From the NCBI RefSeq assembly GCF_039566955.1, contig NZ_CP154796.1:4340001-4404000 (forward strand): a DNA stretch of 64,000 bases, read 5' to 3'. The first letter of the stretch is position 1. Every line of letters starts with the position of its first letter. A model generated the notes under the pieces. That model made no database searches. It saw only the letters and a list, made by a program, of their open reading frames with translations, and was not told where the DNA came from. Positions 1 to 64,000 of this stretch are shown here, in pieces. The position numbers were made by a program, and so were the translations under genes. Source of the stretch: Micromonospora sp. DSM 45708. GTDB lineage: Bacteria > Actinomycetota > Actinomycetes > Mycobacteriales > Micromonosporaceae.

Positions 1-960
1 TCGTTCCTCGTCGCCCTCGTCGTGGTGACCGTCGCCTACACGGCGATGACCCAGTTCCCGGACGTGTGGTACGCCGTCGGGGAGTTCCACGCCGGCAGTG
101 GTTGGGCGGCGGGGATGGCGACCGGCGGACTGGCCACCATGCTGGCCGCCGCCGCGGTGGACCGCCGGGCCTGGGTGCTGCTGCTCGCGCAGGGGGCCGG
201 CATGTCGCTGGTCGCCCTCGCGCAGACGGTGTGGCTCCGGCGGGCCGGCCTGCTGCCGTGGCTCCGGCCCGGCCGGGCCGAGCTGGCCACGCTCGTCCGC
301 TCCGGTGTCCGCGCGCTCGCCCTGACCCTGGGTCTGACGCTCGCCCTGCGCACCGACCGGTACATCCTGGGCGCGTTCGCCGGCGTGCAGACGGTCGGCG
401 TCTACTCGGTCGCGGTCACCCTCAGCGAGACGCCACGGCTCATCCCCGCCTCGCTCGGGCAGATCGTCTACCGGGAGGTGGCCCTCGGCGACGGCCTGCA
501 CCAGGCCGGCCGGGTGCGCCGGCTGGCGCTCCTCTGTTCGGTCGTCAGCGGCGGCCTGTTGGCGGCGGCCGGCTGGCTGCTGGTCGTGCCGGTCTTCGGG
601 GCGGAGTTCGCCGACGCACGTGAGCTGCTGCTGATCCTGATCATCGCGGAGGTCTGCCTGGCCCCGTTCGAGGTGGCCAACCGGGGCCTGCTCGGCGGCG
701 GCTGGATGAACCACGCCGGCCTGCTCGGCGCCGGGGGCAGCGCCCTGGCCGTCGTCCTCTACGTCGTGGCCATTCCGCAGTGGGGCGCGGCGGGGGCGGC
801 GGGGGCCAGCGTGCTGCTGTACGCGGTCCTCTCCGCGACCTCGTGGTCGCTGTTCCGCCGACGGCTGGCCAGCCGTCGGGCGGCGACGGAGGCGGGGGGC
901 GGGACCGGTCGTCACCGCCCGGAGCGGGTGGGTGGCGCCGCGCGCGCCACCCACCCCTGA
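1..960 (+). CDS. Polysaccharide/oligosaccharide flippase (Wzx-type), C-terminal part
   Basis: Integral membrane protein of the MATE/MOP flippase superfamily that would move lipid-linked glycan units across the membrane. The frame is open to the first base, so the 5' end lies outside the window; the internal GTG at 22 is only the first start codon visible. What remains (about 320 residues) shows alternating hydrophobic helices and the amphipathic stretch RSGVRALALTLGLTLALRTDR, followed by DRYILGAFAGVQTVGVYSVA, a pattern common in Wzx-type flippases. The C-terminal 30 residues are a charged cytoplasmic tail. It converges with the FkbM methyltransferase 8 bp downstream and heads a glycan region. 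Its exact substrate cannot be told. Confidence 0.8.
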   Translation, partial: SFLVALVVVTVAYTAMTQFPDVWYAVGEFHAGSGWAAGMATGGLATMLAAAAVDRRAWVLLLAQGAGMSLVALAQTVWLRRAGLLPWLRPGRAELATLVRSGVRALALTLGLTLALRTDRYILGAFAGVQTVGVYSVAVTLSETPRLIPASLGQIVYREVALGDGLHQAGRVRRLALLCSVVSGGLLAAAGWLLVVPVFGAEFADARELLLILIIAEVCLAPFEVANRGLLGGGWMNHAGLLGAGGSALAVVLYVVAIPQWGAAGAAGASVLLYAVLSATSWSLFRRRLASRRAATEAGGGTGRHRPERVGGAARATHP

Positions 961-968
961 CCGTGCCC

Positions 969-1844
969 TCAGACGGAGGCGCTGACCATGCCCGACCCCG
1001 TGCCGGCGGCCGAGCCGCCCGGCCGGGAGGCGTAGACGTAGTACCGCACCCACGGCCTCGGATCGTCCTGCCGGGTACGGAGCTGGTAACCGGCGTCGCG
1101 CAGCAACGTGGTGACGGTGTCGAACGTCCGCTGCCAGGACTGGTCCGGCCCGGTGGCCAGGAAGTCGTGACAGGAGACGACGAGGTTGTCGACCATCGAC
1201 AGATGCGGGCGGAACGCGGTGAGCACCTCCGCCTCGGCACCCTCGATGTTCATCTTCAACAGGTCGACCCGGTCGACGCCGAGCGAGCCGAGCACGTCGA
1301 GGAGGGTGCGTCCCCGCACCGCGACACCGCCGGACTCGGCGCTGGTCAGGCTGTTGGCCAGGTGCAGCTGCGTGTCGTCCTCGAGGTGGACGGTCCCCGG
1401 GGTGCCCACCACCGCGCACTCCACCGGAGTGACGTTGCGCAGGCCGTTCAGCTCCACCATGCGGCGCAGGCAGGCGAACGTGCCGGGGTGGGCCTCGACG
1501 CAGACGACCCGGCCCTCGGGACCGACCAGCCGGGAGAAGACCCGGGCCTCGCCGCCGATGCCGGCGCCGATGTCGACCACCGTGTCGCCCGGTCGGGGCC
1601 GGTAGCCGTGCAGGAAGATCTCCTCGGCGGCGTCGTCCTGGGCCCCGGCGGAGGGACCGCCGATCGTCCGGTTGACGACCAGCCCGTCACGGTACCGATG
1701 GACCCAGTGGTCGCCCTCGTGGCGGACCAGGCACAGCGAACGGTCCCGGACCGTCACGTACGCGCTGGCCAGAACGCTTCCCAGCCGCGGATCGAGCCGG
1801 GTGTTGACGACGCCCCGCAGACGGCTTCTCATCGGTCGGTTCAT
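969..1844 (-). CDS. FkbM family methyltransferase
   Basis: SAM-dependent methyltransferase of about 291 residues. The SAM-binding motif I is visible as VVDIGAGIGG, followed by CVEAHPGTF (the acidic end of beta-2) and the FkbM-typical LLKMNIEGAE segment. FkbM enzymes O-methylate sugars or related small molecules. The start at 1844 (MNRPMRS) is chosen because a GAGAGAG purine run lies about 11 nt upstream and the reading frame upstream is shadow sequence; MRSRLRG at 1832 is an alternative. It lies 101 bp downstream of the epimerase on the same strand and is probably co-transcribed, so a glycan methylation role is likely but inferred. Confidence 0.85.
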   Translation of the reverse strand: MNRPMRSRLRGVVNTRLDPRLGSVLASAYVTVRDRSLCLVRHEGDHWVHRYRDGLVVNRTIGGPSAGAQDDAAEEIFLHGYRPRPGDTVVDIGAGIGGEARVFSRLVGPEGRVVCVEAHPGTFACLRRMVELNGLRNVTPVECAVVGTPGTVHLEDDTQLHLANSLTSAESGGVAVRGRTLLDVLGSLGVDRVDLLKMNIEGAEAEVLTAFRPHLSMVDNLVVSCHDFLATGPDQSWQRTFDTVTTLLRDAGYQLRTRQDDPRPWVRYYVYASRPGGSAAGTGSGMVSASV

Positions 1845-1945
1845 CTTGGACGGAACTCTCTCTCGGGTTGATCGGAACTCGGCCGTCGTCGACGCGACCG
1901 ACAGAAGACCAACGATCCGGACAAGTCCCCAGATACGCGGCGGGC

Positions 1946-3070
1946 TCAGCGTCGGATGCCGGCCCAGTCGTGGTGGCGTCGCACCGTCGAGAGGATGAAG
2001 TCCACGACCCGCCGTGAGGTGTCCCGCACCTGGTAGTCGACCGGGCAGGGCACCCCCGCCGCGGTCACCTGGGCGGTGACCACCTCCACCGCCTCGACCA
2101 CCGACGGGGCGTCCAGGCCCGTCATCACGATGCCACCGGCGTCGAGCGCCTCCGGTCGTTCGATCGACTCGCGCAACGTCACGGCCGGAAAGCCGAGGAT
2201 CGCGGACTCCTCGCTGATCGTGCCGCTGTCGGACAGCGTGCAGCGGGCCTCGCGTTGCAGCCGGACGTAGTCGAACAGGCCGAACGGCTCGTGGAAGGCG
2301 ATCCCCTCCAGGGTGCTCGGGGCCGGTGACAGCGACTCCAGCCGCTTGCGGGTGCGGGGATGGGTCGAGACCAGCACCGGCAGCCGCCACCGGTCCCGGA
2401 CCGCGCGCAGGCAGTCCAGCAGCCGGGCGAGCCGCTCCGGGCGGTCGACGTTCTCCTCCCGGTGCGCGCTGACGAGGAAGTATCCGCCGGCGGTCAGCTC
2501 CATCCGACCGAGGACGGCGGACCGCTCGATGTCCGGGCGGTAGTGCTCCAGCACCTCCCGCATCGGCGACCCGGTGTGCAGGATCCGCCGCGGGTGCAGC
2601 CCTTCGGCGAGCAGGTTGCGCCGGGCGTGCTCGGTGTAGACCAGGTTGAAGTCCGCGACGTGGTCCACCACCCGCCGGTTGGTCTCCTCGGGGACGTTGA
2701 GGTCGAAGCAGCGGTTGCCCGCCTCCATGTGGTAGACCGGGACGCCCATCCGCCGGGCCATCAGCGCGGCGATGCAGCTGTTGGTGTCGCCCAGCACCAG
2801 CAGCGCGTCCGGTCGGACCTCGCGGATGACCTCCTCGGTGCCGGTCAGCACCCCACCGAGCACGCGGCCCAGCGAGGACGTGTCCACCCCGAGGTAGCGG
2901 TCGGGCTGGCGCAGCCGCAGCTCGGTGAAGAAGATCTCCGACAGCGTCAGGTCCCAGTTCTGGCCGGTGTGCACGAGCACGTGCTCCACGGTCCGGTCCA
3001 GTCGGTCGAGCACCCGGGACAACCGGATGATCTCGGGGCGGGTGCCCACCACGGTCATCACGCGCGTCAT
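1946..3070 (-). CDS. UDP-N-acetylglucosamine 2-epimerase family, WbpI/FnlC-like subclass
   Basis: Non-hydrolysing UDP-HexNAc 2-epimerase fold, 374 residues, with GTRPE at residues 9-13. The middle of the protein reads YHMEAGNRCFD...VPEETNRRVVDH and NLVYTEHARR. This resembles WbpI (UDP-2,3-diacetamido-glucuronate 2-epimerase) and FnlC/Cap5G more than classical WecB, which has VEAGLR and APT at these places. SAHREEN is present. The start at 3070 has GGGGGAC about 6 nt upstream. The gene is followed by the FkbM gene and is divergent from a GT4. It could finish a UDP-ManNAc(3NAc)A pathway together with the sugar enzymes at 25.7, 28-29 and 43-45 kb; plain UDP-GlcNAc/ManNAc epimerisation is the alternative. 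Confidence 0.85.
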   Translation of the reverse strand: MTRVMTVVGTRPEIIRLSRVLDRLDRTVEHVLVHTGQNWDLTLSEIFFTELRLRQPDRYLGVDTSSLGRVLGGVLTGTEEVIREVRPDALLVLGDTNSCIAALMARRMGVPVYHMEAGNRCFDLNVPEETNRRVVDHVADFNLVYTEHARRNLLAEGLHPRRILHTGSPMREVLEHYRPDIERSAVLGRMELTAGGYFLVSAHREENVDRPERLARLLDCLRAVRDRWRLPVLVSTHPRTRKRLESLSPAPSTLEGIAFHEPFGLFDYVRLQREARCTLSDSGTISEESAILGFPAVTLRESIERPEALDAGGIVMTGLDAPSVVEAVEVVTAQVTAAGVPCPVDYQVRDTSRRVVDFILSTVRRHHDWAGIRR

Positions 3071-3260
3071 GCTTCGTCCCCCGTCACGGCCCGGCGGCCT
3101 GCCACGGTCCAACGAGCCCACCGCCGGACGGGTTACTCCGGCTCGCGTTCGCGGGGCGCTCGCAACCCGTACCCCGACCGATTCGTTCACAGGGCGAGCA
3201 CGCCGGACTCCCCGGAACCGGGGAGGTGCCGGGTCGACCGGGCGGCACGGGGGGAATCTG

Positions 3261-4469
3261 GTGCGGGTCATCGTGACGATGGAGGCGCGTCTGCTGCGCA
3301 CCCCGGACGGCCGGGTCTGGACGCGGGGCGGTCCCGACCACACCACCTGGTCGCGCTACCTGTCGGTCTTCGACGAGGTCCGCATCGTCGCCCGGGTCCA
3401 GCCCACCGACGGGAAGCCGGTCGGCGCGAGCGCCGTGGACGGGCCCGGGGTGCACGTGTGGGCCGTGCCGTACTACGTCGGCCCGGGGCAGTACGTGTCC
3501 CGGCGGACGGAGGTCAGACGCGCCGTCGGCGCCGCGATCGGGCCGCACGACGCCTGCATCCTGCGCGTGCCGTCCCAGATCGGCACGCTCATGGCGCAGG
3601 AGCTGCGTCGACGCCGGCAGCCGTACGCGCTGGAGGTCATCGGCGACCCGTGGGAGGTGTTCGCGCCGGGCGTCGTCCGTCACCCGCTCCGGCCCTTCTT
3701 CCGCCGCCGGTTCGCCCGTCAGCTGGCCGGGCAGTGCCGGCACGCCGCGGCGGTGTCGTACGTGACGGCGCGGTCGCTCCAGGCCCGCTACCCCGCCGGC
3801 CCGACGACCGTGTCGATGTCCTGTTCCGACGTCGACCTGCCGGCCGAGGCGTTCGTCGCCGGGCCGCGGCCCGCCGCCGCCGACCTCACGCGGACGTGTC
3901 GGCTCGTCTCGGTCGGCTCCCTGGACCAGCTCTACAAGGGTGTGGACGTCCTCGTCGACGCCCTCGCCGTGCTCGCCGACCGGTCCGTCGACGTGCATCT
4001 GCGGCACGTGGGGGACGGACGGTTCCGGTCCCGGCTGGAGGAGCGGGCCGCCCGGTGCGGGGCACGGCAGCGGGTGACGTTCGTCGGCACGCTGCCCCCC
4101 GGGGACGCGGTGCGCGCGGAGTTCGATCGCGCCGACCTGCTCGTGATGCCGTCGCGTACCGAAGGGATGCCCCGTGCCCTCGTCGAGGGCATGGCCCGGG
4201 GCCTGCCGGCGATCGGGTCGGCCGTCGGCGGCATTCCGGAGGTCCTGCCCGCCGCCGACCTGGTGCCTCCGGGCGACCCCACCACGCTCGCCGACGCGAT
4301 CCAGCGGATGGTCACCGCGCCGGACCGGATGGCCGCGGCGTCCGCCCGGAACCTGGAAACCGCGCGGACGTTCGCCGCGGAGCGCCTGGCGGCCCGGCGC
4401 GACCGGTTCTACACCCTGGTCCGCGATGCCCGACGTCGACCCGACGAGGCGCGGATGGAACGCCTGTGA
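3261..4469 (+). CDS. Glycosyltransferase family 4
   Basis: GT-B fold retaining glycosyltransferase, about 402 residues. The C-terminal GT4 features are clear: a VSVGSLDQLYKGVDVLVDAL nucleotide-binding turn, FVGTLPPGDAVRAEFDRADLLVMPSRTEGMPRALVEGMARG with the EX7E-type glutamates, and GGIPEVLP. The GTG start at 3261 has GGGGGA about 7 nt upstream; longer forms are shadow sequence. It is divergent from the epimerase and converges with another GT4 at 4505. The acceptor and sugar are unknown. Confidence 0.87.
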   Translation: MRVIVTMEARLLRTPDGRVWTRGGPDHTTWSRYLSVFDEVRIVARVQPTDGKPVGASAVDGPGVHVWAVPYYVGPGQYVSRRTEVRRAVGAAIGPHDACILRVPSQIGTLMAQELRRRRQPYALEVIGDPWEVFAPGVVRHPLRPFFRRRFARQLAGQCRHAAAVSYVTARSLQARYPAGPTTVSMSCSDVDLPAEAFVAGPRPAAADLTRTCRLVSVGSLDQLYKGVDVLVDALAVLADRSVDVHLRHVGDGRFRSRLEERAARCGARQRVTFVGTLPPGDAVRAEFDRADLLVMPSRTEGMPRALVEGMARGLPAIGSAVGGIPEVLPAADLVPPGDPTTLADAIQRMVTAPDRMAAASARNLETARTFAAERLAARRDRFYTLVRDARRRPDEARMERL

Positions 4470-4504
4470 CGGTGCTCCGGCCGGGCGGGTCCGGTCGCCG
4501 CGGG

Positions 4505-5671
4505 CTACCGATCGGGCCCGGCCCCACGAGCGACGCCGGTCGGCATCCCGCCGACCGCTTCCAGGATCCGGTCCGCGTGGAACGCCGCGACGTCCTCCCG
4601 CTGCCACGCCAGTAGGGACTCCGGCCTGATCTGCACCGTCCGGGCGCGGAGTTGGGCGAGCAGGGCCAGCGCCAGAGCGGTGGCGTCCGGCGGCACCAGC
4701 AGCAGCCCCTCCCGCACGTGCCGGGCGACGGCCCGGGTGCCGCGATTGTCGACCACGACCACGGGCGTGCCGACCACGAGCGCCTCGGTGACGACCAGCG
4801 GGAACCCCTCCCGCAGGCTGGTCAGCAGCACCACGTCGGCCGCCGCCAGCTCGGCGGCCGGGTCGTCGGTCCACCCCGCGGGCACGATGCCCGCCTCCTC
4901 GGGCGGGGCCCACGACGGTTCGCGGGCGACGGTGGAACCGACGACCCGCAGTTCCAGATCCGGGCGCGTCTGCCGGGCCAGCCGCCACGCGGCGACGGCC
5001 AGATCGAGGTTCTTGTCGGGGGTCAGGCGACCCATGATCAGGACGCGCGGCGCCCGGTGCCCACCCTCATCCGCCCGCCGGCGCGCCGCGCGCAGCCCGA
5101 CCACGTCCACCCCGGCCCCGCCGCACGGGGCGAGCCGGACCTGGCTGCGCGGCGCGAGGCGACGGTACGACGCCTGGTCGTCCGGGTTCTCGGTGACGTA
5201 CCACGGGGTGAACCGCGCCGACGCGCTCTCCACCGCGGCGAAGATCCGCCCGGACCGGCCGGCCGCCCCGAAGAGCGTGCCGTGCACGACGGCGAGGTGT
5301 CGGGTCCGGGTGGCCCGGGCGACGACCCGGCCCAGCGCGATGGCGTACGGCGTGTGCAGGTGCAGCAACGCGGGCCGCTCGTCGCGGACGATCCGGGCCA
5401 GGTCCCGACCGGCGCGGACGAGGCCGCCGAGTCCGGCCCGCCGGAAGGGGGTGATCTCGTGGACCTCGTCGAAGCTGCGACGCAGCGACGGCGTGACGCT
5501 GCCGCGCCCGGCCACGGCGACCCGGCGGAACCCGTGCGACTCCAGTGCCCGGGAGACCGGGGCGACCACTCCCTCCAGCGTCAGGCCCAGCGCGGCGACG
5601 AACAGCACGGTGGGCGGCGGCGGGGCCACCGTCCGCCGCTCACCCGGCCGTGCACTGCCTCGAACCCGCAT
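4505..5671 (-). CDS. Glycosyltransferase family 4
   Basis: GT-B glycosyltransferase of about 388 residues. The N-terminal domain has VLFVAALGLTLEGVVAPVSRAL and HLHTPYAIALGRVVARA. The C-terminal domain has VLIMGRLTPDKNLDLAVAAW and ADVVLLTSLREGFPLVVTEALVVGTPVV, the donor-binding EX7E region. The start at 5671 (MRVRGS) has a GGGAAGGGA Shine-Dalgarno about 5 nt upstream. It is divergent from the GT4 at 5819 across a 147-bp intergenic region. The overall form resembles WcaI/WfgS-type capsule glycosyltransferases; specificity is unknown. Confidence 0.87.
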   Translation of the reverse strand: MRVRGSARPGERRTVAPPPPTVLFVAALGLTLEGVVAPVSRALESHGFRRVAVAGRGSVTPSLRRSFDEVHEITPFRRAGLGGLVRAGRDLARIVRDERPALLHLHTPYAIALGRVVARATRTRHLAVVHGTLFGAAGRSGRIFAAVESASARFTPWYVTENPDDQASYRRLAPRSQVRLAPCGGAGVDVVGLRAARRRADEGGHRAPRVLIMGRLTPDKNLDLAVAAWRLARQTRPDLELRVVGSTVAREPSWAPPEEAGIVPAGWTDDPAAELAAADVVLLTSLREGFPLVVTEALVVGTPVVVVDNRGTRAVARHVREGLLLVPPDATALALALLAQLRARTVQIRPESLLAWQREDVAAFHADRILEAVGGMPTGVARGAGPDR

Positions 5672-5818
5672 CCGGTCCCTTCCCTGTCTCGCGACGGCCC
5701 GTCCGACGACCGTCCCGGTCGTCGCGCCGCGTCGCTTGGGGTCAACGAACCACCGGGCGGGTGGTGATGCCGCGGACGGCCACCGCGACCTCCGCCCGGG
5801 GAGATCGTTGAGCACCAC

Positions 5819-7012
5819 ATGTCCGCCAGTCAGATCGGCACACCGCCGACCACCGGCCGCCGACCACCGGCGCGACCCCTCGCGGTCGCCCGCGTGCTGG
5901 GGTCGCTGGACACCGGCGGCACCGAGCTGAGAGCGCTGGAGATCGCTCCCCGGCTGCGGGAGGCCGGGGTGGTCACCCATTTCGTGACCATCACCGGTCG
6001 GCGGGGCGCCAACGCCGCGGCGGCCGAGCGGGCCGGCGCCCACGTCCACCCGTTGCCGCTCGACCCGTCGTTCCCCGTGCGTTTCGTCCGGCTCCTGCGG
6101 CGGCTCGGGATCCGCGCGGTCCACGCCGACGTGCACACCTTCTCGGGGGCGATCCTGCTGCTCGCCGCCATCGCTGGCGTGCCGGCCCGCATCGCCTACT
6201 TCCAGTCCGACGGCGACGGGTGGCCGGACACCGTGCGGCGCCGCGCCCAGCGCGCCGTGATGCGGAAGCTGATCTCGACGTTCGCCACCGACATCCGCGG
6301 GGTCGCTCCGGGCTCGTTGACCGGTGGCTACGGCCCGGCCTGGCCGTCGGATCCCCGCTGCCGGGTCCTGCCGACCGGGCCCGACGTGCGTCGGCTGCGC
6401 CGCCTCCCGCAGTCGGATCTGCGGGCCGAGGTGGGCGCGGCGCCCGAGTACCTGCTCTGCCTCTTCGTCGGTCGGCCCGATCCGGTCAAGCGCCGTCCGA
6501 TGCTGCCCCGGATCGTCGCCGCCCTGGAGGCGCGCGGCGTGCGGGCCCACGTCGTCATCGCGGGACCGCACGAGCGGGACGCCGACGAGGAGGTCCGGCG
6601 GACGGCGCGTACGCACCACGTCGAGGACCGGGTGCACCTGCTCGGTGCCCGCGACGACATCGGCGCGCTGCTGCGGCAGGCCGACGTGATGATCCATCCG
6701 GCGAGTCGGGAAGGTCTGCCCGGGGTGGTGCTCGAAGCGGTCGCGACCGGCACTCCGGTCGTCGCCACCGACCTGCCCGGCGTGCGGTACATCGACGACG
6801 AGCTGGGTGGGGTGTCCCTGGTGGATGTCGACGCGCCACCCGAGGTCTGGGCCGAGCGGGTGGTCTGCCTCGCGCCCGCCCCCGGCCGGGAACGCGACGT
6901 GGAGAGCGCGCTGCGCCGGTACGAGGCGAGCAGTTTCGCGCCCGAGGCGCTGCGGCGGGAGTTCCTGGCGATGTACCGGGCGCCGGTCGACGACGGTGCC
7001 GCCCACCACTGA
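5819..7012 (+). CDS. Glycosyltransferase family 4
   Basis: GT-B glycosyltransferase, 397 residues. It starts with a typical VARVLGSLDTGGTELRALEIAPRLREAG donor-domain entry, where the GGTE turn is a GT4 hallmark. The C-terminal part carries LCLFVGRPDPVKRR, VHLLGARDDIGALLRQADVMIHPASREGLPGVVLEAVATGTPVVATDLPG. The ATG at 5819 has no strong ribosome-binding site. It is the last gene of the first glycan block; NAD kinase follows 49 bp downstream on the same strand but is probably an independent core gene. The acceptor is unknown. Confidence 0.87.
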   Translation: MSASQIGTPPTTGRRPPARPLAVARVLGSLDTGGTELRALEIAPRLREAGVVTHFVTITGRRGANAAAAERAGAHVHPLPLDPSFPVRFVRLLRRLGIRAVHADVHTFSGAILLLAAIAGVPARIAYFQSDGDGWPDTVRRRAQRAVMRKLISTFATDIRGVAPGSLTGGYGPAWPSDPRCRVLPTGPDVRRLRRLPQSDLRAEVGAAPEYLLCLFVGRPDPVKRRPMLPRIVAALEARGVRAHVVIAGPHERDADEEVRRTARTHHVEDRVHLLGARDDIGALLRQADVMIHPASREGLPGVVLEAVATGTPVVATDLPGVRYIDDELGGVSLVDVDAPPEVWAERVVCLAPAPGRERDVESALRRYEASSFAPEALRREFLAMYRAPVDDGAAHH

Positions 7013-7061
7013 ACGCCGTCTTCGCCCGACGGACCACCCCCTGGTGTGGTGAGCTGTATCG

Positions 7062-7991
7062 GTGGCGGGGTACGTGTTCGGGCTGGTGCTGCACCCGACC
7101 CGGGACGTCTCCGAGGTGGTGGAGATGGTCGTGGGCTGGGCCACCCGGCACGGCAAGACGCTTGCCGTACGCGCCGAGGACCGGCACCGGGTGCCGACCT
7201 CGGTGGAGGCGGTGGCCGCCGACGAGCTGGCCGCGCACTGCGACGCGTTGATCAGCATCGGCGGGGACGGCACGATGCTCGGCGCGCTGCGGCTGGCGGT
7301 CAGGGCCCCGAAGCCGGTGCTCGGGGTCAACCTGGGCCGGGTCGGTTTCCTGGTCGAGGTGCAGCCACCGGAGCTGCCCCGGGCGCTGGAACGGCTGGTG
7401 GCGCACGACTTCACCGTCGAGTCGCACGCCTGCCTGGCCTGTGACGTGTGCGGCGACGACGTGGTGGCGTTCAACGACATCGCGCTGGTCCGGCAGCCGG
7501 GGGCCGGCTTCGTCACCGCCACGCTCGCGGTGGACGGCCAGCGGTACGGCTACTACCGGTGCGACGCGCTGGTGGTGAGCACACCGACCGGCTCGACCGC
7601 GTACAGCTACGCCGCCGGCGGTCCGTTGGTCTCGCCGGCGACGGAGGCGCTGGTGGTGACGCCGTCGGCGCCGATGGCCGGGATCTCCCGGTCCGTGCTG
7701 CTCTCCCCGCACGAGAGCGTCCACCTGGAGCTGCGCCCGGACTCGGCGCCGGTGGCGGTGGAGATGGACGGGCTGCTGATCCGGCAGGCGGCGACCGAGG
7801 GCTCGGTGCACGTGCGGTACGTCCCCGACGCCGGTCGGGTGGTCCGCCTCGACCCACGCCGCTACCAGGAGCGCAATCAGCTCAAGCTGAGCCTGCTGGA
7901 CCTGCCGCTGCTGCCCGAGCAGCTCCGCGAGCTGCTGCCGGACGGGCTGCGGGAGCAGCTCAACCGACGTGAGCTGCCCCCGTACCGCTGA
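7062..7991 (+). CDS. nadK: NAD kinase
   Basis: ATP-dependent NAD kinase making NADP, 309 residues. The diagnostic GGDGT motif occurs in LISIGGDGTMLGAL, with FNDIALV (the conserved N-[ED] pair) and the glycine-rich STPTGSTAYSYAAGGP motif. Actinobacteria often carry two NAD kinases; this one has a distinctive extra C-terminal segment rich in Leu/Arg (LPLLPEQLRELLPDGLREQL). The start is GTG at 7062. It converges with pgm with only 3 bp between the stop codons. Cytosolic core metabolism; no reason to link it to the glycan genes. Confidence 0.93.
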   Translation: MAGYVFGLVLHPTRDVSEVVEMVVGWATRHGKTLAVRAEDRHRVPTSVEAVAADELAAHCDALISIGGDGTMLGALRLAVRAPKPVLGVNLGRVGFLVEVQPPELPRALERLVAHDFTVESHACLACDVCGDDVVAFNDIALVRQPGAGFVTATLAVDGQRYGYYRCDALVVSTPTGSTAYSYAAGGPLVSPATEALVVTPSAPMAGISRSVLLSPHESVHLELRPDSAPVAVEMDGLLIRQAATEGSVHVRYVPDAGRVVRLDPRRYQERNQLKLSLLDLPLLPEQLRELLPDGLREQLNRRELPPYR

Positions 7992-7994
7992 CCG

Positions 7995-9638
7995 TCAGGC
8001 TGTGCCGAGCACGCCGTCGACGAGCGACTTCGCCTCGTCCTGGATGCGGGCCAGGTGCTCCGGGCCCCGGAACGACTCGGCATAGATCTTGTAGACGTCC
8101 TCGGTGCCCGACGGCCGGGCCGCGAACCAGCCCGACTCGGTGGTCACCTTCAGCCCGCCGATCGGCGCGCCGTTGCCCGGGGCGCTGGTGAGCGTGGCGG
8201 TGATCGGCTCGCCGGCCAGCTCGGTCGCGGTCACCTGCTCCGGCGAGAGCTTGCCGAGGACGGCCTTCTGCTCCCGGCTGGCGGGGGCGTCGATCCGGGC
8301 GTACGCGGGCGCGCCGAAGCGCTCGGCCAGCTCGGCCCAGTGCTCGCTGGGCGTACGCCCGGTCACCGCGATGATCTCGGCGGCCAGCAGGCAGAGCAGG
8401 ATGCCGTCCTTGTCGGTGGTCCAGGTGCTGCCGTCGCGGCGCAGGAACGACGCGCCGGCGCTCTCCTCGCCGCCGAAGCCGACCGCGCCGTCGAGCAGGC
8501 CCGGCACGAACCACTTGAAGCCGACCGGCACCTCCAGCAGCGGCCGGCCCAGGTCGGCCGCGACCCGGTCGATCATCGAGGAGGAGACCAGCGTCTTGCC
8601 CACCGCCGCGGCCGGGCCCCACCGTTCCCGGGTACGGAACAGGTGGCCGATCGCCACCGCCAGGTAGTGGTTGGGGTTCATCAGCCCGCCGTCCGGCGTG
8701 ACGATGCCGTGGCGGTCGGCGTCGGCGTCGTTGCCGGTGGAGACCGCGAACCGGTCCCGGGCGGCGATCAGCGAGGCCATCGCGTTCGGCGAGGAGCAGT
8801 CCATCCGGATCTTGCCGTCGCCGTCGAGCGTCATGAACCGCCAGGTCGGGTCCACCTCCGGGTTGATCACCGTGAGGTCGAGGCGGTGCCGCTCGGCGAT
8901 CTCCCCCCAGTACGCCACGCTCGCCCCGCCCATCGGGTCCGCGCCGATGCGCACCCCGGCGTCCCGGATCGCGTCGATGTCCAGCACGGCGGGCAGGTCG
9001 TCGACGTACCGGGCGAGGAAGTCGTACTCCCCGATGGTGTCGGCGGCGCGGGCCCGCGCGTACGGGATGCGCTTCACCTCCTTGAGCCCGGCGGCGAGGA
9101 TGGCGTTCGCGCGGTCCTGGATCCACTTCGTGACGTCGGTGTCGGCGGGCCCGCCGTTGGTGGGGTTGTACTTGAACCCGCCGTCGGACGGCGGGTTGTG
9201 CGACGGGGTGATCACGATGCCGTCGGCGAGCCCGCTGGTGCGGCCCCGGTTGTGGGTGAGGATGGCGTGCGACGCCGCCGGGGTCGGGGTGTAGCCGTCC
9301 CGGCTGTCGCGCAGCACGGTGACCTCGTTGGCGGCGAGCACCTCCAGCGCGTCGACCTCGGCCGGCGCGGAGAGCGCGTGGGTGTCCCGGGCCAGGAAGA
9401 GCGGCCCGTCCACGCCGTGCTCCCGCCGGTAGTCGCAGAGCGCCTGGGTCACGGCGAGGATGTGGTCGGAGTTGAACGCGTTGCGCAGGCTCGACCCGCG
9501 GTGCCCGGAGGTGCCGAAGGAAACCTGCTGCGCCGGGTCGTCCGGGTCCGGGTGCTCGGCGTAGTAGGCGGTGACCAGCCGGGGCACGTCGACCAGGTCG
9601 GCGGGCTCGGCGGGCTGCCCGGCACGGGGGTGGGCCAC
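7995..9638 (-). CDS. pgm: Phosphoglucomutase (alpha-D-glucose phosphate-specific)
   Basis: Interconverts glucose-6-P and glucose-1-P, feeding GlgC next door. 547 residues, the usual length for bacterial alpha-PGM. The family features are [10 protein letters not shown] near the N-terminus, the catalytic serine loop [12 protein letters not shown], the Mg-binding NDADADRHG and the sugar loop GGEESAG. The phosphate-binding loop is [15 protein letters not shown]. The GTG start at 9638 is fixed by AGGAGG about 8 nt upstream; upstream in-frame sequence is shadow. It lies 32 bp downstream of glgC on the same strand and is probably co-transcribed with it, which fits the route to ADP-glucose. Confidence 0.95.
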
Positions 9639-9670
9639 TGCGGGATCCTCCTCGGGTTGGATGGGGCCGG

Positions 9671-10903
9671 TCAGGGCTCGACGCGCTGACCCTTGCCGAT
9701 GACGACGATGCCGTTGTCGGAGACGGTGTAACGCTGGCGGTCCTTCTCCAGGTCGACGCCGATCTCGGCGCCCTCCGGCACGTAGACGTTCTTGTCCAGG
9801 ATCGCGCGGCGGACGACCGCGTGCCGGCCGATCTCGACACCCTCCATCAGCACGGCGCCGTCGACGTGCGCCCAGGAGTGCACCTTCACCTTGGGCGAGA
9901 CGATCGAGTTCTCCACCAGCGAGCCGGAGATCACCGCCCCGGGCGAGACCATCGAGCCGACCGCCCGGCCGACCCGCTCGCCCCACTGGTGGACGAACTT
10001 CGCCGGCGGGTACGGCGGCTGGTCGGTGTAGATCGGCCAGTCGAAGTTGTAGAGGTTGAACACCGGGTGCACGTTGATCAGATCCATGTGCGCGTCGTAG
10101 AACGAGTCGAGCGTCCCCACGTCACGCCAGTAGCCGCGGTCCCGGTCGGTACTGCCCGGCACCTCGTTGTCCTTGAAGTCGTAGACGTTGGCCTCGCCAC
10201 GCTCGACCAGCATCGGGATGATGCTGCCGCCCATGTCGTGCTTGCTGGTCCGGTCCTCCGCGTCGCGCTCGACCGCCTCGCAGAGCGCGCCCGTGGAGAA
10301 CACGTAGTTCCCCATCGAGGCGTAGATCTGGTCGGGGGCGTCGGGCAGGCCCACCGCGTCGGTGGGCTTCTCCCGGAACGCCCGGATCCGCTTGCCGTCC
10401 TCGCCGACCTCGATCACGCCGAACTGGTCGGCCATGCTCAGTGGCTGGCGGATGCCGGCCACCGTCACGCCGGCTCCGGAGGCGATGTGGTCCTCCACCA
10501 TCTGCCGGGGGTCCATCCGGTAGATGTGGTCGGCGCCGAAGACGATCACGTGGTCGGGCTGTTCGTCGTTGATCAGGTTGAAGCTCTGGTAGATCGCGTC
10601 GGCCGAGCCGGCGAACCACCACGGGCCGCGGCGCTGCTGCGCCGGCACCGGCGTGACGTAGTTGCCGAGCAGCGTCGACATCCGCCAGGTCTTGGTGATG
10701 TGACGGTCCAGGGAGTGGGACTTGTACTGGGTCAGCACGACGATCTTGAGAAAGCCGGCGTTCGCCAGGTTGGACAGGACGAAGTCGACCATGCGGTACA
10801 TCCCGCCGAAGGGGACGGCCGGCTTCGCCCGGTCGGTGGTCAGGGGCATCAGGCGCTTGCCCTCCCCGCCGGCCAGGACGATCGCGAGCACCTTGGCAGC
10901 CAT
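9671..10903 (-). CDS. glgC: Glucose-1-phosphate adenylyltransferase (ADP-glucose pyrophosphorylase)
   Basis: Makes ADP-glucose from glucose-1-P and ATP. 410 residues. The N-terminal pyrophosphorylase signature [25 protein letters not shown] is followed by KSHSLDRHI and [28 protein letters not shown] and [12 protein letters not shown] complete the active site. The C-terminal part is the left-handed beta-helix ([29 protein letters not shown]). It is divergent from glgM, as in mycobacteria, and followed by pgm. Product use by GlgM (maltose-1-P synthesis) is inferred from context. Confidence 0.95.
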
Positions 10904-10985
10904 GGTCAGACGCTATCCACCCGGGAGCGACTTCACCACTCGGACGGCCACACTTGCGTACCCGGTGCGATCCGGCGGTCTGCAC

Positions 10986-10991
10986 TAGGGT
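10986..10991 (+). promoter_or_regulatory. -10 element of glgM, predicting a leaderless transcript
   Basis: TAGGGT ends 6 nt before the ATG at 10998, the spacing expected if transcription begins at or next to the start codon. No Shine-Dalgarno sequence precedes the ATG. No good -35 is visible at 17-18 nt. It lies in the 94-bp glgC/glgM divergent region. Confidence 0.5.
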
Positions 10992-10997
10992 GCGGGC

Positions 10998-12203
10998 ATG
11001 GCACCGTTGCGCGTCGACCTGCTCACCCGTGAATACCCGCCGGAGGTCTACGGCGGGGCCGGGGTGCACGTGGAATACCTGGCCCGTGAGCTGCGCCGCC
11101 TCGCCGAGGTGCGGGTGCACTGCTTCGGCGCGCCCCGCGACGAGCCGGGCGTCACCGCGTACGCCGAGCCGGCCGGGCTGGCCGGCGCGAACGCCGCGCT
11201 GCGCGTCATGGGCGTCGACCTGGAGATGGCCGCCGGCACGGCCGGCACCGACGTGGTGCACAGCCACACCTGGTACGCCAACCTCGCCGGGCACACCGCG
11301 AAGCTGCTGCACGGGGTGCCGCACGTGGTGAGCGCGCACAGCCTGGAGCCGCTGCGCCCGTGGAAGGCCGAACAGCTCGGTGGCGGGTACGCGCTCTCCT
11401 CCTGGTGCGAGCGGACCGCGTACGAGAGCGCCGACGCGATCATCGCGGTGAGCGAGGGCATGCGGCGCGACGTGCTCACCGCGTACCCGGCGGTGGACCC
11501 GGACCGGGTCCGGGTCGTCTACAACGGCATCGACACCGCGCAGTACGCCCCGGACCGGAACACCGACGTGCTCGACCGGCTCGGCATCGACCCGGCCCGA
11601 CCCAGCGTGGTCTACGTCGGGCGGATCACCCGGCAGAAGGGCCTGCCGTACCTGCTGCGCGCGGCCCGGGAGCTGCCCGCCGACACCCAGCTCGTGCTGC
11701 TGGCCGGCGCGCCGGACACACCGGAGATCGGCGCCGAGGTGGAGGAGCTGGCCGCCGAGCTGCGGGCGAAGCGCTCGGGCGTGGTCTGGGTGGCGGCGAT
11801 GCTGCCCAAGCACGAGGTGATCCAGGTGCTCACGCACGCCACGATCTTCGTCTGCCCGTCCGTCTACGAGCCGATGGGCATCGTCAACCTGGAGGCGATG
11901 GCCTGCGAGACGGCGGTGGTGGCCACCGCCACCGGCGGCATCCCGGAGGTGGTCGCCGACGGCGAGACCGGGCTGCTGGTGCCGATCGAGCAGGCCGCCG
12001 ACGGCTCCGGCACGCCGCGGGACCCGGACCGTTTCGTGGCCGACCTGGCCGCCCGGATGAACGAGCTGCTGGCCGACCCGGCGCGCATCGCGGCATTCGG
12101 CGCGGCAGGCCGACAGCGCGCCGTCGACCACTTCTCCTGGCCCGCAATCGCCGCCCAAACCCTCGCCCTCTACCACTCCGTGAAGGGAGGGGCCCCTTCT
12201 TGA
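10998..12203 (+). CDS. glgM: Alpha-maltose-1-phosphate synthase / glycogen synthase (GT4)
   Basis: GT4 enzyme of 401 residues, of the actinobacterial glgA/glgM type: LLTREYPPEVYGGAGVHVEYLARELRR, HSHTWYANLAGHTAKLLHGVPHVVSAHSLEPLRPW, VYVGRITRQKGLPYLLRAA, and FVCPSVYEPMGIVNLEAMACETAVVATATGG. In mycobacteria this protein joins ADP-glucose and glucose-1-P to give maltose-1-P. Its location divergent from glgC and upstream of glgE/glgB supports that role here. The last codons (VKGGAPS and the stop) lie inside a GGGGCCCC repeat copy, so the C-terminus is probably repeat-derived. A classical glycogen synthase activity is the alternative. Confidence 0.9.
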   Translation: MAPLRVDLLTREYPPEVYGGAGVHVEYLARELRRLAEVRVHCFGAPRDEPGVTAYAEPAGLAGANAALRVMGVDLEMAAGTAGTDVVHSHTWYANLAGHTAKLLHGVPHVVSAHSLEPLRPWKAEQLGGGYALSSWCERTAYESADAIIAVSEGMRRDVLTAYPAVDPDRVRVVYNGIDTAQYAPDRNTDVLDRLGIDPARPSVVYVGRITRQKGLPYLLRAARELPADTQLVLLAGAPDTPEIGAEVEELAAELRAKRSGVVWVAAMLPKHEVIQVLTHATIFVCPSVYEPMGIVNLEAMACETAVVATATGGIPEVVADGETGLLVPIEQAADGSGTPRDPDRFVADLAARMNELLADPARIAAFGAAGRQRAVDHFSWPAIAAQTLALYHSVKGGAPS

Positions 12204-12232
12204 CGCCTCCGGTAGAGGCGGGGCCCCTTCTC
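12182..12232. repeat. Tandem pair of GGGGCCCC-centred repeats
   Basis: Two copies share the core GGGGCCCCTTCT: 12182-12200 and 12215-12232, 14 bp apart. Each is centred on a short palindrome able to form a hairpin. The first copy overlaps the 3' end of glgM and its stop codon. The position at a gene end suggests transcription termination, but no T-run follows. Confidence 0.6.
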
Positions 12233-12276
12233 ACCGTGTCGGCCGGGCGGGTGTGCGTTCCGCCGCGACCCGGCTC

Positions 12277-12393
12277 ATGACGTGGCTCGCTCAAGGCGGC
12301 CCGGCCACCAACGGCTACCGGGTCCTCGACGTGCGGCAGGCGCCCGACCGCCCCGGCCGGGAGTTCGTGTTCGTCACCCAACGGTCGGCCTAG
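12277..12393 (+). CDS. Possible small protein (38 aa), unknown
   Basis: A short open frame beginning MTWLAQGGPATNG and ending FVTQRSA-stop. Almost every third codon position is G or C, which is coding-like but weak evidence in this genome. There is no Shine-Dalgarno and no recognisable domain. An in-frame GTG 24 bp upstream could extend it. It may be a decayed gene end. A 7-bp hairpin (12414-12430, CGCGACC/GGTCGCG) follows 20 bp downstream. Confidence 0.22.
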   Translation: MTWLAQGGPATNGYRVLDVRQAPDRPGREFVFVTQRSA

Positions 12394-12475
12394 GCCGGCG
12401 CTGGTCCGCCACACGCGACCGCCGGTCGCGGCCCGCCGGCAAACTCCGGCGACATCGGCGGCCGTCCCCGTCAGG

Positions 12476-13258
12476 ATGGCCGACATGGCAGAGCCCGTCC
12501 GGACGGCCGGCACGCAGGACGTCGAAGTCGTCGTCGCCCACCGCCAGCGCGCGACGCTGCGCGTCGGCGACGTGTTCCTGAAGGTCGACGGCGACCCGTC
12601 GCACGCCGACATCGAGATGCGGGCGATGGCCCTCGCGCCGATACCGACCCCGGCGATCCGCTGGCACGAACCGCCCGTGCTCGCGATCGCCGCCGTGCCC
12701 GGCACGGCACTCGGCCGCCTGGGCGAACCGTCGGCCGCCTCGCCGGCGGCGTGGGCCGCCACGGGCGCCGCCGTCCGGCGGCTGCACGACGCGCCGTTGC
12801 CGCCGTGGCCGGGGCAGCGGCTCGACGACGTGGCGGCCGAACTCGACCGCGAGTGCGCGTGGCTGCTCGCCAACGCCGCCCTGCCCGCCGAGGTGATCCG
12901 GCGCAACCGGGAGATCGCCGGGGCCGCGCTCCGGCCGTGGAAACCGGCGTTCATCCACGGTGACCTCCAGATCACCCACGTGTTCGTCGACGGCGACGAG
13001 GTCACCGGCGTCATCGACTGGTCCGAGGCCGCTCCCGGCGACGCCATGGCCGACCTCGCGACCCTGACGCTCGGGCACGAGGAACGCCTGGACGACCTGC
13101 TCGCGGGCTACGGCGCCGACGCGGACCGGGAGGTGATCCGCGCCTGGTGGTCGCTGCGCAGCCTGGTGGCGTCGCCCTGGCTGATCGAGCACGGCTTCGA
13201 TCCGGACGCGCCGGGATGCGAGTTCGACGTGCTCCGGGCGCGGATGCGGGAACCCTAG
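12476..13258 (+). CDS. Aminoglycoside phosphotransferase (APH)-fold protein
   Basis: Small-molecule kinase fold, 260 residues. It has an N-terminal lobe with LRVGDVFLKVDGD (the lysine of the ATP site), a LHDAPLPPWPGQRLDD hinge, the catalytic loop FIHGDLQITHV (H161, D163) and the metal-site VIDWSEA. Where APH enzymes normally have Asn (HGDxxxxN) this protein has His168. The ATG at 12476 or 12485 can start it; CAGGAT 7 nt before 12485 would suit a leaderless start there. It sits alone between glgM and glgE. It is too short for maltokinase (Pep2/Mak). The substrate is unknown and an antibiotic-resistance function should not be assumed. Confidence 0.75.
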   Translation: MADMAEPVRTAGTQDVEVVVAHRQRATLRVGDVFLKVDGDPSHADIEMRAMALAPIPTPAIRWHEPPVLAIAAVPGTALGRLGEPSAASPAAWAATGAAVRRLHDAPLPPWPGQRLDDVAAELDRECAWLLANAALPAEVIRRNREIAGAALRPWKPAFIHGDLQITHVFVDGDEVTGVIDWSEAAPGDAMADLATLTLGHEERLDDLLAGYGADADREVIRAWWSLRSLVASPWLIEHGFDPDAPGCEFDVLRARMREP

Positions 13259-13362
13259 ACCGGCCGGCCGGCGGCGGGACGGGGCGGGCCGGCGGGGACG
13301 GCGCGGATGCGCCTGAGCCGGGTGCGAGACGCCGTAGCGGCGCAATGGGTGTGCGCGCATCG

Positions 13363-13424
13363 CTACCAACTTGATGGCGTGGACGAGTCACGAGGGCGAA
13401 CCGTCCACGCCATCAAGTTGGTAG
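13363..13424. repeat. Long hairpin repeat, copy A (perfect 23-bp arms)
   Basis: Perfect inverted repeat, arms 13363-13385 and 13402-13424, with a 16-nt loop. The left arm contains AACTTGATGGCGTGGACG. A second copy with the same left-arm sequence lies at 52145-52207. It is intergenic, between the APH-fold gene and glgE. No T-run follows, so if it is a terminator it is of the actinobacterial hairpin-only kind. A non-autonomous repeat family is equally possible. Confidence 0.8.
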
Positions 13425-13511
13425 GCCGGCACGCGATGGGTGCCTGCGTGCGCCGGAGACGCCCATCGCGCGGCGGTGGGGCACCGACGGGGGCATCGGG
13501 GACGCTGTCGA

Positions 13512-13538
13512 GCGCGAGACGATCTCGCGCAGTAGGTT
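13512..13538 (+). promoter_or_regulatory. glgE promoter -10 with an overlapping inverted repeat (candidate operator)
   Basis: TAGGTT at 13533-13538 lies 6 nt before the GTG of glgE, which predicts a leaderless mRNA. Immediately upstream is an 8-bp perfect inverted repeat, GCGCGAGA (13512-13519), 3-nt spacer, TCTCGCGC (13523-13530), placed between the expected -35 and -10. This is the normal site for a repressor to act. The binding protein is unknown. Confidence 0.5.
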
Positions 13539-13544
13539 GGGCGG

Positions 13545-15628
<2,084 letters not shown>

Positions 15629-15641
<13 letters not shown>

Positions 15642-17731
15642 TCGCCGGTGAGGCGTACGACCCGCACGCCGTGCTCGGCGCCCACCCGGCCGACGGGAGC
15701 ACCACGATCCGGACGCTGCGCCGGGGCGCGGGCGAGGTGACGCTGCTCGTCGACGGCGACCGGCACCCGATGAAGCGGGTGCACGACGCCGGCGTCTTCG
15801 AGGCGGTGCTCCCCGGCGAGGTGCTCGACTACCGGGTGGAGGTGGACGGCGCGACGCTCGACGACCCGTACCGCTACCCGCCCACGCTCGGCGACCTGGA
15901 CCTGCATTTGATCGGCGAGGGCCGGCACGAGCGGCTCTGGGCGGCGCTCGGCGCCCGGGTCTTCGACGAGGGCGTGGCGTTCACGGTCTGGGCGCCCAAC
16001 GCGCGCGGCGTGCGGCTGGTCGGCGACGTCACCGGCTGGGGGCCGGACGACGGCTGGCCGATGCGGTCGCTCGGCTCCAGCGGCGTGTGGGAGATCTTCG
16101 TGCCCGGCGTGCCGGCCGGCAGCCGCTACAAGTACCGCGTCCTCGGCGCCGACGGCCGGTGGCGGGACAAGGCCGACCCGATGGCCACCCGCACCGAGGT
16201 GCCGCCGGCCACCGCGTCGGTGGTGCACCACTCCCGGTACGAGTGGGGCGACGCGGAGTGGCTGGAGCACCGGGCGACGCGGCAGCCGCACCAGGAGCCG
16301 ATGAGCGTGTACGAGGTGCACCTCGGCTCGTGGCGGCCCGGCCTCGGCTACCGCGAGCTGGCCGAGCAGTTGACCGCGTACGTCACCGAGATGGGCTTCA
16401 CCCATGTGGAGTTGCTGCCGGTGATGGAGCACCCGTTCGGCGGCTCGTGGGGCTACCAGGTCACCGGCTACTACGCGCCCACCGCCCGGTTCGGCGACCC
16501 GGACGACTTCCGTCACCTGGTGGACCGGCTGCACGCCGCCGGCATCGGGGTCATCCTCGACTGGGTGCCGGCGCACTTCCCGAAGGACGAGTGGGCCCTC
16601 GCGCGCTTCGACGGCACCCCGCTCTACGAGCACCCGGACCCGCGTCGCGGCGAGCACCCCGACTGGGGCACGTACGTCTTCGACTTCGGCCGCAACGAGG
16701 TCCGCAACTTCCTGGTCGCCAACGCGCTCTACTGGCTCGACGAGTTCCACGTCGACGGGCTGCGGGTCGACGCGGTCGCCTCGATGCTCTACCTCGACTA
16801 CTCGCGCCAGGAGGGGCAGTGGGCCCCGAACGTGCACGGCGGTCGGGAGAACCTGGAGGCCATCGCGTTGCTCCAGGAGGTCAACGCCACCGTCTACCGG
16901 CACCACCCGGGCGTGGTGATGGTCGCCGAGGAGTCCACCGCCTGGCCGGGCGTGACGCGGCCGACCTCCGACGGCGGGCTCGGGTTCGGGTTCAAGTGGA
17001 ACATGGGCTGGATGCACGACACCCTGCTCTACACCTCGAAGGACCCGATCTACCGGCAGCACCACCACCATCAGCTCACGTTCTCCCTGGCGTACGCGTG
17101 GAGCGAAAACTACGTGCTGCCGATCAGCCACGACGAGGTGGTGCACGGCAAGGGGTCGTTGACCGGCAAGATGCCCGGCGACACCTGGCAGCGGCTGGCG
17201 ACCACACGGGCGCTGCTGGCGTACATGTGGGCGCACCCCGGCAAGCAGTTGCTCTTCATGGGCTGCGAACTCGCCGACGACCGGGAGTGGAGCGAGGAAC
17301 GCGGCCTCGACTGGTACCTGACCCACGACCCGGCCCGCGCCGGGGTGCAGCGCCTGGTTGCCGACCTGAACCGCGCCTACCGGGACACCCCGGCGCTCTG
17401 GGCGCAGGACACCGACCCGGCCGGTTTCCGTTGGATCGCCGGGGACGACGTCGCCAACAACGCGGTGTCGTTCATCCGGATCGCCCCGGACGGCCGGACG
17501 CTGGTGTGCGTGGCGAACTTCTCCGCGACGCCGTTGGCGGACTACCGGATCGGCCTGCCGGCCGGCGGGACGTGGATCGAGGCGCTGAACACCGACGCCC
17601 ACCACTACGGCGGGTCCGGGGTGGGCAACCTGGGTGAGGTGCACGCCGAGAACGTCCCGTGGCACGGCCTGCCCGCCTCGGCGGCGTTGCAGGTGCCCCC
17701 GCTGGGCGTCCTCTGGCTCCGCCAGGGCTGA
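15629..17731 (+). CDS. glgB: 1,4-alpha-glucan branching enzyme
   Basis: Introduces alpha-1,6 branches into the glucan made by GlgE. About 700 residues. It opens with [19 protein letters not shown], then a CBM48 module ([22 protein letters not shown]) and the GH13_9 barrel. The nucleophile is Asp381 in [17 protein letters not shown] and the acid/base Glu434 in [25 protein letters not shown] is also present. The start at 15629 is inside the end of glgE (13-bp overlap), consistent with translational coupling. Together with pgm, glgC, glgM and glgE it completes the GlgE route; TreS and maltokinase are not in this window. Confidence 0.95.
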
Positions 17732-17748
17732 GGGCGACGGGCGGGGGG

Positions 17749-18825
17749 TCAGACCAGGTCGGCTTCGCGGAGGAGCTTCCACAGGCCGGCGCCGTCGGGG
17801 GCGCTGAGCCACTTCTGGCCGACCGGGCCGGAGGAGGATCGTCCCTGCGGCGCGGGCAGGCTACCGGCGAGCACGGACTGCGTCGGCGACAGCCGCCGGA
17901 TCGCCACGCCGGCCACATTGTCCGGGTGGGCGGCGGCGAACTCCCGGTAGATCTCCTGGTCGTGCTGCCCGTCGTCGCCGATGAGCAGCCAGCGCACCTC
18001 GGGAAACTCCCGCGCCAGCCGGGCCAGCGTGGCCCGCTTGTGCTCCCGCCCGCTGCGGAACCAGCGGTCGGCCGTCGGCCCCCAGTCGGTGAGCAGCAGC
18101 GGCCCGGCCGGGTAGAGGTGCCGGGACAGGAACCGGGTCAGCGTCGGCGCGACGTTCCAGGCGCCGGTGGAGAGGTAGAAGACCGGCGCGCCGGGGTGGG
18201 CGGTGGCCAGGCGCTCGTAGAGCACCGCCATGCCGGGCACGGCGTTGCGGGCGTGCTCGTCGAGCACGAACGTGTTCCACGCGGCCAGCATCGGCCGGGG
18301 CAGCGCGGTCACCATGACCGTGTCGTCGATGTCGGAGAGGATGCCGAACCGGACGTTCGGGTCGAGGATGCGCACCAGCGCCTCCACCGGCTCGGCGTCC
18401 GCCACGCTCAGCCGTACGCAGCCCCAGCCGGGGGTGAAGTCGCCCTCGACGACGGTGTCGACGAAGCCGCTGCGGTCCGCGGTCACCTCCTGGCGCACGC
18501 CGTTGACCTCGATGGTCACCCGGGCGTGCTTGGCCGGCAGGGTGGCGAAGCTGCGCCAGCCGCGCACCTTGTCCAGCCGGCCGCGGCGACGGGTGTCCGG
18601 GCGGCCCAGCAGCACCCGGCAGAGCACCCGCGCCCAGCCCGGCGCGCCGTAACCGGCGTACGCGATGATGTTGGGCTGCCATCCGGTGCGCCGCAACCGG
18701 CGCTCCACCAGGCCGTGCAGCGCGTCCTCGATGCGCGCGGCGCGGTGCAGTTGGGGCACGGCGAGCTGGTCCGGTGGTGTGGGCGGCACGTAGCAACCCT
18801 GCCACAACCGGCCGGACCCGGCCAC
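17749..18825 (-). CDS. App1-type phosphatase (DUF2183 family)
   Basis: HAD-like phosphatase related to the yeast App1 phosphatidate phosphatase. 358 residues. The catalytic motif is DIDDT at residues 165-169 in RFGILSDIDDTVMVTALPRP, followed by VFYLSTGAWN and LLIGDDGQHDQEIYREFA, which are the characteristic blocks of the family. An N-terminal domain (residues 45-145) resembles the beta-rich App1 N-terminal region. The GTG start at 18825 is the longest plausible; a later GTG exists. It converges with glgB. The bacterial substrate is not known; lipid phosphatase activity is inference by family. Confidence 0.85.
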   Translation of the reverse strand: MAGSGRLWQGCYVPPTPPDQLAVPQLHRAARIEDALHGLVERRLRRTGWQPNIIAYAGYGAPGWARVLCRVLLGRPDTRRRGRLDKVRGWRSFATLPAKHARVTIEVNGVRQEVTADRSGFVDTVVEGDFTPGWGCVRLSVADAEPVEALVRILDPNVRFGILSDIDDTVMVTALPRPMLAAWNTFVLDEHARNAVPGMAVLYERLATAHPGAPVFYLSTGAWNVAPTLTRFLSRHLYPAGPLLLTDWGPTADRWFRSGREHKRATLARLAREFPEVRWLLIGDDGQHDQEIYREFAAAHPDNVAGVAIRRLSPTQSVLAGSLPAPQGRSSSGPVGQKWLSAPDGAGLWKLLREADLV

Positions 18826-18907
18826 GCGAGTGATCTACGCCGATCCACCCCGGCGCCGGCCGGCGGCGTGACAGACTGCGGTCGAGGCGACGACGGGGGC
18901 GTTGGTC

Positions 18908-20509
18908 GTGTCGCAGGTGAAGCGGGACGCAACGGGCCGGCCGGACGCGCCGGCGCTGGTGGCGTTGCTGCTCGGCGCGGTCGGGGTCGGCTACCGGCTG
19001 GTGCTGACGCTGTTCACGGTGCCCGCCTCGAACAGCGACGAGGCCACGTTCGGGCTGGCCGCCCTGCACATCGCCGGCGGCCACGAGCGGCCGGTCTTCC
19101 TCTACGGTCAGCGCTACATGGGGATGCTGGAGTCGTACCTGGCCGCGCCGCTGGTGGGCTGGGCCGGGCCGAGCTGGCCGGTGCTGCGGCTGCCGCTGCT
19201 CGCGCTCTACGCGATCTTCCTGTGGCTGGCGTACCGGTTGACCCGCCGGCTGTTCTCCCCCTGGCTGGCCGTGGCCGTGGTGGGGCTGCTGGCGCTCGGC
19301 TCGGAGCGGGTGGTCCGGGACCAGCTCACCGTGGTCGGCGGCCGGCCCGAGGTCAAGCCGGCGGTGCTGGCGTTGCTGCTGCTCGCGGTCGCGCTCGGCG
19401 AGCGGCGGGTGCGGCACCGCTGGCTCGCCACCGGCGCGTTCGGGCTGCTCACCGGGCTGGCGCTCTGGTCGGACTGGCTGATCACGCCCTACCTGCTGGT
19501 GGCCGCCGTGGTGCTGGTCCTGGCCGCCCCGCGGGACCTGGTCGGCTGGCCCGGCGTGCTGTTGGCCGTCGGTTTCGCCGTGGGCGTCGCGCCGATGATC
19601 AAGGACAACGTGGTGGCGCCGGCCGGACAGGACTCGCTGTCGGTGTTCCGGGAGATCAGCACGAAGGAGGGCGTCGCCCCGTCGCTCGCGGCACGGCTGC
19701 ACGGCGGACTGCTGGAGGGGGTGCCGCTGGCGTCCGGGCTCTGCCCGATGGACGGCTGCGCGGGCTGGGCGCAGTGGTTCGGCGTGCTCTACCCGGTGCT
19801 GCTGGTGACCGCCGCCGGGCTCGGCGTGGTCGCGTACCGCCGGGCCGGGGACCAGGCCGCGCGGGTCCGGGCCACGGCGGTCCTCGCGCTGGTCGCCGGC
19901 GCCGCGTTGACGCTGCTGGCGTACGTGCGCAGCCCGCTCGCCGCGACCGACCCGGTGGGCGACGCGCGCTACCTGTCGGTGTTGCAGATCTCGCTGCCGG
20001 TGGTGCTCTGGCCGCTCTGGCGGGCCGCCGCGTCCACCTTCCGTGCCACCGCCGGCTGGGCGGCCCGGCTGCGCGGCGTTCCGGCCGCCGCGGCGCTGGC
20101 CGGGCTGACCGCCGCCACGCTGGCCGGCACCGCCGCGTTCGTCGTCGGCCTGCCGGGGGTACGCGCCGACGAGCGGGACGCCCGCCGGCTCGCCGGCGCG
20201 GTGCTGCGCGCCGGGCTGCACGAGGTGTACGGCGACTACTGGACCTGCAATCGGCTGATCTTCAACACCGGCGAGGCGGTGGCCTGCGGTGTGCTGGACG
20301 GCAACCTGACGCCGGGGCAGAACCGCTACCCGGCGTACTGGCGGCGGGTGGGGCGGGCGGCCCGGCCCGGGTACGTGGTCACGGTCGGGTCGCCCGCCGA
20401 GCGCGGCCTGCGGCGGCTGCTGGGCGGGCGGGCCGACGCGGCGGTGGTGGCCGAGGTCGGGCACAGTCGCGTGTACCACCCGGAGCACGCCGTGCGGCCG
20501 TGGCGCTGA
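18908..20509 (+). CDS. GT39-like (GT-C fold) membrane glycosyltransferase candidate
   Basis: Polytopic membrane protein of about 533 residues with roughly ten hydrophobic helices. Near the N-terminus, in the first external loop, is NSDEATFGLAALHIAGG, an Asp-Glu pair in the place used by GT-C glycosyltransferases for catalysis or metal binding, followed by FLYGQRYMGMLESYLAAPL. The C-terminal part after the last helix is a soluble domain of about 110 residues with DYWTCNRLIFNTGEAVACGV. GTG at 18908 is preferred over TTG at 18902. It would transfer a sugar from a polyprenyl-phosphate donor outside the membrane, but acceptor and sugar are unknown. It is divergent from the App1-type gene. Confidence 0.7.
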   Translation: MSQVKRDATGRPDAPALVALLLGAVGVGYRLVLTLFTVPASNSDEATFGLAALHIAGGHERPVFLYGQRYMGMLESYLAAPLVGWAGPSWPVLRLPLLALYAIFLWLAYRLTRRLFSPWLAVAVVGLLALGSERVVRDQLTVVGGRPEVKPAVLALLLLAVALGERRVRHRWLATGAFGLLTGLALWSDWLITPYLLVAAVVLVLAAPRDLVGWPGVLLAVGFAVGVAPMIKDNVVAPAGQDSLSVFREISTKEGVAPSLAARLHGGLLEGVPLASGLCPMDGCAGWAQWFGVLYPVLLVTAAGLGVVAYRRAGDQAARVRATAVLALVAGAALTLLAYVRSPLAATDPVGDARYLSVLQISLPVVLWPLWRAAASTFRATAGWAARLRGVPAAAALAGLTAATLAGTAAFVVGLPGVRADERDARRLAGAVLRAGLHEVYGDYWTCNRLIFNTGEAVACGVLDGNLTPGQNRYPAYWRRVGRAARPGYVVTVGSPAERGLRRLLGGRADAAVVAEVGHSRVYHPEHAVRPWR

Positions 20510-20519
20510 GGTCCGCCCG

Positions 20520-20525
20520 TACGCT
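20520..20525 (+). promoter_or_regulatory. -10 element of yaaA, leaderless
   Basis: TACGCT ends 6 nt before the ATG at 20532. There is no Shine-Dalgarno. This spacing predicts transcription from the start codon and supports ATG 20532 over GTG 20526 as the start. Confidence 0.45.
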
Positions 20526-20531
20526 GTGCCG

Positions 20532-21329
20532 ATGCTCATCCTGCTGCCCCCGTCCGAGGGCAAGGCCGACGCCGGCACCGGCCGCCGGCTGGACCTGTCC
20601 CGGCTGTCCCTGCCCGAGCTGAACCCGGCCCGGGACGCGGTGCTGGACGCGCTCGTCGCGCTGTGCGCCGGGCCGGACGAGGCCGCCGCCCGGGACGCGT
20701 TGGGCCTGAGCGAGGGGCAGCGCGGCGAACTGCGACGCAACGCGCGACTGCGGGTGGCGGCGACCGCGCCGGCCGGGCGGCTCTACACCGGCGTGCTCTA
20801 CGAGGCACTCGGCCTGGCCACGCTCCCCCCGACGGCGGAGCGGGCCGCCCGCCGGTCGGTGCTGATCAGCTCCGGCCTGTGGGGCGCGGTGCGGCTCGCC
20901 GACCGGGTGCCGCCGTACCGCTGCCCGATCGGGGCGCGGCTGCCGGGGATCGGGGCGCTGTCGGCGTACTGGCGGGCCGCGCTGGGCCCGGCCGTGACGG
21001 CGGCGGCGGGCCGCGGTCCGGTGCTGGACCTGCGCTCCGGCGCGTACGCGGCCACCTGGACGCCACGGGGCCCGGTCGCCGACCGGACGGTGACGGTGCG
21101 GGTGCTGCACGAGCGGCTGGTGGACGGGGCGCCGTCGCGGTCGGTGGTGAGCCACTTCAACAAGGCCACCAAGGGGCGACTGGTCCGGGACCTGCTGCTC
21201 GCCGACGCCCGCCCGCGCAGCGCCGACGCGCTGGTGGGGGCGCTACGCGACCTGGGGCACACGGTCGAGGAGGGTCCCCGCACGGCCGGCCGGCCCCGGC
21301 AGCTCGACGTCGTCGTCACCGAACTCTGA
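20532..21329 (+). CDS. yaaA: Peroxide stress protein YaaA (DUF328)
   Basis: 265-residue cytosolic protein. It starts MLILLPPSEGKADAGTG, the conserved YaaA opening, and contains RLYTGVLYEALGL, SGLWGAVRLADRVPPYRCPIGARLPG, LDLRSGAYAATW and SHFNKATKGRLVRDLL, all family blocks. In E. coli YaaA limits intracellular iron during peroxide stress and binds DNA; that role here is by family only. It follows the GT39-like gene by 22 bp but has its own predicted promoter. Confidence 0.92.
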   Translation: MLILLPPSEGKADAGTGRRLDLSRLSLPELNPARDAVLDALVALCAGPDEAAARDALGLSEGQRGELRRNARLRVAATAPAGRLYTGVLYEALGLATLPPTAERAARRSVLISSGLWGAVRLADRVPPYRCPIGARLPGIGALSAYWRAALGPAVTAAAGRGPVLDLRSGAYAATWTPRGPVADRTVTVRVLHERLVDGAPSRSVVSHFNKATKGRLVRDLLLADARPRSADALVGALRDLGHTVEEGPRTAGRPRQLDVVVTEL

Positions 21330-21330
21330 G

Positions 21331-21351
21331 GCGCGGCTTCGCGCAAATTTT
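21331..21351 (+). terminator. Possible weak terminator after yaaA
   Basis: Short hairpin GCGCG-GCTT-CGCGC followed by AAATTTT directly after the yaaA stop. The stem is only 5 bp, but an A/T run of this kind is unusual in this sequence. Confidence 0.3.
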
Positions 21352-21436
21352 GCTCAAGGCTCGGGCGCAGCGGTTCCCCGGCCCGGCGGTGAGGGCCACG
21401 GTAGAGGGACCCCACGTCGACCAAGGAGCTGTGCCG

Positions 21437-22087
21437 ATGCTCTCCGAGCCCACCACGCTGCTCGACCGGCCGCGCCCGTCGTCGCCCCCGCCGCTGGACT
21501 GGCCGACCCTGACCGACGCCTTCGAACTCGCCTGCCTGGTGCGCTGCACCACGCCGCCGGCCGTCCGCGTCCGCCGGCTCGACGTCGACCCGTACCGGGG
21601 CGGGATCGCCGAGTTCAACCGGGAGGACGCGGCGCACCGGATGCGGCACCTGCTGCGCCGCCTCGACGTACCGGTGGAGCACGAGCTGGCCACCGGTGGG
21701 CTGCGGCGCCGCTACGAGCTGCACCGGCTGTCGGTGCCCCCGGAGCACCGGCCGGCATACGCGAACCTGCTGGCGGCAGGCTGGCGGCAGGGCCGTCGCG
21801 AGCTGCTCGGCGGGCCGTTCCCGGGCGCGTCGACGGCCCGTCGGATCTGGCGTCCCCGGTTGGCCACCGCGGTCTGGCGGGCCGCGCTGCTCGCCGGCGG
21901 CCGGCACGTTCGCCGGCACTGCCTCGGCATCCGGCTCACCGACCGGGACCTGGCGGCGGTGCTGGTGCGCGGCGCGGCGCTGCTGGACGTGCCGGCGGCG
22001 CTGCGGCCGGGCTCGGGCTGTTTCCTGGTGAGCGTCGCCAACGGCGAGCACCGGGCCCGGATCACCGAGAGCGCCGCCCTGGGCTGA
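21437..22087 (+). CDS. WhiA-like LAGLIDADG-domain protein without HTH (tentative)
   Basis: 216-residue soluble protein. The start at 21437 has AAGGAGCT about 6 nt upstream. I do not recognise it with certainty. Its two halves look like the two LAGLIDADG repeats of WhiA. The first is AFELACLVRCTTPPAVRVRRLDV...AAHRMRHLLRRLDVPVEHEL...RRRYELHRL. The second is TAVWRAALLAGGRHVRRHCLGIRL...LAAVLVRGAALLDVPAALRPGSGCFLVSV, comparable to the WhiA pattern RGAFLAGGS...YHLEI...LL..LG.PA. WhiA has an additional C-terminal HTH of about 100 residues that is absent here. No catalytic acidic residues of homing endonucleases are visible. Function unknown; DNA or protein binding is a guess. Confidence 0.5.
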   Translation: MLSEPTTLLDRPRPSSPPPLDWPTLTDAFELACLVRCTTPPAVRVRRLDVDPYRGGIAEFNREDAAHRMRHLLRRLDVPVEHELATGGLRRRYELHRLSVPPEHRPAYANLLAAGWRQGRRELLGGPFPGASTARRIWRPRLATAVWRAALLAGGRHVRRHCLGIRLTDRDLAAVLVRGAALLDVPAALRPGSGCFLVSVANGEHRARITESAALG

Positions 22088-22104
22088 CCGGTCCCGGGGC
22101 GGGC

Positions 22105-22134
22105 TTGCGCGGCGGCGGGTGCACGGCGCAGAGT
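22105..22134 (+). promoter_or_regulatory. Promoter of the TAXI lipoprotein gene
   Basis: TTGCGC (22105-22110), 18-bp spacer, CAGAGT (22129-22134). The -10 ends 7 nt before the GTG at 22142, so the transcript would be leaderless. Both elements are reasonable matches to the actinobacterial housekeeping consensus. Confidence 0.5.
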
Positions 22135-22141
22135 GCAGCGC

Positions 22142-23095
22142 GTGAGCCGACACTGGTCTGTGCGCGGCCGGCGCCGGACCGCGGCCCCGCTGGCGTTGCT
22201 GCTGCTGCTCGTCGCCGGGTTGGCCGGTTGCCGGGACGAGCCCACCGAGCCGGTGCGGATCCGGATCGCCACCGGCAGCCCGACCGCCGTCTACCATGCC
22301 TTCGGCCAGTCGCTGGCCGCGCTGCTCAACCGGGAGGTGCCCGGGGTACGGGCCGACGTGGTGGTGACCGCCGCCTCCGCGCAGAACGTCCGGCTGGTCG
22401 GCGCCGGCGAGGCGGAACTGGGCTTCACCCAGGCCGACGTGCTGCCGCCCCGGGAGCCGGAACACCCGACCGTGCTCGCCGTGGCCCGCGTCTACGACGA
22501 CCTGCTGCACCTGGTGACCACCGCCGGCGGCTCGGTCCGTACGCTGGCCGACCTGCGGGGCCGGCGGGTCTCGGTGGGCGCCGACGGTTCGGGCACCGAG
22601 GTGACCGCCACCCGACTGCTGGAGGTGGCGCAGCTCGGCGGTGAGCGGGTCCGCCAGGAGCACCTGGGGCTGGACGACTCGGTGGCCGCGCTGCGCGAGG
22701 GCCGGATCGACGCGTTCTTCTTCTCCGGCGGCCTGCCGGTGCGCGGCGTCGCCGAGCTGGCCCAGCAGACCTCGCTGCGGATGGTCGACCTGGGCGACTG
22801 GACCGAGCCGCTGCGGCGCGCGTACGGGCAGGTCTACGTCACCCGGGACATCCCCCGCTCGGTCTACCAGGCGGACCCGGTCAGCACGGTGGCGAACCCG
22901 AACTACCTGATCGTCCGCGCCGGCCTGCCCGCCGGGCTGGTGCGCGAGGTGACCCGGTTGCTGATGGAACGCCGGGAGGAACTGGCCGCCGCGCACCCGG
23001 CGGCCGGTCGGATGAGTCCCCGGTCGGCGATCGTGACCACCCCGCTGCCGCTGCACCCGGGCGCGGTGCAGTGGTACCGCGACGCCAAGCCCTGA
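22142..23095 (+). CDS. TAXI-family TRAP-type solute-binding lipoprotein
   Basis: Exported binding protein of about 317 residues. The signal peptide is followed by a lipobox LAGC with the lipidated Cys at residue 30. The mature protein has IRIATGSPTAVYHAFGQSLAALL, the TAXI opening, and ADLRGRRVSVGADGSGTEVTATRLLE in the middle. TRAP transporters need DctM/DctQ-type membrane partners, and none is encoded in this window. It converges with a histidine kinase whose stop is 7 bp away. It may work as a ligand-sensing partner of that two-component system, or with a transporter elsewhere; both are inference. GTG 22133 is an alternative start. Confidence 0.85.
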   Translation: MSRHWSVRGRRRTAAPLALLLLLVAGLAGCRDEPTEPVRIRIATGSPTAVYHAFGQSLAALLNREVPGVRADVVVTAASAQNVRLVGAGEAELGFTQADVLPPREPEHPTVLAVARVYDDLLHLVTTAGGSVRTLADLRGRRVSVGADGSGTEVTATRLLEVAQLGGERVRQEHLGLDDSVAALREGRIDAFFFSGGLPVRGVAELAQQTSLRMVDLGDWTEPLRRAYGQVYVTRDIPRSVYQADPVSTVANPNYLIVRAGLPAGLVREVTRLLMERREELAAAHPAAGRMSPRSAIVTTPLPLHPGAVQWYRDAKP

Positions 23096-23101
23096 CCGGG
23101 G

Positions 23102-24544
23102 TCAGCGGTCGACCGGCTCGTCGTGGCGCTCCGGCGCGGCCGGCTCGTCGGCCGGGTCGAGGGCGCCCGGGTCGTCGGGCGGCGCCGGGAACCACAGCTC
23201 GGCGACCAGGCCCCGGGGCTCGCCCTGGCGCATGGTGAGCCGGCCGTCGGACGCGTCGACGAGCACCGCGGCGATGGTCAGCCCCAGCCCCGCGCCGTCC
23301 ACGTTCTGCACGTCCGGCGCCCGCCAGAACCGCTCGGTGGCCTGGCCTAGCTGGCTGGCCGTCATGCCGGGACCGGTGTCCCGCACGGTCAGCGCCGTCC
23401 CGCCGTCGGCCGGCCCGACGGTCACCGTCACCTCTCCCCCGACGCCGCTGAACTTGACCGCGTTGTCGATCAGCGCGTCGAGCGCCTGGTCGATCGCGGT
23501 CGGCACGGTCCGGGCGTACGCCGGCGTGCCGACCGGGTCGAGCCGGAGCGTGACCGCCCGGTGCCGGGCCAGCGGCAGCCAGGCCGCCACCCGGGACGCG
23601 GCGGCCTCGCCCGCGTCCACGGTGACCCGCTGGTTCTCCTCCCGCTCGGCCCGGGCCAGGGTGAGCAGCGCGTCGAGCACGGTGGCCAGCCGGTCGGTCT
23701 CCTCCAGCGCCAGCCGGTGCTCGGCCCGGCCGTCCGGATCGGTGAGGCTGGGCCCCAGCTCCTCCACCCGCAGCCGCAACGCGGTCAACGGGTTGCGGAG
23801 CTGGTGGCTGGCGTGCGCGACGAACGCCCGCTGCCGGTCCATCACGTCGGAGACCGCGTCGACCATGTGGTTGAAGCTGGTCGCCAACCGGCGCAGCTCC
23901 GGCGGGCCGAGGCGGGGCCGGACCCGGGCGGTGCGGCGCCCCTCGGCGATCTCGTGGGTGGCCGCGTCCAGCTCGGTGACCGGGCGCAGCACCCAGCCGG
24001 CCAGCCCGAAGGCGGTGGAGACACAGGCCAGCACCGCCAGCAGGCCGATGGCGGCCAGCATCAGCCACCACACCGTGACGGTGCGGCGCACCGCGTCCGC
24101 CGGGGTGGTGGTGACCACCGCGCCGAGCACCTCGCCGCCGTCGTTGATCGGGACCGCCGTCACCAGCGGCCCGTCCACCCAGGGCCAGACCGACTCCGGG
24201 CCGCTGAACTGCTGCCCGGACAGGGCGGTGTCGACCGCCGGGCCGGTGCCCGCGCCCGGCTCCCACCGGGTGGACGCGGCCACGGTCCGGCGGTCGCGGT
24301 CCACCACCGCCGCGCCGATCCGGTAGAGGTCGTCGTAGGCGGCCAGTTCCCCGTCGAGCGGGCCGGGACTGCCGCCGCGCAGCGCCGGACCGGCCAGCGA
24401 CGCGAAGCGGGTGGCGTCGGCGAGCCGGTCGGCCCGGACCCGGTCGGTCTCCCGGGAGGCCAGCGTCACCGCCAGCGGGGTTTCCAGCGCGAGCAACACC
24501 AGCACCATCAGCAGCAGGTAGCTGATCACCAACCGGCGGCGCAC
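23102..24544 (-). CDS. Two-component sensor histidine kinase
   Basis: Membrane kinase of about 480 residues. TM1 spans residues 5-28, then an extracytoplasmic sensor of about 125 residues, TM2 at 158-183, HAMP (WVLRPVTELDAATHEIAEG), and the phosphorylated His247 in FVAHASHQLRNPLTALR. The ATPase domain has an N-box (ALDALIDNAVKFS), the G1 box DTGPGM and a later GAGLGLTI. The GTG start at 24544 has GGAGG 5 nt upstream and follows the response regulator by 10 bp. The E/DxxN box is HQLRNPL, as in TctE/QseC-type kinases, which supports a link with the convergent TAXI lipoprotein. The signal is unknown. Confidence 0.92.
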   Translation of the reverse strand: MRRRLVISYLLLMVLVLLALETPLAVTLASRETDRVRADRLADATRFASLAGPALRGGSPGPLDGELAAYDDLYRIGAAVVDRDRRTVAASTRWEPGAGTGPAVDTALSGQQFSGPESVWPWVDGPLVTAVPINDGGEVLGAVVTTTPADAVRRTVTVWWLMLAAIGLLAVLACVSTAFGLAGWVLRPVTELDAATHEIAEGRRTARVRPRLGPPELRRLATSFNHMVDAVSDVMDRQRAFVAHASHQLRNPLTALRLRVEELGPSLTDPDGRAEHRLALEETDRLATVLDALLTLARAEREENQRVTVDAGEAAASRVAAWLPLARHRAVTLRLDPVGTPAYARTVPTAIDQALDALIDNAVKFSGVGGEVTVTVGPADGGTALTVRDTGPGMTASQLGQATERFWRAPDVQNVDGAGLGLTIAAVLVDASDGRLTMRQGEPRGLVAELWFPAPPDDPGALDPADEPAAPERHDEPVDR

Positions 24545-24554
24545 CGGGGCCTCC

Positions 24555-25211
24555 TCACGCGCCGCGGAGCCGGTAGCCGACCCCGCGTACGGTTTCCACC
24601 AGCGTCGGGTCGCCGAGCTTGCCACGCAACGAACCGACGTGCACCTCGACGGTGTGCCGGTCGGCCCAGGTGGTGCCCCACACGTCGAGCAGGATGCGGT
24701 CGCGGGGCACCGCCACCCCGGGCTGGCGGGCCAGCGAGAGGAGGATGTCGAACTCCTTGCGGGTCAGCGTCACCGCCCGCCCGGCCACGCTGACCGTCCG
24801 GCCGCTCACGTCGATGCGGATCTCGCCCGCCTCGATCAGGTGCCGTTCCGGCACGGTGTGCGCGGCGCGGCGCAGCACCGCCTCGATCCGCGCCTGCAAC
24901 TCCACCATCGAGAACGGCTTGACCACGTAGTCGTCGGCGCCCAGCCGCAGGCCCAGCACCCGGTCGCGTTCCTCGCCGCGGGCGGTCACCGCGATGATGC
25001 CGAGCTGGCTGCTGCGTCGGCGCAGCTCGCGGCACAGGTCGGTGCCGTCGCCGTCGGGCAGCGTCAGGTCGAGCAGCACCAGGTCGCAGGGGGCCGCGGA
25101 GAGCGCGGCGGCGACCGTGGCGGCGTGCTCCACCTGGTAGCCGCGGCGGGTCAGCGCGGACGACAGCGCCGCGGCGACCCGTCGGTCGTCCTCGACCAGG
25201 AGGATCCGCAC
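24555..25211 (-). CDS. OmpR/TctD-type response regulator
   Basis: 218-residue DNA-binding regulator. The receiver domain (residues 1-115) has the acidic pocket EDD at 7-9, phosphoacceptor Asp48 in LVLLDLTLPDGDG, and Lys in DYVVKPFSM. The C-terminal winged helix (130-218) contains LTRKEFDILLSLARQPGVAVPRDRIL and VEVHVGSLRGKLGDPTLVETVRGVGYRL. It is the first gene of the operon with the kinase. Targets are not evident; the TAXI gene next door is a candidate. Confidence 0.94.
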   Translation of the reverse strand: MRILLVEDDRRVAAALSSALTRRGYQVEHAATVAAALSAAPCDLVLLDLTLPDGDGTDLCRELRRRSSQLGIIAVTARGEERDRVLGLRLGADDYVVKPFSMVELQARIEAVLRRAAHTVPERHLIEAGEIRIDVSGRTVSVAGRAVTLTRKEFDILLSLARQPGVAVPRDRILLDVWGTTWADRHTVEVHVGSLRGKLGDPTLVETVRGVGYRLRGA

Positions 25212-25284
25212 CCGTGCCTCCGTCCGCTCGACCAGTTGCCCCCGGAATGGTGGCAGACGCGTCGCCCGGACGCGAGGGCCGCTC

Positions 25285-25290
25285 TAGGCT
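25285..25290 (+). promoter_or_regulatory. -10 element of the DUF952 gene, leaderless
   Basis: TAGGCT ends 6 nt before the GTG at 25297 and there is no Shine-Dalgarno, which favours GTG 25297 over GTG 25294 as start. Confidence 0.45.
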
Positions 25291-25296
25291 GCGGTG

Positions 25297-25635
25297 GTGA
25301 TCTACAAGATTCTCGCCGACGACGAGTGGCGGGCGGCGCGGGCGGCCGGGAGCTTCGCCGGCACCGCCCTGGACGTGCAGGACGGCTACCTCCACCTCTC
25401 CGCCGCCGAGCAGGTGGTGGAGACCGCGCGCCGGCACTTCGCCGGCGTCACCGGTCTCACCCTGCTCGCGGTGGACGAGGCGCGGCTCGGCGACGCGTTG
25501 CGCTGGGAGACGTCCCGCGACGGCGCGCTCTTCCCGCACCTGTACGCCGCGCTGCCGGTCGACGCGGTGGTCGCCGCGCACGTGCTGCCGGCGGACCGGC
25601 CGGCCGCCGACGCGGTGGCGGAACTGCTCGGGTGA
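25297..25635 (+). CDS. DUF952 domain protein
   Basis: 112-residue cytosolic protein covering a single DUF952 domain: IYKILADDEWRAARAAGSFAGTALDVQDGYLHLSAAEQVVETARRHFAG, with LRWETSRDGALFPHLYAALPVDAV at the end. The conserved residues HLS and FPHLYAALP are the family signature. The biochemical function of the family is unknown to me. It is divergent from the response regulator and 67 bp upstream of the acyltransferase on the same strand. Confidence 0.88.
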   Translation: MIYKILADDEWRAARAAGSFAGTALDVQDGYLHLSAAEQVVETARRHFAGVTGLTLLAVDEARLGDALRWETSRDGALFPHLYAALPVDAVVAAHVLPADRPAADAVAELLG

Positions 25636-25702
25636 GGCGGTCGTTATGCTGCGTCGAGCCCCGCCCGACGGCGCGACGCGCCCCGCAACGATGCGAGTGG
25701 AA

Positions 25703-26245
25703 ATGACTGACAGCAACGACCGGTCCGCCTCCGTCTTCGTCCACCCGACGGCCGACGTCGAGGACGGCGCCCGGGTCGGCGACGGCACCAAGGTCTGGCA
25801 CCTGGCCCACGTCCGGTCGAGCGCCCAGGTCGGTGCCGGCTGCGTGATCGGCCGTAACGTCTACGTCGACGCGAGCGTCACGGTCGGCGACCGGGTGAAG
25901 ATCCAGAACAACGTCTCGGTCTACCAGGGCGTCACCATCGAGGACGAGGTCTTCGTCGGCCCGTGCGCGGTGTTCACCAACGACTTCCGGCCGCGCGCCC
26001 AGAATCCGGACTGGACGATCACCCCGACGCTGGTCCGCCGCGGCGCGTCGATCGGCGCCAACGCCACGTTGGTGTGCGGCATCGAGGTCGGCGAGTACGC
26101 GATGATCGCGGCCGGCTCGGTGGTCACCCGGGACGTCAAGCCCTACCAGCTCGTCGCCGGCAACCCGGCCCGGCCCAAGGGCTGGGTCGACGCCAAGGGC
26201 GAGGTCGTCTCCCGGGACGTCGACAACCCGCCGCAGCAGGGCTGA
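25703..26245 (+). CDS. WbpD-like UDP-sugar N-acetyltransferase (left-handed beta-helix)
   Basis: Hexapeptide-repeat acyltransferase of 180 residues. The order of repeats GARVGDGTKVWHLAHVRSSAQVGAGCVIGRNVYVDASVTVGDRVKIQNNVSVYQGVTIEDEVFVGPCAVFTNDFRPRA closely follows WbpD, which acetylates the 3-amino group of UDP-GlcNAc3NA. VWHLAHV supplies the probable catalytic His and FTNDFRPRA is a family block. The C-terminal coil reads KGWVDAKGEVV. ATG 25703 is preferred; ATG 25691 and 25646 are in frame. A strong hairpin terminator follows. Together with the DegT and MocA genes at 43-45 kb and the dehydrogenase at 28 kb it would form a diacetamido-uronic acid pathway (inference). Confidence 0.85.
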   Translation: MTDSNDRSASVFVHPTADVEDGARVGDGTKVWHLAHVRSSAQVGAGCVIGRNVYVDASVTVGDRVKIQNNVSVYQGVTIEDEVFVGPCAVFTNDFRPRAQNPDWTITPTLVRRGASIGANATLVCGIEVGEYAMIAAGSVVTRDVKPYQLVAGNPARPKGWVDAKGEVVSRDVDNPPQQG

Positions 26246-26252
26246 ACGCGGA

Positions 26253-26287
26253 GCGGGGGCGACGACCGGTCCGGTCGTCGCCCCCGC
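26253..26287. terminator. Bidirectional hairpin terminator between convergent genes
   Basis: Perfect 17-bp inverted repeat (left arm 26253-26269, right arm 26271-26287, one-base centre) beginning GCGGGGGCGACGACCGG. It lies between the stops of the acyltransferase and the TagF-like gene and can serve both strands. Confidence 0.8.
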
Positions 26288-26302
26288 GCGTCGGTACGCC
26301 GG

Positions 26303-28057
26303 TCAGCCGCAGAGCCGGCCGATCTCGTCCCGGAAGCGGTCCATCGGGTTGGCCCCGGCGGGACCGAGCAGGTATTCCTTCAGCTCCCGCCGCGCCCCGG
26401 TCATCGGGTCGTCGCCGGCCCGGGTCACGTCCAGGATCTTGGCCAGCTCGCCGCAGTCCGCCGCGAGCAGGTACGCCGCCCGCGCGGTGGGGAACTGCCG
26501 GCGGAACTCGTCCTCCGGCAGGCCGGCCGGATTCGCCACCACGTACGGCCGCTCGCTCTGCACGAAGTCGGAGACCACGCTGGACACGTCGCTGACCAGC
26601 AGGTCGGTGACGTTGAAGCAGTCGAACAGCGCCGGCGTGCGGCCGGTGACCACCAGGTGCGCGGCGCCGTCGAGCGACGTCGGATCGGTGTCGCCGCCGG
26701 CGGCCCGGATCCGGGCGACGATCCGCTCGTGCGCCGCCTTGGCCTTCGGCGAGCGGGTGCCGGTCAACGGGTGCGGCTTGTAGACCACCCGCAGGTTCCC
26801 GGCGGCCAGCAGCCCGGCCACGATCCGCTCCCCCATCAGCACCAGCGAGGTGTGGTAGGGGTCGTCGTCCAGCCAGCCCTCCCAGGTCGGCGCGTAGAGC
26901 ACGGTGAACGGGTGGTCGGTCGCGCCGGAGCCGAACGTGTGCACGCCGGCGAGCTGCGGGCGGCCCACCTCCACGATGTCGCGGTCCAGCACGCCGACGC
27001 CGGCCCGGGCGTACCGCTCCCGGCCGGCCGGACCGGCCACCCACACCTCGTCGTACACCTTGCTGTACGGGTTGACGCTGGCCGCCTTGTCGCTGTCGCC
27101 GTGACCGACGAAGACGTGCTTCACGCCCGGCTCGCGCAGCAGGTGGATGTTGGCGCCGACGTTGGCCGCGTACAGCGCGACCCGCAGCGAGCCCAGGTCG
27201 AGGTTCATGAAGTCGACGCCGGCCGGCACGCAGATCACCGGCAGCCGGGTGTCGGCGAGCTGGTCGAACGCGTCCGCGGCCCGCAGCAGCACCACCGCCC
27301 GCCGGCCGGTCGCCGCCAGCGGCGCGAGCCACATGTTGGCCTGGTAGACGTCCTTGGCCGGGCCGGCGAAGTAGAGCGCCACCTCGGGCTGTTCCCGGGC
27401 CAGCCAGTCGTGCACGGCGGGCAGCACGCCCGGCGCCCCGCCCCGGCCGCGCAGCGCGGTCAGCGCGAGCACCGCGGCGGTGACCAGGCCGGCGGCCAGC
27501 GTGACGGCGGCGGTGAGCACCACCGGGGCGACCCGGTCCAGCGCGGCGGCCACCACCGCCGCCGGCACCAGCAGCACGTTGAGCAGCGGCATCCGCAGCC
27601 CGGCCAGCCCGCGCGCCCAGGCCGGCGGCACCGGGACCCGGCGCAGCGCGCCGAGGTCGATGTTGCGGGTGTACGCCGGCGGGTCGACCCGCCCGTCGAT
27701 CGCCTTCGTCACGGCGGTGGTGAGCACCGCCAGCGTCCACAGCGCGGCGGGTAGCAGCAGCACCGCGACCGTGCCGGCCACCCCCGGACGCACGGCGGCG
27801 ACCACCAGCAGGACCACCGACAGGTCCCGCAGCAGCCGCCGGAACGTGGCGCCCACTCCGGCCTTGGCGAGCAACTCGGCCGTCCCGGCGTACCGGGTGA
27901 CCAGCGCCAGTTCACCGGCGAGGGCGACCACCGCGGCCACCGCGTACGGGACCACCAGGCCGAGCGCCCCGGCGAGGATCATGACGCCGTACCCGAGGAG
28001 CGTCGCGCCCACCGCGGCGAGGCCCTGCTGGCTGCGTACTCTGCTGAACAACGACAC
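26303..28057 (-). CDS. CDP-glycerol/ribitol phosphotransferase family (TagF-like) membrane protein
   Basis: 584 residues. The N-terminal 200 residues hold about six membrane helices; the C-terminal 370 form a TagB/TagF-like GT-B transferase domain. The domain starts ALYFAGPAKDVYQANMWLAPL and has VFVGHGDSDKAASVNPYSKVYDEVWVAGPAGRERYARAG (HGDSDK at 319-324), then VLYAPTWEGW, VYKPHP and LLVSDVSSVVSDFVQSERPYVV. The TagF motifs YAPTW, KPHP and SDVSSV..D are standard; HGDSDK replaces the usual WHG.P.K. It probably transfers a polyol phosphate to an envelope polymer. The GTG at 28057 is the first plausible start. It is a paralogue of the protein at 49492. Confidence 0.82.
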   Translation of the reverse strand: MSLFSRVRSQQGLAAVGATLLGYGVMILAGALGLVVPYAVAAVVALAGELALVTRYAGTAELLAKAGVGATFRRLLRDLSVVLLVVAAVRPGVAGTVAVLLLPAALWTLAVLTTAVTKAIDGRVDPPAYTRNIDLGALRRVPVPPAWARGLAGLRMPLLNVLLVPAAVVAAALDRVAPVVLTAAVTLAAGLVTAAVLALTALRGRGGAPGVLPAVHDWLAREQPEVALYFAGPAKDVYQANMWLAPLAATGRRAVVLLRAADAFDQLADTRLPVICVPAGVDFMNLDLGSLRVALYAANVGANIHLLREPGVKHVFVGHGDSDKAASVNPYSKVYDEVWVAGPAGRERYARAGVGVLDRDIVEVGRPQLAGVHTFGSGATDHPFTVLYAPTWEGWLDDDPYHTSLVLMGERIVAGLLAAGNLRVVYKPHPLTGTRSPKAKAAHERIVARIRAAGGDTDPTSLDGAAHLVVTGRTPALFDCFNVTDLLVSDVSSVVSDFVQSERPYVVANPAGLPEDEFRRQFPTARAAYLLAADCGELAKILDVTRAGDDPMTGARRELKEYLLGPAGANPMDRFRDEIGRLCG

Positions 28058-28210
28058 GCTCCCTGTCTGCCCGCCGGTGTCGGCAAGGCCCGATACGGAC
28101 GGCTGCGACCCTAAACGGGTCAAGTGACGCAAGTATTGCCGGGGTGTCCGACAGGTGAACACCGGACGACGGGTTTCACGCCCGGTGTCCGACCGGACAC
28201 AGCACGAAGC

Positions 28211-28238
28211 GGGCCCCGGCCGGGGACGGCCGGGGCCC
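28211..28238 (-). terminator. Hairpin terminator of the 28.2-32.7 kb operon
   Basis: Perfect 11-bp inverted repeat GGGCCCCGGCC / GGCCGGGGCCC with a 6-nt loop, 15 bp beyond the stop of the dehydrogenase gene. It separates that operon from the TagF-like gene downstream. Confidence 0.7.
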
Positions 28239-28252
28239 ACCACGCATCCGGA

Positions 28253-29536
28253 TCAACCGCCGATGACCACCCGGCGGACGCCCGCCCAGCGGGCCGGGTC
28301 GGTGACCCGACGGCCGTCGACCAGCACCGTCACACCCGGCAGGTCGGCCGGGGTCAGGTTGCGGTACTCCGCGTGGTCGGCCTGGATCACCGCCGCGCCG
28401 ATCGGCTCACCGTCGTAACCGGGCAGGCCGTGCGCGGCCAGCTCCTCGTTCGAGTACATCGGGTCGGCGACGTACGGCGTCGCGCCGCGCCGGCGCAGCG
28501 CCTCCACGGTCGGGAAGACGCCGGAGAAGGCGGTCTCCTTGACGCCGCCCCGGTAGGCGGCGCCCAGCACCAGCACGCCCACCCCGGTCAGGTCGCCGTA
28601 CGCGGCGGCGAGCAGGTCGACCGCGTAGTCCGGCATCGCGGCGTTGGCATCGCGCGCCGAGCGGACCACGGTGGCCGCCGGGTCGTTCCACAGGTACATC
28701 CGGGGGTAGATCGGGATGCAGTGGCCGCCGACCGCGATGCCCGGCGAGTGGATGTGGCTGTACGGCTGGGTGTTGCACGCCTCGATCACCTTGGTGACGT
28801 CGACGCCGACCGTGTCCGCGAAGCGGGCGAACTGGTTCGCCAGGCCGATGTTGACGTCCCGGTAGGTCGTCTCGGCGAGCTTGGCCAGCTCGGACGCCTC
28901 CGCCGAACCGAGGTCCCACACGCCGTTGGGCTTGTCCAGGTCGGCCCGCTCGTCGAAGTCGAGCACCGCCTCGTAGAACCGCACGCCGTGCGCGGCGGAC
29001 GCCTCGTCGATGCCGCCGACCAGCTTCGGGTAGCGGCGCAGGTCGGCGAAGACCCGGCCGGTGAGCACCCGCTCCGGGCTGAACACCAGGTGGAAGTCGG
29101 TGCCCGCGGTGAGACCGGAACCCTCGGACAGCATCGGCGCCCAGCGGCTGCGGGTGGTGCCGACCGGCAGCGTGGTCTCGTAGCTGACCAGCGTGCCCGG
29201 CTTGAGGCCACGGGCGATGGCCCGGGTGGCGTCGTCCATCCAGCCGAAGTCCGGCACGCCCTCGGCGTCCACGAACAGCGGCACGACCACGACGACCGCC
29301 TCGGACTCGGCGACCGCGGCGGCGGTGTCGGTGGTGGCCGACAGCAGCCCGGCGGACACCGCCTCCTTCAGCTTGACGTCCAGGTCGGCCTCGCCCGGGA
29401 AGGGCACGGCACCGTCGTTGACCAGCTGGACGACCCGCTCGGAGACGTCGGCACCGATCACCCGGTGCCCCTTCGAGGCGAACTGCACGGCGAGCGGCAG
29501 GCCGATCTTTCCGAGCGCGACGACGCAGATGTTCAT
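28253..29536 (-). CDS. UDP-N-acetylhexosamine 6-dehydrogenase (nucleotide-sugar dehydrogenase)
   Basis: NAD-dependent four-electron oxidation of a UDP-HexNAc to the uronic acid. 427 residues in the WecC/WbpA family. The NAD site is CVVALGKIGLPLAVQFASKGHRVIGAD and the catalytic Cys273 lies in AVGGHCIPIYPRMY. YETTLPVGTTR, VFSPERVLTGR and KLAETTYRDVNIGLANQ are the other family blocks. The protein is the last gene of a three-gene operon (GT4, GT2, dehydrogenase) with 3 bp to the GT2. Whether it acts on GlcNAc or ManNAc cannot be told from the sequence; it is the candidate for step 1 of the diacetamido-uronate pathway. Confidence 0.92.
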   Translation of the reverse strand: MNICVVALGKIGLPLAVQFASKGHRVIGADVSERVVQLVNDGAVPFPGEADLDVKLKEAVSAGLLSATTDTAAAVAESEAVVVVVPLFVDAEGVPDFGWMDDATRAIARGLKPGTLVSYETTLPVGTTRSRWAPMLSEGSGLTAGTDFHLVFSPERVLTGRVFADLRRYPKLVGGIDEASAAHGVRFYEAVLDFDERADLDKPNGVWDLGSAEASELAKLAETTYRDVNIGLANQFARFADTVGVDVTKVIEACNTQPYSHIHSPGIAVGGHCIPIYPRMYLWNDPAATVVRSARDANAAMPDYAVDLLAAAYGDLTGVGVLVLGAAYRGGVKETAFSGVFPTVEALRRRGATPYVADPMYSNEELAAHGLPGYDGEPIGAAVIQADHAEYRNLTPADLPGVTVLVDGRRVTDPARWAGVRRVVIGG

Positions 29537-29539
29537 GAA

Positions 29540-31108
29540 CTACTTTCCTCCAGAGGGCCAGATGCGGCGCAGGCGGGCAAGGAACCGACCGGGGGTCACC
29601 GGCGTGATCGCGACGATCACGTGGCCCTTGTGGTTCGTGGCGGGTGTGACGAGGTGCAGCCGGGCGCCGTGGCGGGCCAGCAGCTTGGGCGCGGTGACGG
29701 GTCGGTCGGTGCGCATCGGCGCCGAGCCGGCCCCGCCCAGCGCGGACACCTCCGCGCGCACCGTCCGCCGCTCCCCCTTCGGCGCGACGACCGCCAACAG
29801 CCGGTCCACCGCGAAGTCGGTCCGTACGACGGTACCGGGCCCGTCCGGCGTCACCGACGTGGCACCCGTGAGATCGCCCACGCTGACCTTCAGCGCCTCG
29901 GCGCTCAGCTCGGCCAGCTCGGCCCACCGGCTCCGGGCGGTGACCACCAGGGCCCGCGCGCCGGCGGCGTCCCGCCCCCAGGCCAGCCCGGTCGCGGTCA
30001 GCTTCGCCAGTTGCGCGGCGGCCCGGTCGGTGACGTCGTACCAGTCGTCCGGGTAGCCGAACGCGGGGTCGCGGAACCCGACGTGGTGGGCGTACCAGCG
30101 ACCGTCGTCGACGGTGACCTCGGGCAGCGTCTTGTCGGCCTGCTGCCCGATCAGCTCACGCAGCGGCTCCAGCCCGCCGTCACGCGCCACGGCCAGCCGC
30201 AACCGCTCCTCGGGCGCCATCCGGGCGAGCACACCCTCGGTGAGGTACGCCTCGGCCAGCTTGCGGACCCGGTCGTGGACGTGCTGCTGCACGTCCGGGG
30301 AGAGGGTGAGGAACTCCTCGCGGAGCAGCTTCGCCACCTCCCAGCTGAAGTGGCGCACCAGCACCGCGTCCCGCTTCGGGCCGGGCCCGATCAGGCCGGC
30401 CACGAACGCGACCAGCTCCTCGGCGCAGCGCAGACGCTCCTCGAAGCGGCTGGCGTAGGTGATGTTCTGGGCGTTGTCCCGCTTGACGGCGAAGTAGTAG
30501 TCGTAGTCGCCGAGGACCGAGATCTTCTTCGCCCGGAAGCACGCCTCCAGCGTGAACGGCTGGTCGCTGCCCATCGGCATGTCGGTGCGGAACCGCAGCC
30601 CGTGCTGCTCGACGAGGTCCCGGCGGAACAGCTTCGTGTTCGACAGCGACCAGGGCAGCGCGCTGTCGAACAGGTCGAGCCGCTCCGCGGTGCAGGCGTA
30701 CGCCGCCTGGTGCACGTACCGCTTGTTGGTGCCGACCATCCGGCCGAGCACCACGTCGGAGTCCCACCGGTCGGCGGCGGCGACCAGGCGCTCCAGCGCC
30801 TCCGGCCCGAGGTGGTCGTCGGAGCCGACGAAGAAGACGTAGCGGCCCCGGGCGTGGTCCAGGGCCAGGTTGCTCGGTGCCGCCGGGCCACCGGAGTTGG
30901 CCTGGTGCAGCACCCGGACCGTCTCCGGGTAGCGCGCGGCGTAGCGGTCCAGCTCGGCGCCGCTGCCGTCGGTGGAGCCGTCGTCGACCGCGACGACCTC
31001 CAGCCGGTCGCGGCCGATGGTCTGGCCGACCAGCGAGTCCAGGCAGGCGGTCAGGTAGGGCATGGTGTTGTAGACGGCCACCACCACTGTCACGTCCGGC
31101 CGGCTCAT
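29540..31108 (-). CDS. Glycosyltransferase family 2 with a C-terminal extension
   Basis: GT-A glycosyltransferase of 522 residues. The GT2 domain (residues 1-about 220) has VTVVVAVYNTMPYLTACLDSL, VDDGSTDGSG at 41-50, FVGSDDHL (DXD-like, SDD at 96-98), and MGSDQPFTLEACF. The remaining 300 residues are a helical region followed by a beta-rich module, as in TagF-linked GT2 proteins of actinobacteria. ATG at 31108 overlaps the previous stop by 4 bp (ATGA). It would add a sugar to a cytoplasmic lipid-linked intermediate; specificity unknown. Confidence 0.88.
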   Translation of the reverse strand: MSRPDVTVVVAVYNTMPYLTACLDSLVGQTIGRDRLEVVAVDDGSTDGSGAELDRYAARYPETVRVLHQANSGGPAAPSNLALDHARGRYVFFVGSDDHLGPEALERLVAAADRWDSDVVLGRMVGTNKRYVHQAAYACTAERLDLFDSALPWSLSNTKLFRRDLVEQHGLRFRTDMPMGSDQPFTLEACFRAKKISVLGDYDYYFAVKRDNAQNITYASRFEERLRCAEELVAFVAGLIGPGPKRDAVLVRHFSWEVAKLLREEFLTLSPDVQQHVHDRVRKLAEAYLTEGVLARMAPEERLRLAVARDGGLEPLRELIGQQADKTLPEVTVDDGRWYAHHVGFRDPAFGYPDDWYDVTDRAAAQLAKLTATGLAWGRDAAGARALVVTARSRWAELAELSAEALKVSVGDLTGATSVTPDGPGTVVRTDFAVDRLLAVVAPKGERRTVRAEVSALGGAGSAPMRTDRPVTAPKLLARHGARLHLVTPATNHKGHVIVAITPVTPGRFLARLRRIWPSGGK

Positions 31109-32721
31109 GCGCCCACCTCCACCGACGCGGGCGCCGGTGCCGCGACCGGCGTGACCGGTCGGGCTGGCGCGTCGGGCAGCAGCCGGGTGTAGACGTCGTC
31201 GAGCACCCGCGCCTGCGCCTCCCAGGTCCAGCCGGCCAGCAGGCCCGGCCGGTCGTACGCGGCGCGGTACCGCGCCGGATCGGCGAGCACCGCGGTGACC
31301 GCCCGGACGAAGTCGGCCACGTCCTCGGCGCGGAACACCTCGCCCTGGCCGGTCTCCCGGACAGTCTCGGCCATGGTCCGCACGTCGGAGACGACAAGCG
31401 GCAGGCCGGCGTGTGAATACTCGAAGAACTTGGTGATCAGCGCGATCTCGTGGTTCGGCCAGTGCTGGATCGGGATGACGCCGACCTGCGCGCCGGCCAG
31501 GAACCGGACCACCTGGTGGTGCGGCACGTACGGCAGCACGTGCAACCGGTCCGCCACGCCCAGCTCGTCGGCGCGGGTGACCAGGCCCCGGACGTACGCC
31601 GAGGTGGGCTTGTTGACCACCAGGGCGACGTGCGCGCCGGGCAGCCGGGGCAGCGCCTCGACCAGCACGCCCAGCCCCCGCTTGGCGGCGGCCACCCCGC
31701 TGTAGACCAGCAGCGGCGTCTCCGGCCCGAGCCCGCAGCGGGCGCGGATGTCCGGTGCCGGCCCGGTCGGGTCGGCCGGCAGCTCGTCGACCGCGGGCGC
31801 GTTGAGCACGACGGCCGGGCGCTCGGCCAGCCCGTGCTCGTCGCGCAGCAGGTCGGCCAGGCCGCCGGAGACGGTGGTGGTGGCGTCCGCGTACGGCACG
31901 TACTCCCGCTCGTGCGCCACGTTGCCGGGCAGCCAGCGGGCGTTGTCCCGCCACGGCTGCACACCGGGGAGGTATTCGTGGGCGTCCCACAGCAGCGCGA
32001 TCCGCCGGCCCCGGGCGGCGGCCCGGATCTTCGCGCGGGCCCCGACGCCGAGCATCCGGAAGTCGTTGGCGTGGATCAGGTCCGGTGCCAGTTCGTCGAC
32101 GACCGGGCCGTAGGCCAGCTCGTAGTCCCACAGGCCGGGCTCCAGCCGGCGCCACGCGCCGTCGCCGCGCAGCTTCCGCCAGAACGCGGTGTAGGCGCGG
32201 TCCCAGGGGCCGTCCAGCTTGCGACCCTTGCGGGCGCGGGTGAGCTGGCGGTTGCGGAACCCGACCCACCGGCGGGTCAGGCCGGCCAGCTTCTCCTCGG
32301 CGCGCAGCGTGGCCCAGGGCAGCCCGCCGGGGCGGCCGGCGCCGGAGTCGCGGGCCGCGGTGGTCAGCGCCGCCCGGCGGACGGCCAGGTCCGCGCGCCA
32401 CGCCCGGACCGTCTGGGTGCGGTGCGCGGCGAGGCCGCTCGGCGGGTACGCCAGCGGATGCCGCAGCCAGGCGCGGCGGAACTCGTGCCGGCGACGGGAC
32501 AGCGGCTCGGCCATGGGGATCAGGCGCACCTCGGCGGCGCCGAGCCGCCAGCTCTGCGGCTGGCCCACCGGCGCGCGCCCGAGCAGGACGACGTCCCAGC
32601 CGGCGTCGGCGGCGGACCGCGCCGCCTTCTGCACCCGGGAGTCCCCGATGACCCCGTTGTCCACCAGCATGACCACCCGTCCCCGGGGGCCCGCCGCTGC
32701 GGTCGTGCCGTCAGATCCCAT
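31105..32721 (-). CDS. Glycosyltransferase family 4 (paralogue of the one at 39.8 kb)
   Basis: GT-B enzyme, 538 residues, longer than typical GT4 because of an insertion of about 100 residues after the first beta strands (ADLAVRRAALTTAARD...WRKLRGDGAWRRLEPGLWDYELAYGPVVDELAPDLIHANDFRM). The start of the conserved region is GRVVMLVDNGVIGDSRVQKAARSAADAGWDVVLLG. The donor domain has LLVYSGVAAAKRGLGVLVEAL and IPIQHWPNHEIALITKFFEYSHAGLPLVVSD. Start ATG 32721 matches the start of its paralogue. First gene of the operon with the GT2 and dehydrogenase. Confidence 0.87.
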   Translation of the reverse strand: MGSDGTTAAAGPRGRVVMLVDNGVIGDSRVQKAARSAADAGWDVVLLGRAPVGQPQSWRLGAAEVRLIPMAEPLSRRRHEFRRAWLRHPLAYPPSGLAAHRTQTVRAWRADLAVRRAALTTAARDSGAGRPGGLPWATLRAEEKLAGLTRRWVGFRNRQLTRARKGRKLDGPWDRAYTAFWRKLRGDGAWRRLEPGLWDYELAYGPVVDELAPDLIHANDFRMLGVGARAKIRAAARGRRIALLWDAHEYLPGVQPWRDNARWLPGNVAHEREYVPYADATTTVSGGLADLLRDEHGLAERPAVVLNAPAVDELPADPTGPAPDIRARCGLGPETPLLVYSGVAAAKRGLGVLVEALPRLPGAHVALVVNKPTSAYVRGLVTRADELGVADRLHVLPYVPHHQVVRFLAGAQVGVIPIQHWPNHEIALITKFFEYSHAGLPLVVSDVRTMAETVRETGQGEVFRAEDVADFVRAVTAVLADPARYRAAYDRPGLLAGWTWEAQARVLDDVYTRLLPDAPARPVTPVAAPAPASVEVGA

Positions 32722-32948
32722 CCCTGCCCGTTTCGTCGTCGCCAGCACCGCGCCCGCGGACCCGAGCGAGTCTACGACAACGGTTCCGGCCGCCACGCCC
32801 GCCGCCGTCGGCGGTCCGTGACCTGTCGCGCCGATTGCTACCCTCCATGCTGTTCAACGACCGGCGCTCGCCCCGGGTCGTCGCCGGGCCGGCGGTAGGC
32901 CGCCCGCCCGCGGCCCGCGTGCCGCCGGATCACTCCAGGTCAGCGCGG

Positions 32949-34137
32949 ATGGATCAGACAATGGACGTGGTGACGACCGAGGAACCGAGCCGCCCGGCGT
33001 CGGCAGCGCCCGACCCGCCCCGGCCCACGCCCGCCGGGCGGCTGCGCCACGCCGCCCGCGCCGCGCTGCCCGCGCTGGCGGTCTACGCCGTGATCCGTCT
33101 GATCGGGCTGGTGACCGTCTGGGTCTGGGCCGGCAACGTGGGGAGCAACCCGGTCGAGCAGCTCACCCGGGCCGACGGCGGCTGGTACCTCGCCATCGCG
33201 CGGCACGGGTACGACGGGTACGAGAAGGCGCAGAGCAACATGGCCTTCTTCCCGCTCTACCCGGGCCTGTCCGCGGGCCTGGACCGGCTCTCCCCGCTCA
33301 GCCCACGCGAGTCGGCCCTGCTGGTGGCGTGGCTGGCCGGGTTGGCCGCCGCGTGGGGGCTGTTCGCGATCGGCGCGTACCTGCACGACCGGCGTACCGG
33401 CGTGCTGCTCGCCGCGCTCTGGGCGGCGATGCCGCACGCCGTGGTGGAGTCGATGGGCTACAGCGAGAGCCTGTTCACCGCGCTCGCCGCGTGGACGCTG
33501 TACGCGCTGCTGCGCCGGCGCTGGGTCACCGCCGGGGTGGTCTGCCTGTTCGCCGGCCTGACCCGGCCGACCGCCTCGTCCCTGATCCCGGTGGTCGGGC
33601 TGGCCGCGCTGCTCGCGGTGGCCCGGCGGCGGGACGGCTGGCGGCCGTACGCGGCGCTGCTGCTCGCGCCCGCCGGCTGGCTGGCTGGCGTACCTGGCCT
33701 GGGTGGGGGCGCGGACCGGGCGGCCGGACGGCTGGTTCCACATCCAGTCGGCCGGCTGGGGCACCTCGTTCGACTTCGGCGTCTACACCGTCGACCGGGG
33801 GCAGCAGGCGCTGGTGCAGGTGGCCGCGCTGCCGCTGCTGGTGGTGACCGTGGTGGCGTTGGTGTCGCTGATGTTCTTCGTGCTGAGCGTGCTCGACCGG
33901 CAGCCCTGGCAACTGCTGCTCTACAGCGGCCTGCTGCTGGTGACCACGCTCGGCGCGGCCGGCTACTACCACTCCAAGGCGCGGTTCCTGCTGCCGGCGT
34001 TCCCGCTGCTGCTGCCGGCGGCCGTGGGCCTGGCCCGGGCCGGTCGGGCCAAGGCCGCCACGGTGCTGGTGACGCTCGTCGCGTTCTCCACCTACTTCGG
34101 CGGCTACCTGCTGCTGATCTGGACGAAGTCGCCCTGA
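32949..34137 (+). pseudogene. PIG-V-like mannosyltransferase gene broken (or switched) by a 4-bp CTGG insertion
   Basis: Polytopic GT-C protein. The 5' part reads ADGGWYLAIARHGYDGY and MAFFPLYPG, the PIG-V/GPI-mannosyltransferase-like signature. The frame changes at 33677-33688, where three CTGG copies occur. With two copies the frame continues smoothly as GWLAYLAWVGARTGRPDGWFH into the second half (to the stop at 34137), giving about 394 residues with a complete set of helices. As read, the first frame runs on to 34169 with a meaningless Arg/Gly-rich tail. So the gene is a recent frameshift, a phase-variable switch or a sequencing error. Start ATG 32949; 32961 and 32847 are alternatives. Codon bias is normal in both halves. 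It is divergent from the GT4 operon. Confidence 0.8.
33677..33688 (+). repeat. Three tandem CTGG tetranucleotides at the frameshift site
   Basis: CTGG x3, preceded by GG, inside the PIG-V-like gene. Two copies would keep the coding frame; three shift it. Such short repeats can change length by slipped-strand mispairing, although three copies is few. Confidence 0.85.
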
Positions 34138-34158
34138 CCGCCGCCGCCGGGCGGACGG

Positions 34159-36000
34159 TCAGCGGGTGAACGGCCGGACGTCCCAGAGCCACACGTCGTC
34201 GACCCGCCGGCCGGGGCCGTACAGCGCGTCGAGCACGACCTTCAGGTCGTCGTGGCGGCGGGCCCCCCGGTCCGGCAGCGCCACCGCGTCGGCCTTCCAG
34301 TACCGCACGTCGGCGCGGGCCTGGGCGATGTCGGCCGGTCCGACCGCGGTGTCCCGTTCGCCCCGGGACACGGCGGTGAGCAGCTTGGCGGTGGGCTGCG
34401 GGTCGACGCCCCACCGCCCGGTCGCGTCGGTGGCGGAGACCGGCCCGAGGAAGTAGCCCTCGGGCACCGCGAAGCCGGCCACCGCGGCGGAACTCCAGTA
34501 CAGCGACGTCATGCCGTTGACCGGCACGGGCACCAGGGTGCGGCCGGGTGCGACGTGGTCGCGCCAGGCGCCGCCGGTGACGAACTCCGGCACCGGCGTC
34601 CGGCCCCGCGCCTCCAGCGGCACCGGCAGCACCGGCAGCAGCGCGGCGGCCACCGCGACGGCCCCGACCCGGGCGGCCAGTCGCCCGGACGGCTCGTCCC
34701 GCCGGGCGGCGAGCCGGTCGCCGGCCACGGCCAGCAGGACGCCGAGCGCCACGGTGGTGATCAGCGCGAACCGGGCCACCACCACGGAGTCGAACACGGG
34801 CAGGTCCTGCACCAGCGCGAACGGCGCCGGGATGTCGGTGCGGCGGGTGCCGGACGTCCAGGTGGTGCCGATCGAGAACAGCGCCGAGACCAGGCCGACG
34901 ACGCCGAGCACCCGGGCGGTGACGTCCCGCCGCAGCCACCACAGCGCGCCGGCCGCGAGCACCAGCAGCGACCAGCCGTAGAAGCTGGCCTGCTCGGTGG
35001 TGTTCGGCGCCCAGCCGACCGCGCTGGTCGGCCCGCCGGCCACCGACTGGGTGGCGAACCTGACGTACGAGCCGAGCTTGAGGGCGTAGATGTCCGGGGT
35101 GCCCGGGTGGCCCACCCGGTGCTGTGGCCCGGCGAACTGCATCCAGAGCGGGTACGCCGCCGCGGCCCCCACCAGCACGGCGGTGATCGCCAGCCCCGGC
35201 AGCATCGGGCGCCAGCGGCGCACCGCGTCGCGGGGTCGGACCGCCAGGTAGGCCAGGACCAGCATCAGGCAGCCGAGCGCGGTGAGGAAGAGGATCTCCA
35301 GGCTCACGAAGAACTGGGCCACCACCAGCCCGCCCAGCACCAGGCCGTCGCGGACCACGTGCCCGCCCCGGGACAGCGCGACCACCCGCCAGACGATGAA
35401 CGGCACCAGCCACTGCGCGGTGATGTGCGGGTGGCCGTTGCTGTGCGAGACCAGCGCCGGGGCGAAGGCGCAGAACAGCCCGCCGACGAACGCGGCGGCC
35501 CGGGAGTCGACCAGGTGCCGGGAGAGCACGTGGTACCAGGCGTATCCGGTGCCGGCCAGGTTCAGCGTGATGAACAGCAGGTAGGAGAAGGACGCGCCGA
35601 AGAGCAGGGTGACCGGGGCGAGCACCAGCCCGGGAAGTTGGAGCCCGACGTTGGTCATCAGGTTGACCCCGGTCGGGGCGTTCTGGAGCGTGGTGAAGAA
35701 CGGGTTCTCCAGGTGGCTGACCGCGTGCGCCGCGTACGCCAGCATCCACTCGTTGAAGCCCTGGTCGTTGGGGCGGCTGCCGAGCAGTCGCCCGCCGGGG
35801 TCGCGCCAACCCCGGGCGGTGACCCAGAACGCGCCGGCCAGGAACACCAGCGCGACCACCGCGTCGACCCGGGACCACCGCCGGCGGCCCGGACGCCCCT
35901 CGGCCTCGGGTCCCGGACCGGGGGTGTCGGCCCCCGCCTCCTGGGCGTCCCCGGCGGGGACGGGCTCACGATCGCGGGTGTCGGGCGCGGGCGAGGTCAT
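34159..36000 (-). CDS. Large multi-spanning membrane protein, GT-C-like, unknown
   Basis: 613 residues with about 12 hydrophobic helices between residues 45 and 480, and a C-terminal extracytoplasmic domain of about 130 residues (EFVTGGAWRDHVAPGRTLVPVPVNG...RRHDDLKVVLDALYGPGRRVDDVWLWDVRPF). The first loop carries SRPNDQGFNEWMLAYAAHAVSHLENPFFTTLQNAPTGVNLMTN, with an Asp in the GT-C catalytic place. The overall arrangement resembles YfhO-type or ArnT-like glycosyltransferases, but I cannot name the family. The start ATG at 36000 is clear. It converges with the frameshifted PIG-V-like gene 21 bp away and is divergent from the GT pair at 36135. Confidence 0.7.
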   Translation of the reverse strand: MTSPAPDTRDREPVPAGDAQEAGADTPGPGPEAEGRPGRRRWSRVDAVVALVFLAGAFWVTARGWRDPGGRLLGSRPNDQGFNEWMLAYAAHAVSHLENPFFTTLQNAPTGVNLMTNVGLQLPGLVLAPVTLLFGASFSYLLFITLNLAGTGYAWYHVLSRHLVDSRAAAFVGGLFCAFAPALVSHSNGHPHITAQWLVPFIVWRVVALSRGGHVVRDGLVLGGLVVAQFFVSLEILFLTALGCLMLVLAYLAVRPRDAVRRWRPMLPGLAITAVLVGAAAAYPLWMQFAGPQHRVGHPGTPDIYALKLGSYVRFATQSVAGGPTSAVGWAPNTTEQASFYGWSLLVLAAGALWWLRRDVTARVLGVVGLVSALFSIGTTWTSGTRRTDIPAPFALVQDLPVFDSVVVARFALITTVALGVLLAVAGDRLAARRDEPSGRLAARVGAVAVAAALLPVLPVPLEARGRTPVPEFVTGGAWRDHVAPGRTLVPVPVNGMTSLYWSSAAVAGFAVPEGYFLGPVSATDATGRWGVDPQPTAKLLTAVSRGERDTAVGPADIAQARADVRYWKADAVALPDRGARRHDDLKVVLDALYGPGRRVDDVWLWDVRPFTR

Positions 36001-36134
36001 GGCCCAGCAGTCTACGAAAGCGGCGACCCCCACCCCTCGGTGGCACGTCCGGCGCGCGGGACGGCGTTATTGTAGGGTCCGCAGGCTGTCCGAGGGCCGT
36101 TCCGCTCTCCCCCACCCTCCCAGGATCGGAATCG

Positions 36135-37577
36135 ATGAACAACGGGCGAACTCTCTGGGACTCGTTGAAGCTCCCCCGGCCGCGACGGTCCGGGTCCCGA
36201 CCGCACATGATCTACCTCGCCATCGGCTTCCCACCGGCGGCCAAGAGCTGTGCCTACCGGATGCGGGAGACCGCGAACCAGTTCGCCGCGGCGGGCTGGG
36301 ACGTGACCGCGGTCACCATCGCGGACGAGGCCTGGGAGCGCGAGTACGGGCTGGACCACACGCTCTCCCAGGGGGTGGACCCCAGCGTCCGGGTGGTGAA
36401 GCTGCCGCTGTTCCGCGACGACCTGGAGACCGACATCCGGTCGTTCACCGAGCAGCGCGCGCTGGCGCACAAGGACTACCTGGCCGACCTGCGCAAGCAG
36501 AACCTGAAGGTCTTCCCGGAGCCGGTCTTCGGCGGCTGGCGCCCCGCGCTGGAGAAGGCGCTGCTCCAGATCCACCGGGAGCGGCCGGTGGACCTGCTGG
36601 TCACCACCTGCGCCCCGTACGTGAACCTGTCCGCCACCTGGAAGCTGTGGGAGACCCACCGGGTCCCGTACGTGGTGGACTTCCGCGACGGCTGGTCCGT
36701 CGACGTGATCAACAACGGTGAGGCGTTCACCCGGGAGTCGGTCTCCGGGCAGTGGGAGATCAAGCTGCTCACCAACGCCATCGCCATCTGGAACGTCAAC
36801 GAGCCGATCTCCCGCTGGTACCGGGAGCGCTATCCGGAGCTGGCGCACAAGATGCGGGTCGTACGCAACGGCTACGACGCGGCCAGCATCCCGGCCGAGA
36901 CGCTGCCCGCCCCGGCCGACCGGCCGCTCACCTTCGGCTACCTCGGCGCGCTCAACCTGCCGGTGCCGCTGCTGGCCGCCGTGCTGGAGGGCTGGCGGAC
37001 GGCGCGCGCGGAGGACCCGGCACTGGCCGGCGCCCGCTTCGAGGTCCGCGGCCACATCGGCGCCGCCTGGGCGCGCGGTGACAACGCCCACGCCGAGCTG
37101 CTCAAGGCCGCCGCCGTCGACGGTGTGGTGGTCGGTGGCTCGGTGCCCAAGGCCGAGGTGGTGGACCTCTACTCCCGGTGGGACGCCGTGGTGCTGATGG
37201 TGACCGGTGGCCGGTTCATGACCTCCGGCAAGGTCTACGAGTACATGGCCACCGGGATGCCGGTGGTCTCCGCCCACGAGGCGGACCACGACGCGTCCAC
37301 CGTGCTGTCGACGTACCCGCTCTGGACCGGCGCGGTCGGGTTGGAGCCGGTCGAGCTGGCCGCCGCGTTCCGGCGGGCCGCCGCGATGGCCCGCGCCGCC
37401 GGTCCGCAGGAGCGGGCGAAGGCCCGCGCCGAGGCCCGGCAGTACGCCCGCGAGGAGCAGCTCATTCCCGCCGTCCGCGAGGTCACCGAGCTGGTCCTCG
37501 CGGGTGGCGGGTCGACCGGCGCCCCGCAGGCGTCCACCGCCGGCGCGCGCGTCCTGGCCCGAGAAGGTAGGTCATGA
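36135..37577 (+). CDS. Glycosyltransferase family 4
   Basis: GT-B protein of 480 residues. The N-terminal domain has MIYLAIGFPPAAKSCAYRMRETANQFAAAGWDVTAVTI. The donor domain includes LTFGYLGALNLPVPLLAAVLEGWR, GSVPKAEVVDLYSRWDAVVLMVTGGRFMTSGKVYEYMATGMPVVSAHE. The last 30 residues are low complexity. A TAGGGT hexamer at 36073-36078 may be its -10. It overlaps the next gene by 4 bp (ATGA), so the two form an operon and probably act on the same glycan. Confidence 0.85.
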   Translation: MNNGRTLWDSLKLPRPRRSGSRPHMIYLAIGFPPAAKSCAYRMRETANQFAAAGWDVTAVTIADEAWEREYGLDHTLSQGVDPSVRVVKLPLFRDDLETDIRSFTEQRALAHKDYLADLRKQNLKVFPEPVFGGWRPALEKALLQIHRERPVDLLVTTCAPYVNLSATWKLWETHRVPYVVDFRDGWSVDVINNGEAFTRESVSGQWEIKLLTNAIAIWNVNEPISRWYRERYPELAHKMRVVRNGYDAASIPAETLPAPADRPLTFGYLGALNLPVPLLAAVLEGWRTARAEDPALAGARFEVRGHIGAAWARGDNAHAELLKAAAVDGVVVGGSVPKAEVVDLYSRWDAVVLMVTGGRFMTSGKVYEYMATGMPVVSAHEADHDASTVLSTYPLWTGAVGLEPVELAAAFRRAAAMARAAGPQERAKARAEARQYAREEQLIPAVREVTELVLAGGGSTGAPQASTAGARVLAREGRS

Positions 37578-39724
37578 TCGAGGTCCTGATGGTGATGGGC
37601 GCCGCCCCCGGGCGGGTGGCGGTCCTGACCGACGCGTTGGCGCAGTTCCACGCCCTGGGCGCCACCGTACGGGTGGCCACCACGTTCGACCCGGCGGAAC
37701 GGATCCCGGCGGCCACCGAGCTGGCCGAGCTGCACCTGCTGCCGACCGCCAAGGAACTGGGCCCGCGGTTCGGCCGGATGGTCAAGCGGGCCAACCCGGC
37801 CCGGCGACCCTGGCTGCGCGCCCAGCGCGACCCGTGGGTCCGCCGGCACGCCCGACGCGCCGACGTCCTGGTCGCGCTGGACGCGCAGGCGCTGCACACG
37901 GTCTGGCAGTTGGCCCAGCGGCACCGGCGCGCGGACGCGGTCTACGGCATCGCCCCGGCGCTGCGCGCGGTGGAGAAGCGCTCGGCCGACCCGGCACGCT
38001 ACCGCCGTCCCCGGCTCCAGACCGTCGGGCCCGCCCCGGCCGTGCTGGCGAGCGCCACCCGCAGCCAGACCGTCGACCTGGCGAAGCGGGTGTTCGAGCT
38101 GAGCACCGGGAAGCGGGCCATGAAGCTCGGCCCGGTGCGTTGGTTCTGGCAGGGGGCCGTCACGGCACCCGGTCTGCCGGAACGGCACCGCGGCAAGATC
38201 GCCCGGCGGGTCACCGGCACCATGCTCAAGTCCGGGCACGGCGCCAGCGCGAAGCGGGTGGCGTTGGCGGCGCAGGGCCGCCTGAAGAGCCCGACCACCA
38301 GGGGGCAGCTCCTCGGCCCGATCGTCGACGCGGAGCTGAGCCAGGGCCGGGTGCCCGAGCACCTGATGACCGTGGTGCGGGGCCAGTTCAAGCTCGCCGA
38401 CGGCTTCCTCAAGAAGCGCAACCCGGGCAAGGCCGCGCCGCACGTGCTGCGCGCCTTCAACCTGATGTTCCACCGGATCGTGCAGTTCGACGGCACCACC
38501 TCGCCGCTGGCCGAGGACCCGGAGAAGTTCCTCGCGCCGCTGCACAACAGCGACGCCGGGCGGGCGATGGCGACCCCGCGCGGCCGGCAGCACCCGGCGG
38601 CGTTCCCGCCGGCCGACCGGCCGCACCGGATGCTCTTCTTCACCGGGCTGAACGACAACTTCCTCGGGCCGATCCTCGAACGCTACGAGGCGATGCCCGG
38701 GGTGGAGGTCCGCCGGCTGAACCTGATGGAGGAGTCGATCCTCCCGGTGCTCAGCAACGGCCGCACGAACGTGGCGCTGCACATGCTCGCCGGCGCCTCC
38801 AAGCGGGCCGGCGAGGTCCAGGAGGCGTGGGGCCCGCACCTCGACTGGGCGGACACGGTCTTCGTGGACTGGTGCAACCTCGGCGCCGCGATGCTGTCGA
38901 TGATCGACCCGGGCACCACCCGGGTGGTCGTCCGCCTGCACAGCTTCGAGGCGTTCAGCTGGTGGCCGCACCTGACCGACTGGTCCCGGGTGGATGACGT
39001 GGTCTTCGTCTCCGAGCACCTCCGCGACCTGGCGCTGGCCGCGGTGCCACGGCTGCGCGACCCGCAGGGGCCCCGGACGCACATGATCTTCAACGCCATG
39101 GACCTGCACCGGTACGTGGCGCCGAAGGTCTCCGCCGACAGCCGGTTCACGCTCGGGCTGGTCGGGTTGAGTTCGCTGGCCAAGGATCCGCGCTGGGCGC
39201 TCGCGGTGCTGCGGGAGCTGCGCCGGCGCGACGATCGGTACCGCCTCAAGCTGGTCGGCGACCCGCTCAACCCGGAGCTCAGCCCGGCGGTCGCGGCGTA
39301 CGTCCGGGAACTCGACGCCGAGCTGGCCGAGCTGGAGGCGGCCGGCGCGGTGGTGCGGGCCGGCCGTACCGACGACGTGCCGGGCGCGCTCACCGACGTC
39401 GGGGTCATCCTCAGCACCTCGCTGCGGGAGAGCTTCCACTGCGCGCTCGTCGAGGGCGCGGCCAGTGGCGCCGTGCCGGTGGTACGCGACTGGCCGTTCT
39501 TCGCCGGCCGCCCGCACAGCGCCCGGACGCTCTTCCCGAGCGACTGGGTGGTGGGCACGCCGGAGGAGGCCGCCGAACGGATCCTGGCGCTCACCGCGTC
39601 GGAGGAGGTCTGGCGCGAGGCGGGCCGGGCGGCGGCGTCGCACGTGCTGAGCACCTGGGACTGGTCGGTCACCCAGAAGGACTTCGACCGGCTGCTGCTG
39701 GAGCCGCCGGCCAGCGCGGACTGA
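37574..39724 (+). CDS. Large glycosyltransferase, GT4-like C-terminal domain, unusual N-terminal half
   Basis: 716 residues. The first 330 residues (MIEVLMVMGAAPGRVAVLTDALAQFHALGATVRVATTFDP then a basic helical region rich in Lys/Arg) do not resemble a standard GT fold beyond an initial Rossmann-like strand. From about residue 355 there is a GT-B part: RMLFFTGLNDNFLGPILERY, RVVVRLHSFEAFSWWPHL, FVSEHLRDLAL, FTLGLVGLSSLAKDPRWALAVL and LTDVGVILSTSLRESFHCALVEGAASGAVPVVRDWPF. It ends before a 48-bp palindromic terminator. The sugar and acceptor are unknown; the coupled GT4 suggests a two-enzyme step. Confidence 0.8.
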   Translation: MIEVLMVMGAAPGRVAVLTDALAQFHALGATVRVATTFDPAERIPAATELAELHLLPTAKELGPRFGRMVKRANPARRPWLRAQRDPWVRRHARRADVLVALDAQALHTVWQLAQRHRRADAVYGIAPALRAVEKRSADPARYRRPRLQTVGPAPAVLASATRSQTVDLAKRVFELSTGKRAMKLGPVRWFWQGAVTAPGLPERHRGKIARRVTGTMLKSGHGASAKRVALAAQGRLKSPTTRGQLLGPIVDAELSQGRVPEHLMTVVRGQFKLADGFLKKRNPGKAAPHVLRAFNLMFHRIVQFDGTTSPLAEDPEKFLAPLHNSDAGRAMATPRGRQHPAAFPPADRPHRMLFFTGLNDNFLGPILERYEAMPGVEVRRLNLMEESILPVLSNGRTNVALHMLAGASKRAGEVQEAWGPHLDWADTVFVDWCNLGAAMLSMIDPGTTRVVVRLHSFEAFSWWPHLTDWSRVDDVVFVSEHLRDLALAAVPRLRDPQGPRTHMIFNAMDLHRYVAPKVSADSRFTLGLVGLSSLAKDPRWALAVLRELRRRDDRYRLKLVGDPLNPELSPAVAAYVRELDAELAELEAAGAVVRAGRTDDVPGALTDVGVILSTSLRESFHCALVEGAASGAVPVVRDWPFFAGRPHSARTLFPSDWVVGTPEEAAERILALTASEEVWREAGRAAASHVLSTWDWSVTQKDFDRLLLEPPASAD

Positions 39725-39733
39725 CCGGCGCGG

Positions 39734-39781
39734 GAACGAGTTCGGCCGGCTCCCCCGCGGGGGAGCCGGCCGAACTCGTTC
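39734..39781. terminator. 48-bp perfect palindrome, bidirectional terminator
   Basis: The two 24-nt halves are exact reverse complements, centred between 39757 and 39758, beginning GAACGAGTTCGGCCGGC. It fills the gap between two convergent operons (stop at 39724 and stop at 39788), so it can end transcription from both sides. As DNA it can also form a cruciform. Confidence 0.88.
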
Positions 39782-39787
39782 GTCGGG

Positions 39788-41407
39788 TCAGCGCGAGGTG
39801 CCCGCGAGCTCCTGCTCGTCCGCGGACCGCCGGGACGCCGGAGGGTGTGCCCCACCGGAGCGGGGAGCGCCCCGCAGCGAGGTGTAGACCTCGTCGAGGA
39901 CGCGGGCCTGCGCCTCCCACGTCCAGCCCTCCAGCAGGCCCGGCTTGTCGTAGGCGGCCCGGTAGCGCTGCGGGTCGGCCAGCACGGCCCGCACGGCCCG
40001 CGCGTAGTCGGTGAGGTCCTCGGCGGTGAACACCTCGCCCTGGCCGGTGGCCCGCGCGGTCTGCGCCATCGTCTTCACGTCGCTGACCACGATGGGCAGG
40101 CGGGCGTGCGAGTACTCCAGGAACTTCGTGATCAGCGCCAGCTCGTGGTTGGGCTTGTGGTGGATCGGGATGACCCCGGCGTCCGCGCCGGACAGGAACG
40201 GCACCACCTGCCAGTGCGCCACGTACGGCAGCAGGTGCACGCGGTCCCCGACGCCCAGCTCGACGGCCCGCTCCCGCAACCGCTCGGAGAACGTGTTGTC
40301 GCCGTTCGGGTTCATCGTCACGAACGCGACGTGCACGTCGGGCAGTTCCGGCAGCGCCTCCACCATGATCTGGCAGCCCCGGCTCGGGTTCACCGCGCCG
40401 GAGTAGACGAGCACCGGCGTCCGGTCGTCCACGCCGCACAGCGCCCGCAGGTCCGGCACCTCGCCCTCGGCCTCGGCCGGCGGGGCCATCGGCGCGTTGA
40501 GCACCACGGCCGGCCGCTCGGGCAGGGCATGCGTCTCCTGGAGCAGGTCGGCGAGCGTGTCGGAGACCGTCACCACCGCGTCCGGGTAGGCGGCGTACTC
40601 GGCCGTGTAGGCGATCTGGGCCGGCAGCCAGCGCGGGTTGTCGGCCCGGCCGGTGATGCCGCCGACGAACTCGTGGGCGTCCCAGACCAGCTTGGTGTGC
40701 CGGCCGGCGGCGCGGGCCCGCAGCGTCGCCCGCGCCCCGATGCCGAGCATCCGGAAGTCGTTGGCGTGGATGATGTCCGGCTTCAGCTCGTCGATCGCGG
40801 TCCGGAACGCCAGCTCGAAGTCCCACAGGCCCGGGTCCAGCCGACGCCAGGCGCGGTTGCCCAGCACGCTCTGCCAGAGCCGGATGGGCAGCCGGGTGAG
40901 CGGCGCCTCCGGGTCGAGCTGGGCCTTGCGCAGCCGGTGGGTCTCCCCGTTGCGGAACCGCACCCAGCGGGCCAGCGCCGTGGCGGCGGCGCGGGACGGC
41001 AACTGGGCCGCGCGTCCCACGGTGGCGGGCAGCCCACCGCCGAGCGCCCGGGTGCGGACCCGGCGCTCGTAGAGGTCGGCCTGCCAGGCCTTGATCTCCT
41101 GGACCCGGTAGGCGGCCCGGCTGGTCGACGCGTACGCCAGCGGCCGGCGCAGCGACCGGCGGTACTCGCGGGGCAGCCGGTGCAGCGGCTTGGGCACGCG
41201 CAGCAGTCGCACCTCCGCGTCGCCGATCCGCCAGGTGTCCACCTCGGAGCGGGCGTTGCGGATGCCGAGCAGGACGACCTCCCAGCCGGCGTCCGCCGCG
41301 GACCGGGCGGCCTTCTGCACCCGGGAGTCGCCGTGGACCCCGTTGTCGACCAGCATCACCACCCGTCCCCGGGTCGGTCGGGCATCGGTGTTCGAGCCAG
41401 CTTGCAT
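39788..41407 (-). CDS. Glycosyltransferase family 4 (paralogue of the one at 31.1 kb)
   Basis: GT-B enzyme of 539 residues alignable over its whole length with the protein at 31105: GRVVMLVDNGVHGDSRVQKAARSAADAGWEVVLLG at the start, RLDPGLWDFELAFRTAIDELKPDIIHANDFRMLGIGARA in the middle, and VLVYSGAVNPSRGCQIMVEAL...IPIHHKPNHELALITKFLEYSHARLPIVVSDVKTMAQTARATGQGEVF at the end. The start at 41407 has GAGGAG about 9 nt upstream. Last gene of the DegT-MocA-GT operon, 41 bp after the GT at 41449. Specificity unknown; the two copies probably use related donors or acceptors. Confidence 0.87.
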   Translation of the reverse strand: MQAGSNTDARPTRGRVVMLVDNGVHGDSRVQKAARSAADAGWEVVLLGIRNARSEVDTWRIGDAEVRLLRVPKPLHRLPREYRRSLRRPLAYASTSRAAYRVQEIKAWQADLYERRVRTRALGGGLPATVGRAAQLPSRAAATALARWVRFRNGETHRLRKAQLDPEAPLTRLPIRLWQSVLGNRAWRRLDPGLWDFELAFRTAIDELKPDIIHANDFRMLGIGARATLRARAAGRHTKLVWDAHEFVGGITGRADNPRWLPAQIAYTAEYAAYPDAVVTVSDTLADLLQETHALPERPAVVLNAPMAPPAEAEGEVPDLRALCGVDDRTPVLVYSGAVNPSRGCQIMVEALPELPDVHVAFVTMNPNGDNTFSERLRERAVELGVGDRVHLLPYVAHWQVVPFLSGADAGVIPIHHKPNHELALITKFLEYSHARLPIVVSDVKTMAQTARATGQGEVFTAEDLTDYARAVRAVLADPQRYRAAYDKPGLLEGWTWEAQARVLDEVYTSLRGAPRSGGAHPPASRRSADEQELAGTSR

Positions 41408-41448
41408 CGGGTGCTTCTCCTCGTTGACGGGGGCGGGCACGGGCGGGG

Positions 41449-43128
41449 CTATCGGAGGAAGGCGTCGAAGACCTCGGCGGTCCGTCGCCCGTCGTGGTGG
41501 TCACGGACGTAACGCGCGCCCTCGGCGGCGAGGGCGACCGCGGCGGGCCGGTCGTCGAGCAGCGACTCGATCGTCTTGACCAGCGTGTCGGGCGTGGCGT
41601 TGGCGATCGGCGGGCGGACACCGGCCGCCCGGTGCGGGCCCTCGCTGAGGTACGCCACGACGACCTTGCCGGCGGCCATCCCCTCGCAGGAGAAGGTGCC
41701 GTAGCTGCCCATCACGAGCTGGTCGACCACGATGTCGCAGTCCTGCACCAGGCGACGCATCTCGTCGTGCGGCAGGCCCTCCACCAGGCGCAGCTCGATG
41801 ACGCGCCGGTCGTGCAGCGCCTGCAACCGGGGCAGGAGCCGGTCGGTGCCCTTGGTCCACCGCTTCGACGGCGCGTGCAGCACCACCGGCCGGGCGCGCT
41901 CCAGCACCGGGCGGTCGCAGGCCCAGCCGTCCACGTCGACGATCAGCGGCGCCCAGGTGGCGAACGGCACGTCGTCCAGCAGGTCGGGGGTGGTCACGAA
42001 GAACGGCAGGCCGCTCTCCTCGGCGGTGCGCCGGTTGCGTTCGGCCACCGTGGTGAGCCGCTCGCGCAGCTCGGGGTCCGCGTCCCGGAACGCGGACTCG
42101 GCATGCCGTTCCAGGTGCGCGCCCGGATGGCGGATCTCGCTGCCGTGCGCCAGCAGCGCGACCTTGAGCCGGGCCCGGCGCAGCGCGGGCAGGTCGGCGG
42201 CGATGTCGTCGCCGTTGGCCCGGCCGAGCACCGGGCGGAACGCGTCCACGATCAGGTGCGTGTACCAGCCGAGCACCCGGCGGGCCTGCTCCGCCTGCAC
42301 GTCGAGCCGGTGTTCGCCCGGGTAGTTGAGGTACCGGTCGGCCGGGTAGCGGTAGGTCTCCGGCGGCTTGGCCATCACCAGCTCGACGCCGACGTCGGCG
42401 CGGGCGGCGGTGATCGCCACCGCCAGGGCGGAGAGCTGCCCGGCGTAGTTGGCGGTGCCCAGCCCCAACCGGACCGGACCGGCGCCGAGCGCCCGCCAGG
42501 GGCCCGGCGTGCCGGCCTCGATCGGCGGGACCGCCGGCCCGCCCGGTGCCGGTGACCCGTCGCCGGGCTGCCCGGCGCGCTGCACCGCCTTCGCGAAGGA
42601 GGGCAGCGAGCCGGGCGCGAAGACGTCGCCGGTCCCGTGCCGGGCCAGGTGCTCGCGGACCACCCGGCTGTCCGCCGCGACGATCCGCAGCCCGGCGGCG
42701 AGGTAGGTGTCGAGCAGCGCCAGGCCGGCGTCCGGGTCGAAGCCGAACACGGCCAGGTCCGCCGAGGCGAGGAACGCGGCGGTCACCGCGCGTGGGCGCG
42801 GCACCTGGTGGATCCGGCGGCGGGCCTTGCCGGCGCGGCCGATCAGCTCCTGGGCCGCCGCCCGCTCCGCCTCGTCGCAGACCAGCGCGAGGTGGATCTC
42901 GGGCAACCGGTCGAGGGCACGGACCACCCCGTCCAACGCCCGGTCCGCGGTGATCCCGCCGGCGTGCACCAGGAGTGGCGTGCCGGTGGGCAGCTCACAC
43001 AGTTCGCGTACCGACGGGGCCTGGAAGGGCCGCGTGCCGGCGGCGGCCCGGCGGAGCGCGATGCGCCACCGCCGGGGAATCCGCCGCCGTACCGCCGAGA
43101 CCGTCCGCCGCACCGGCGCCGGGCTCAT
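41449..43128 (-). CDS. Two-domain glycosyltransferase-like protein (GT-B type)
   Basis: 559 residues. The N-terminal part (residues 40-190) looks like the donor half of a GT4 (TPLLVHAGGITADRALDGVVRALDRLPEIHLALVCDEAE...FLASADLAVFGFDPDAGLALLDTYLAAGLRIVAAD). After a Pro/Gly-rich linker (about 190-220) comes a complete second GT-like unit: RLGLGTANYAGQLSALAVAITAARADVGVELVM, then VVLHAPSKRWTKGTDRLLPRLQAL, EGLPHDEMRRLVQDCDIVVDQLVMGSYGTFSCEGMAAGKVVVAYL. So a partial GT half has been joined to a full GT. The start ATG overlaps the upstream gene by 4 bp. Catalytic activity of the first part is doubtful. Confidence 0.78.
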   Translation of the reverse strand: MSPAPVRRTVSAVRRRIPRRWRIALRRAAAGTRPFQAPSVRELCELPTGTPLLVHAGGITADRALDGVVRALDRLPEIHLALVCDEAERAAAQELIGRAGKARRRIHQVPRPRAVTAAFLASADLAVFGFDPDAGLALLDTYLAAGLRIVAADSRVVREHLARHGTGDVFAPGSLPSFAKAVQRAGQPGDGSPAPGGPAVPPIEAGTPGPWRALGAGPVRLGLGTANYAGQLSALAVAITAARADVGVELVMAKPPETYRYPADRYLNYPGEHRLDVQAEQARRVLGWYTHLIVDAFRPVLGRANGDDIAADLPALRRARLKVALLAHGSEIRHPGAHLERHAESAFRDADPELRERLTTVAERNRRTAEESGLPFFVTTPDLLDDVPFATWAPLIVDVDGWACDRPVLERARPVVLHAPSKRWTKGTDRLLPRLQALHDRRVIELRLVEGLPHDEMRRLVQDCDIVVDQLVMGSYGTFSCEGMAAGKVVVAYLSEGPHRAAGVRPPIANATPDTLVKTIESLLDDRPAAVALAAEGARYVRDHHDGRRTAEVFDAFLR

Positions 43129-44153
43129 CGCAGCGCCGGCTCCGCGTCGCTGCCGCTCGGCACGACCGACACGACCTTGCCGTCGGACGCGGACTCCAGC
43201 AGCGCCGCCGCCACCTGCACGGTACGCAGACCCTGTCGCAGGGTGACGATGTCGCTCTGCTTGCCCTCCACCGCGTCGCGGAAGCGCTCGTGCTCGACCA
43301 GCAGCGGCTCCCGCTTCGGGATGGCGTAGCGGACCATGTCGCCCTCGGCCACCCCGCGGAACGCGCGCAGCGCCTCCCACTCGGTGTCGATCGCGGCGTT
43401 GGCGTAGAAGGTGAGGTCCGCGGTGAGCGTGTCGGCGACGAAGCAGCCCTTGTCGCCGGTGACCACGGTGGACCGCTCCTTCAGCGGGCTCAGCCAGTTG
43501 ACCAGGTGGTTGACCATGGTGCCGTCGGCGAGCGAGCCGACCACGGCGACCATGTCCTCGTGCAGCCGGCCGCTGCGGGAGACCGTGCGGGCGGCGACCG
43601 AGGTGTATTCCTGGCCGGTCACCCAGGCGGTCAGGTCGATGTCGTGGGTGGCCAGGTCCATCACCACGCCGACGTCGGCGATGCGGTGCGGGAACGGGCC
43701 CTGGCGGCGGGTGACCACCTGGAAGACCTCGCCCAGCTCGCCGGCCTCCAGCCGGGTACGCAGGCTCTGCAACGCCGGGTTGTAGCGCTCGATGTGGCCG
43801 ACGCCGGCGACCAGGCCGGCCGTCTCGAACGCGTCGACCAGCTTGGTGGCCGCCTCGACGGACTGCGCGAGCGGCTTCTCGATCAGCGCGCAGACGCCGT
43901 TGGCGGCCAGCTCCAGACCGATCGACTCGTGCAGCGCGGTCGGGCAGGCGACCACCGCGTAGTCGACGCCCAGCGCCAGCAGGTCGCTCAGCTCGGCCAC
44001 GACCGGCGCGCGCAGCGTGCCGGTCGTGTCACCGGCCGGGTCGACGATGCCGACCAGCTCGACGCCGTCCAGGTTGGACAGCACCCGGGCGTGGTTGCGC
44101 CCCATGGCGCCGAGGCCGATCAGCCCGGCGCGCAGCTTGCGCCCCCCGCTCAT
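43125..44153 (-). CDS. Gfo/Idh/MocA family oxidoreductase (WbpB-like)
   Basis: NAD(P)-dependent sugar dehydrogenase, 342 residues. The Rossmann motif is GLGAMGRNHARVL (12-17), with the family lysine in EKP at 92-94 (CALIEKPLAQS). VMDLATHDIDLTAWV carries the conserved HDxD. Next to a DegT aminotransferase, this type usually oxidises the 3-OH of a UDP-HexNAc uronate before amination (WbpB in Pseudomonas). Overlaps both neighbours by 4 bp, so it is translationally coupled to DegT upstream and the two-domain GT downstream. Other 3-ketosugar chemistry is possible. Confidence 0.87.
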   Translation of the reverse strand: MSGGRKLRAGLIGLGAMGRNHARVLSNLDGVELVGIVDPAGDTTGTLRAPVVAELSDLLALGVDYAVVACPTALHESIGLELAANGVCALIEKPLAQSVEAATKLVDAFETAGLVAGVGHIERYNPALQSLRTRLEAGELGEVFQVVTRRQGPFPHRIADVGVVMDLATHDIDLTAWVTGQEYTSVAARTVSRSGRLHEDMVAVVGSLADGTMVNHLVNWLSPLKERSTVVTGDKGCFVADTLTADLTFYANAAIDTEWEALRAFRGVAEGDMVRYAIPKREPLLVEHERFRDAVEGKQSDIVTLRQGLRTVQVAAALLESASDGKVVSVVPSGSDAEPALR

Positions 44154-45259
44154 CGGGCACCGCCCGCGAGGTTCGCGGCGTCGGCGATCCGCTCCAGCTC
44201 GGCCTGGCTCAGCGACGGGTGCACCGGCAGCGACACCACCTCGGCGGCGGCCCGCTCGGTCTCCGGCAGCTCCCACGGGCCGGGCTGGCCGTCGGCGTTC
44301 AGGTAGGGCTTGAGCCGGTGGATCGGGGTCGGGTAGTAGACCGCGTTGCCGATGCCCAGCTCGGTGAGGCGGGCCTGGGCGGCGTCGCGGTCGCCGGTCA
44401 CCCGCACCGTGTACTGGTGGTAGACGTGCTTCGCGCCGTCGGCGACCGGCGGGGTGACCATGCCGGTGATCGCGGAGTCGAGGAACTTGGCGTTCGCGCG
44501 GCGCTGCTCGGTCCACCCGGCGAGCTGGCCGAGCTGCACCCGGCCGATGGCGGCGGCCACGTCGGTCATCCGCATGTTGGCGCCGACGATCTCGTTGGCG
44601 TACCGCTGCTCCATGCCCTGGTTGCGCAGCAGTCGCAGCGTGCGGGCGAGCCCGGCGTCGGCGGTGGTGATCATGCCGCCCTCGAGGGAGTGCATGTTCT
44701 TGGTCGGGTAGAAGCTGAAGCAGCCGGCGGTGCCGAACGCGCCGACCGGGGTGCCGTTCAGCTCGGCGCCGTGCGCCTGGGCGGCGTCCTCGACGACGGC
44801 CAGGCCGTGCTGCTGCGCGATCGCCATGATCCGGTCCATCGCGGCGGGGTGGCCGTAGAGGTGCACCGGCATGATGCCGACCGTCTTCGGGGTGATCGCG
44901 GCGGCGACCGCCTCCGGGTCGACGCAGAAGGTGCCCGGCTCGATGTCCACGAAGACCGGCTCGGCGCCGACCAGCCGGACCGCGTTGCCGCTGGCGGCGA
45001 ACGAGAACGAGGGCACGATGACCTCGTCACCCGGGCCGAAGCCGAGCGCCATCAGGGTGAGCTGGAGCGCGGACGTGCCGGAGTTGACGGCGACGCAGTG
45101 CCGGCCGGCGACCAGGTCGCCGAACTCCTCCTCGAACCCGGCGACCTCGGGGCCCTGCACGACCCGGCCGCTCCGCAGCACCCGGACAGCCGCCTCGATC
45201 TCGGCCTCGCCGATGATCGGTCGTGCTGGGGGAATGAACTCTGGATGCGGCCCGGCCAT
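44150..45259 (-). CDS. DegT/DnrJ/EryC1/StrS sugar aminotransferase (WbpE-like)
   Basis: PLP-dependent aminotransferase, 369 residues. AVNSGTSALQLTLMALGFGPGDEVIVPSFSF is the PLP phosphate-binding region, VVEDAAQAHGAELNG contains the Asp that contacts the PLP ring nitrogen, and the Schiff-base Lys187 is in CFSFYPTKNMHSLEGGMI. This subfamily aminates 3-keto-uronates (WbpE) as well as other ketosugars. First gene of the operon DegT-MocA-GT-GT. The upstream gap of 130 bp to the TetR stop holds its promoter region; no clear element found. Confidence 0.92.
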   Translation of the reverse strand: MAGPHPEFIPPARPIIGEAEIEAAVRVLRSGRVVQGPEVAGFEEEFGDLVAGRHCVAVNSGTSALQLTLMALGFGPGDEVIVPSFSFAASGNAVRLVGAEPVFVDIEPGTFCVDPEAVAAAITPKTVGIMPVHLYGHPAAMDRIMAIAQQHGLAVVEDAAQAHGAELNGTPVGAFGTAGCFSFYPTKNMHSLEGGMITTADAGLARTLRLLRNQGMEQRYANEIVGANMRMTDVAAAIGRVQLGQLAGWTEQRRANAKFLDSAITGMVTPPVADGAKHVYHQYTVRVTGDRDAAQARLTELGIGNAVYYPTPIHRLKPYLNADGQPGPWELPETERAAAEVVSLPVHPSLSQAELERIADAANLAGGAR

Positions 45260-45389
45260 GGGGCTTCCTCCTGTCGACGCGTGACTGTGGGGGACGTTCG
45301 GGGGGATGGTAGCGGTCTGGACGGAAAACGCTGCGTTCGCGCTCAGTGTCCGACCGGATGTTCCGCGCTGTTCATGATCGACGGGTGAC

Positions 45390-46022
45390 TCACACTTCCA
45401 CCTCGTCGCGGGCAGGCCCCAAGCATGCTACCCGCAGCGCCGCGACGATCGCGGCGGCCATGCGTGGCACCTCCGCCGGCTCGAGCGGGGCCCGGGAGAT
45501 CGCCATCCGCCAGTAGACCGGCCCGACGATCAGGTCGACCGCGGCCCGCCGGTCGGTGTCCGGCGAGAGTTCGCCGCGCTCCACCGCCCGGCCGATCAGG
45601 ATCCGGCCGACGGCCTGCTGGTAGTCGTCCAGCGCGGTCTGCAACTTCTCGGCGATCTGGGGGTTGCGCGCCGCCTCGGCCAGCAGGTCGGGGATGATCT
45701 GCGCGGCCAGACGGTGACGCAGCGCACGTGCCATCACGTGCAGCAGGATCTCCAGGTCGCCCAGGAGGCTCCCGGTGTCCAGCAGCGGCAGGTTGCGCCC
45801 GGCCACCGCGGAGACCATGTCCAGCACCAGGTCGAGCTTGGAACGCCAGCGCCGGTAGATCGCGGTCTTGCTCACACCGGCCCGGCGGGCCACCGCCTCG
45901 ATCGAGAGGCGACCGTAGCCGACCTGGGCCAACTCCTGCATCACGGCGGTGCGGATGGCGCTGGTGATCTCGCCGCGCAGCACCGCCGCGCCGGCCGGGG
46001 CACGCCTCTTCTCGGTCGTCAC
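45390..46022 (-). CDS. TetR/AcrR family transcriptional regulator
   Basis: 210-residue repressor-type regulator. The N-terminal HTH reads IRTAVMQELAQVGYGRLSIEAVARRAGVSKTAIYRRWRSKLDLVLDMV, followed by an all-helical ligand domain. The start GTG 46022 follows TACATT by 7 nt on the minus strand, predicting a leaderless transcript; the longer in-frame start at 46085 would include the divergent promoter and is less likely. It is divergent from the ABC exporter genes and an inverted repeat lies between them, so it probably controls the exporter and itself (inference). Confidence 0.9.
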   Translation of the reverse strand: MTTEKRRAPAGAAVLRGEITSAIRTAVMQELAQVGYGRLSIEAVARRAGVSKTAIYRRWRSKLDLVLDMVSAVAGRNLPLLDTGSLLGDLEILLHVMARALRHRLAAQIIPDLLAEAARNPQIAEKLQTALDDYQQAVGRILIGRAVERGELSPDTDRRAAVDLIVGPVYWRMAISRAPLEPAEVPRMAAAIVAALRVACLGPARDEVEV

Positions 46023-46029
46023 GTGGGAC

Positions 46030-46081
46030 AATGTAGCGCAACGACGGTACGGTTGCGTCCCGACGTTCGGTGGACTACCTT
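46030..46081. promoter_or_regulatory. Divergent tetR / ABC exporter promoters with a shared inverted repeat
   Basis: On the plus strand TTGCGT (46053-46058), 17-bp spacer, TACCTT (46076-46081) forms a good promoter for the exporter with a 90-nt leader. On the minus strand the -10 TACATT (46030-46035 read in reverse) sits 7 nt before the tetR GTG. Between them lies the inverted repeat CGCAAC-N9-GTTGCG (46037-46057), which overlaps the exporter -35 and covers the tetR core promoter. It is a natural TetR operator candidate. Confidence 0.5.
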
Positions 46082-46177
46082 CCATGCAGCAGCGAGGCGG
46101 CTCCTCCCCGCCCGGCCACGCTGGATGTCTTCACCGCACTGCTCCCCATCGGCACGAAAAGATCGGAGCGCCTGACC

Positions 46178-47080
46178 ATGGCCAACACCGCGGTGGCCGA
46201 CCCCGAATCCGGACTGACCCGGGCCCAACTGGCCGGGCGGTACGGGCTGCGGGTCGCCGGGGAACGACCGCCACTGGGCGAGTACGCCCGCCGGCTCTGG
46301 GCGTACCGACACTTCATGACCGCGTACTCGCGGGCGAAGGTCGCGTCCTCGCTGAGCAACACCCAGCTCGGCCAGCTCTGGCAGGTGCTGACACCGCTCA
46401 CCAACGCGGCGGTCTACTTCCTGATCTTCGGCCTGATCCTGGCCCAGCACCGGAACGTGGACAACTTCATCGCGTACCTCTGCACCGGTGTGTTCGTGTT
46501 CATCTTCACCCAGACCGCGGCGACGAACGGCACCAGCGCGATCACCGGCAACCTGGGGCTGATCCGGGCGTTGCAGTTCCCGCGCGCCGCGCTGCCGATC
46601 ACGGTCACCCTGGTGCAGCTCCAGCAGCTCCTCATGTCGATGGTGGTGCTGGCCGCCATCGTGCTGCTCACCGGCGAGCCGATCACGTTCCGCTGGCTGC
46701 TGCTGCCGGTGATGCTGCTGCTCCAGACGATCTTCAACGTCGGGCTGAGCATGGTCATGGCCCGCCTCGGCTCCAAGGTCGCCGACCTCAAGCAGATCAT
46801 GCCGTTCGTGATGCGCACCTGGCTGTACGCCTCCGGCGTGCTCTACCCGGTGGCGCTGCTGCGCGAGCACCTGCCGTCCTGGGCGGCCAGCATCCTGGAG
46901 TGGAACCCGCCGCTGGTCTTCATCGAGCTGGCCCGCTACGCGCTGCTCGACTCCCACCAGCCCAACATGGTCAGCTCCCCGCCGAAGCTCTGGGCACTCG
47001 GCGTGTTCTGGGCGATCGTCATGGGCGTCGGCGGGTTCGTCTACTTCTGGCGCGGAGAGAAGGAGTACGGCCGTGGCTGA
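46178..47080 (+). CDS. ABC transporter permease for polysaccharide/teichoic acid export
   Basis: 300-residue ABC-2 permease with about six membrane helices. Typical for Wzm/TagG: YSRAKVASSLSNTQLGQLWQVLTPLTNAAVYFLIFGLIL near the start, a helix pair in the middle and LYASGVLYPVALL with EWNPPLVFIELARYALL at the end. ATG 46178 is preferred (GGAG about 10 nt upstream). It forms a transporter with the ATPase whose start overlaps by 8 bp. The likely substrate is the polyol-phosphate or heteropolysaccharide made by the genes around it. Confidence 0.9.
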   Translation: MANTAVADPESGLTRAQLAGRYGLRVAGERPPLGEYARRLWAYRHFMTAYSRAKVASSLSNTQLGQLWQVLTPLTNAAVYFLIFGLILAQHRNVDNFIAYLCTGVFVFIFTQTAATNGTSAITGNLGLIRALQFPRAALPITVTLVQLQQLLMSMVVLAAIVLLTGEPITFRWLLLPVMLLLQTIFNVGLSMVMARLGSKVADLKQIMPFVMRTWLYASGVLYPVALLREHLPSWAASILEWNPPLVFIELARYALLDSHQPNMVSSPPKLWALGVFWAIVMGVGGFVYFWRGEKEYGRG

Positions 47081-47873
47081 GCAGACCCTGCCGGTGAACG
47101 CCGGCACCGTGACCGACTCGGGCCGCGTCCCCACCGTCGTGGTGGACGACGTGCACGTGATCTACCGGATCCACAAGGGTGCCGCCGGTGGCACCACCCC
47201 GGTCTCCGCGCTCAAGCGGATCGTCTCCCGCACCAAGGCGCCGAACATCCGCGAGGTGCACGCCGTCAAGGGGGTGAGCTTCACCGCGTACGAGGGCGAG
47301 GCCATCGGCCTGATCGGCAGCAACGGCTCCGGCAAGTCGACCCTGCTGCGCGCCATCGCCGGCCTGCTCCCGCCGGCCCGGGGCGCGGTCTACACCCAGG
47401 GCCAGCCGTCCCTGCTCGGCGTGAACGCCGCGCTGCTCAACGACCTCTCCGGCGAGCGGAACGTGGTGCTCGGCTGCCTCGCCATGGGCATGCACCCGGA
47501 CGAGGTCAAGCGCATCGCCCCGGAGATCATCGAGTTCTCCGGGATCAACGAGCGCGGCGACTTCGCCTCGCTGCCGATGCGCACCTACTCCTCCGGCATG
47601 GGCGCCCGGCTGCGCTTCGCCATCTCGTCGGCGAAGAAGCACGACGTGCTGCTCATCGACGAGGCGCTGGCCACCGGCGACCGCAAGTTCCGGGTCCGCA
47701 GCGAACAGCGGGTCCGCGAGCTGCGCGACAGCGCCGGCACCGTGTTCCTGGTCAGCCACTCGATCGGCTCGATCCGGGACACCTGCGAGCGGACCATCTG
47801 GTTGGAGAGCGGCGTCCTGCGGATGGACGGCCCCACCCAGGAGGTCTGCGACGCCTACGAGAACCAGAAGTAA
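47073..47873 (+). CDS. ABC transporter ATP-binding protein for polysaccharide export (Wzt/TagH-like)
   Basis: 266 residues. Walker A is GSNGSGKST at 82-90, signature YSSGMGAR at 172-179 (LSGGQ variant usual in TagH/Wzt), Walker B VLLIDEAL at 192-199 and the H-loop His229. It ends shortly after the nucleotide-binding domain, so it lacks the C-terminal carbohydrate-binding module of full Wzt and the repeat domain of TagH. GTG start, overlapping the permease by 8 bp. Followed by a hairpin terminator. Confidence 0.93.
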   Translation: MAEQTLPVNAGTVTDSGRVPTVVVDDVHVIYRIHKGAAGGTTPVSALKRIVSRTKAPNIREVHAVKGVSFTAYEGEAIGLIGSNGSGKSTLLRAIAGLLPPARGAVYTQGQPSLLGVNAALLNDLSGERNVVLGCLAMGMHPDEVKRIAPEIIEFSGINERGDFASLPMRTYSSGMGARLRFAISSAKKHDVLLIDEALATGDRKFRVRSEQRVRELRDSAGTVFLVSHSIGSIRDTCERTIWLESGVLRMDGPTQEVCDAYENQK

Positions 47874-47878
47874 CCCGC

Positions 47879-47920
47879 CGGAGCGCACCGACCCGGGATC
47901 CGTCCGGGCGGTGCGCTCCG
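47879..47920 (+). terminator. Hairpin terminator after the ABC exporter operon
   Basis: Inverted repeat with outer arms 47879-47890 and 47909-47920 (CGGAGCGCACCG and its complement) and an inner CCCGG/CCGGG pair, starting 5 bp after the ATPase stop. No T-run. Confidence 0.7.
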
Positions 47921-47975
47921 CCGTTCGCGTTAAGGTTTCCGGACCCATCCCCTTCACCCAGAGTGAGGTACGGCA

Positions 47976-49475
47976 ATGACGCAGGACCACACCACCGCAC
48001 CGGACGCCGCGCCGGCGAGCCCGGCACCCTGGCGCCCCACGCGTACGGTGGCCGTGATCCTCGCCGGGGGCACCGGGACCCGCCTCGGTCTGGGCATCCC
48101 GAAGCAGTTGCTGAAGATCGCCGGCAAGCCGATCATCGAGCACACGCTTGCCGTCTTCGAGGCCGCGCCGGAGATCGACGAGATCATCGTGCTGATGGCC
48201 ACCGGCCACGTGCCGGACGCCGAGCGGATCGTCGCCGGCGCCGGCTTCCGCAAGGTCACCAAGGTGATCGAGGGCGGCGAGACGCGCAACGACACCACCC
48301 GGATCGCGCTCGACGCGGTCGGCGAGGGCGACGTCAACATCCTCTTCCACGACGCGGTCCGCCCGCTGGTCAGCGCGCGGATCGTGCGCGAGTGCGTGAA
48401 CGCGCTCTGGAGCTACTCGGCCGTCGACGTGGCCATCCCGTCCGCCGACACGATCGTCCAGGTCGACGCGGACGACTGCATCACCGACATCCCGGTCCGG
48501 TCCCGGCTGCGCCGCGGCCAGACCCCGCAGGCGTTCCGCTCCGGCACCATCCGGGAGGCGTACCGCCGGGCCGAGGGTGACCCCGACTTCGCCGCCACCG
48601 ACGACTGCGGCGTGGTGCTGCGCTACCTGCCCGGCACGCCGATCAAGGTGATCGACGGCTCGGACGAGAACATCAAGGTCACCCACCCGGTCGACGTGCA
48701 CCTGGCCGACAAGCTGTTTCAGCTCGCCGCCGCCCAGGCGCCCCGGCTCACCCACCGCGGCTACGCCGAGGAGCTGACCGGCCGGACCATCGTGGTCTTC
48801 GGCGGCAGCTACGGCATCGGGCACGACCTCACCGAGCTGGCCCGCCGCTACGGCGCCCAGGTCTTCCCGTTCAGCCGGTCCAGCACCGGCACCCACGTGG
48901 AACGCGCCGAGGACGTGGCCGCCGCGCTGAAGACCGCGTTCGAGGCGACCGGCCGGATCGACCACGTGGTGGTCACCGCCGGCATCCTGGAGAAGGGCGC
49001 GCTCGCCGAGATGGACGACGAGACGATGGACCGTCTCCTGCACGTCAACTTCGTCGGCCCGGTCACCATCGCCCGCCAGTCGCTGCCGTACCTCCAGCAG
49101 ACCAAGGGGCAGTTGCTGCTCTACACGTCCAGCTCCTACACCCGGGGCCGGGCCCGGTACGCGCTCTACTCGGCCACCAAGGCCGCGCTGGTCAACCTCA
49201 CCCAGGCGCTCGCCGACGAGTGGGCGGAATTCGGCGTACGGGTCAACTGCGTCAACCCGGAACGCACCGCCACCCCGATGCGGACCAAGGCGTTCGGCGA
49301 GGAGCCGGAGCACACGCTGCTCGCCTCCGAGGCGGTCGCGCAGGCGTCCCTGGACGTGCTGATCTCCGAACTGACCGGTCAGGTGGTCGACGTCCGCCGG
49401 GCACCCGGCGAGCCGGTGGCCGACGTGCCGGCGCAGCCCGGCGCGCACCGGTCCGAACTGTCCACCCGCGCCTGA
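47976..49475 (+). CDS. Bifunctional CDP-ribitol synthase: cytidylyltransferase fused to an SDR reductase
   Basis: 499 residues, two domains. Residues 20-260 are an IspD/TarI-like cytidylyltransferase: VILAGGTGTRLGLGIPKQLLKIAGKPIIEHTL and DAVRPLVSARI. Residues 268-490 are a short-chain dehydrogenase/reductase with GGSYGIG (276-282) and Tyr398/Lys402 in YSATK. This order is that of Bcs1/Acs1 of Haemophilus, which reduce ribulose-5-P to ribitol-5-P and then make CDP-ribitol. ATG 47976 has GAGG about 7 nt upstream. 16 bp before a TagF-like gene, so CDP-ribitol is the likely donor for that enzyme (inference). Confidence 0.88.
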   Translation: MTQDHTTAPDAAPASPAPWRPTRTVAVILAGGTGTRLGLGIPKQLLKIAGKPIIEHTLAVFEAAPEIDEIIVLMATGHVPDAERIVAGAGFRKVTKVIEGGETRNDTTRIALDAVGEGDVNILFHDAVRPLVSARIVRECVNALWSYSAVDVAIPSADTIVQVDADDCITDIPVRSRLRRGQTPQAFRSGTIREAYRRAEGDPDFAATDDCGVVLRYLPGTPIKVIDGSDENIKVTHPVDVHLADKLFQLAAAQAPRLTHRGYAEELTGRTIVVFGGSYGIGHDLTELARRYGAQVFPFSRSSTGTHVERAEDVAAALKTAFEATGRIDHVVVTAGILEKGALAEMDDETMDRLLHVNFVGPVTIARQSLPYLQQTKGQLLLYTSSSYTRGRARYALYSATKAALVNLTQALADEWAEFGVRVNCVNPERTATPMRTKAFGEEPEHTLLASEAVAQASLDVLISELTGQVVDVRRAPGEPVADVPAQPGAHRSELSTRA

Positions 49476-49491
49476 CCCGAGGGACGTGCAG

Positions 49492-51165
49492 ATGCGTGGT
49501 GACCTGGTCCGGAAGCTGCTCGCCCGGGTGCTGACCAGCGGGCTGGCGGTGCTGGCGTTCCTCGTCGTGGCACTCACCGGCGCCACCGGCGCCGGCCTGG
49601 CCGTGGCGGTGGCCGCGCTGGCCGCCACCGCCTGGGAACGCCGGGTCCGGCCCAGCGCCGACGGGCTCGTCGAGACGGTGCTGGTGGCCGCCGGGATCCT
49701 GGTCGGCTACGCCCGCCGGGCCGACGACGGGTTCGATCCGGCGCTGGCCGCCACCGCGCTGGTCCTGCTCGGGCTGGTGCTGCTGGTCGGCCCGCTGCGG
49801 CAGGCCGGCGCGCTGGAGATCCGAGCCGCCAACCTGCCGGTCCGCTCCTGGACGCCGCTGGTCGCCGCCCGGCTCGGCGACGCCCTGCTGGCGCTGCTCG
49901 CCCTGGTGGCGCTCGCCGCCGCGCTGACGCTGCCGGCCTGGCTGCCGCTGGCCGCCACGCTGCTGGTCGGCGCCGGCTGCGCCGCGATCGCGTCCGACCT
50001 CGCCCGGCGACGGTTCCGGCCGCCGGCCGGGGGCGGTCCGGTCGGCCGGGCGCTGCGTCGCCAGCAACCGGAGTTCGTGCTGCACTTCTCCGCCCCGCCC
50101 GGTTCGGAGTACCAGGTCACCATGTGGCTGCCCTACCTGGAGCGGATCGGCCGGCCGTTCCTGGTGGTGGTCCGCGAGCCCGAGTTCCTGTCCACCGTGG
50201 CCGCCGCCACCCGCGCGCCGGTGGTCCTCTGCCCCACGCTGAAGGCGCTCGACGAGGCGCTGGTGCCCAGCCTGCGGGCGGCGTTCTACGTCAACCACGG
50301 CGCGAAGAACGCCCACGTGATCCGGTTCCACCAGCTCACCCACGTGCAGTTGCACCACGGCGACAGCGACAAGGCGCCCAGCGCCAACCCGGTCTCGGCC
50401 ATCTTCGACAAGATCTTCGTGGCCGGGCAGGCCGCGATCGACAGGTACGCCCGCGCCGGCGTGGAGATCCCCGCCGAGAAGTTCGTCGTGGTCGGCCGCC
50501 CCCAGGTCGAGGCCATCGAGGTACGCCAGGAGCCGACGTCGTCGTCGGCGCACCCGACCGTCCTCTACACCCCGACCTGGACCGGGCACCACGCCGACGC
50601 GAACTACTGCTCCCTGCCGGTGGCCGAGACGCTGGTCCGCCGGCTGATCGACCGCGGCGCGGCGGTGATCCTGCGCGCCCACCCGTACACCGACCGGAAC
50701 CCGGCCTCGGCGCGGCAGCTCGCCCGGCTCACCGAGCTGCTCGCCGCCGACAAGGCGAAGACGGGCCGACCCCACCTGTGGGGCGCGGCTGCGGCCCGGG
50801 ACCTGACGCTCACCGACTGCGTCAACCGCGCCGACGCGCTGGTCTCCGACGTCTCCGGGGTCATCTCCGACTGGCTCTACTCCGGCAAGCCGTACGCGGT
50901 CACCGACACCGGCGCCGACGGCGCGCACTTCGTCGAGCGGTTCCCGCTCGCGGCCTCCGGCTACGTGCTGCGCCGCGACATGTCCAACGTGGACGACGTG
51001 CTCACCGCGCTGCTCGACACCGACCCGAAGGCCGCGGAGCGCTGGACGGCCCGGACCCGCTACCTGGGCGACTTCCCCACCGACGGCTACGCCGAGGCGT
51101 TCCTCGCCGCCGCCCGCCGCGAGCTGGAACCGGACTGGGCCGTCCCGGCGCCGCGTCCGGCCTAG
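49492..51165 (+). CDS. CDP-ribitol/glycerol phosphotransferase family (TagF-like) membrane protein
   Basis: 557 residues. Four or more membrane helices in residues 10-165, then a TagF-type domain. HVQLHHGDSDKAPSANPVSAIFDKIFVAGQAAIDRYARAG carries HGDSDK at 289-294; VLYTPTWTGHHADANYCSLPVAE, ILRAHPYTDRNP and ALVSDVSGVISDWLYSGKPYAV are the standard blocks. ATG 49492 has GAGGGAC 7 nt upstream. It follows the CDP-ribitol synthase and probably polymerises or primes a ribitol-phosphate chain on the cytoplasmic side. Its TAG stop overlaps the stop of the convergent hydrolase. Confidence 0.83.
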   Translation: MRGDLVRKLLARVLTSGLAVLAFLVVALTGATGAGLAVAVAALAATAWERRVRPSADGLVETVLVAAGILVGYARRADDGFDPALAATALVLLGLVLLVGPLRQAGALEIRAANLPVRSWTPLVAARLGDALLALLALVALAAALTLPAWLPLAATLLVGAGCAAIASDLARRRFRPPAGGGPVGRALRRQQPEFVLHFSAPPGSEYQVTMWLPYLERIGRPFLVVVREPEFLSTVAAATRAPVVLCPTLKALDEALVPSLRAAFYVNHGAKNAHVIRFHQLTHVQLHHGDSDKAPSANPVSAIFDKIFVAGQAAIDRYARAGVEIPAEKFVVVGRPQVEAIEVRQEPTSSSAHPTVLYTPTWTGHHADANYCSLPVAETLVRRLIDRGAAVILRAHPYTDRNPASARQLARLTELLAADKAKTGRPHLWGAAAARDLTLTDCVNRADALVSDVSGVISDWLYSGKPYAVTDTGADGAHFVERFPLAASGYVLRRDMSNVDDVLTALLDTDPKAAERWTARTRYLGDFPTDGYAEAFLAAARRELEPDWAVPAPRPA

Positions 51166-51962
51166 AGATAGGGGTCGAGCAGGGCGAGCACCGCAGCCGG
51201 GTCCTCGACGTGGGCGTGGTGGCCCAACCCGGGCAGGGTGGCCACCGGCACGCCGAACGCCTTGAGCTGCGCGTCCGTCACCATCGGATCCGTCTCGCCG
51301 CGCGCCAGCAGCACTTGCGCGTCGGCGGCGGCGGCCAGCAGGGCGGGCATGTCGGGCTCACCCACCGCGAACGCGGCCGGATCCATGGCCAGCCGCCACC
51401 GTCCACCGCCCCGCTCGTCGCCGCCGGGGTGGCTCCGGTGCCCGCGGCCGTCCTCCCGCCGCAGCCCCGCGTCGACCACCGGGTGGTCGGGGGCGAACAG
51501 GCCGGCGAGCCCGGAGACCCGCAGGTAGCGGCGGGCCGCCTCGTCACGGGTGGCGAACCAGGTCACCGGCCGGGCCGCCAACTCGTCCGCCTTGGCCAGC
51601 TCGGCCGGTGACCAGACCACCTTGATGCCCAGCCCGACCACCGCGTCGACCGGCAGGCCCCGCTGCCGGGCGGCGAGCGACAGCGCCACCACCCCGCCGA
51701 GCGAGTGCCCGAGCAGCACCAGCCGGTCGTGCGGGCCGAGCCGGAGCGCGTCGAGCCCGTCCGCCACCCGCCGCGCCAGGGCCGCGAACGAGTACCCGGC
51801 CTCCGACAACGGCGGTGACCAGCCGTGGCCGGCCAGGTCGGGGGCGAGCCAACGCCCCTGCCAGCGACGCTCCAGCAGCGGCGCCCAGGGCAACCACACC
51901 TCGCCGGTGGCACCCATGCCGTGCAGGAGCACCAGGTGGCGGGTCCCCGTCACATCGCCCAT
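51162..51962 (-). CDS. Alpha/beta hydrolase
   Basis: 266-residue serine hydrolase fold. HLVLLHGMGATGEVWLPWAPLL is the oxyanion region, LLGHSLGGVVALSLA the nucleophile elbow, and GLGHHAHVEDPAAVLALL contains the catalytic His. The acid is probably the Asp in ARGETDPMV. Start MGDVTG at 51962 is chosen because longer forms run through repeat-like sequence. Its stop and that of the TagF-like gene share CTAG (4-bp convergent overlap). Substrate unknown. Confidence 0.87.
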   Translation of the reverse strand: MGDVTGTRHLVLLHGMGATGEVWLPWAPLLERRWQGRWLAPDLAGHGWSPPLSEAGYSFAALARRVADGLDALRLGPHDRLVLLGHSLGGVVALSLAARQRGLPVDAVVGLGIKVVWSPAELAKADELAARPVTWFATRDEAARRYLRVSGLAGLFAPDHPVVDAGLRREDGRGHRSHPGGDERGGGRWRLAMDPAAFAVGEPDMPALLAAAADAQVLLARGETDPMVTDAQLKAFGVPVATLPGLGHHAHVEDPAAVLALLDPYL

Positions 51963-52574
51963 ACGCCGCAGTCTGCCACCGCACGGACACCCCGCGCGAG
52001 ACCACGCACGCCGGCACCGCCCCGGGCGAATGGAACGCGGTGATTGCCCTCGGACACCGGAGACACCACCGCGTCGTTCCACAACCTGGGCGCGGAGCGG
52101 TGTCGACGCGTCGGGCATGCCGGACGTTGCTTGCGCTCGCAGCGCTACGAACTTGATGGCGTGGACGGGTCACCCGTCCTGACCCGTCCACACCATCAGG
52201 TTTGCAGGCGCTGGACGTGACACTGGTGGGACGGCGAGTGGAACGCGGTGGATGTGTGGGCGCGCGTGAGACATCCCTGGCGTGCCAGTGCCTCACGGGG
52301 TGGGTTGTCCGGTTCGGCGGTGGTGGGCGGCACGCTGGCGGCGGAATCGTCGACGGGGTGGCGGCGTTGTATCCCGGTGCACGGCCGAGGAAGGCAAGCG
52401 CCCCCGCGCCGCCCCCCGCCCGGGAATGACGGTGGACCCCCGGTCGTTACACACAGTTCCGGCGCCGCGACGAGGCCCCCGCCCCGCGAGCAGCCGGATC
52501 CCCCGAGCTTCTTCTTGTGCGCCTGACGGTGCCCGCACCCCCCGGTGCGTTGACCCCCGAATGGAGCCCTCCCC
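51963..52574. other. 612-bp non-coding stretch with hairpin and direct repeats
   Basis: I see no convincing gene here. It holds hairpin copy B (52145-52207). A 17-bp direct repeat with one mismatch (GCGARTGGAACGCGGTG) occurs at 52026-52042 and 52234-52250, flanking the hairpin. A partial reverse copy lies at about 52068-52082. The last 200 bp are the leader and promoter region of the secreted protein gene; GGAG about 8 nt before its ATG is the ribosome-binding site. Confidence 0.6.
52145..52207. repeat. Long hairpin repeat, copy B
   Basis: Inverted repeat with 28-nt arms (52145-52172 and 52180-52207), 24 of 28 positions paired, 7-nt loop. All four differences are transitions. The left arm matches copy A at 13363 (CTAC-AACTTGATGGCGTGGACG) apart from two substitutions, and the right arms match as well. 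Confidence 0.8.
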
Positions 52575-53129
52575 ATGAACACGATGCTGCGTAAGAGTGT
52601 GCTGGGTATTGCTGGTCTGGCTTTCACCGGTGGTGTGTTCGCCGGTCCGATCGCCGGTCACGTCGAGTCCGCGCACGCCGCCACCGCCAGCAAGCCGATC
52701 GCGGTCGCGAGTGTGCAGGGTGAGCAGTCCACGATCACCCTCAACGACGAGCAGACCGCCAACGTCAAGGCGATCATCGCCGCGACGAAGAAGGCCGGCC
52801 TGCCGGAGCGGGCGGCGGTGGTCTCGATCGCGACGGCGTTGCAGGAGTCGAAGCTGGAGAACCTGGGCCACCTCGGCGACCGCAACGACCACGACTCGCT
52901 GGGTCTGTTCCAGCAGCGCCCCTCCTCGGGTTGGGGCACGCCGGAGCAGATCACCGACCCGGAGTACTCGACCCTCGCGTTCCTGAAGGGGTTGAAGCAG
53001 GTCGACGGCTGGCAGGACATGCCGGTGACCAAGGCCGCCCAGACGGTGCAGGTGTCGGCCTACCCGGACGCGTACGCCCAGTGGGAGAAGCAGGCCACCG
53101 ACCTGGTCGCCAAGCACTGGAACAGCTAA
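52575..53129 (+). CDS. Secreted lysozyme-like/transglycosylase-type protein
   Basis: 184 residues. An N-terminal signal peptide ends about residue 36 (SAHA). The mature part has ALQESKLENLGHLGDRNDHDSLGLFQQRPSSGWG, where Glu91 and the SLGLFQQRP stretch resemble the catalytic Glu and GLMQ block of soluble lytic transglycosylases. EYSTLAFLKGLKQVDGWQ follows. Similar short secreted proteins are common in actinomycetes, usually annotated as hypothetical. Probably acts on peptidoglycan, but activity is unproven. A terminator hairpin follows at once. Confidence 0.8.
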   Translation: MNTMLRKSVLGIAGLAFTGGVFAGPIAGHVESAHAATASKPIAVASVQGEQSTITLNDEQTANVKAIIAATKKAGLPERAAVVSIATALQESKLENLGHLGDRNDHDSLGLFQQRPSSGWGTPEQITDPEYSTLAFLKGLKQVDGWQDMPVTKAAQTVQVSAYPDAYAQWEKQATDLVAKHWNS

Positions 53130-53136
53130 GACGGCA

Positions 53137-53171
53137 TGAAGGCCGGCACCCCCAGCGGGTGCCGGCCTTCA
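53137..53171. terminator. Bidirectional hairpin terminator
   Basis: Perfect 15-bp inverted repeat TGAAGGCCGGCACCC / GGGTGCCGGCCTTCA with a 5-nt loop, between two convergent genes encoding secreted proteins. Confidence 0.85.
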
Positions 53172-53189
53172 GCGCGTACCGGAAACGGG

Positions 53190-54038
53190 TCAGGCGGAGT
53201 AGCCGCGCGTGGCCATCCAGTTCGCCAGGTCGATGGTGCTGATCCAGTACGCCGGCAGCGACGGGTCGGCCGAGTCGGCGATCCGTACGGTCCGGCCGTC
53301 GTTCTTGTAGCCGACCACGGCGATGTAGTGGCCGCCCGGGAACGAGTGCCAGCCGCCGTCGGTGTCGGTGGCGTCCCCGACGACGTTCGAGACCACGGCC
53401 CGGCCGTTGCTGACCGCGTTGACCACGTCGGCCTGGAGCCGGTCGATCTGGGCCCCGGTGGCCGTGCCCGGGATCATGCGGGTCCGGTACGGGTCGCCCT
53501 TGACCTGCTGGTTGAGCACCCGGGTGGTGTCCTCGGCCGAGTTGGTGCCCATCTCGGTGGTGCCGAGCGCGACGGCGAGCGTGTCCTGGCTGCGCTCGAT
53601 GCCGGTGGCGCTGAGCGCGTTCCGCACCGCGGCCGGGCCGCAGTAGTAGTAGGTGGTCTGCGCCTGGTAGTCGTAGTCGAGCACCCTGCTCGACGGCGGC
53701 TTCGGCTTGGCCGTGCGGGTGGTGTCCGGGTCGGCGACCTTCGCCGACGGCGACGCCGTGGGCGACGCGCTGGGCGAGCGGCTGGGCGAGGCGCTGGGTG
53801 ACGCGCTCGGCGACGGGGCGGCGATCCGTGCCTCACTGCGGCTGGCGGTGTCGCCCAGGCGGGAGCCGAGTTCCGCCACCGTGGCGGTGTTCTCCTGCCG
53901 GGTCGGCGCGTCGTCGTTGGCGGTCAGCGCGGCGCCGGTGCCGCCGGCCAGCACGAGGGCCGCGGCCGAACCGGCGATGATCTGGTACGGGCGCTGGGTC
54001 GCGAGGCGACGCAGGTGGCGCTTCAGGTGGTGCTTCAC
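53190..54038 (-). CDS. Membrane-anchored/secreted C39-like cysteine peptidase
   Basis: 282 residues. A basic N-terminus and one hydrophobic helix (residues 19-40) act as signal or anchor, followed by a Ser/Pro linker (75-100, SPSASPSASPSRSPSASP). The C-terminal domain (115-282) is a papain-like C39-type fold with Cys133 in QTTYYYCGPAAVRNAL, His237 in GGHYIAVVGY and Asp255 in VRIADSADP. GTG 54038 has GGAGG 6 nt upstream; the longer start at 54095 lacks this. It is downstream of a c-di-AMP riboswitch, which in other actinomycetes controls cell-wall hydrolases. The substrate is unknown; cleavage of peptidoglycan cross-links or proteins is possible. Confidence 0.85.
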   Translation of the reverse strand: MKHHLKRHLRRLATQRPYQIIAGSAAALVLAGGTGAALTANDDAPTRQENTATVAELGSRLGDTASRSEARIAAPSPSASPSASPSRSPSASPTASPSAKVADPDTTRTAKPKPPSSRVLDYDYQAQTTYYYCGPAAVRNALSATGIERSQDTLAVALGTTEMGTNSAEDTTRVLNQQVKGDPYRTRMIPGTATGAQIDRLQADVVNAVSNGRAVVSNVVGDATDTDGGWHSFPGGHYIAVVGYKNDGRTVRIADSADPSLPAYWISTIDLANWMATRGYSA

Positions 54039-54238
54039 GGGTTTCCTCCACGGGGGTGGGCGGCACGCACCGGCCCCGCACATGGAGGAACCCACATGCG
54101 CTGGCGGGCGGAACGGCCACGGGACGTCGCCCGGGTTGCCGGGCGGACAGGGGTCGGAAAGCGGCGTCGCGTCAGGCGAGCGCCGGCACCCCGATGCCGT
54201 GGAGGCGGGGGGACGTTCGGGGGGTGGTGGGCACGAGG

Positions 54239-54372
54239 ATGGAACTCCTTCCGTGTCCGCCGACCGGGTTAGCTGACGGATTCGGGCGGGAAGTACGCCC
54301 TACCGCGGGCCGTGGCTCGCGGATTCACCCCGATGGTGCGATGGGTCCCCGGTTCGTATTGCACGATTAGGC
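54239..54372 (-). promoter_or_regulatory. c-di-AMP riboswitch (ydaO/yuaA type)
   Basis: On the minus strand the conserved blocks appear in order: ACCGGGGACCCA, GGGGTGAATCCGCG, CGGTAGGG, then AATCCGTCAGCTAACC and ACGGAAGGAG. This is the ydaO arrangement known from actinobacterial cell-wall genes such as rpfA of Streptomyces. It lies in the leader of the C39-like gene, about 200 nt before the start codon. In this class high c-di-AMP turns expression off. Confidence 0.93.
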
Positions 54373-54424
54373 GGGTCGGCGCGGCGTCGCCATCTGCGAT
54401 CGGGAACCGCACCGGACCGCGCCG

Positions 54425-54453
54425 ACACTACCGGTGGGTACACGCCCTGCCAA
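54425..54453 (-). promoter_or_regulatory. Promoter of the riboswitch-controlled gene
   Basis: On the minus strand TTGGCA (54448-54453), 17-bp spacer, TAGTGT (54425-54430). Transcription would start about 54418, some 45 nt before the riboswitch. A half-site GAGAGCGCTTGG overlaps the -35 but is not a clear operator. Confidence 0.5.
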
Positions 54454-54710
54454 GCGCTCTCACCTGCGCAAACGTCGTGGGCGACTACGGATTCGGAACA
54501 GTCGGTCACCGACTTCCCCCTATGGGACAAGCGGTCGCGTCGGCGCCCGTCCGGCAGGAAGCGGACATCCGGCGGGTGGAGAAACGGGCAGCGGGCGCAG
54601 CAGGGGCCATCGATCCGGACGCTCACCGGTGGGCGGCACCGGTGACCGGCGTCACCGCTTCCGGATAACGATTCGGTCGACGTCCCGTCGTGGGCGCCGG
54701 TGCGTGCCGG

Positions 54711-55475
54711 TCAGCCGACGCGGGCCGGACGCCACCGGGTCCCCGGTACGGCTGCCGGGGCCGGGAGGCGGGTCGCCGGCGAGACGCGGGACGCGGGTGC
54801 CGGCCGCAGCGCCGTGGTGGCCGCGTACGCCTCGGCGGCGAGCGTCCGGGCCGCCTCGGCGGCGAGTTCGGCGTCCCGCCAGGCCAGGCGCTCCCGTTCG
54901 GCGGCTGCCTCCCAGCCGGCCCGCCGCCCGTCGCGGATGGTCCGGGCCAGCACGATCTCCTGCTCGGCCGGGTGCCGGCGTGGGTCCCACCCGTTGCGGC
55001 GGGCCAGCACGTCGGCGAGTTGGCGGGCGGTCAGCTCGCCTCGCCAGTGCGCCGCCATGGCGGTGCGGTGCAGCCAACGCTCGCGCGCCGCGTACTCGGC
55101 GGGGGTGCGGGGCGTGTGCGGGGCGGGCAGCGCGCCGGCGGCGGCCAGGCGGCGGGCGGCGGCGTCCGACTCGTCGTAGGCGGTCCAGGCCCGGTCCGCC
55201 TCGCTCTGGGCGGCCAGCCACTGCTCGCGGCGACGGCGGGCGGTCTGCGCGGCCCCGGCGGCGGCCACCGCCACCTCGTCGGCGTACCGGGTCAGGTCGG
55301 CGCGGTGGAGCGCCTCCACGTCGACCGGTTCGGGTGCCGGGTCCACCGCGCCGTCGCGTTCCGGGCGCGCGACCAGCACGGCGAGCAGGACGAGGGCGAG
55401 CACGGTCAGGGCCGACCAGATGGCGGCGGCCTCGGGGACGGCGGTGAGGAAGTGGAGAAGAACGGTCTGCGACAT
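54711..55475 (-). CDS. Membrane-anchored hypothetical protein with a long helical domain
   Basis: 254 residues. One N-terminal membrane helix (residues 8-35, LTAVPEAAAIWSALTVLALVLLAVLVA) is followed by a charged, Ala-rich helical region (about 55-230) rich in Arg/Glu/Ala with heptad-like spacing, e.g. LHRADLTRYADEVAVAAAGAAQTARRRREQWLAAQSEADRAW. No domain recognised. GAGG 8 nt before ATG 55475 supports the start. It is likely a cytoplasmic coiled coil anchored in the membrane. It lies 149 bp after the proline-rich protein gene on the same strand. Confidence 0.65.
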   Translation of the reverse strand: MSQTVLLHFLTAVPEAAAIWSALTVLALVLLAVLVARPERDGAVDPAPEPVDVEALHRADLTRYADEVAVAAAGAAQTARRRREQWLAAQSEADRAWTAYDESDAAARRLAAAGALPAPHTPRTPAEYAARERWLHRTAMAAHWRGELTARQLADVLARRNGWDPRRHPAEQEIVLARTIRDGRRAGWEAAAERERLAWRDAELAAEAARTLAAEAYAATTALRPAPASRVSPATRLPAPAAVPGTRWRPARVG

Positions 55476-55624
55476 GGTCGGCACCTCACGGGAGACAGTG
55501 GCGGGGAACTCCGCACGGCCGGTCGGGGCGGGGCGCGGCCGGAGTCCGGGCGCCGCCGGGCCGCCGAGGGCGGGTGCGGGGTGAGGTTCGGTGGGCGCGG
55601 TCACGGGCCGGGGCCCGTGGCGGG

Positions 55625-56071
55625 TCAGCGCGCGGGCGGGGCCCGCGGACCGGCCGGTGCCGGCGGCTGGCCGGCCGGGAACGGGTGCCGCCCGGTCGGG
55701 GGCACGGCCCCGCCCGCCGGCTGCGGCTCGGGAACGTCGACGCGGCTGCCCTGCCGATCGACGGCGGGGACGCCCTGTCGCTCGGTGACGGTGCTGCTGC
55801 GCCGCTCGACGACGGCGTCGCCGGGCCGACCGACGATGGAGGCGCCGGCAATCGCGTCGGCCCGCCGGTCGACGACGGTGTGGCCAGCCGGTGGCGGGCC
55901 GCACGACGGACCGGCGACCGGGCCGGCCACCGCCGGTGCGATCGGGGACACGCCGGTCGGCAGCGTGGCGGCCCCCAGCGAACAGGCGACGACCACGGCC
56001 AGGCTGGCCAGCATCCGTGCGGCCCAGCGCGCCACCCACCACACGGGACAGGTGAGCGCGATCGGAGCCAC
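55625..56071 (-). CDS. Exported proline-rich hypothetical protein
   Basis: 148 residues. An N-terminal hydrophobic segment (residues 11-35) with the pattern of a signal peptide or lipoprotein-type Cys (VVVACSLG) is followed by a Pro/Gly/Arg-rich mature part with degenerate repeats VVDRRADAIAG, VVERRSSTVTER and AVDRQGSRVDV. G/C at third codon positions is high, supporting coding. GTG start without a clear ribosome-binding site. Function unknown. Confidence 0.5.
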   Translation of the reverse strand: MAPIALTCPVWWVARWAARMLASLAVVVACSLGAATLPTGVSPIAPAVAGPVAGPSCGPPPAGHTVVDRRADAIAGASIVGRPGDAVVERRSSTVTERQGVPAVDRQGSRVDVPEPQPAGGAVPPTGRHPFPAGQPPAPAGPRAPPAR

Positions 56072-56149
56072 GGCTACAAATTACCGCCGATCCGGGCACA
56101 GCGCATCGTCGCCCGGCGTGTCGCGACGCCGCTGACCAGGGTGGACCGC

Positions 56150-57358
56150 TCAGTCCGGCCGGCGCCGCCCGGCGTACTCGATCGAACGGTCCGGCTCCCC
56201 GGCGGACGCCGCGCCGGTGTCGTCGGCGGCCGAACGCGGTGCGGGCACGCCGGGTGCCGGCGCAGCGGCGGCCGGGCCGCGACGGGCTCGGCGCGACGGG
56301 CCGAGGCGGCGCATCATCGGCTCCTCCACCCAGCGGTGCAGCGCCGCCGCGAGCGCCAGGGTGAGCAGCAGGAAGCCGAGCACCGCGAGCGGGCCCCGCC
56401 ACCCGCGCAGCCCGGTCCCCCAGTGGCCGGTGAGCCGCAGCACGGTCATCATGACCAGCACGTGGACCAGGTAGAACGCGAACGAGACCTCACCGAGCCA
56501 GACCATCGGCCGGGACCGCCACGGGGTCCGCCGGCCCCGCACGTCGGCGTCCGCCGCCGCGGCGATGACCACCAGGTACGCGACGGCGAGCAGCGCCGCC
56601 CAGAACTCCGCCCGGATCCACAGCGCGGCGACCACCCAGGTGGCGACGAAGATCAGGCTGGCCGAGGTCAGCCCGGGGCCGCGCCAGCGGTCACGGCGCA
56701 TCAGCTCGGCCGCCGCCGCCCCCATCCAGAACTCGATCGAGCGGGTGACCGGGAAGATCTGGGTGAACCACCAGCGCTGCTCCTCGGGCACCAGGTGCTG
56801 GCCGGGCCAGAGCGCCAGGATGAGCAGCGGCGCGGCGACCAGCGCGGCCCGGAGCACGCCGGTACGCGCCCGGCGCAGCCACGGCACCACCAGCGGCAGG
56901 CACAGGTAGAAGGCCAGCTCGCAGGAGAGCGACCAGCTCACGTTGTTGATGCTGTAGAAGTAGCCGTTGACCGGGATCCACGCCTGGACCAGGAAGAGGT
57001 TGCCGATCGCCGCCCAGGGCAGGACCGGGTCGGCGAACCAGGCCGCCACGGCCAGCGCCGCCAGGAACGTCACCACGTGGTTCGGGTAGATCTTGGCCGC
57101 CCGGCGGCGCAGGAACGTCCACCCCGACTCGCCACCCCGGTACGACCAGACCAGCACGAATCCACTCAGGATGAAGAAGAACTCGACGCCGGAGAGCCCC
57201 AGGCTGAAGACCTTGCCCATCACCGTCTTCCACTGCGGCTCCGCGATGATCTGCATGGTGCCCGCGTGGAAGCCGAAGACCAACAGGGCCCCGATCCACC
57301 GCAGCCCGGTCAGCGACGGCAGACGCGGAGCACGGGTGGTGGTCGGGGCACTGGTCAT
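56150..57358 (-). CDS. OafA-type membrane O-acyltransferase (acyltransferase family 3)
   Basis: 402 residues, about ten membrane helices. RLPSLTGLRWIGALLVFGFHAG carries the catalytic region of the family (Arg and His), LSGVEFFFILSGFVLVWSY is its hallmark, and RRRAAKIYPNHVVTFL contains the conserved RxxKIxP-type block. NNVSWSLSCELAFYLCLP is another family motif. The C-terminal 50 residues are soluble and low complexity. Start ATG 57358. It would O-acylate an envelope glycan from a cytoplasmic acyl donor. It is divergent from the pyruvyltransferase gene, so both decorate glycans. Confidence 0.9.
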   Translation of the reverse strand: MTSAPTTTRAPRLPSLTGLRWIGALLVFGFHAGTMQIIAEPQWKTVMGKVFSLGLSGVEFFFILSGFVLVWSYRGGESGWTFLRRRAAKIYPNHVVTFLAALAVAAWFADPVLPWAAIGNLFLVQAWIPVNGYFYSINNVSWSLSCELAFYLCLPLVVPWLRRARTGVLRAALVAAPLLILALWPGQHLVPEEQRWWFTQIFPVTRSIEFWMGAAAAELMRRDRWRGPGLTSASLIFVATWVVAALWIRAEFWAALLAVAYLVVIAAAADADVRGRRTPWRSRPMVWLGEVSFAFYLVHVLVMMTVLRLTGHWGTGLRGWRGPLAVLGFLLLTLALAAALHRWVEEPMMRRLGPSRRARRGPAAAAPAPGVPAPRSAADDTGAASAGEPDRSIEYAGRRRPD

Positions 57359-57503
57359 CCCGGGCACCTTACCGGGTCGCAGGGCGCGGGTTCCGGCACG
57401 GCGACGTCCGGGCCGGTGCCCGCGGACGGCGGATAGGATTTCCGTTCCTGCCCGGCGGGGCCCCACCGGGCCCGCCGGACCCGTACGGAAGGTGAGCAAC
57501 CGG

Positions 57504-58829
57504 ATGCACCAGCGGATCCTCCTCCGCGCCCGCAAGGGCCCGTTCGACGTCCTGACGCCCGAGGAGACCTTCGCCGGCAACTGGATCAGCGACAACACCG
57601 GCAACCTGGTCTTCAGCCACGCCGCACACAAGCTGCTGGCCACCTCCACGGCGGAGGTCACGTCGACCCGGAAGCTCGCCGACCCGCGCGACGCCGACGA
57701 GATCAACGAACGGTACGACGTCTTCGTCGTACCGTTGGCCAACGCGTTCCGGCGCAGCTTCATCAACCGCCTCGAACCGATGACCCGGCTGATCGAGCGG
57801 CTGAAGATCCCGGTGGTGGTCCTCGGCGTCGGCGTGCAGACGAACGTCGACGGCGACCGGGAGTACCTGCGCCAGATCGACGAGCCGGTGAGCGCGTTCT
57901 GCCGGGCGGTGCTCGACCGCTCGCACAGCATCGGGGTGCGCGGCGAGATCACCGAGAGCTACCTGCGTACGCTCGGCTTCTCCGCGGTGGAGCAGATCGG
58001 CTGCCCGTCGATGTTCCTGCACGGGGACACGTTCACGCTGGAGAAGACCCGGCCGGAGCTGACCACCGACGACCGGATCGCGCTGACCATCTCCCCCTAC
58101 GTCTCCTCGATGGCCCCGGTCGTCCGCCGCCACCGGGAGCGCTACCCGAACCTGTGCTACGTGCCGCAGGACCTGCGCACGCTCGGCACGCTGCTCTACG
58201 GCGACGCGCCCGAGCACCGGGGCAAGAGCAGCGAGATGCCGCTGCACACCTCGCACCCGCTCTTCGTCGAGGACAAGGTGCGGATGTTCGTCGACCCGTG
58301 GACCTGGATGTCGCACCTGTCCGGCTTCGACTTCAACTTCGGCACCCGGATCCACGGCACCATCACGGCGCTGATCGCCGGCACCCCCGGCTACCTCTTC
58401 GCGCACGACTCGCGCACCCTGGAGCTGGCCCGCTACTTCGGCATCCCGCACCGGATCATGCGGGACGTGCCGGCCGACGTCGACGCCGCCGACCTCTACG
58501 CGGAGGCCGACTACACCTCGCTGACCGGGGGCCACAAGGCCCGCTTCGACACCATCACCGCGTTCCTGGCCAAGCACGACCTCGGCACCTCGTTCGCCGA
58601 CGGCGACAGCGCCGCGGCGTTCGACAGGCGGGTCGCGGAGACGGAGTTCCCGCCGGCCGTGCGACCGGCCGCCGCCACCCCGCCGGCCGAGCTGCTGACC
58701 CGCATCCAGCGGCTCAGTGACGAGAACCGCCGGCTCGCCGACACCGTGCGCACGCTGCGCGCGCAGGGGCTGCGCGAGCGGATCAAGCAGGCCGTCCCGG
58801 ACCCGGTCCGCCGTCTGCTGCGACGTTGA
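57504..58829 (+). CDS. Polysaccharide pyruvyl transferase family protein
   Basis: 441 residues. The family fold is shown by FAGNWISDNTGNLVFSHAAHKLL, DVFVVPLANAFRRSFINRLEPMTRLIERLKIPVVVLGVGVQTN, SIGVRGEITESYLRTLGF, and GFDFNFGTRIHGTITALIAGTPGYLFAHDSRTLELARYFGIPH, in which RIHG is the conserved catalytic region. Ends with a coiled segment (LLTRIQRLSDENRRLADTVRTLRAQG). A ribosome-binding GAAGGTGAG precedes ATG 57504; TAGGAT at 57434-57439 may be the -10. It transfers pyruvate from PEP to sugars; target unknown. Confidence 0.88.
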   Translation: MHQRILLRARKGPFDVLTPEETFAGNWISDNTGNLVFSHAAHKLLATSTAEVTSTRKLADPRDADEINERYDVFVVPLANAFRRSFINRLEPMTRLIERLKIPVVVLGVGVQTNVDGDREYLRQIDEPVSAFCRAVLDRSHSIGVRGEITESYLRTLGFSAVEQIGCPSMFLHGDTFTLEKTRPELTTDDRIALTISPYVSSMAPVVRRHRERYPNLCYVPQDLRTLGTLLYGDAPEHRGKSSEMPLHTSHPLFVEDKVRMFVDPWTWMSHLSGFDFNFGTRIHGTITALIAGTPGYLFAHDSRTLELARYFGIPHRIMRDVPADVDAADLYAEADYTSLTGGHKARFDTITAFLAKHDLGTSFADGDSAAAFDRRVAETEFPPAVRPAAATPPAELLTRIQRLSDENRRLADTVRTLRAQGLRERIKQAVPDPVRRLLRR

Positions 58830-58859
58830 TCCGTCGTACGCCTGTTCGATCGCCCGGGG

Positions 58860-58865
58860 TACGAT
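58860..58865 (+). promoter_or_regulatory. -10 element of alkB, leaderless
   Basis: TACGAT ends 7 nt before the GTG at 58873; no Shine-Dalgarno is present. This supports GTG 58873 over longer upstream frames as the start. Confidence 0.45.
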
Positions 58866-58872
58866 CGCCTGC

Positions 58873-59511
58873 GTGTCCGACGTCGCGTACCAGCCCTCGA
58901 TGCTCGACCTGGCCGAGCACGGCCCGACCCTGGGTCCGCTCGCGGGCCAGGTGCGTCGGCACGAGCTGAGCCGGGGCGCGTGGGTCGACCACCTGCCCGG
59001 CTGGGTGCGGGGCTCCGACGCGGTGCTCGACACGCTCCGGCACGACGTGCCGTGGCGGGCCGAGCGTCGCGCCATGTACGACACCACCGTCGACGTGCCG
59101 CGCCTGCTGTGCTGGTACGCCGGCGGCCGACCGCTGCCGCACCCGGTGCTCGCCGCCGCCCGCGACGCCCTCACCCGGCACTACGCGCCCGAGTTGGGCG
59201 AGCCGTTCGTCACCGCCGGCCTGTGCCTCTACCGCGACGGCCGGGACAGCGTCGCCTGGCACGGCGACACCAAGGGCCGCTCCGCGCACACCGACACCAT
59301 GGTGGCGATCGTCTCGTTCGGCTCGCCCCGCCCGCTGCTGCTGCGCCCCCGGGGCGGGGGCGGCCCCGGCCTGCGCTTTCCGCTCGGCCACGGCGACCTG
59401 GTGGTGATGGGCGGCTCCTGCCAACGCACCTGGGAGCACGCCGTGCCGAAGACCACCCGCCCGGTCGGTCCCCGGGTCAGCGTCCAGTTCCGCCCCGCCG
59501 GGGTGGCCTGA
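58873..59511 (+). CDS. alkB: AlkB-type alpha-ketoglutarate-dependent dioxygenase
   Basis: Fe(II)/2OG dioxygenase for alkylated nucleic acids, 212 residues. The metal ligands are His130 and Asp132 in SVAWHGDTKGRS and His189 in QRTWEHAVPK. The 2OG-binding Arg201 and Arg207 are in GPRVSVQFRP. PRLLCWYAGG and FVTAGLCLYRDG are the other family blocks. It is preceded by a leaderless-type -10. The two Arg are the second-shell pair of AlkB proteins. Which lesions it repairs is not predictable. Confidence 0.92.
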   Translation: MSDVAYQPSMLDLAEHGPTLGPLAGQVRRHELSRGAWVDHLPGWVRGSDAVLDTLRHDVPWRAERRAMYDTTVDVPRLLCWYAGGRPLPHPVLAAARDALTRHYAPELGEPFVTAGLCLYRDGRDSVAWHGDTKGRSAHTDTMVAIVSFGSPRPLLLRPRGGGGPGLRFPLGHGDLVVMGGSCQRTWEHAVPKTTRPVGPRVSVQFRPAGVA

Positions 59512-59581
59512 CCCGGCCCCGTGCTAGAAACAACTCCCAGGGTCGATCACGCCCCCGTCACCCGAGAAAAAGGGCGAGGCG

Positions 59582-60904
59582 ATGACCCAGTTCCCCACGT
59601 GGGCCGTGCACGGCGACGGCCGGTCGGTACGCCCCGGCGACGTGGTCCATCCCGACGAACGGCTCTCCTGGCCGCGCACCGTCGGGGTGGGCGTGCAGCA
59701 CGTGGTCGCCATGTTCGGCGCCACCTTCACCGTGCCGCTGATCACCGGCTTCCCGCCGGCCACCACGCTGTTCTTCTCCGGCCTGGGCACGCTGCTGTTC
59801 CTGCTGATCACCGGTAACCGGCTGCCGTCGTACCTCGGCTCGTCGTTCGCGTTCATCGCCCCGGTGATCGCCGCCAAGACCGACGGCGGCATCGGCGCGG
59901 CTCTCGGCGGCATCGTGGTCGCGGGCGCCGCGCTGGCGCTGGTCGGCGTCGTGGTGCACGTGGCCGGCGCGCGGTGGATCGACGCCCTGATGCCGCCGGT
60001 GGTCACCGGCGCGATCGTCGCGCTGATCGGGCTCAACCTCGCCCCGGTCGCCTGGGACGGCGGCGGCGCCGGCACCGGCGTCAAGGCGCAACCGCTGATC
60101 GCCGTGGTCACGCTGCTGGCGATCCTGGTCACCACCGTGCTCTTCCGCGGCTTCCTGGCCCGGCTGTCGATCCTGCTCGGCGTGGTGGTCGGCTGGCTGG
60201 TCGCGGCGCTGACCGGCCAGCTCGACCAGCAGGCGGTCACCGGGCTGCGGCAGGCCGCCTGGGTGGGGTTGCCGGAGTTCCACACGCCCAGCTTCAGCCC
60301 GCGCGCCGTCGTGCTGGTCATCCCGGTCATCCTGGTGCTGATCGCGGAGAACGCCGGGCACGTCAAGGCGGTCGCGGCGATGACCGGCCGCAACCTCGAC
60401 CGGCAGATGGGTCGCGCGTTCCTCGGCGACGGCGTCGCCACCGTGCTGGCCGGCTCCGGCGGCGGTTCCGGCACCACCACGTACGCGGAGAACATCGGCG
60501 TCATGGCCGCGACCCGCGTCTACTCCACCGCCGCGTACTGGGTGGCCGGCGGCACGGCGATCCTGCTCGGGCTCTGCCCGAAGTTCGGCGCGTTGATCCT
60601 CACCGTGCCGGCCGGTGTGCTCGGCGGCGCCACCACCGCGTTGTACGGCCTGATCGCGGTGCTCGGCGCCCGCATCTGGATCGAGAACCGGGTCGACTTC
60701 CACGACCCGGTCAACCTGTTCACCGCCGCGGTCGCGGTGATCGTGGGCGCCGCCAACTACACGCTGACCGCCGGTGACCTGTCCTTCAACGGCATCGCGC
60801 TGGGCACCGCCGCCGCCCTGGTGATCTACCACGGCATGCGCCTGATCGCCCGCCTGCGTGGCACCACCCCCGAGCCCCGCCAAGCCCCCGAGCCCGAACT
60901 CTGA
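59582..60904 (+). CDS. NCS2 nucleobase:cation symporter (uracil/xanthine permease)
   Basis: 440 residues, 12-14 membrane helices. Key blocks: QHVVAMFGATFTVPLITG, LGSSFAFIAPVIAA, IAENAGHVKAVAAMTGRNLDRQMGRAFLGDG and GGGSGTTTYAENIGVMAATRVYS; the last carries the conserved NCS2 Glu-Asn and is typical of UraA-type uracil permeases. AAGGGCGAGG before the ATG is the ribosome-binding site. Uracil is the first guess; xanthine is possible. Confidence 0.9.
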   Translation: MTQFPTWAVHGDGRSVRPGDVVHPDERLSWPRTVGVGVQHVVAMFGATFTVPLITGFPPATTLFFSGLGTLLFLLITGNRLPSYLGSSFAFIAPVIAAKTDGGIGAALGGIVVAGAALALVGVVVHVAGARWIDALMPPVVTGAIVALIGLNLAPVAWDGGGAGTGVKAQPLIAVVTLLAILVTTVLFRGFLARLSILLGVVVGWLVAALTGQLDQQAVTGLRQAAWVGLPEFHTPSFSPRAVVLVIPVILVLIAENAGHVKAVAAMTGRNLDRQMGRAFLGDGVATVLAGSGGGSGTTTYAENIGVMAATRVYSTAAYWVAGGTAILLGLCPKFGALILTVPAGVLGGATTALYGLIAVLGARIWIENRVDFHDPVNLFTAAVAVIVGAANYTLTAGDLSFNGIALGTAAALVIYHGMRLIARLRGTTPEPRQAPEPEL

Positions 60905-60954
60905 CCCCGGCTCCCCGTCCCCCGTCCCCCCGTCCCCGCGTCCCCGCGTCCCGC

Positions 60955-61023
60955 CGATCTTGCACTTACGGCCTCGGAAATGCCGGCTTCACCCGGAAGA
61001 TGCGGGCGGCAAGTGCAAGATCG
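60955..61023. terminator. Inverted repeat between convergent genes (candidate terminator or repeat)
   Basis: 13-bp perfect arms CGATCTTGCACTT (60955-60967) and AAGTGCAAGATCG (61011-61023), 43-nt loop that itself can pair partly. It lies between the convergent uracil-permease and topoisomerase genes. Its sequence is unlike the hairpin family at 13.4 and 52.1 kb, but it may belong to another dispersed intergenic repeat. Confidence 0.65.
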
Positions 61024-61027
61024 ACGC

Positions 61028-61063
61028 GGGGGTGGGGGTGGGGGTGGGGGTGGGGGCAGGGGG
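61028..61063 (+). repeat. G-rich tract with six G5 runs (potential G-quadruplex)
   Basis: GGGGG runs at 61028, 61034, 61040, 61046, 61052 and 61059, separated by single T or CA. The tract ends one base before the stop codon of the topoisomerase A gene (minus strand, 61064-61066). On the plus strand it could form a quadruplex; on the minus strand it would be a C-rich mRNA 3' end. A complementary C-rich stretch lies at 60910-60953. Confidence 0.75.
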
Positions 61064-63553
61064 TCAGTCGCGGTCGATGTGGTGGCCGATGACGGTGGGG
61101 CCCAGCATCACGGCGAAGCCGGAACCGTCGCGGCGCGGGTCGGCCGGAGGGAGGTCCACCGGGTCACCGTTGGCCGTCGCGCCCACCGGCCGCGGGCCGA
61201 TCCAGGCCACGGACAGCTCCAGCTCACCCTTGAGCAGCCGCTGCGCGCGCACGCCGCCGGTCGCCCGTCCCTTCGCCGGGTACGCCTGCATCGGCGTCAC
61301 CTTGACCGTGGCGCCGGTCGAGGTGACCACCATCGGCTCACCGTGCCGCGGTTCGTCGGTGCGGACCGCGCCGAAGAAGACCACCCGCGCGCCCGCCGGG
61401 AGGTTGATGCCGGCCATCCCGCCGCCCTTGACGCCCTGCGGTCGCACCAGGGACGCCGCGAAGCGCAGCAACGACGCCTCCGAGGAGACGAACGCCAGCG
61501 CCTCGGCGCCGTCGGTCAGCCAGGACGCGCCGACCACCTCGTCCCCCTCCCGCAACGAGATCACCTCGAACTCGTCCGAGCGGACCGGCCAGTCGGGCGC
61601 GCACACCTTCACCACGCCCTGCCGGGTGCCCAGCGCCAGACCGGGCGACCCCTCGGCGGACGGGCCCAGCGGCGTCAGCCCGACCACGGTCTCCCCCGGC
61701 GCCAACGGCGCCAACTCGGCGGCCGACATGCCGCCGCGCAGCGACACCGTGCCGGACTGCTCCGGCAGCACCGGCAACGGCAGGACGTCGATCTTGAACG
61801 CCCGGCCGGCGCTGGTGACCAGCAGCACCCGCCCCCGGGCGGTGGAGTGCACCACCGCGCGTACCGCGTCGTGCTTGACCCGGCCGCTGCGGCGACGCGC
61901 CTCGGCCGCCTCCTCCGACTCGGCGGCGGTCCGGGCGACCAGCCCGGTCGCGGAGAGGATCACCTGGCACGGGTCGTCGGCGACCTCCAGCGGGCCGGCC
62001 GGCACCGAGGCCGCGAGGACCTCCTTCAGGTCCCCGTCGACCAGCGTGGTGCGCCGCTGCGCGCCGAACTGCTTCACCACCGCAGCCAGCTCGTCGGAGA
62101 CCAGCTTCCGCAGCACCTTCTCATCGTCCAGGATCGTCGACAGCTCGGCGATCTCCCCGCGCAGCTTCTCCTGCTCGGCCTCCAGCTCCAGCCGGTCGTA
62201 CCTCGTCAACCGACGCAGCGGGGTGTCCAGGATGTAGCTGGCCTGGATCTCGGAGAGCTTGAACTTCTGCATCAGGCCGTCCTTGGCGGCCTGGGCGTCC
62301 TCGCTGGCCCGGATCAGCTTCACGACCTTGTCGATGTCGAGCAGCGCGATCAGCAGCCCGTCGACCAGGTGCAGCCGCTCCTCCCGCTTGCGCTTGCGGT
62401 ACGCGGTGCGCCGGGTCACCACCTCGTAGCGGTGGGCCAGGAACACCTCCAGCAGCTCCTTGAGCCCGAGCGTGCGCGGCTGGCCGTCCACCAGCACCAG
62501 GTTGTTCACGCCGAACGACTGCTCCAGCGGGGTGAGCCGGTAGAGGTCGGCGAGCAGCGCCTGCGGGTTGACCCCGACCTTGCACTCCACCACCAGGCGG
62601 GTGCCGTTCTCCCGGTCGGTGAGGTCCTTGACGTCGGCGATGCCGGTCAGCCGCTTGGTCTTGTTGACCTCGTTGGTGATGGCCGCGATGACCTTCTCCG
62701 CGCCGACGCCGTACGGCAGCTCGGTGACCGTGATGGCCTGCCGGCCCCGGCTGCCCTCCAGCGGGCCGATCTGCACCCGGCCCCGCATCCGCACCACACC
62801 GCGCCCGGTCTCGTACGCCCGGCGCACCTCGTCCAGGCCGAGCAGCAGCCCGCCGGTGGGCAGGTCGGGGCCGGGCACGAACTCCATGAGTTTGTCGAGC
62901 GTGGCGTCCGGGTGGTTGATCAGCCAGCGGGCGGCCTGGACCGCCTCGCCGAGGTTGTGCGGGATCATGTTGGTCGCCATTCCGACCGCGATCCCGGACG
63001 CGCCGTTGACCAGCAGGTTCGGGAAGGCGGCCGGCAGCACGGTGGGCTGGGTCAGCGAGCCGTCGTAGTTGGGCTCGACGTCGACGGTGTCCTCGCCCAG
63101 CTCGCCGACGAGCAGCATGGCCTCCCGGGACATCCGGGCCTCGGTGTAGCGCGCCGCGGCCGGGCCGTCGTCCGGGCTGCCGAAGTTGCCGTGCCCGTCG
63201 ATGAGGGGCACGTTGAGCGAGAAGTCCTGCGCCAGCCGCACCATCGCGTCGTAGATCGCGGTGTCGCCGTGCGGGTGGTAGCGACCCATCACGTCGCCGA
63301 CCACACGGGCCGACTTGACGTGCGACCGGTCCGGCCGGAACCCCGACTCGTGCATGGACCAGAGGATGCGTCGGTGCACCGGCTTGAGCCCGTCCCGGGC
63401 GTCCGGCAGGGCGCGGGAGTGGATGACCGAGAACGCGTACTCCAGGTAGGAGTCGGAAACCTCGGTGACCAGCGGGTTGTCGAAGACCCGGGCGCCGGCC
63501 TGGTCGAAGGCGGAGAGATCCGCCTTCGCGCGGTCGTCCTTGCGGCGTGCCAT
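61064..63553 (-). CDS. parC: DNA gyrase/topoisomerase IV subunit A (second, ParC-like)
   Basis: 829 residues. The breakage-reunion domain has [45 protein letters not shown] and the active-site Tyr136 in AARYTEAR. The quinolone region has Thr98 where E. coli GyrA has Ser83, and Asp102 where it has Asp87. The C-terminal beta-pinwheel is present but I see no standard GyrA box (QRRGGKG); [18 protein letters not shown] is in its area, which favours a topoisomerase IV-type subunit. AAGGAAG precedes ATG 63553. Co-transcribed with the B subunit 32 bp upstream. Exact class cannot be settled without comparing the chromosomal gyrA. Confidence 0.85.
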
Positions 63554-63585
63554 GGTGCAGCTTCCTTCCGAAACGAACGCGGTGG

Positions 63586-64000
63586 TCAGGCGTCGATGGC
63601 GTCGCGGTCGACGCGGTCGGCGGACTCGATGAGCCAGTTGCGGCGGGGCTCGACCTTCTCCCCCATCAGCAGTTCGAGGATGCGCTCGGCGGCGTCGACG
63701 TCGTCGAGCGTGATCCGGCGGACCGCCCGGGTGGCCGGGTTCATGGTGGTCTCCCACAGCTCGTCGGCGTCCATCTCGCCCAGACCCTTGAAGCGCGGGA
63801 TCGGGGTGACGATCTGCCTGCCGGCCTTCTCCAGCTTGCGGACCGTCGCCTCCATCTCGGCCTGGGTGTAGGTGTAGACGGTCTGCGGGCTGCGTCCCCT
63901 GGTGGTGATCTTGTGCAGCGGCGGCATCGCGGCGTAGAGCCGGCCGGCCTCGATCAGCGGTCGCATGTACCGGGCGAAGAGCGTGATCAGCAGCGTCCGG
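63586..64000 (-). CDS. parE: DNA gyrase/topoisomerase IV subunit B, C-terminal part (partial)
   Basis: The frame continues past the right end of the window, so only the C-terminal 137 or so residues are seen. They show TLLITLFARYMRPLIEAGRLYAAMPPLHKI (reading in from 64000) and TPIPRFKGLGEMDADELWETTMNPATRAVRRI, the typical Toprim tail with FKGLGEM. It ends RDAIDA. It is 32 bp upstream of the A subunit and forms its operon. ParE versus a second GyrB cannot be told from this part. Confidence 0.88.
   Translation of the reverse strand, partial: RTLLITLFARYMRPLIEAGRLYAAMPPLHKITTRGRSPQTVYTYTQAEMEATVRKLEKAGRQIVTPIPRFKGLGEMDADELWETTMNPATRAVRRITLDDVDAAERILELLMGEKVEPRRNWLIESADRVDRDAIDA

What the first reader, a model, noticed from the sequence alone, without database searches (positions are those of the whole stretch)
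32949..34137. CTGG repeat splits a PIG-V-like mannosyltransferase: phase switch, fresh mutation or error
The two halves of one membrane enzyme are in different frames, joined exactly at three tandem CTGG copies (33677-33688). With two copies the protein reads through as GWLAYLAWVGARTGRP. Both halves keep normal codon use and conserved motifs, so the loss is very recent or reversible. In an envelope glycan locus, on/off switching of a glycosyltransferase by repeat-length change would be notable in an actinomycete.
Basis: seen in the sequence. Interest (0 to 1): 0.72.

Follow-up and report, generated by a model that had tools for sequence, protein, structure and literature searches.

The report
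Slippage frameshift in a Micromonospora glycosyltransferase
One sequenced Micromonospora carries an extra four-letter CTGG unit that knocks a membrane sugar-transfer gene out of frame; relatives that were examined read this place in frame, and it looks like an ordinary recent slippage mutation (or, less likely, a sequencing error) and not an evolved on/off switch.

Summary
Three CTGG units stand at 33677-33688, and the halves of one gene (32949-33686, about 33690-34137) lie in different frames. The window is from a Micromonospora (7,016,307-base single contig). The window thus carries a derived 4-base tandem duplication, at what is in RP3T the gene's longest period-4 tract, as slippage would leave it. 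The genome has NucS and no MutS_I match; NucS is reported not to correct indels. Neither half shows decay, so the event looks recent. A phase switch is poorly supported: only 15 of 51 homologues have two or more CTGG units there, the units are codons of a conserved GWL(A/G) motif, a homologue with three units is in frame, and a 15-base tract is expected 0.48 times per 64 kb by chance. Tract-length phase variation in actinomycetes is already in print. Reads or sister strains, not available here, would decide between mutation and error.

The parts
32949..33686 (+). N-terminal half of a GT-C membrane glycosyltransferase (residues 1 to about 245), with the invariant Asp of the DG motif (D76 in RP3T numbering)
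   Evidence: Open frame; 94% identity to RP3T over 246 residues; invariant columns; GC3 0.97
33675..33689 (+). Pure period-4 tract GGCTGGCTGGCTGGC (three full CTGG units at 33677-33688); one unit more than in the nearest relative, G102
33690..34137 (+). C-terminal part of the same enzyme, in the +1 frame (first listed start codon in this frame GTG 33703), ending with a stop at 34135-34137
   Evidence: (91.7% identity, RP3T residues 227-394); GC3 0.99
33690..34169 (+). Out-of-frame tail that the N half would acquire, ending at the stop 34167-34169
   Evidence: Frame read (ORF 32835..34169)

Best explanation
A recent 4-base tandem duplication (CTGG, two to three units) arose by strand slippage during replication in a GT-C glycosyltransferase gene of an envelope-glycan locus. 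It shifts the frame inside the predicted helix 232-255, so that the N half (with the invariant Asp) gets a foreign tail and the C half is not translated in register. The gene is most likely off in the sequenced isolate. The duplication could in principle revert by the same slippage, presumably rarely with three units. Shown: the sequence, the state of the relatives, the place of the cut in the predicted fold, the lack of decay. Inferred: slippage as the cause, loss of activity, the glycan role.
For: All 49 other Micromonospora genomes whose copy was fetched (of 50 with a DNA match at E 1e-60 or better) cross the site in one frame; 48 of them go on in that frame to about the end of the gene, and G050 is broken elsewhere. 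In RP3T the site is the longest period-4 tract of the gene, 11 bases. Window against RP3T and against G087, the +4 at the tract is the only indel that leaves a net frame change away from the ends of a convincing gene call; of 40 other gene calls, 30 (against RP3T) and 29 (against G087) align in one frame over at least 95% of their length. No decay: window branch 7 synonymous and 7 non-synonymous changes, RP3T branch 4 and 7, unresolved 2 and 4. NucS_C present (E 3.1e-41), no MutS_I match; NucS is described as unable to correct indels (PMC8228993, abstract and passages seen). Model of the RP3T protein: mean pLDDT 90.2, helix 232-255 over the cut.
Against: No reads and no second strain of the species were available, so an assembly error is not excluded. 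The substitution test rests on 31 codon differences and is weak. Period-5 to period-8 tracts of similar or greater length exist in the gene (up to 17 bases, period 8), so this was not the only slippage-prone place. One other gene call (57093-58829) changes frame against both relatives at about residue 90-130; I take this for a wrongly called start (74-77% identity before, 94-96% after, with later start codons), but did not prove it. Loss of function is not tested.
Confidence: 0.72

Rival explanations
1. Sequencing or assembly error: the isolate really has two CTGG units and an intact gene.
For: The site is in frame in each of the 49 other fetched genomes and both halves are undecayed, as an intact gene would be. 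No reads could be seen.
Against: A clean gain of one 4-base unit, not a homopolymer slip; no other convincing core frame break in the compared gene calls, with the doubtful case 57093-58829 told; single contig, completeness 100.
Confidence: 0.21
2. Phase-variable contingency locus: CTGG copy number turns the enzyme on and off reversibly.
For: A frame-breaking tandem repeat in a likely surface-glycan gene without decay; no MutS_I match; phase variation by tract length is known in actinomycetes (PMC4365076 passages; PMC11868660 passages).
Against: Tract not conserved: within the aligned 17 codons 35 of 51 homologues have one CTGG, 14 two in tandem, 1 three, 1 none. The homologue with three (L037, G025) is in frame, because its extra unit comes from a GCT codon in place of GCC and not from added length. 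No gap in the 17 residues in any of the 51. Switching rate is said to depend on repeat number (table entries and a reference title in PMC11868660), and three is few. A 15-base tract is near chance expectation.
Confidence: 0.05
3. Programmed +1 ribosomal frameshift or split protein: the halves still give a working enzyme.
For: The frame-0 reading stays open for about 160 codons past the site, so ribosomes are not stopped there.
Against: The fetched homologues encode the protein in one frame; no stop codon stands at the tract in frame 0; the cut lies within a predicted helix.
Confidence: 0.02

Closest known systems
GT-C membrane glycosyltransferases (ArnT, OST/PglB, Pmt4, ALG12, AftA/AftB, EmbC, PimE, GPI mannosyltransferases)
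   Different: 9-16% identity in the 50 rows shown; several GT-C families tie; donor and acceptor unknown; no solved relative found by sequence beyond chance-level hits
pglX of Streptomyces coelicolor (phase-variable G tract)
   Same: Actinomycete gene switched by tract-length change (PMC4365076 passages)
   Different: A G tract, seen as 8 or 7 residues, with switching reported at 1e-2 to 1e-4; here a tetranucleotide with three units and no evidence of switching
glpK and other frameshift indels of Mycobacterium tuberculosis (phase variation, frameshift scars)
   Same: Small indels silence genes and may be reversed by a later indel (abstract and passages of PMC8339072; passages of PMC11868660 and PMC12817950)
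   Different: Seen across many isolates; PMC11868660 (passage) adds that homopolymer indels found by one survey there were slower than most phase-variable genes and not shown to be reversible. Here there is one genome only
Tetranucleotide contingency genes of Haemophilus influenzae
   Same: Unit of four bases in a coding tract
   Different: Rate set by tract length (title of De Bolle et al. 2000 seen in a reference list); that those tracts are long arrays is recalled; here three units

Membership tests
Simple-sequence-repeat phase-variable gene | Repeat change shifts the reading frame | tested here: met
   Three units out of frame in the window, two units in frame in RP3T
Simple-sequence-repeat phase-variable gene | Tract longer than expected by chance | tested here: not met
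   Period-4 tracts of 15 bases or more: 1 seen, 0.48 expected per 64 kb
Simple-sequence-repeat phase-variable gene | Tract kept among relatives and variable in length | tested here: not met
   36 of 51 homologues have one CTGG or none in the aligned stretch and no row has a gap there; one genome per species, so variation within a species was not seen
Simple-sequence-repeat phase-variable gene | High-frequency reversible switching in a clone | not testable with these tools
   No reads or colonies
GT-C glycosyltransferase | GT-C fold over most of the protein | tested here: met
GT-C glycosyltransferase | Invariant acidic residue near the N terminus | tested here: met
   D76 invariant in 51 homologues; its catalytic role is recalled, not tested
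PIG-V mannosyltransferase (PF04188) | Profile match above the family cut-off | tested here: inconclusive
   11 of 51 homologues match at E 0.01 or better, best 3.2e-5, cut-off not shown; neither window half nor RP3T is listed with it

The most novel reading that the evidence does not exclude
The three-unit state is one side of a slow, reversible switch by which Micromonospora populations, lacking MutS-type repair of indels, lose and regain an envelope sugar, for example under phage attack, from a tract that arises by chance from the codons of a conserved GWLA motif.
Probability: 0.05. Interest if true: 0.5.

Novelty: already known. Interest (0 to 1): 0.14.

Why it matters
Mainly as a caution: the isolate is probably mutant for one envelope glycosyltransferase, so its envelope may not be typical of its species, and annotation may split or discard the gene. 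It also shows how a short chance repeat made by ordinary codons can look like a switch, and how a comparison with relatives tells the two apart. If switching were shown, it would add a tetranucleotide case to the tract-length cases known in actinomycetes.

Tried and rejected
Phase switch: tested by tract conservation, copy number against frame, and chance expectation, and not supported. Long CTGG arrays (5-8 units) in seven other Micromonospora genomes were looked at as possible true coding switches: five (L073, L074, L075, L077, L078) lie outside the frames with convincing composition; for L076 no convincing frame was found in the stretch and L079 is unclear. These seven came from a listing that was cut off, so longer arrays elsewhere may have been missed. 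Paralogue as a replacement: the own genome has only a weak further match (E 2.1e-5). Sister strains: the genome set holds one genome per species, so none could be compared. A protein-level survey of the genus failed.

Limits: loci come from DNA similarity, so diverged copies are missed; 51 of 160 genus genomes had a best match at E 1e-60 or better by my count of the table; besides the window's own I fetched 49 of the other 50 (not G020), and second copies in G035, G039 and G095 were not examined; the least similar (46-52% protein identity: L069-L072) may be paralogues. Alignment A1 (51 rows: 43 from the genus, 8) left out own L015; L002, L004, L005, L006 and L016, which match the same proteins as rows kept; and L022, L030, L031, L043, L044 and L057. 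Of these all but L015 read the site in one frame (L031 has one stop, right after the start of its match; L057 ends at residue 342). Gene calls are by composition and some starts or calls are wrong. The ten exceptions against RP3T are three calls wholly outside, and one cut by, the fetched stretch, one 5' end, two frame changes in the 5' part (57093-58829, 58717-59511), and three calls with a stop in RP3T (at residues 3, 36 and, in a doubtful call 4505-7522, 392).

Full report
What is there. The window is from a Micromonospora chromosome (one contig of 7,016,307 bases; window = 4340001-4404000; the five closest of the 13 named relatives are Micromonospora). Three CTGG units stand at 33677-33688 within a 15-base pure period-4 tract at 33675-33689. 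The frame with ATG 32949 runs through the tract to a stop at 34167-34169; the rest of the enzyme is in the +1 frame and stops at 34137. Both halves have the codon-position composition of real genes.

Which state is ancestral. A DNA search of 160 Micromonospora genomes, own included, found the gene in 51 at E 1e-60 or better (counted from its table). I obtained the copy from 49 of the 50 others. All 49 cross the site in one frame. One of the 49, G050, is broken elsewhere: its match ends at residue 342, and a piece matching the end of the gene lies about 57 kb away on the other strand. The window's insertion is therefore derived and, in this sample, unique.

Why slippage. In RP3T the site is an 11-base GGCT tract, the longest period-4 tract of the gene; the gene also holds tracts of other periods of 10-17 bases. 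The genome has the NucS C-terminal domain and no MutS_I match; in 14 control genomes the two searches rang in 7 and 11. NucS repair is described as unable to correct indels (PMC8228993, abstract and passages).

How recent. Between window and RP3T the N half (242 codons) has dN 0.031 and dS 0.050, the C half (145 codons) dN 0.015 and dS 0.028. With G087 as outgroup, the window branch carries 7 synonymous and 7 non-synonymous changes, the RP3T branch 4 and 7, and 2 and 4 are unresolved, 31 in all. Against RP3T and G087 no further frame-breaking indel lies in the gene, and neither half has a stop. RP3T against G087 also has a high dN/dS (about 0.5 and 0.4 in the two parts), so the gene evolves fast in general and the test is weak, but nothing suggests old decay.

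Error or mutation. In the 38.6 kb block aligned to RP3T and the 33.8 kb block aligned to G087 there are many indels not divisible by three, but by position they lie between gene calls, at their ends, or in clusters that sum to whole codons; the +4 at the tract is the exception in both. By protein, 32 of 42 queries (the two target halves and 40 other gene calls, so 30 of 40) align to RP3T, and 31 of 42 (29 of 40) to G087, in one frame over at least 95% of their length. The exceptions are calls outside or cut by the fetched stretch, without close counterpart, with 5' ends that look over-extended, or doubtful calls; 57093-58829 is the one that I could not settle. Right of about 52300 the alignments hold many small indels, mostly where I have no convincing gene call. 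A generally poor assembly is unlikely, but reads are needed.

Not a switch by design. In 51 homologues the aligned 17 residues have no gap; 35 have one CTGG in that stretch, 14 two in tandem, 1 three and 1 none. The units are the codons of GWL(A/G): GGC TGG CTG GCG. The homologue with three units (L037) has them through GCT in place of GCC and is in frame, so copy number and frame are not tied. Period-4 tracts of 15 bases or more are expected 0.48 times per 64 kb, 1 seen. CTGGCTGGCTGG occurs in 135 of 160 genus genomes; in the own genome at 1 place against 15 for the reversed control pattern. Of seven longer arrays in other genomes, five lie outside convincing coding frames and two are unclear.

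Literature. Phase variation by tract length in actinomycetes is in print: the pglX G tract (PMC4365076, passages), glpK and other Mycobacterium tuberculosis loci (PMC11868660 passages, PMC8339072 and PMC12817950 abstracts and passages). A search for Micromonospora with phase variation gave three papers; in one (PMC12570475, the one passage seen) some isolates are said to be perhaps mixed or phase-varying, with no locus named; the other two I saw only in the listing, where each names Micromonospora once.

Verdict. A real observation with an ordinary cause: most likely one recent slippage frameshift in an envelope glycosyltransferase gene that is patchily present in the genus.

Noticed in passing
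L057 (G050:C2:3125500-3127500) and G050:C2:3183995-3184145: The homologue in G050 is broken near residue 342, and a piece matching the end of the gene lies about 57 kb away on the opposite strand, as an inversion could leave it: apparently a second, independent loss of this gene.
   Followed up: partly
L073-L079 (G012, G004, G044, G035, G019, G007, G020): CTGG/CCAG arrays of 5-8 units occur in other Micromonospora genomes; five of the seven lie outside convincing coding frames, L076 and L079 are unclear.
   Followed up: partly
L056 (G158:C1:1430400-1433800): Two adjacent copies of the glycosyltransferase gene in one genome (matches at 1430784-1431970 and 1432187-1433356).
   Followed up: no
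window 31179-32687 and 39874-41373: Two group 1 glycosyltransferase genes, both on the - strand, on either side of the gene in question; each also matches the other's counterpart in G102 and G087 at about 72% DNA identity, so they look like an old duplication.
   Followed up: no
window 1-7044: In G087 no good counterpart at the same place, although the fetched stretch ran 5.8 kb further; for G102 the fetched stretch ends at window 3186, so the first part is not tested there.
   Followed up: no
window 57093-58829: This gene call changes frame against both G102 and G087 at about residue 90-130; probably a wrongly called start, but a second frameshift is not excluded.
   Followed up: partly
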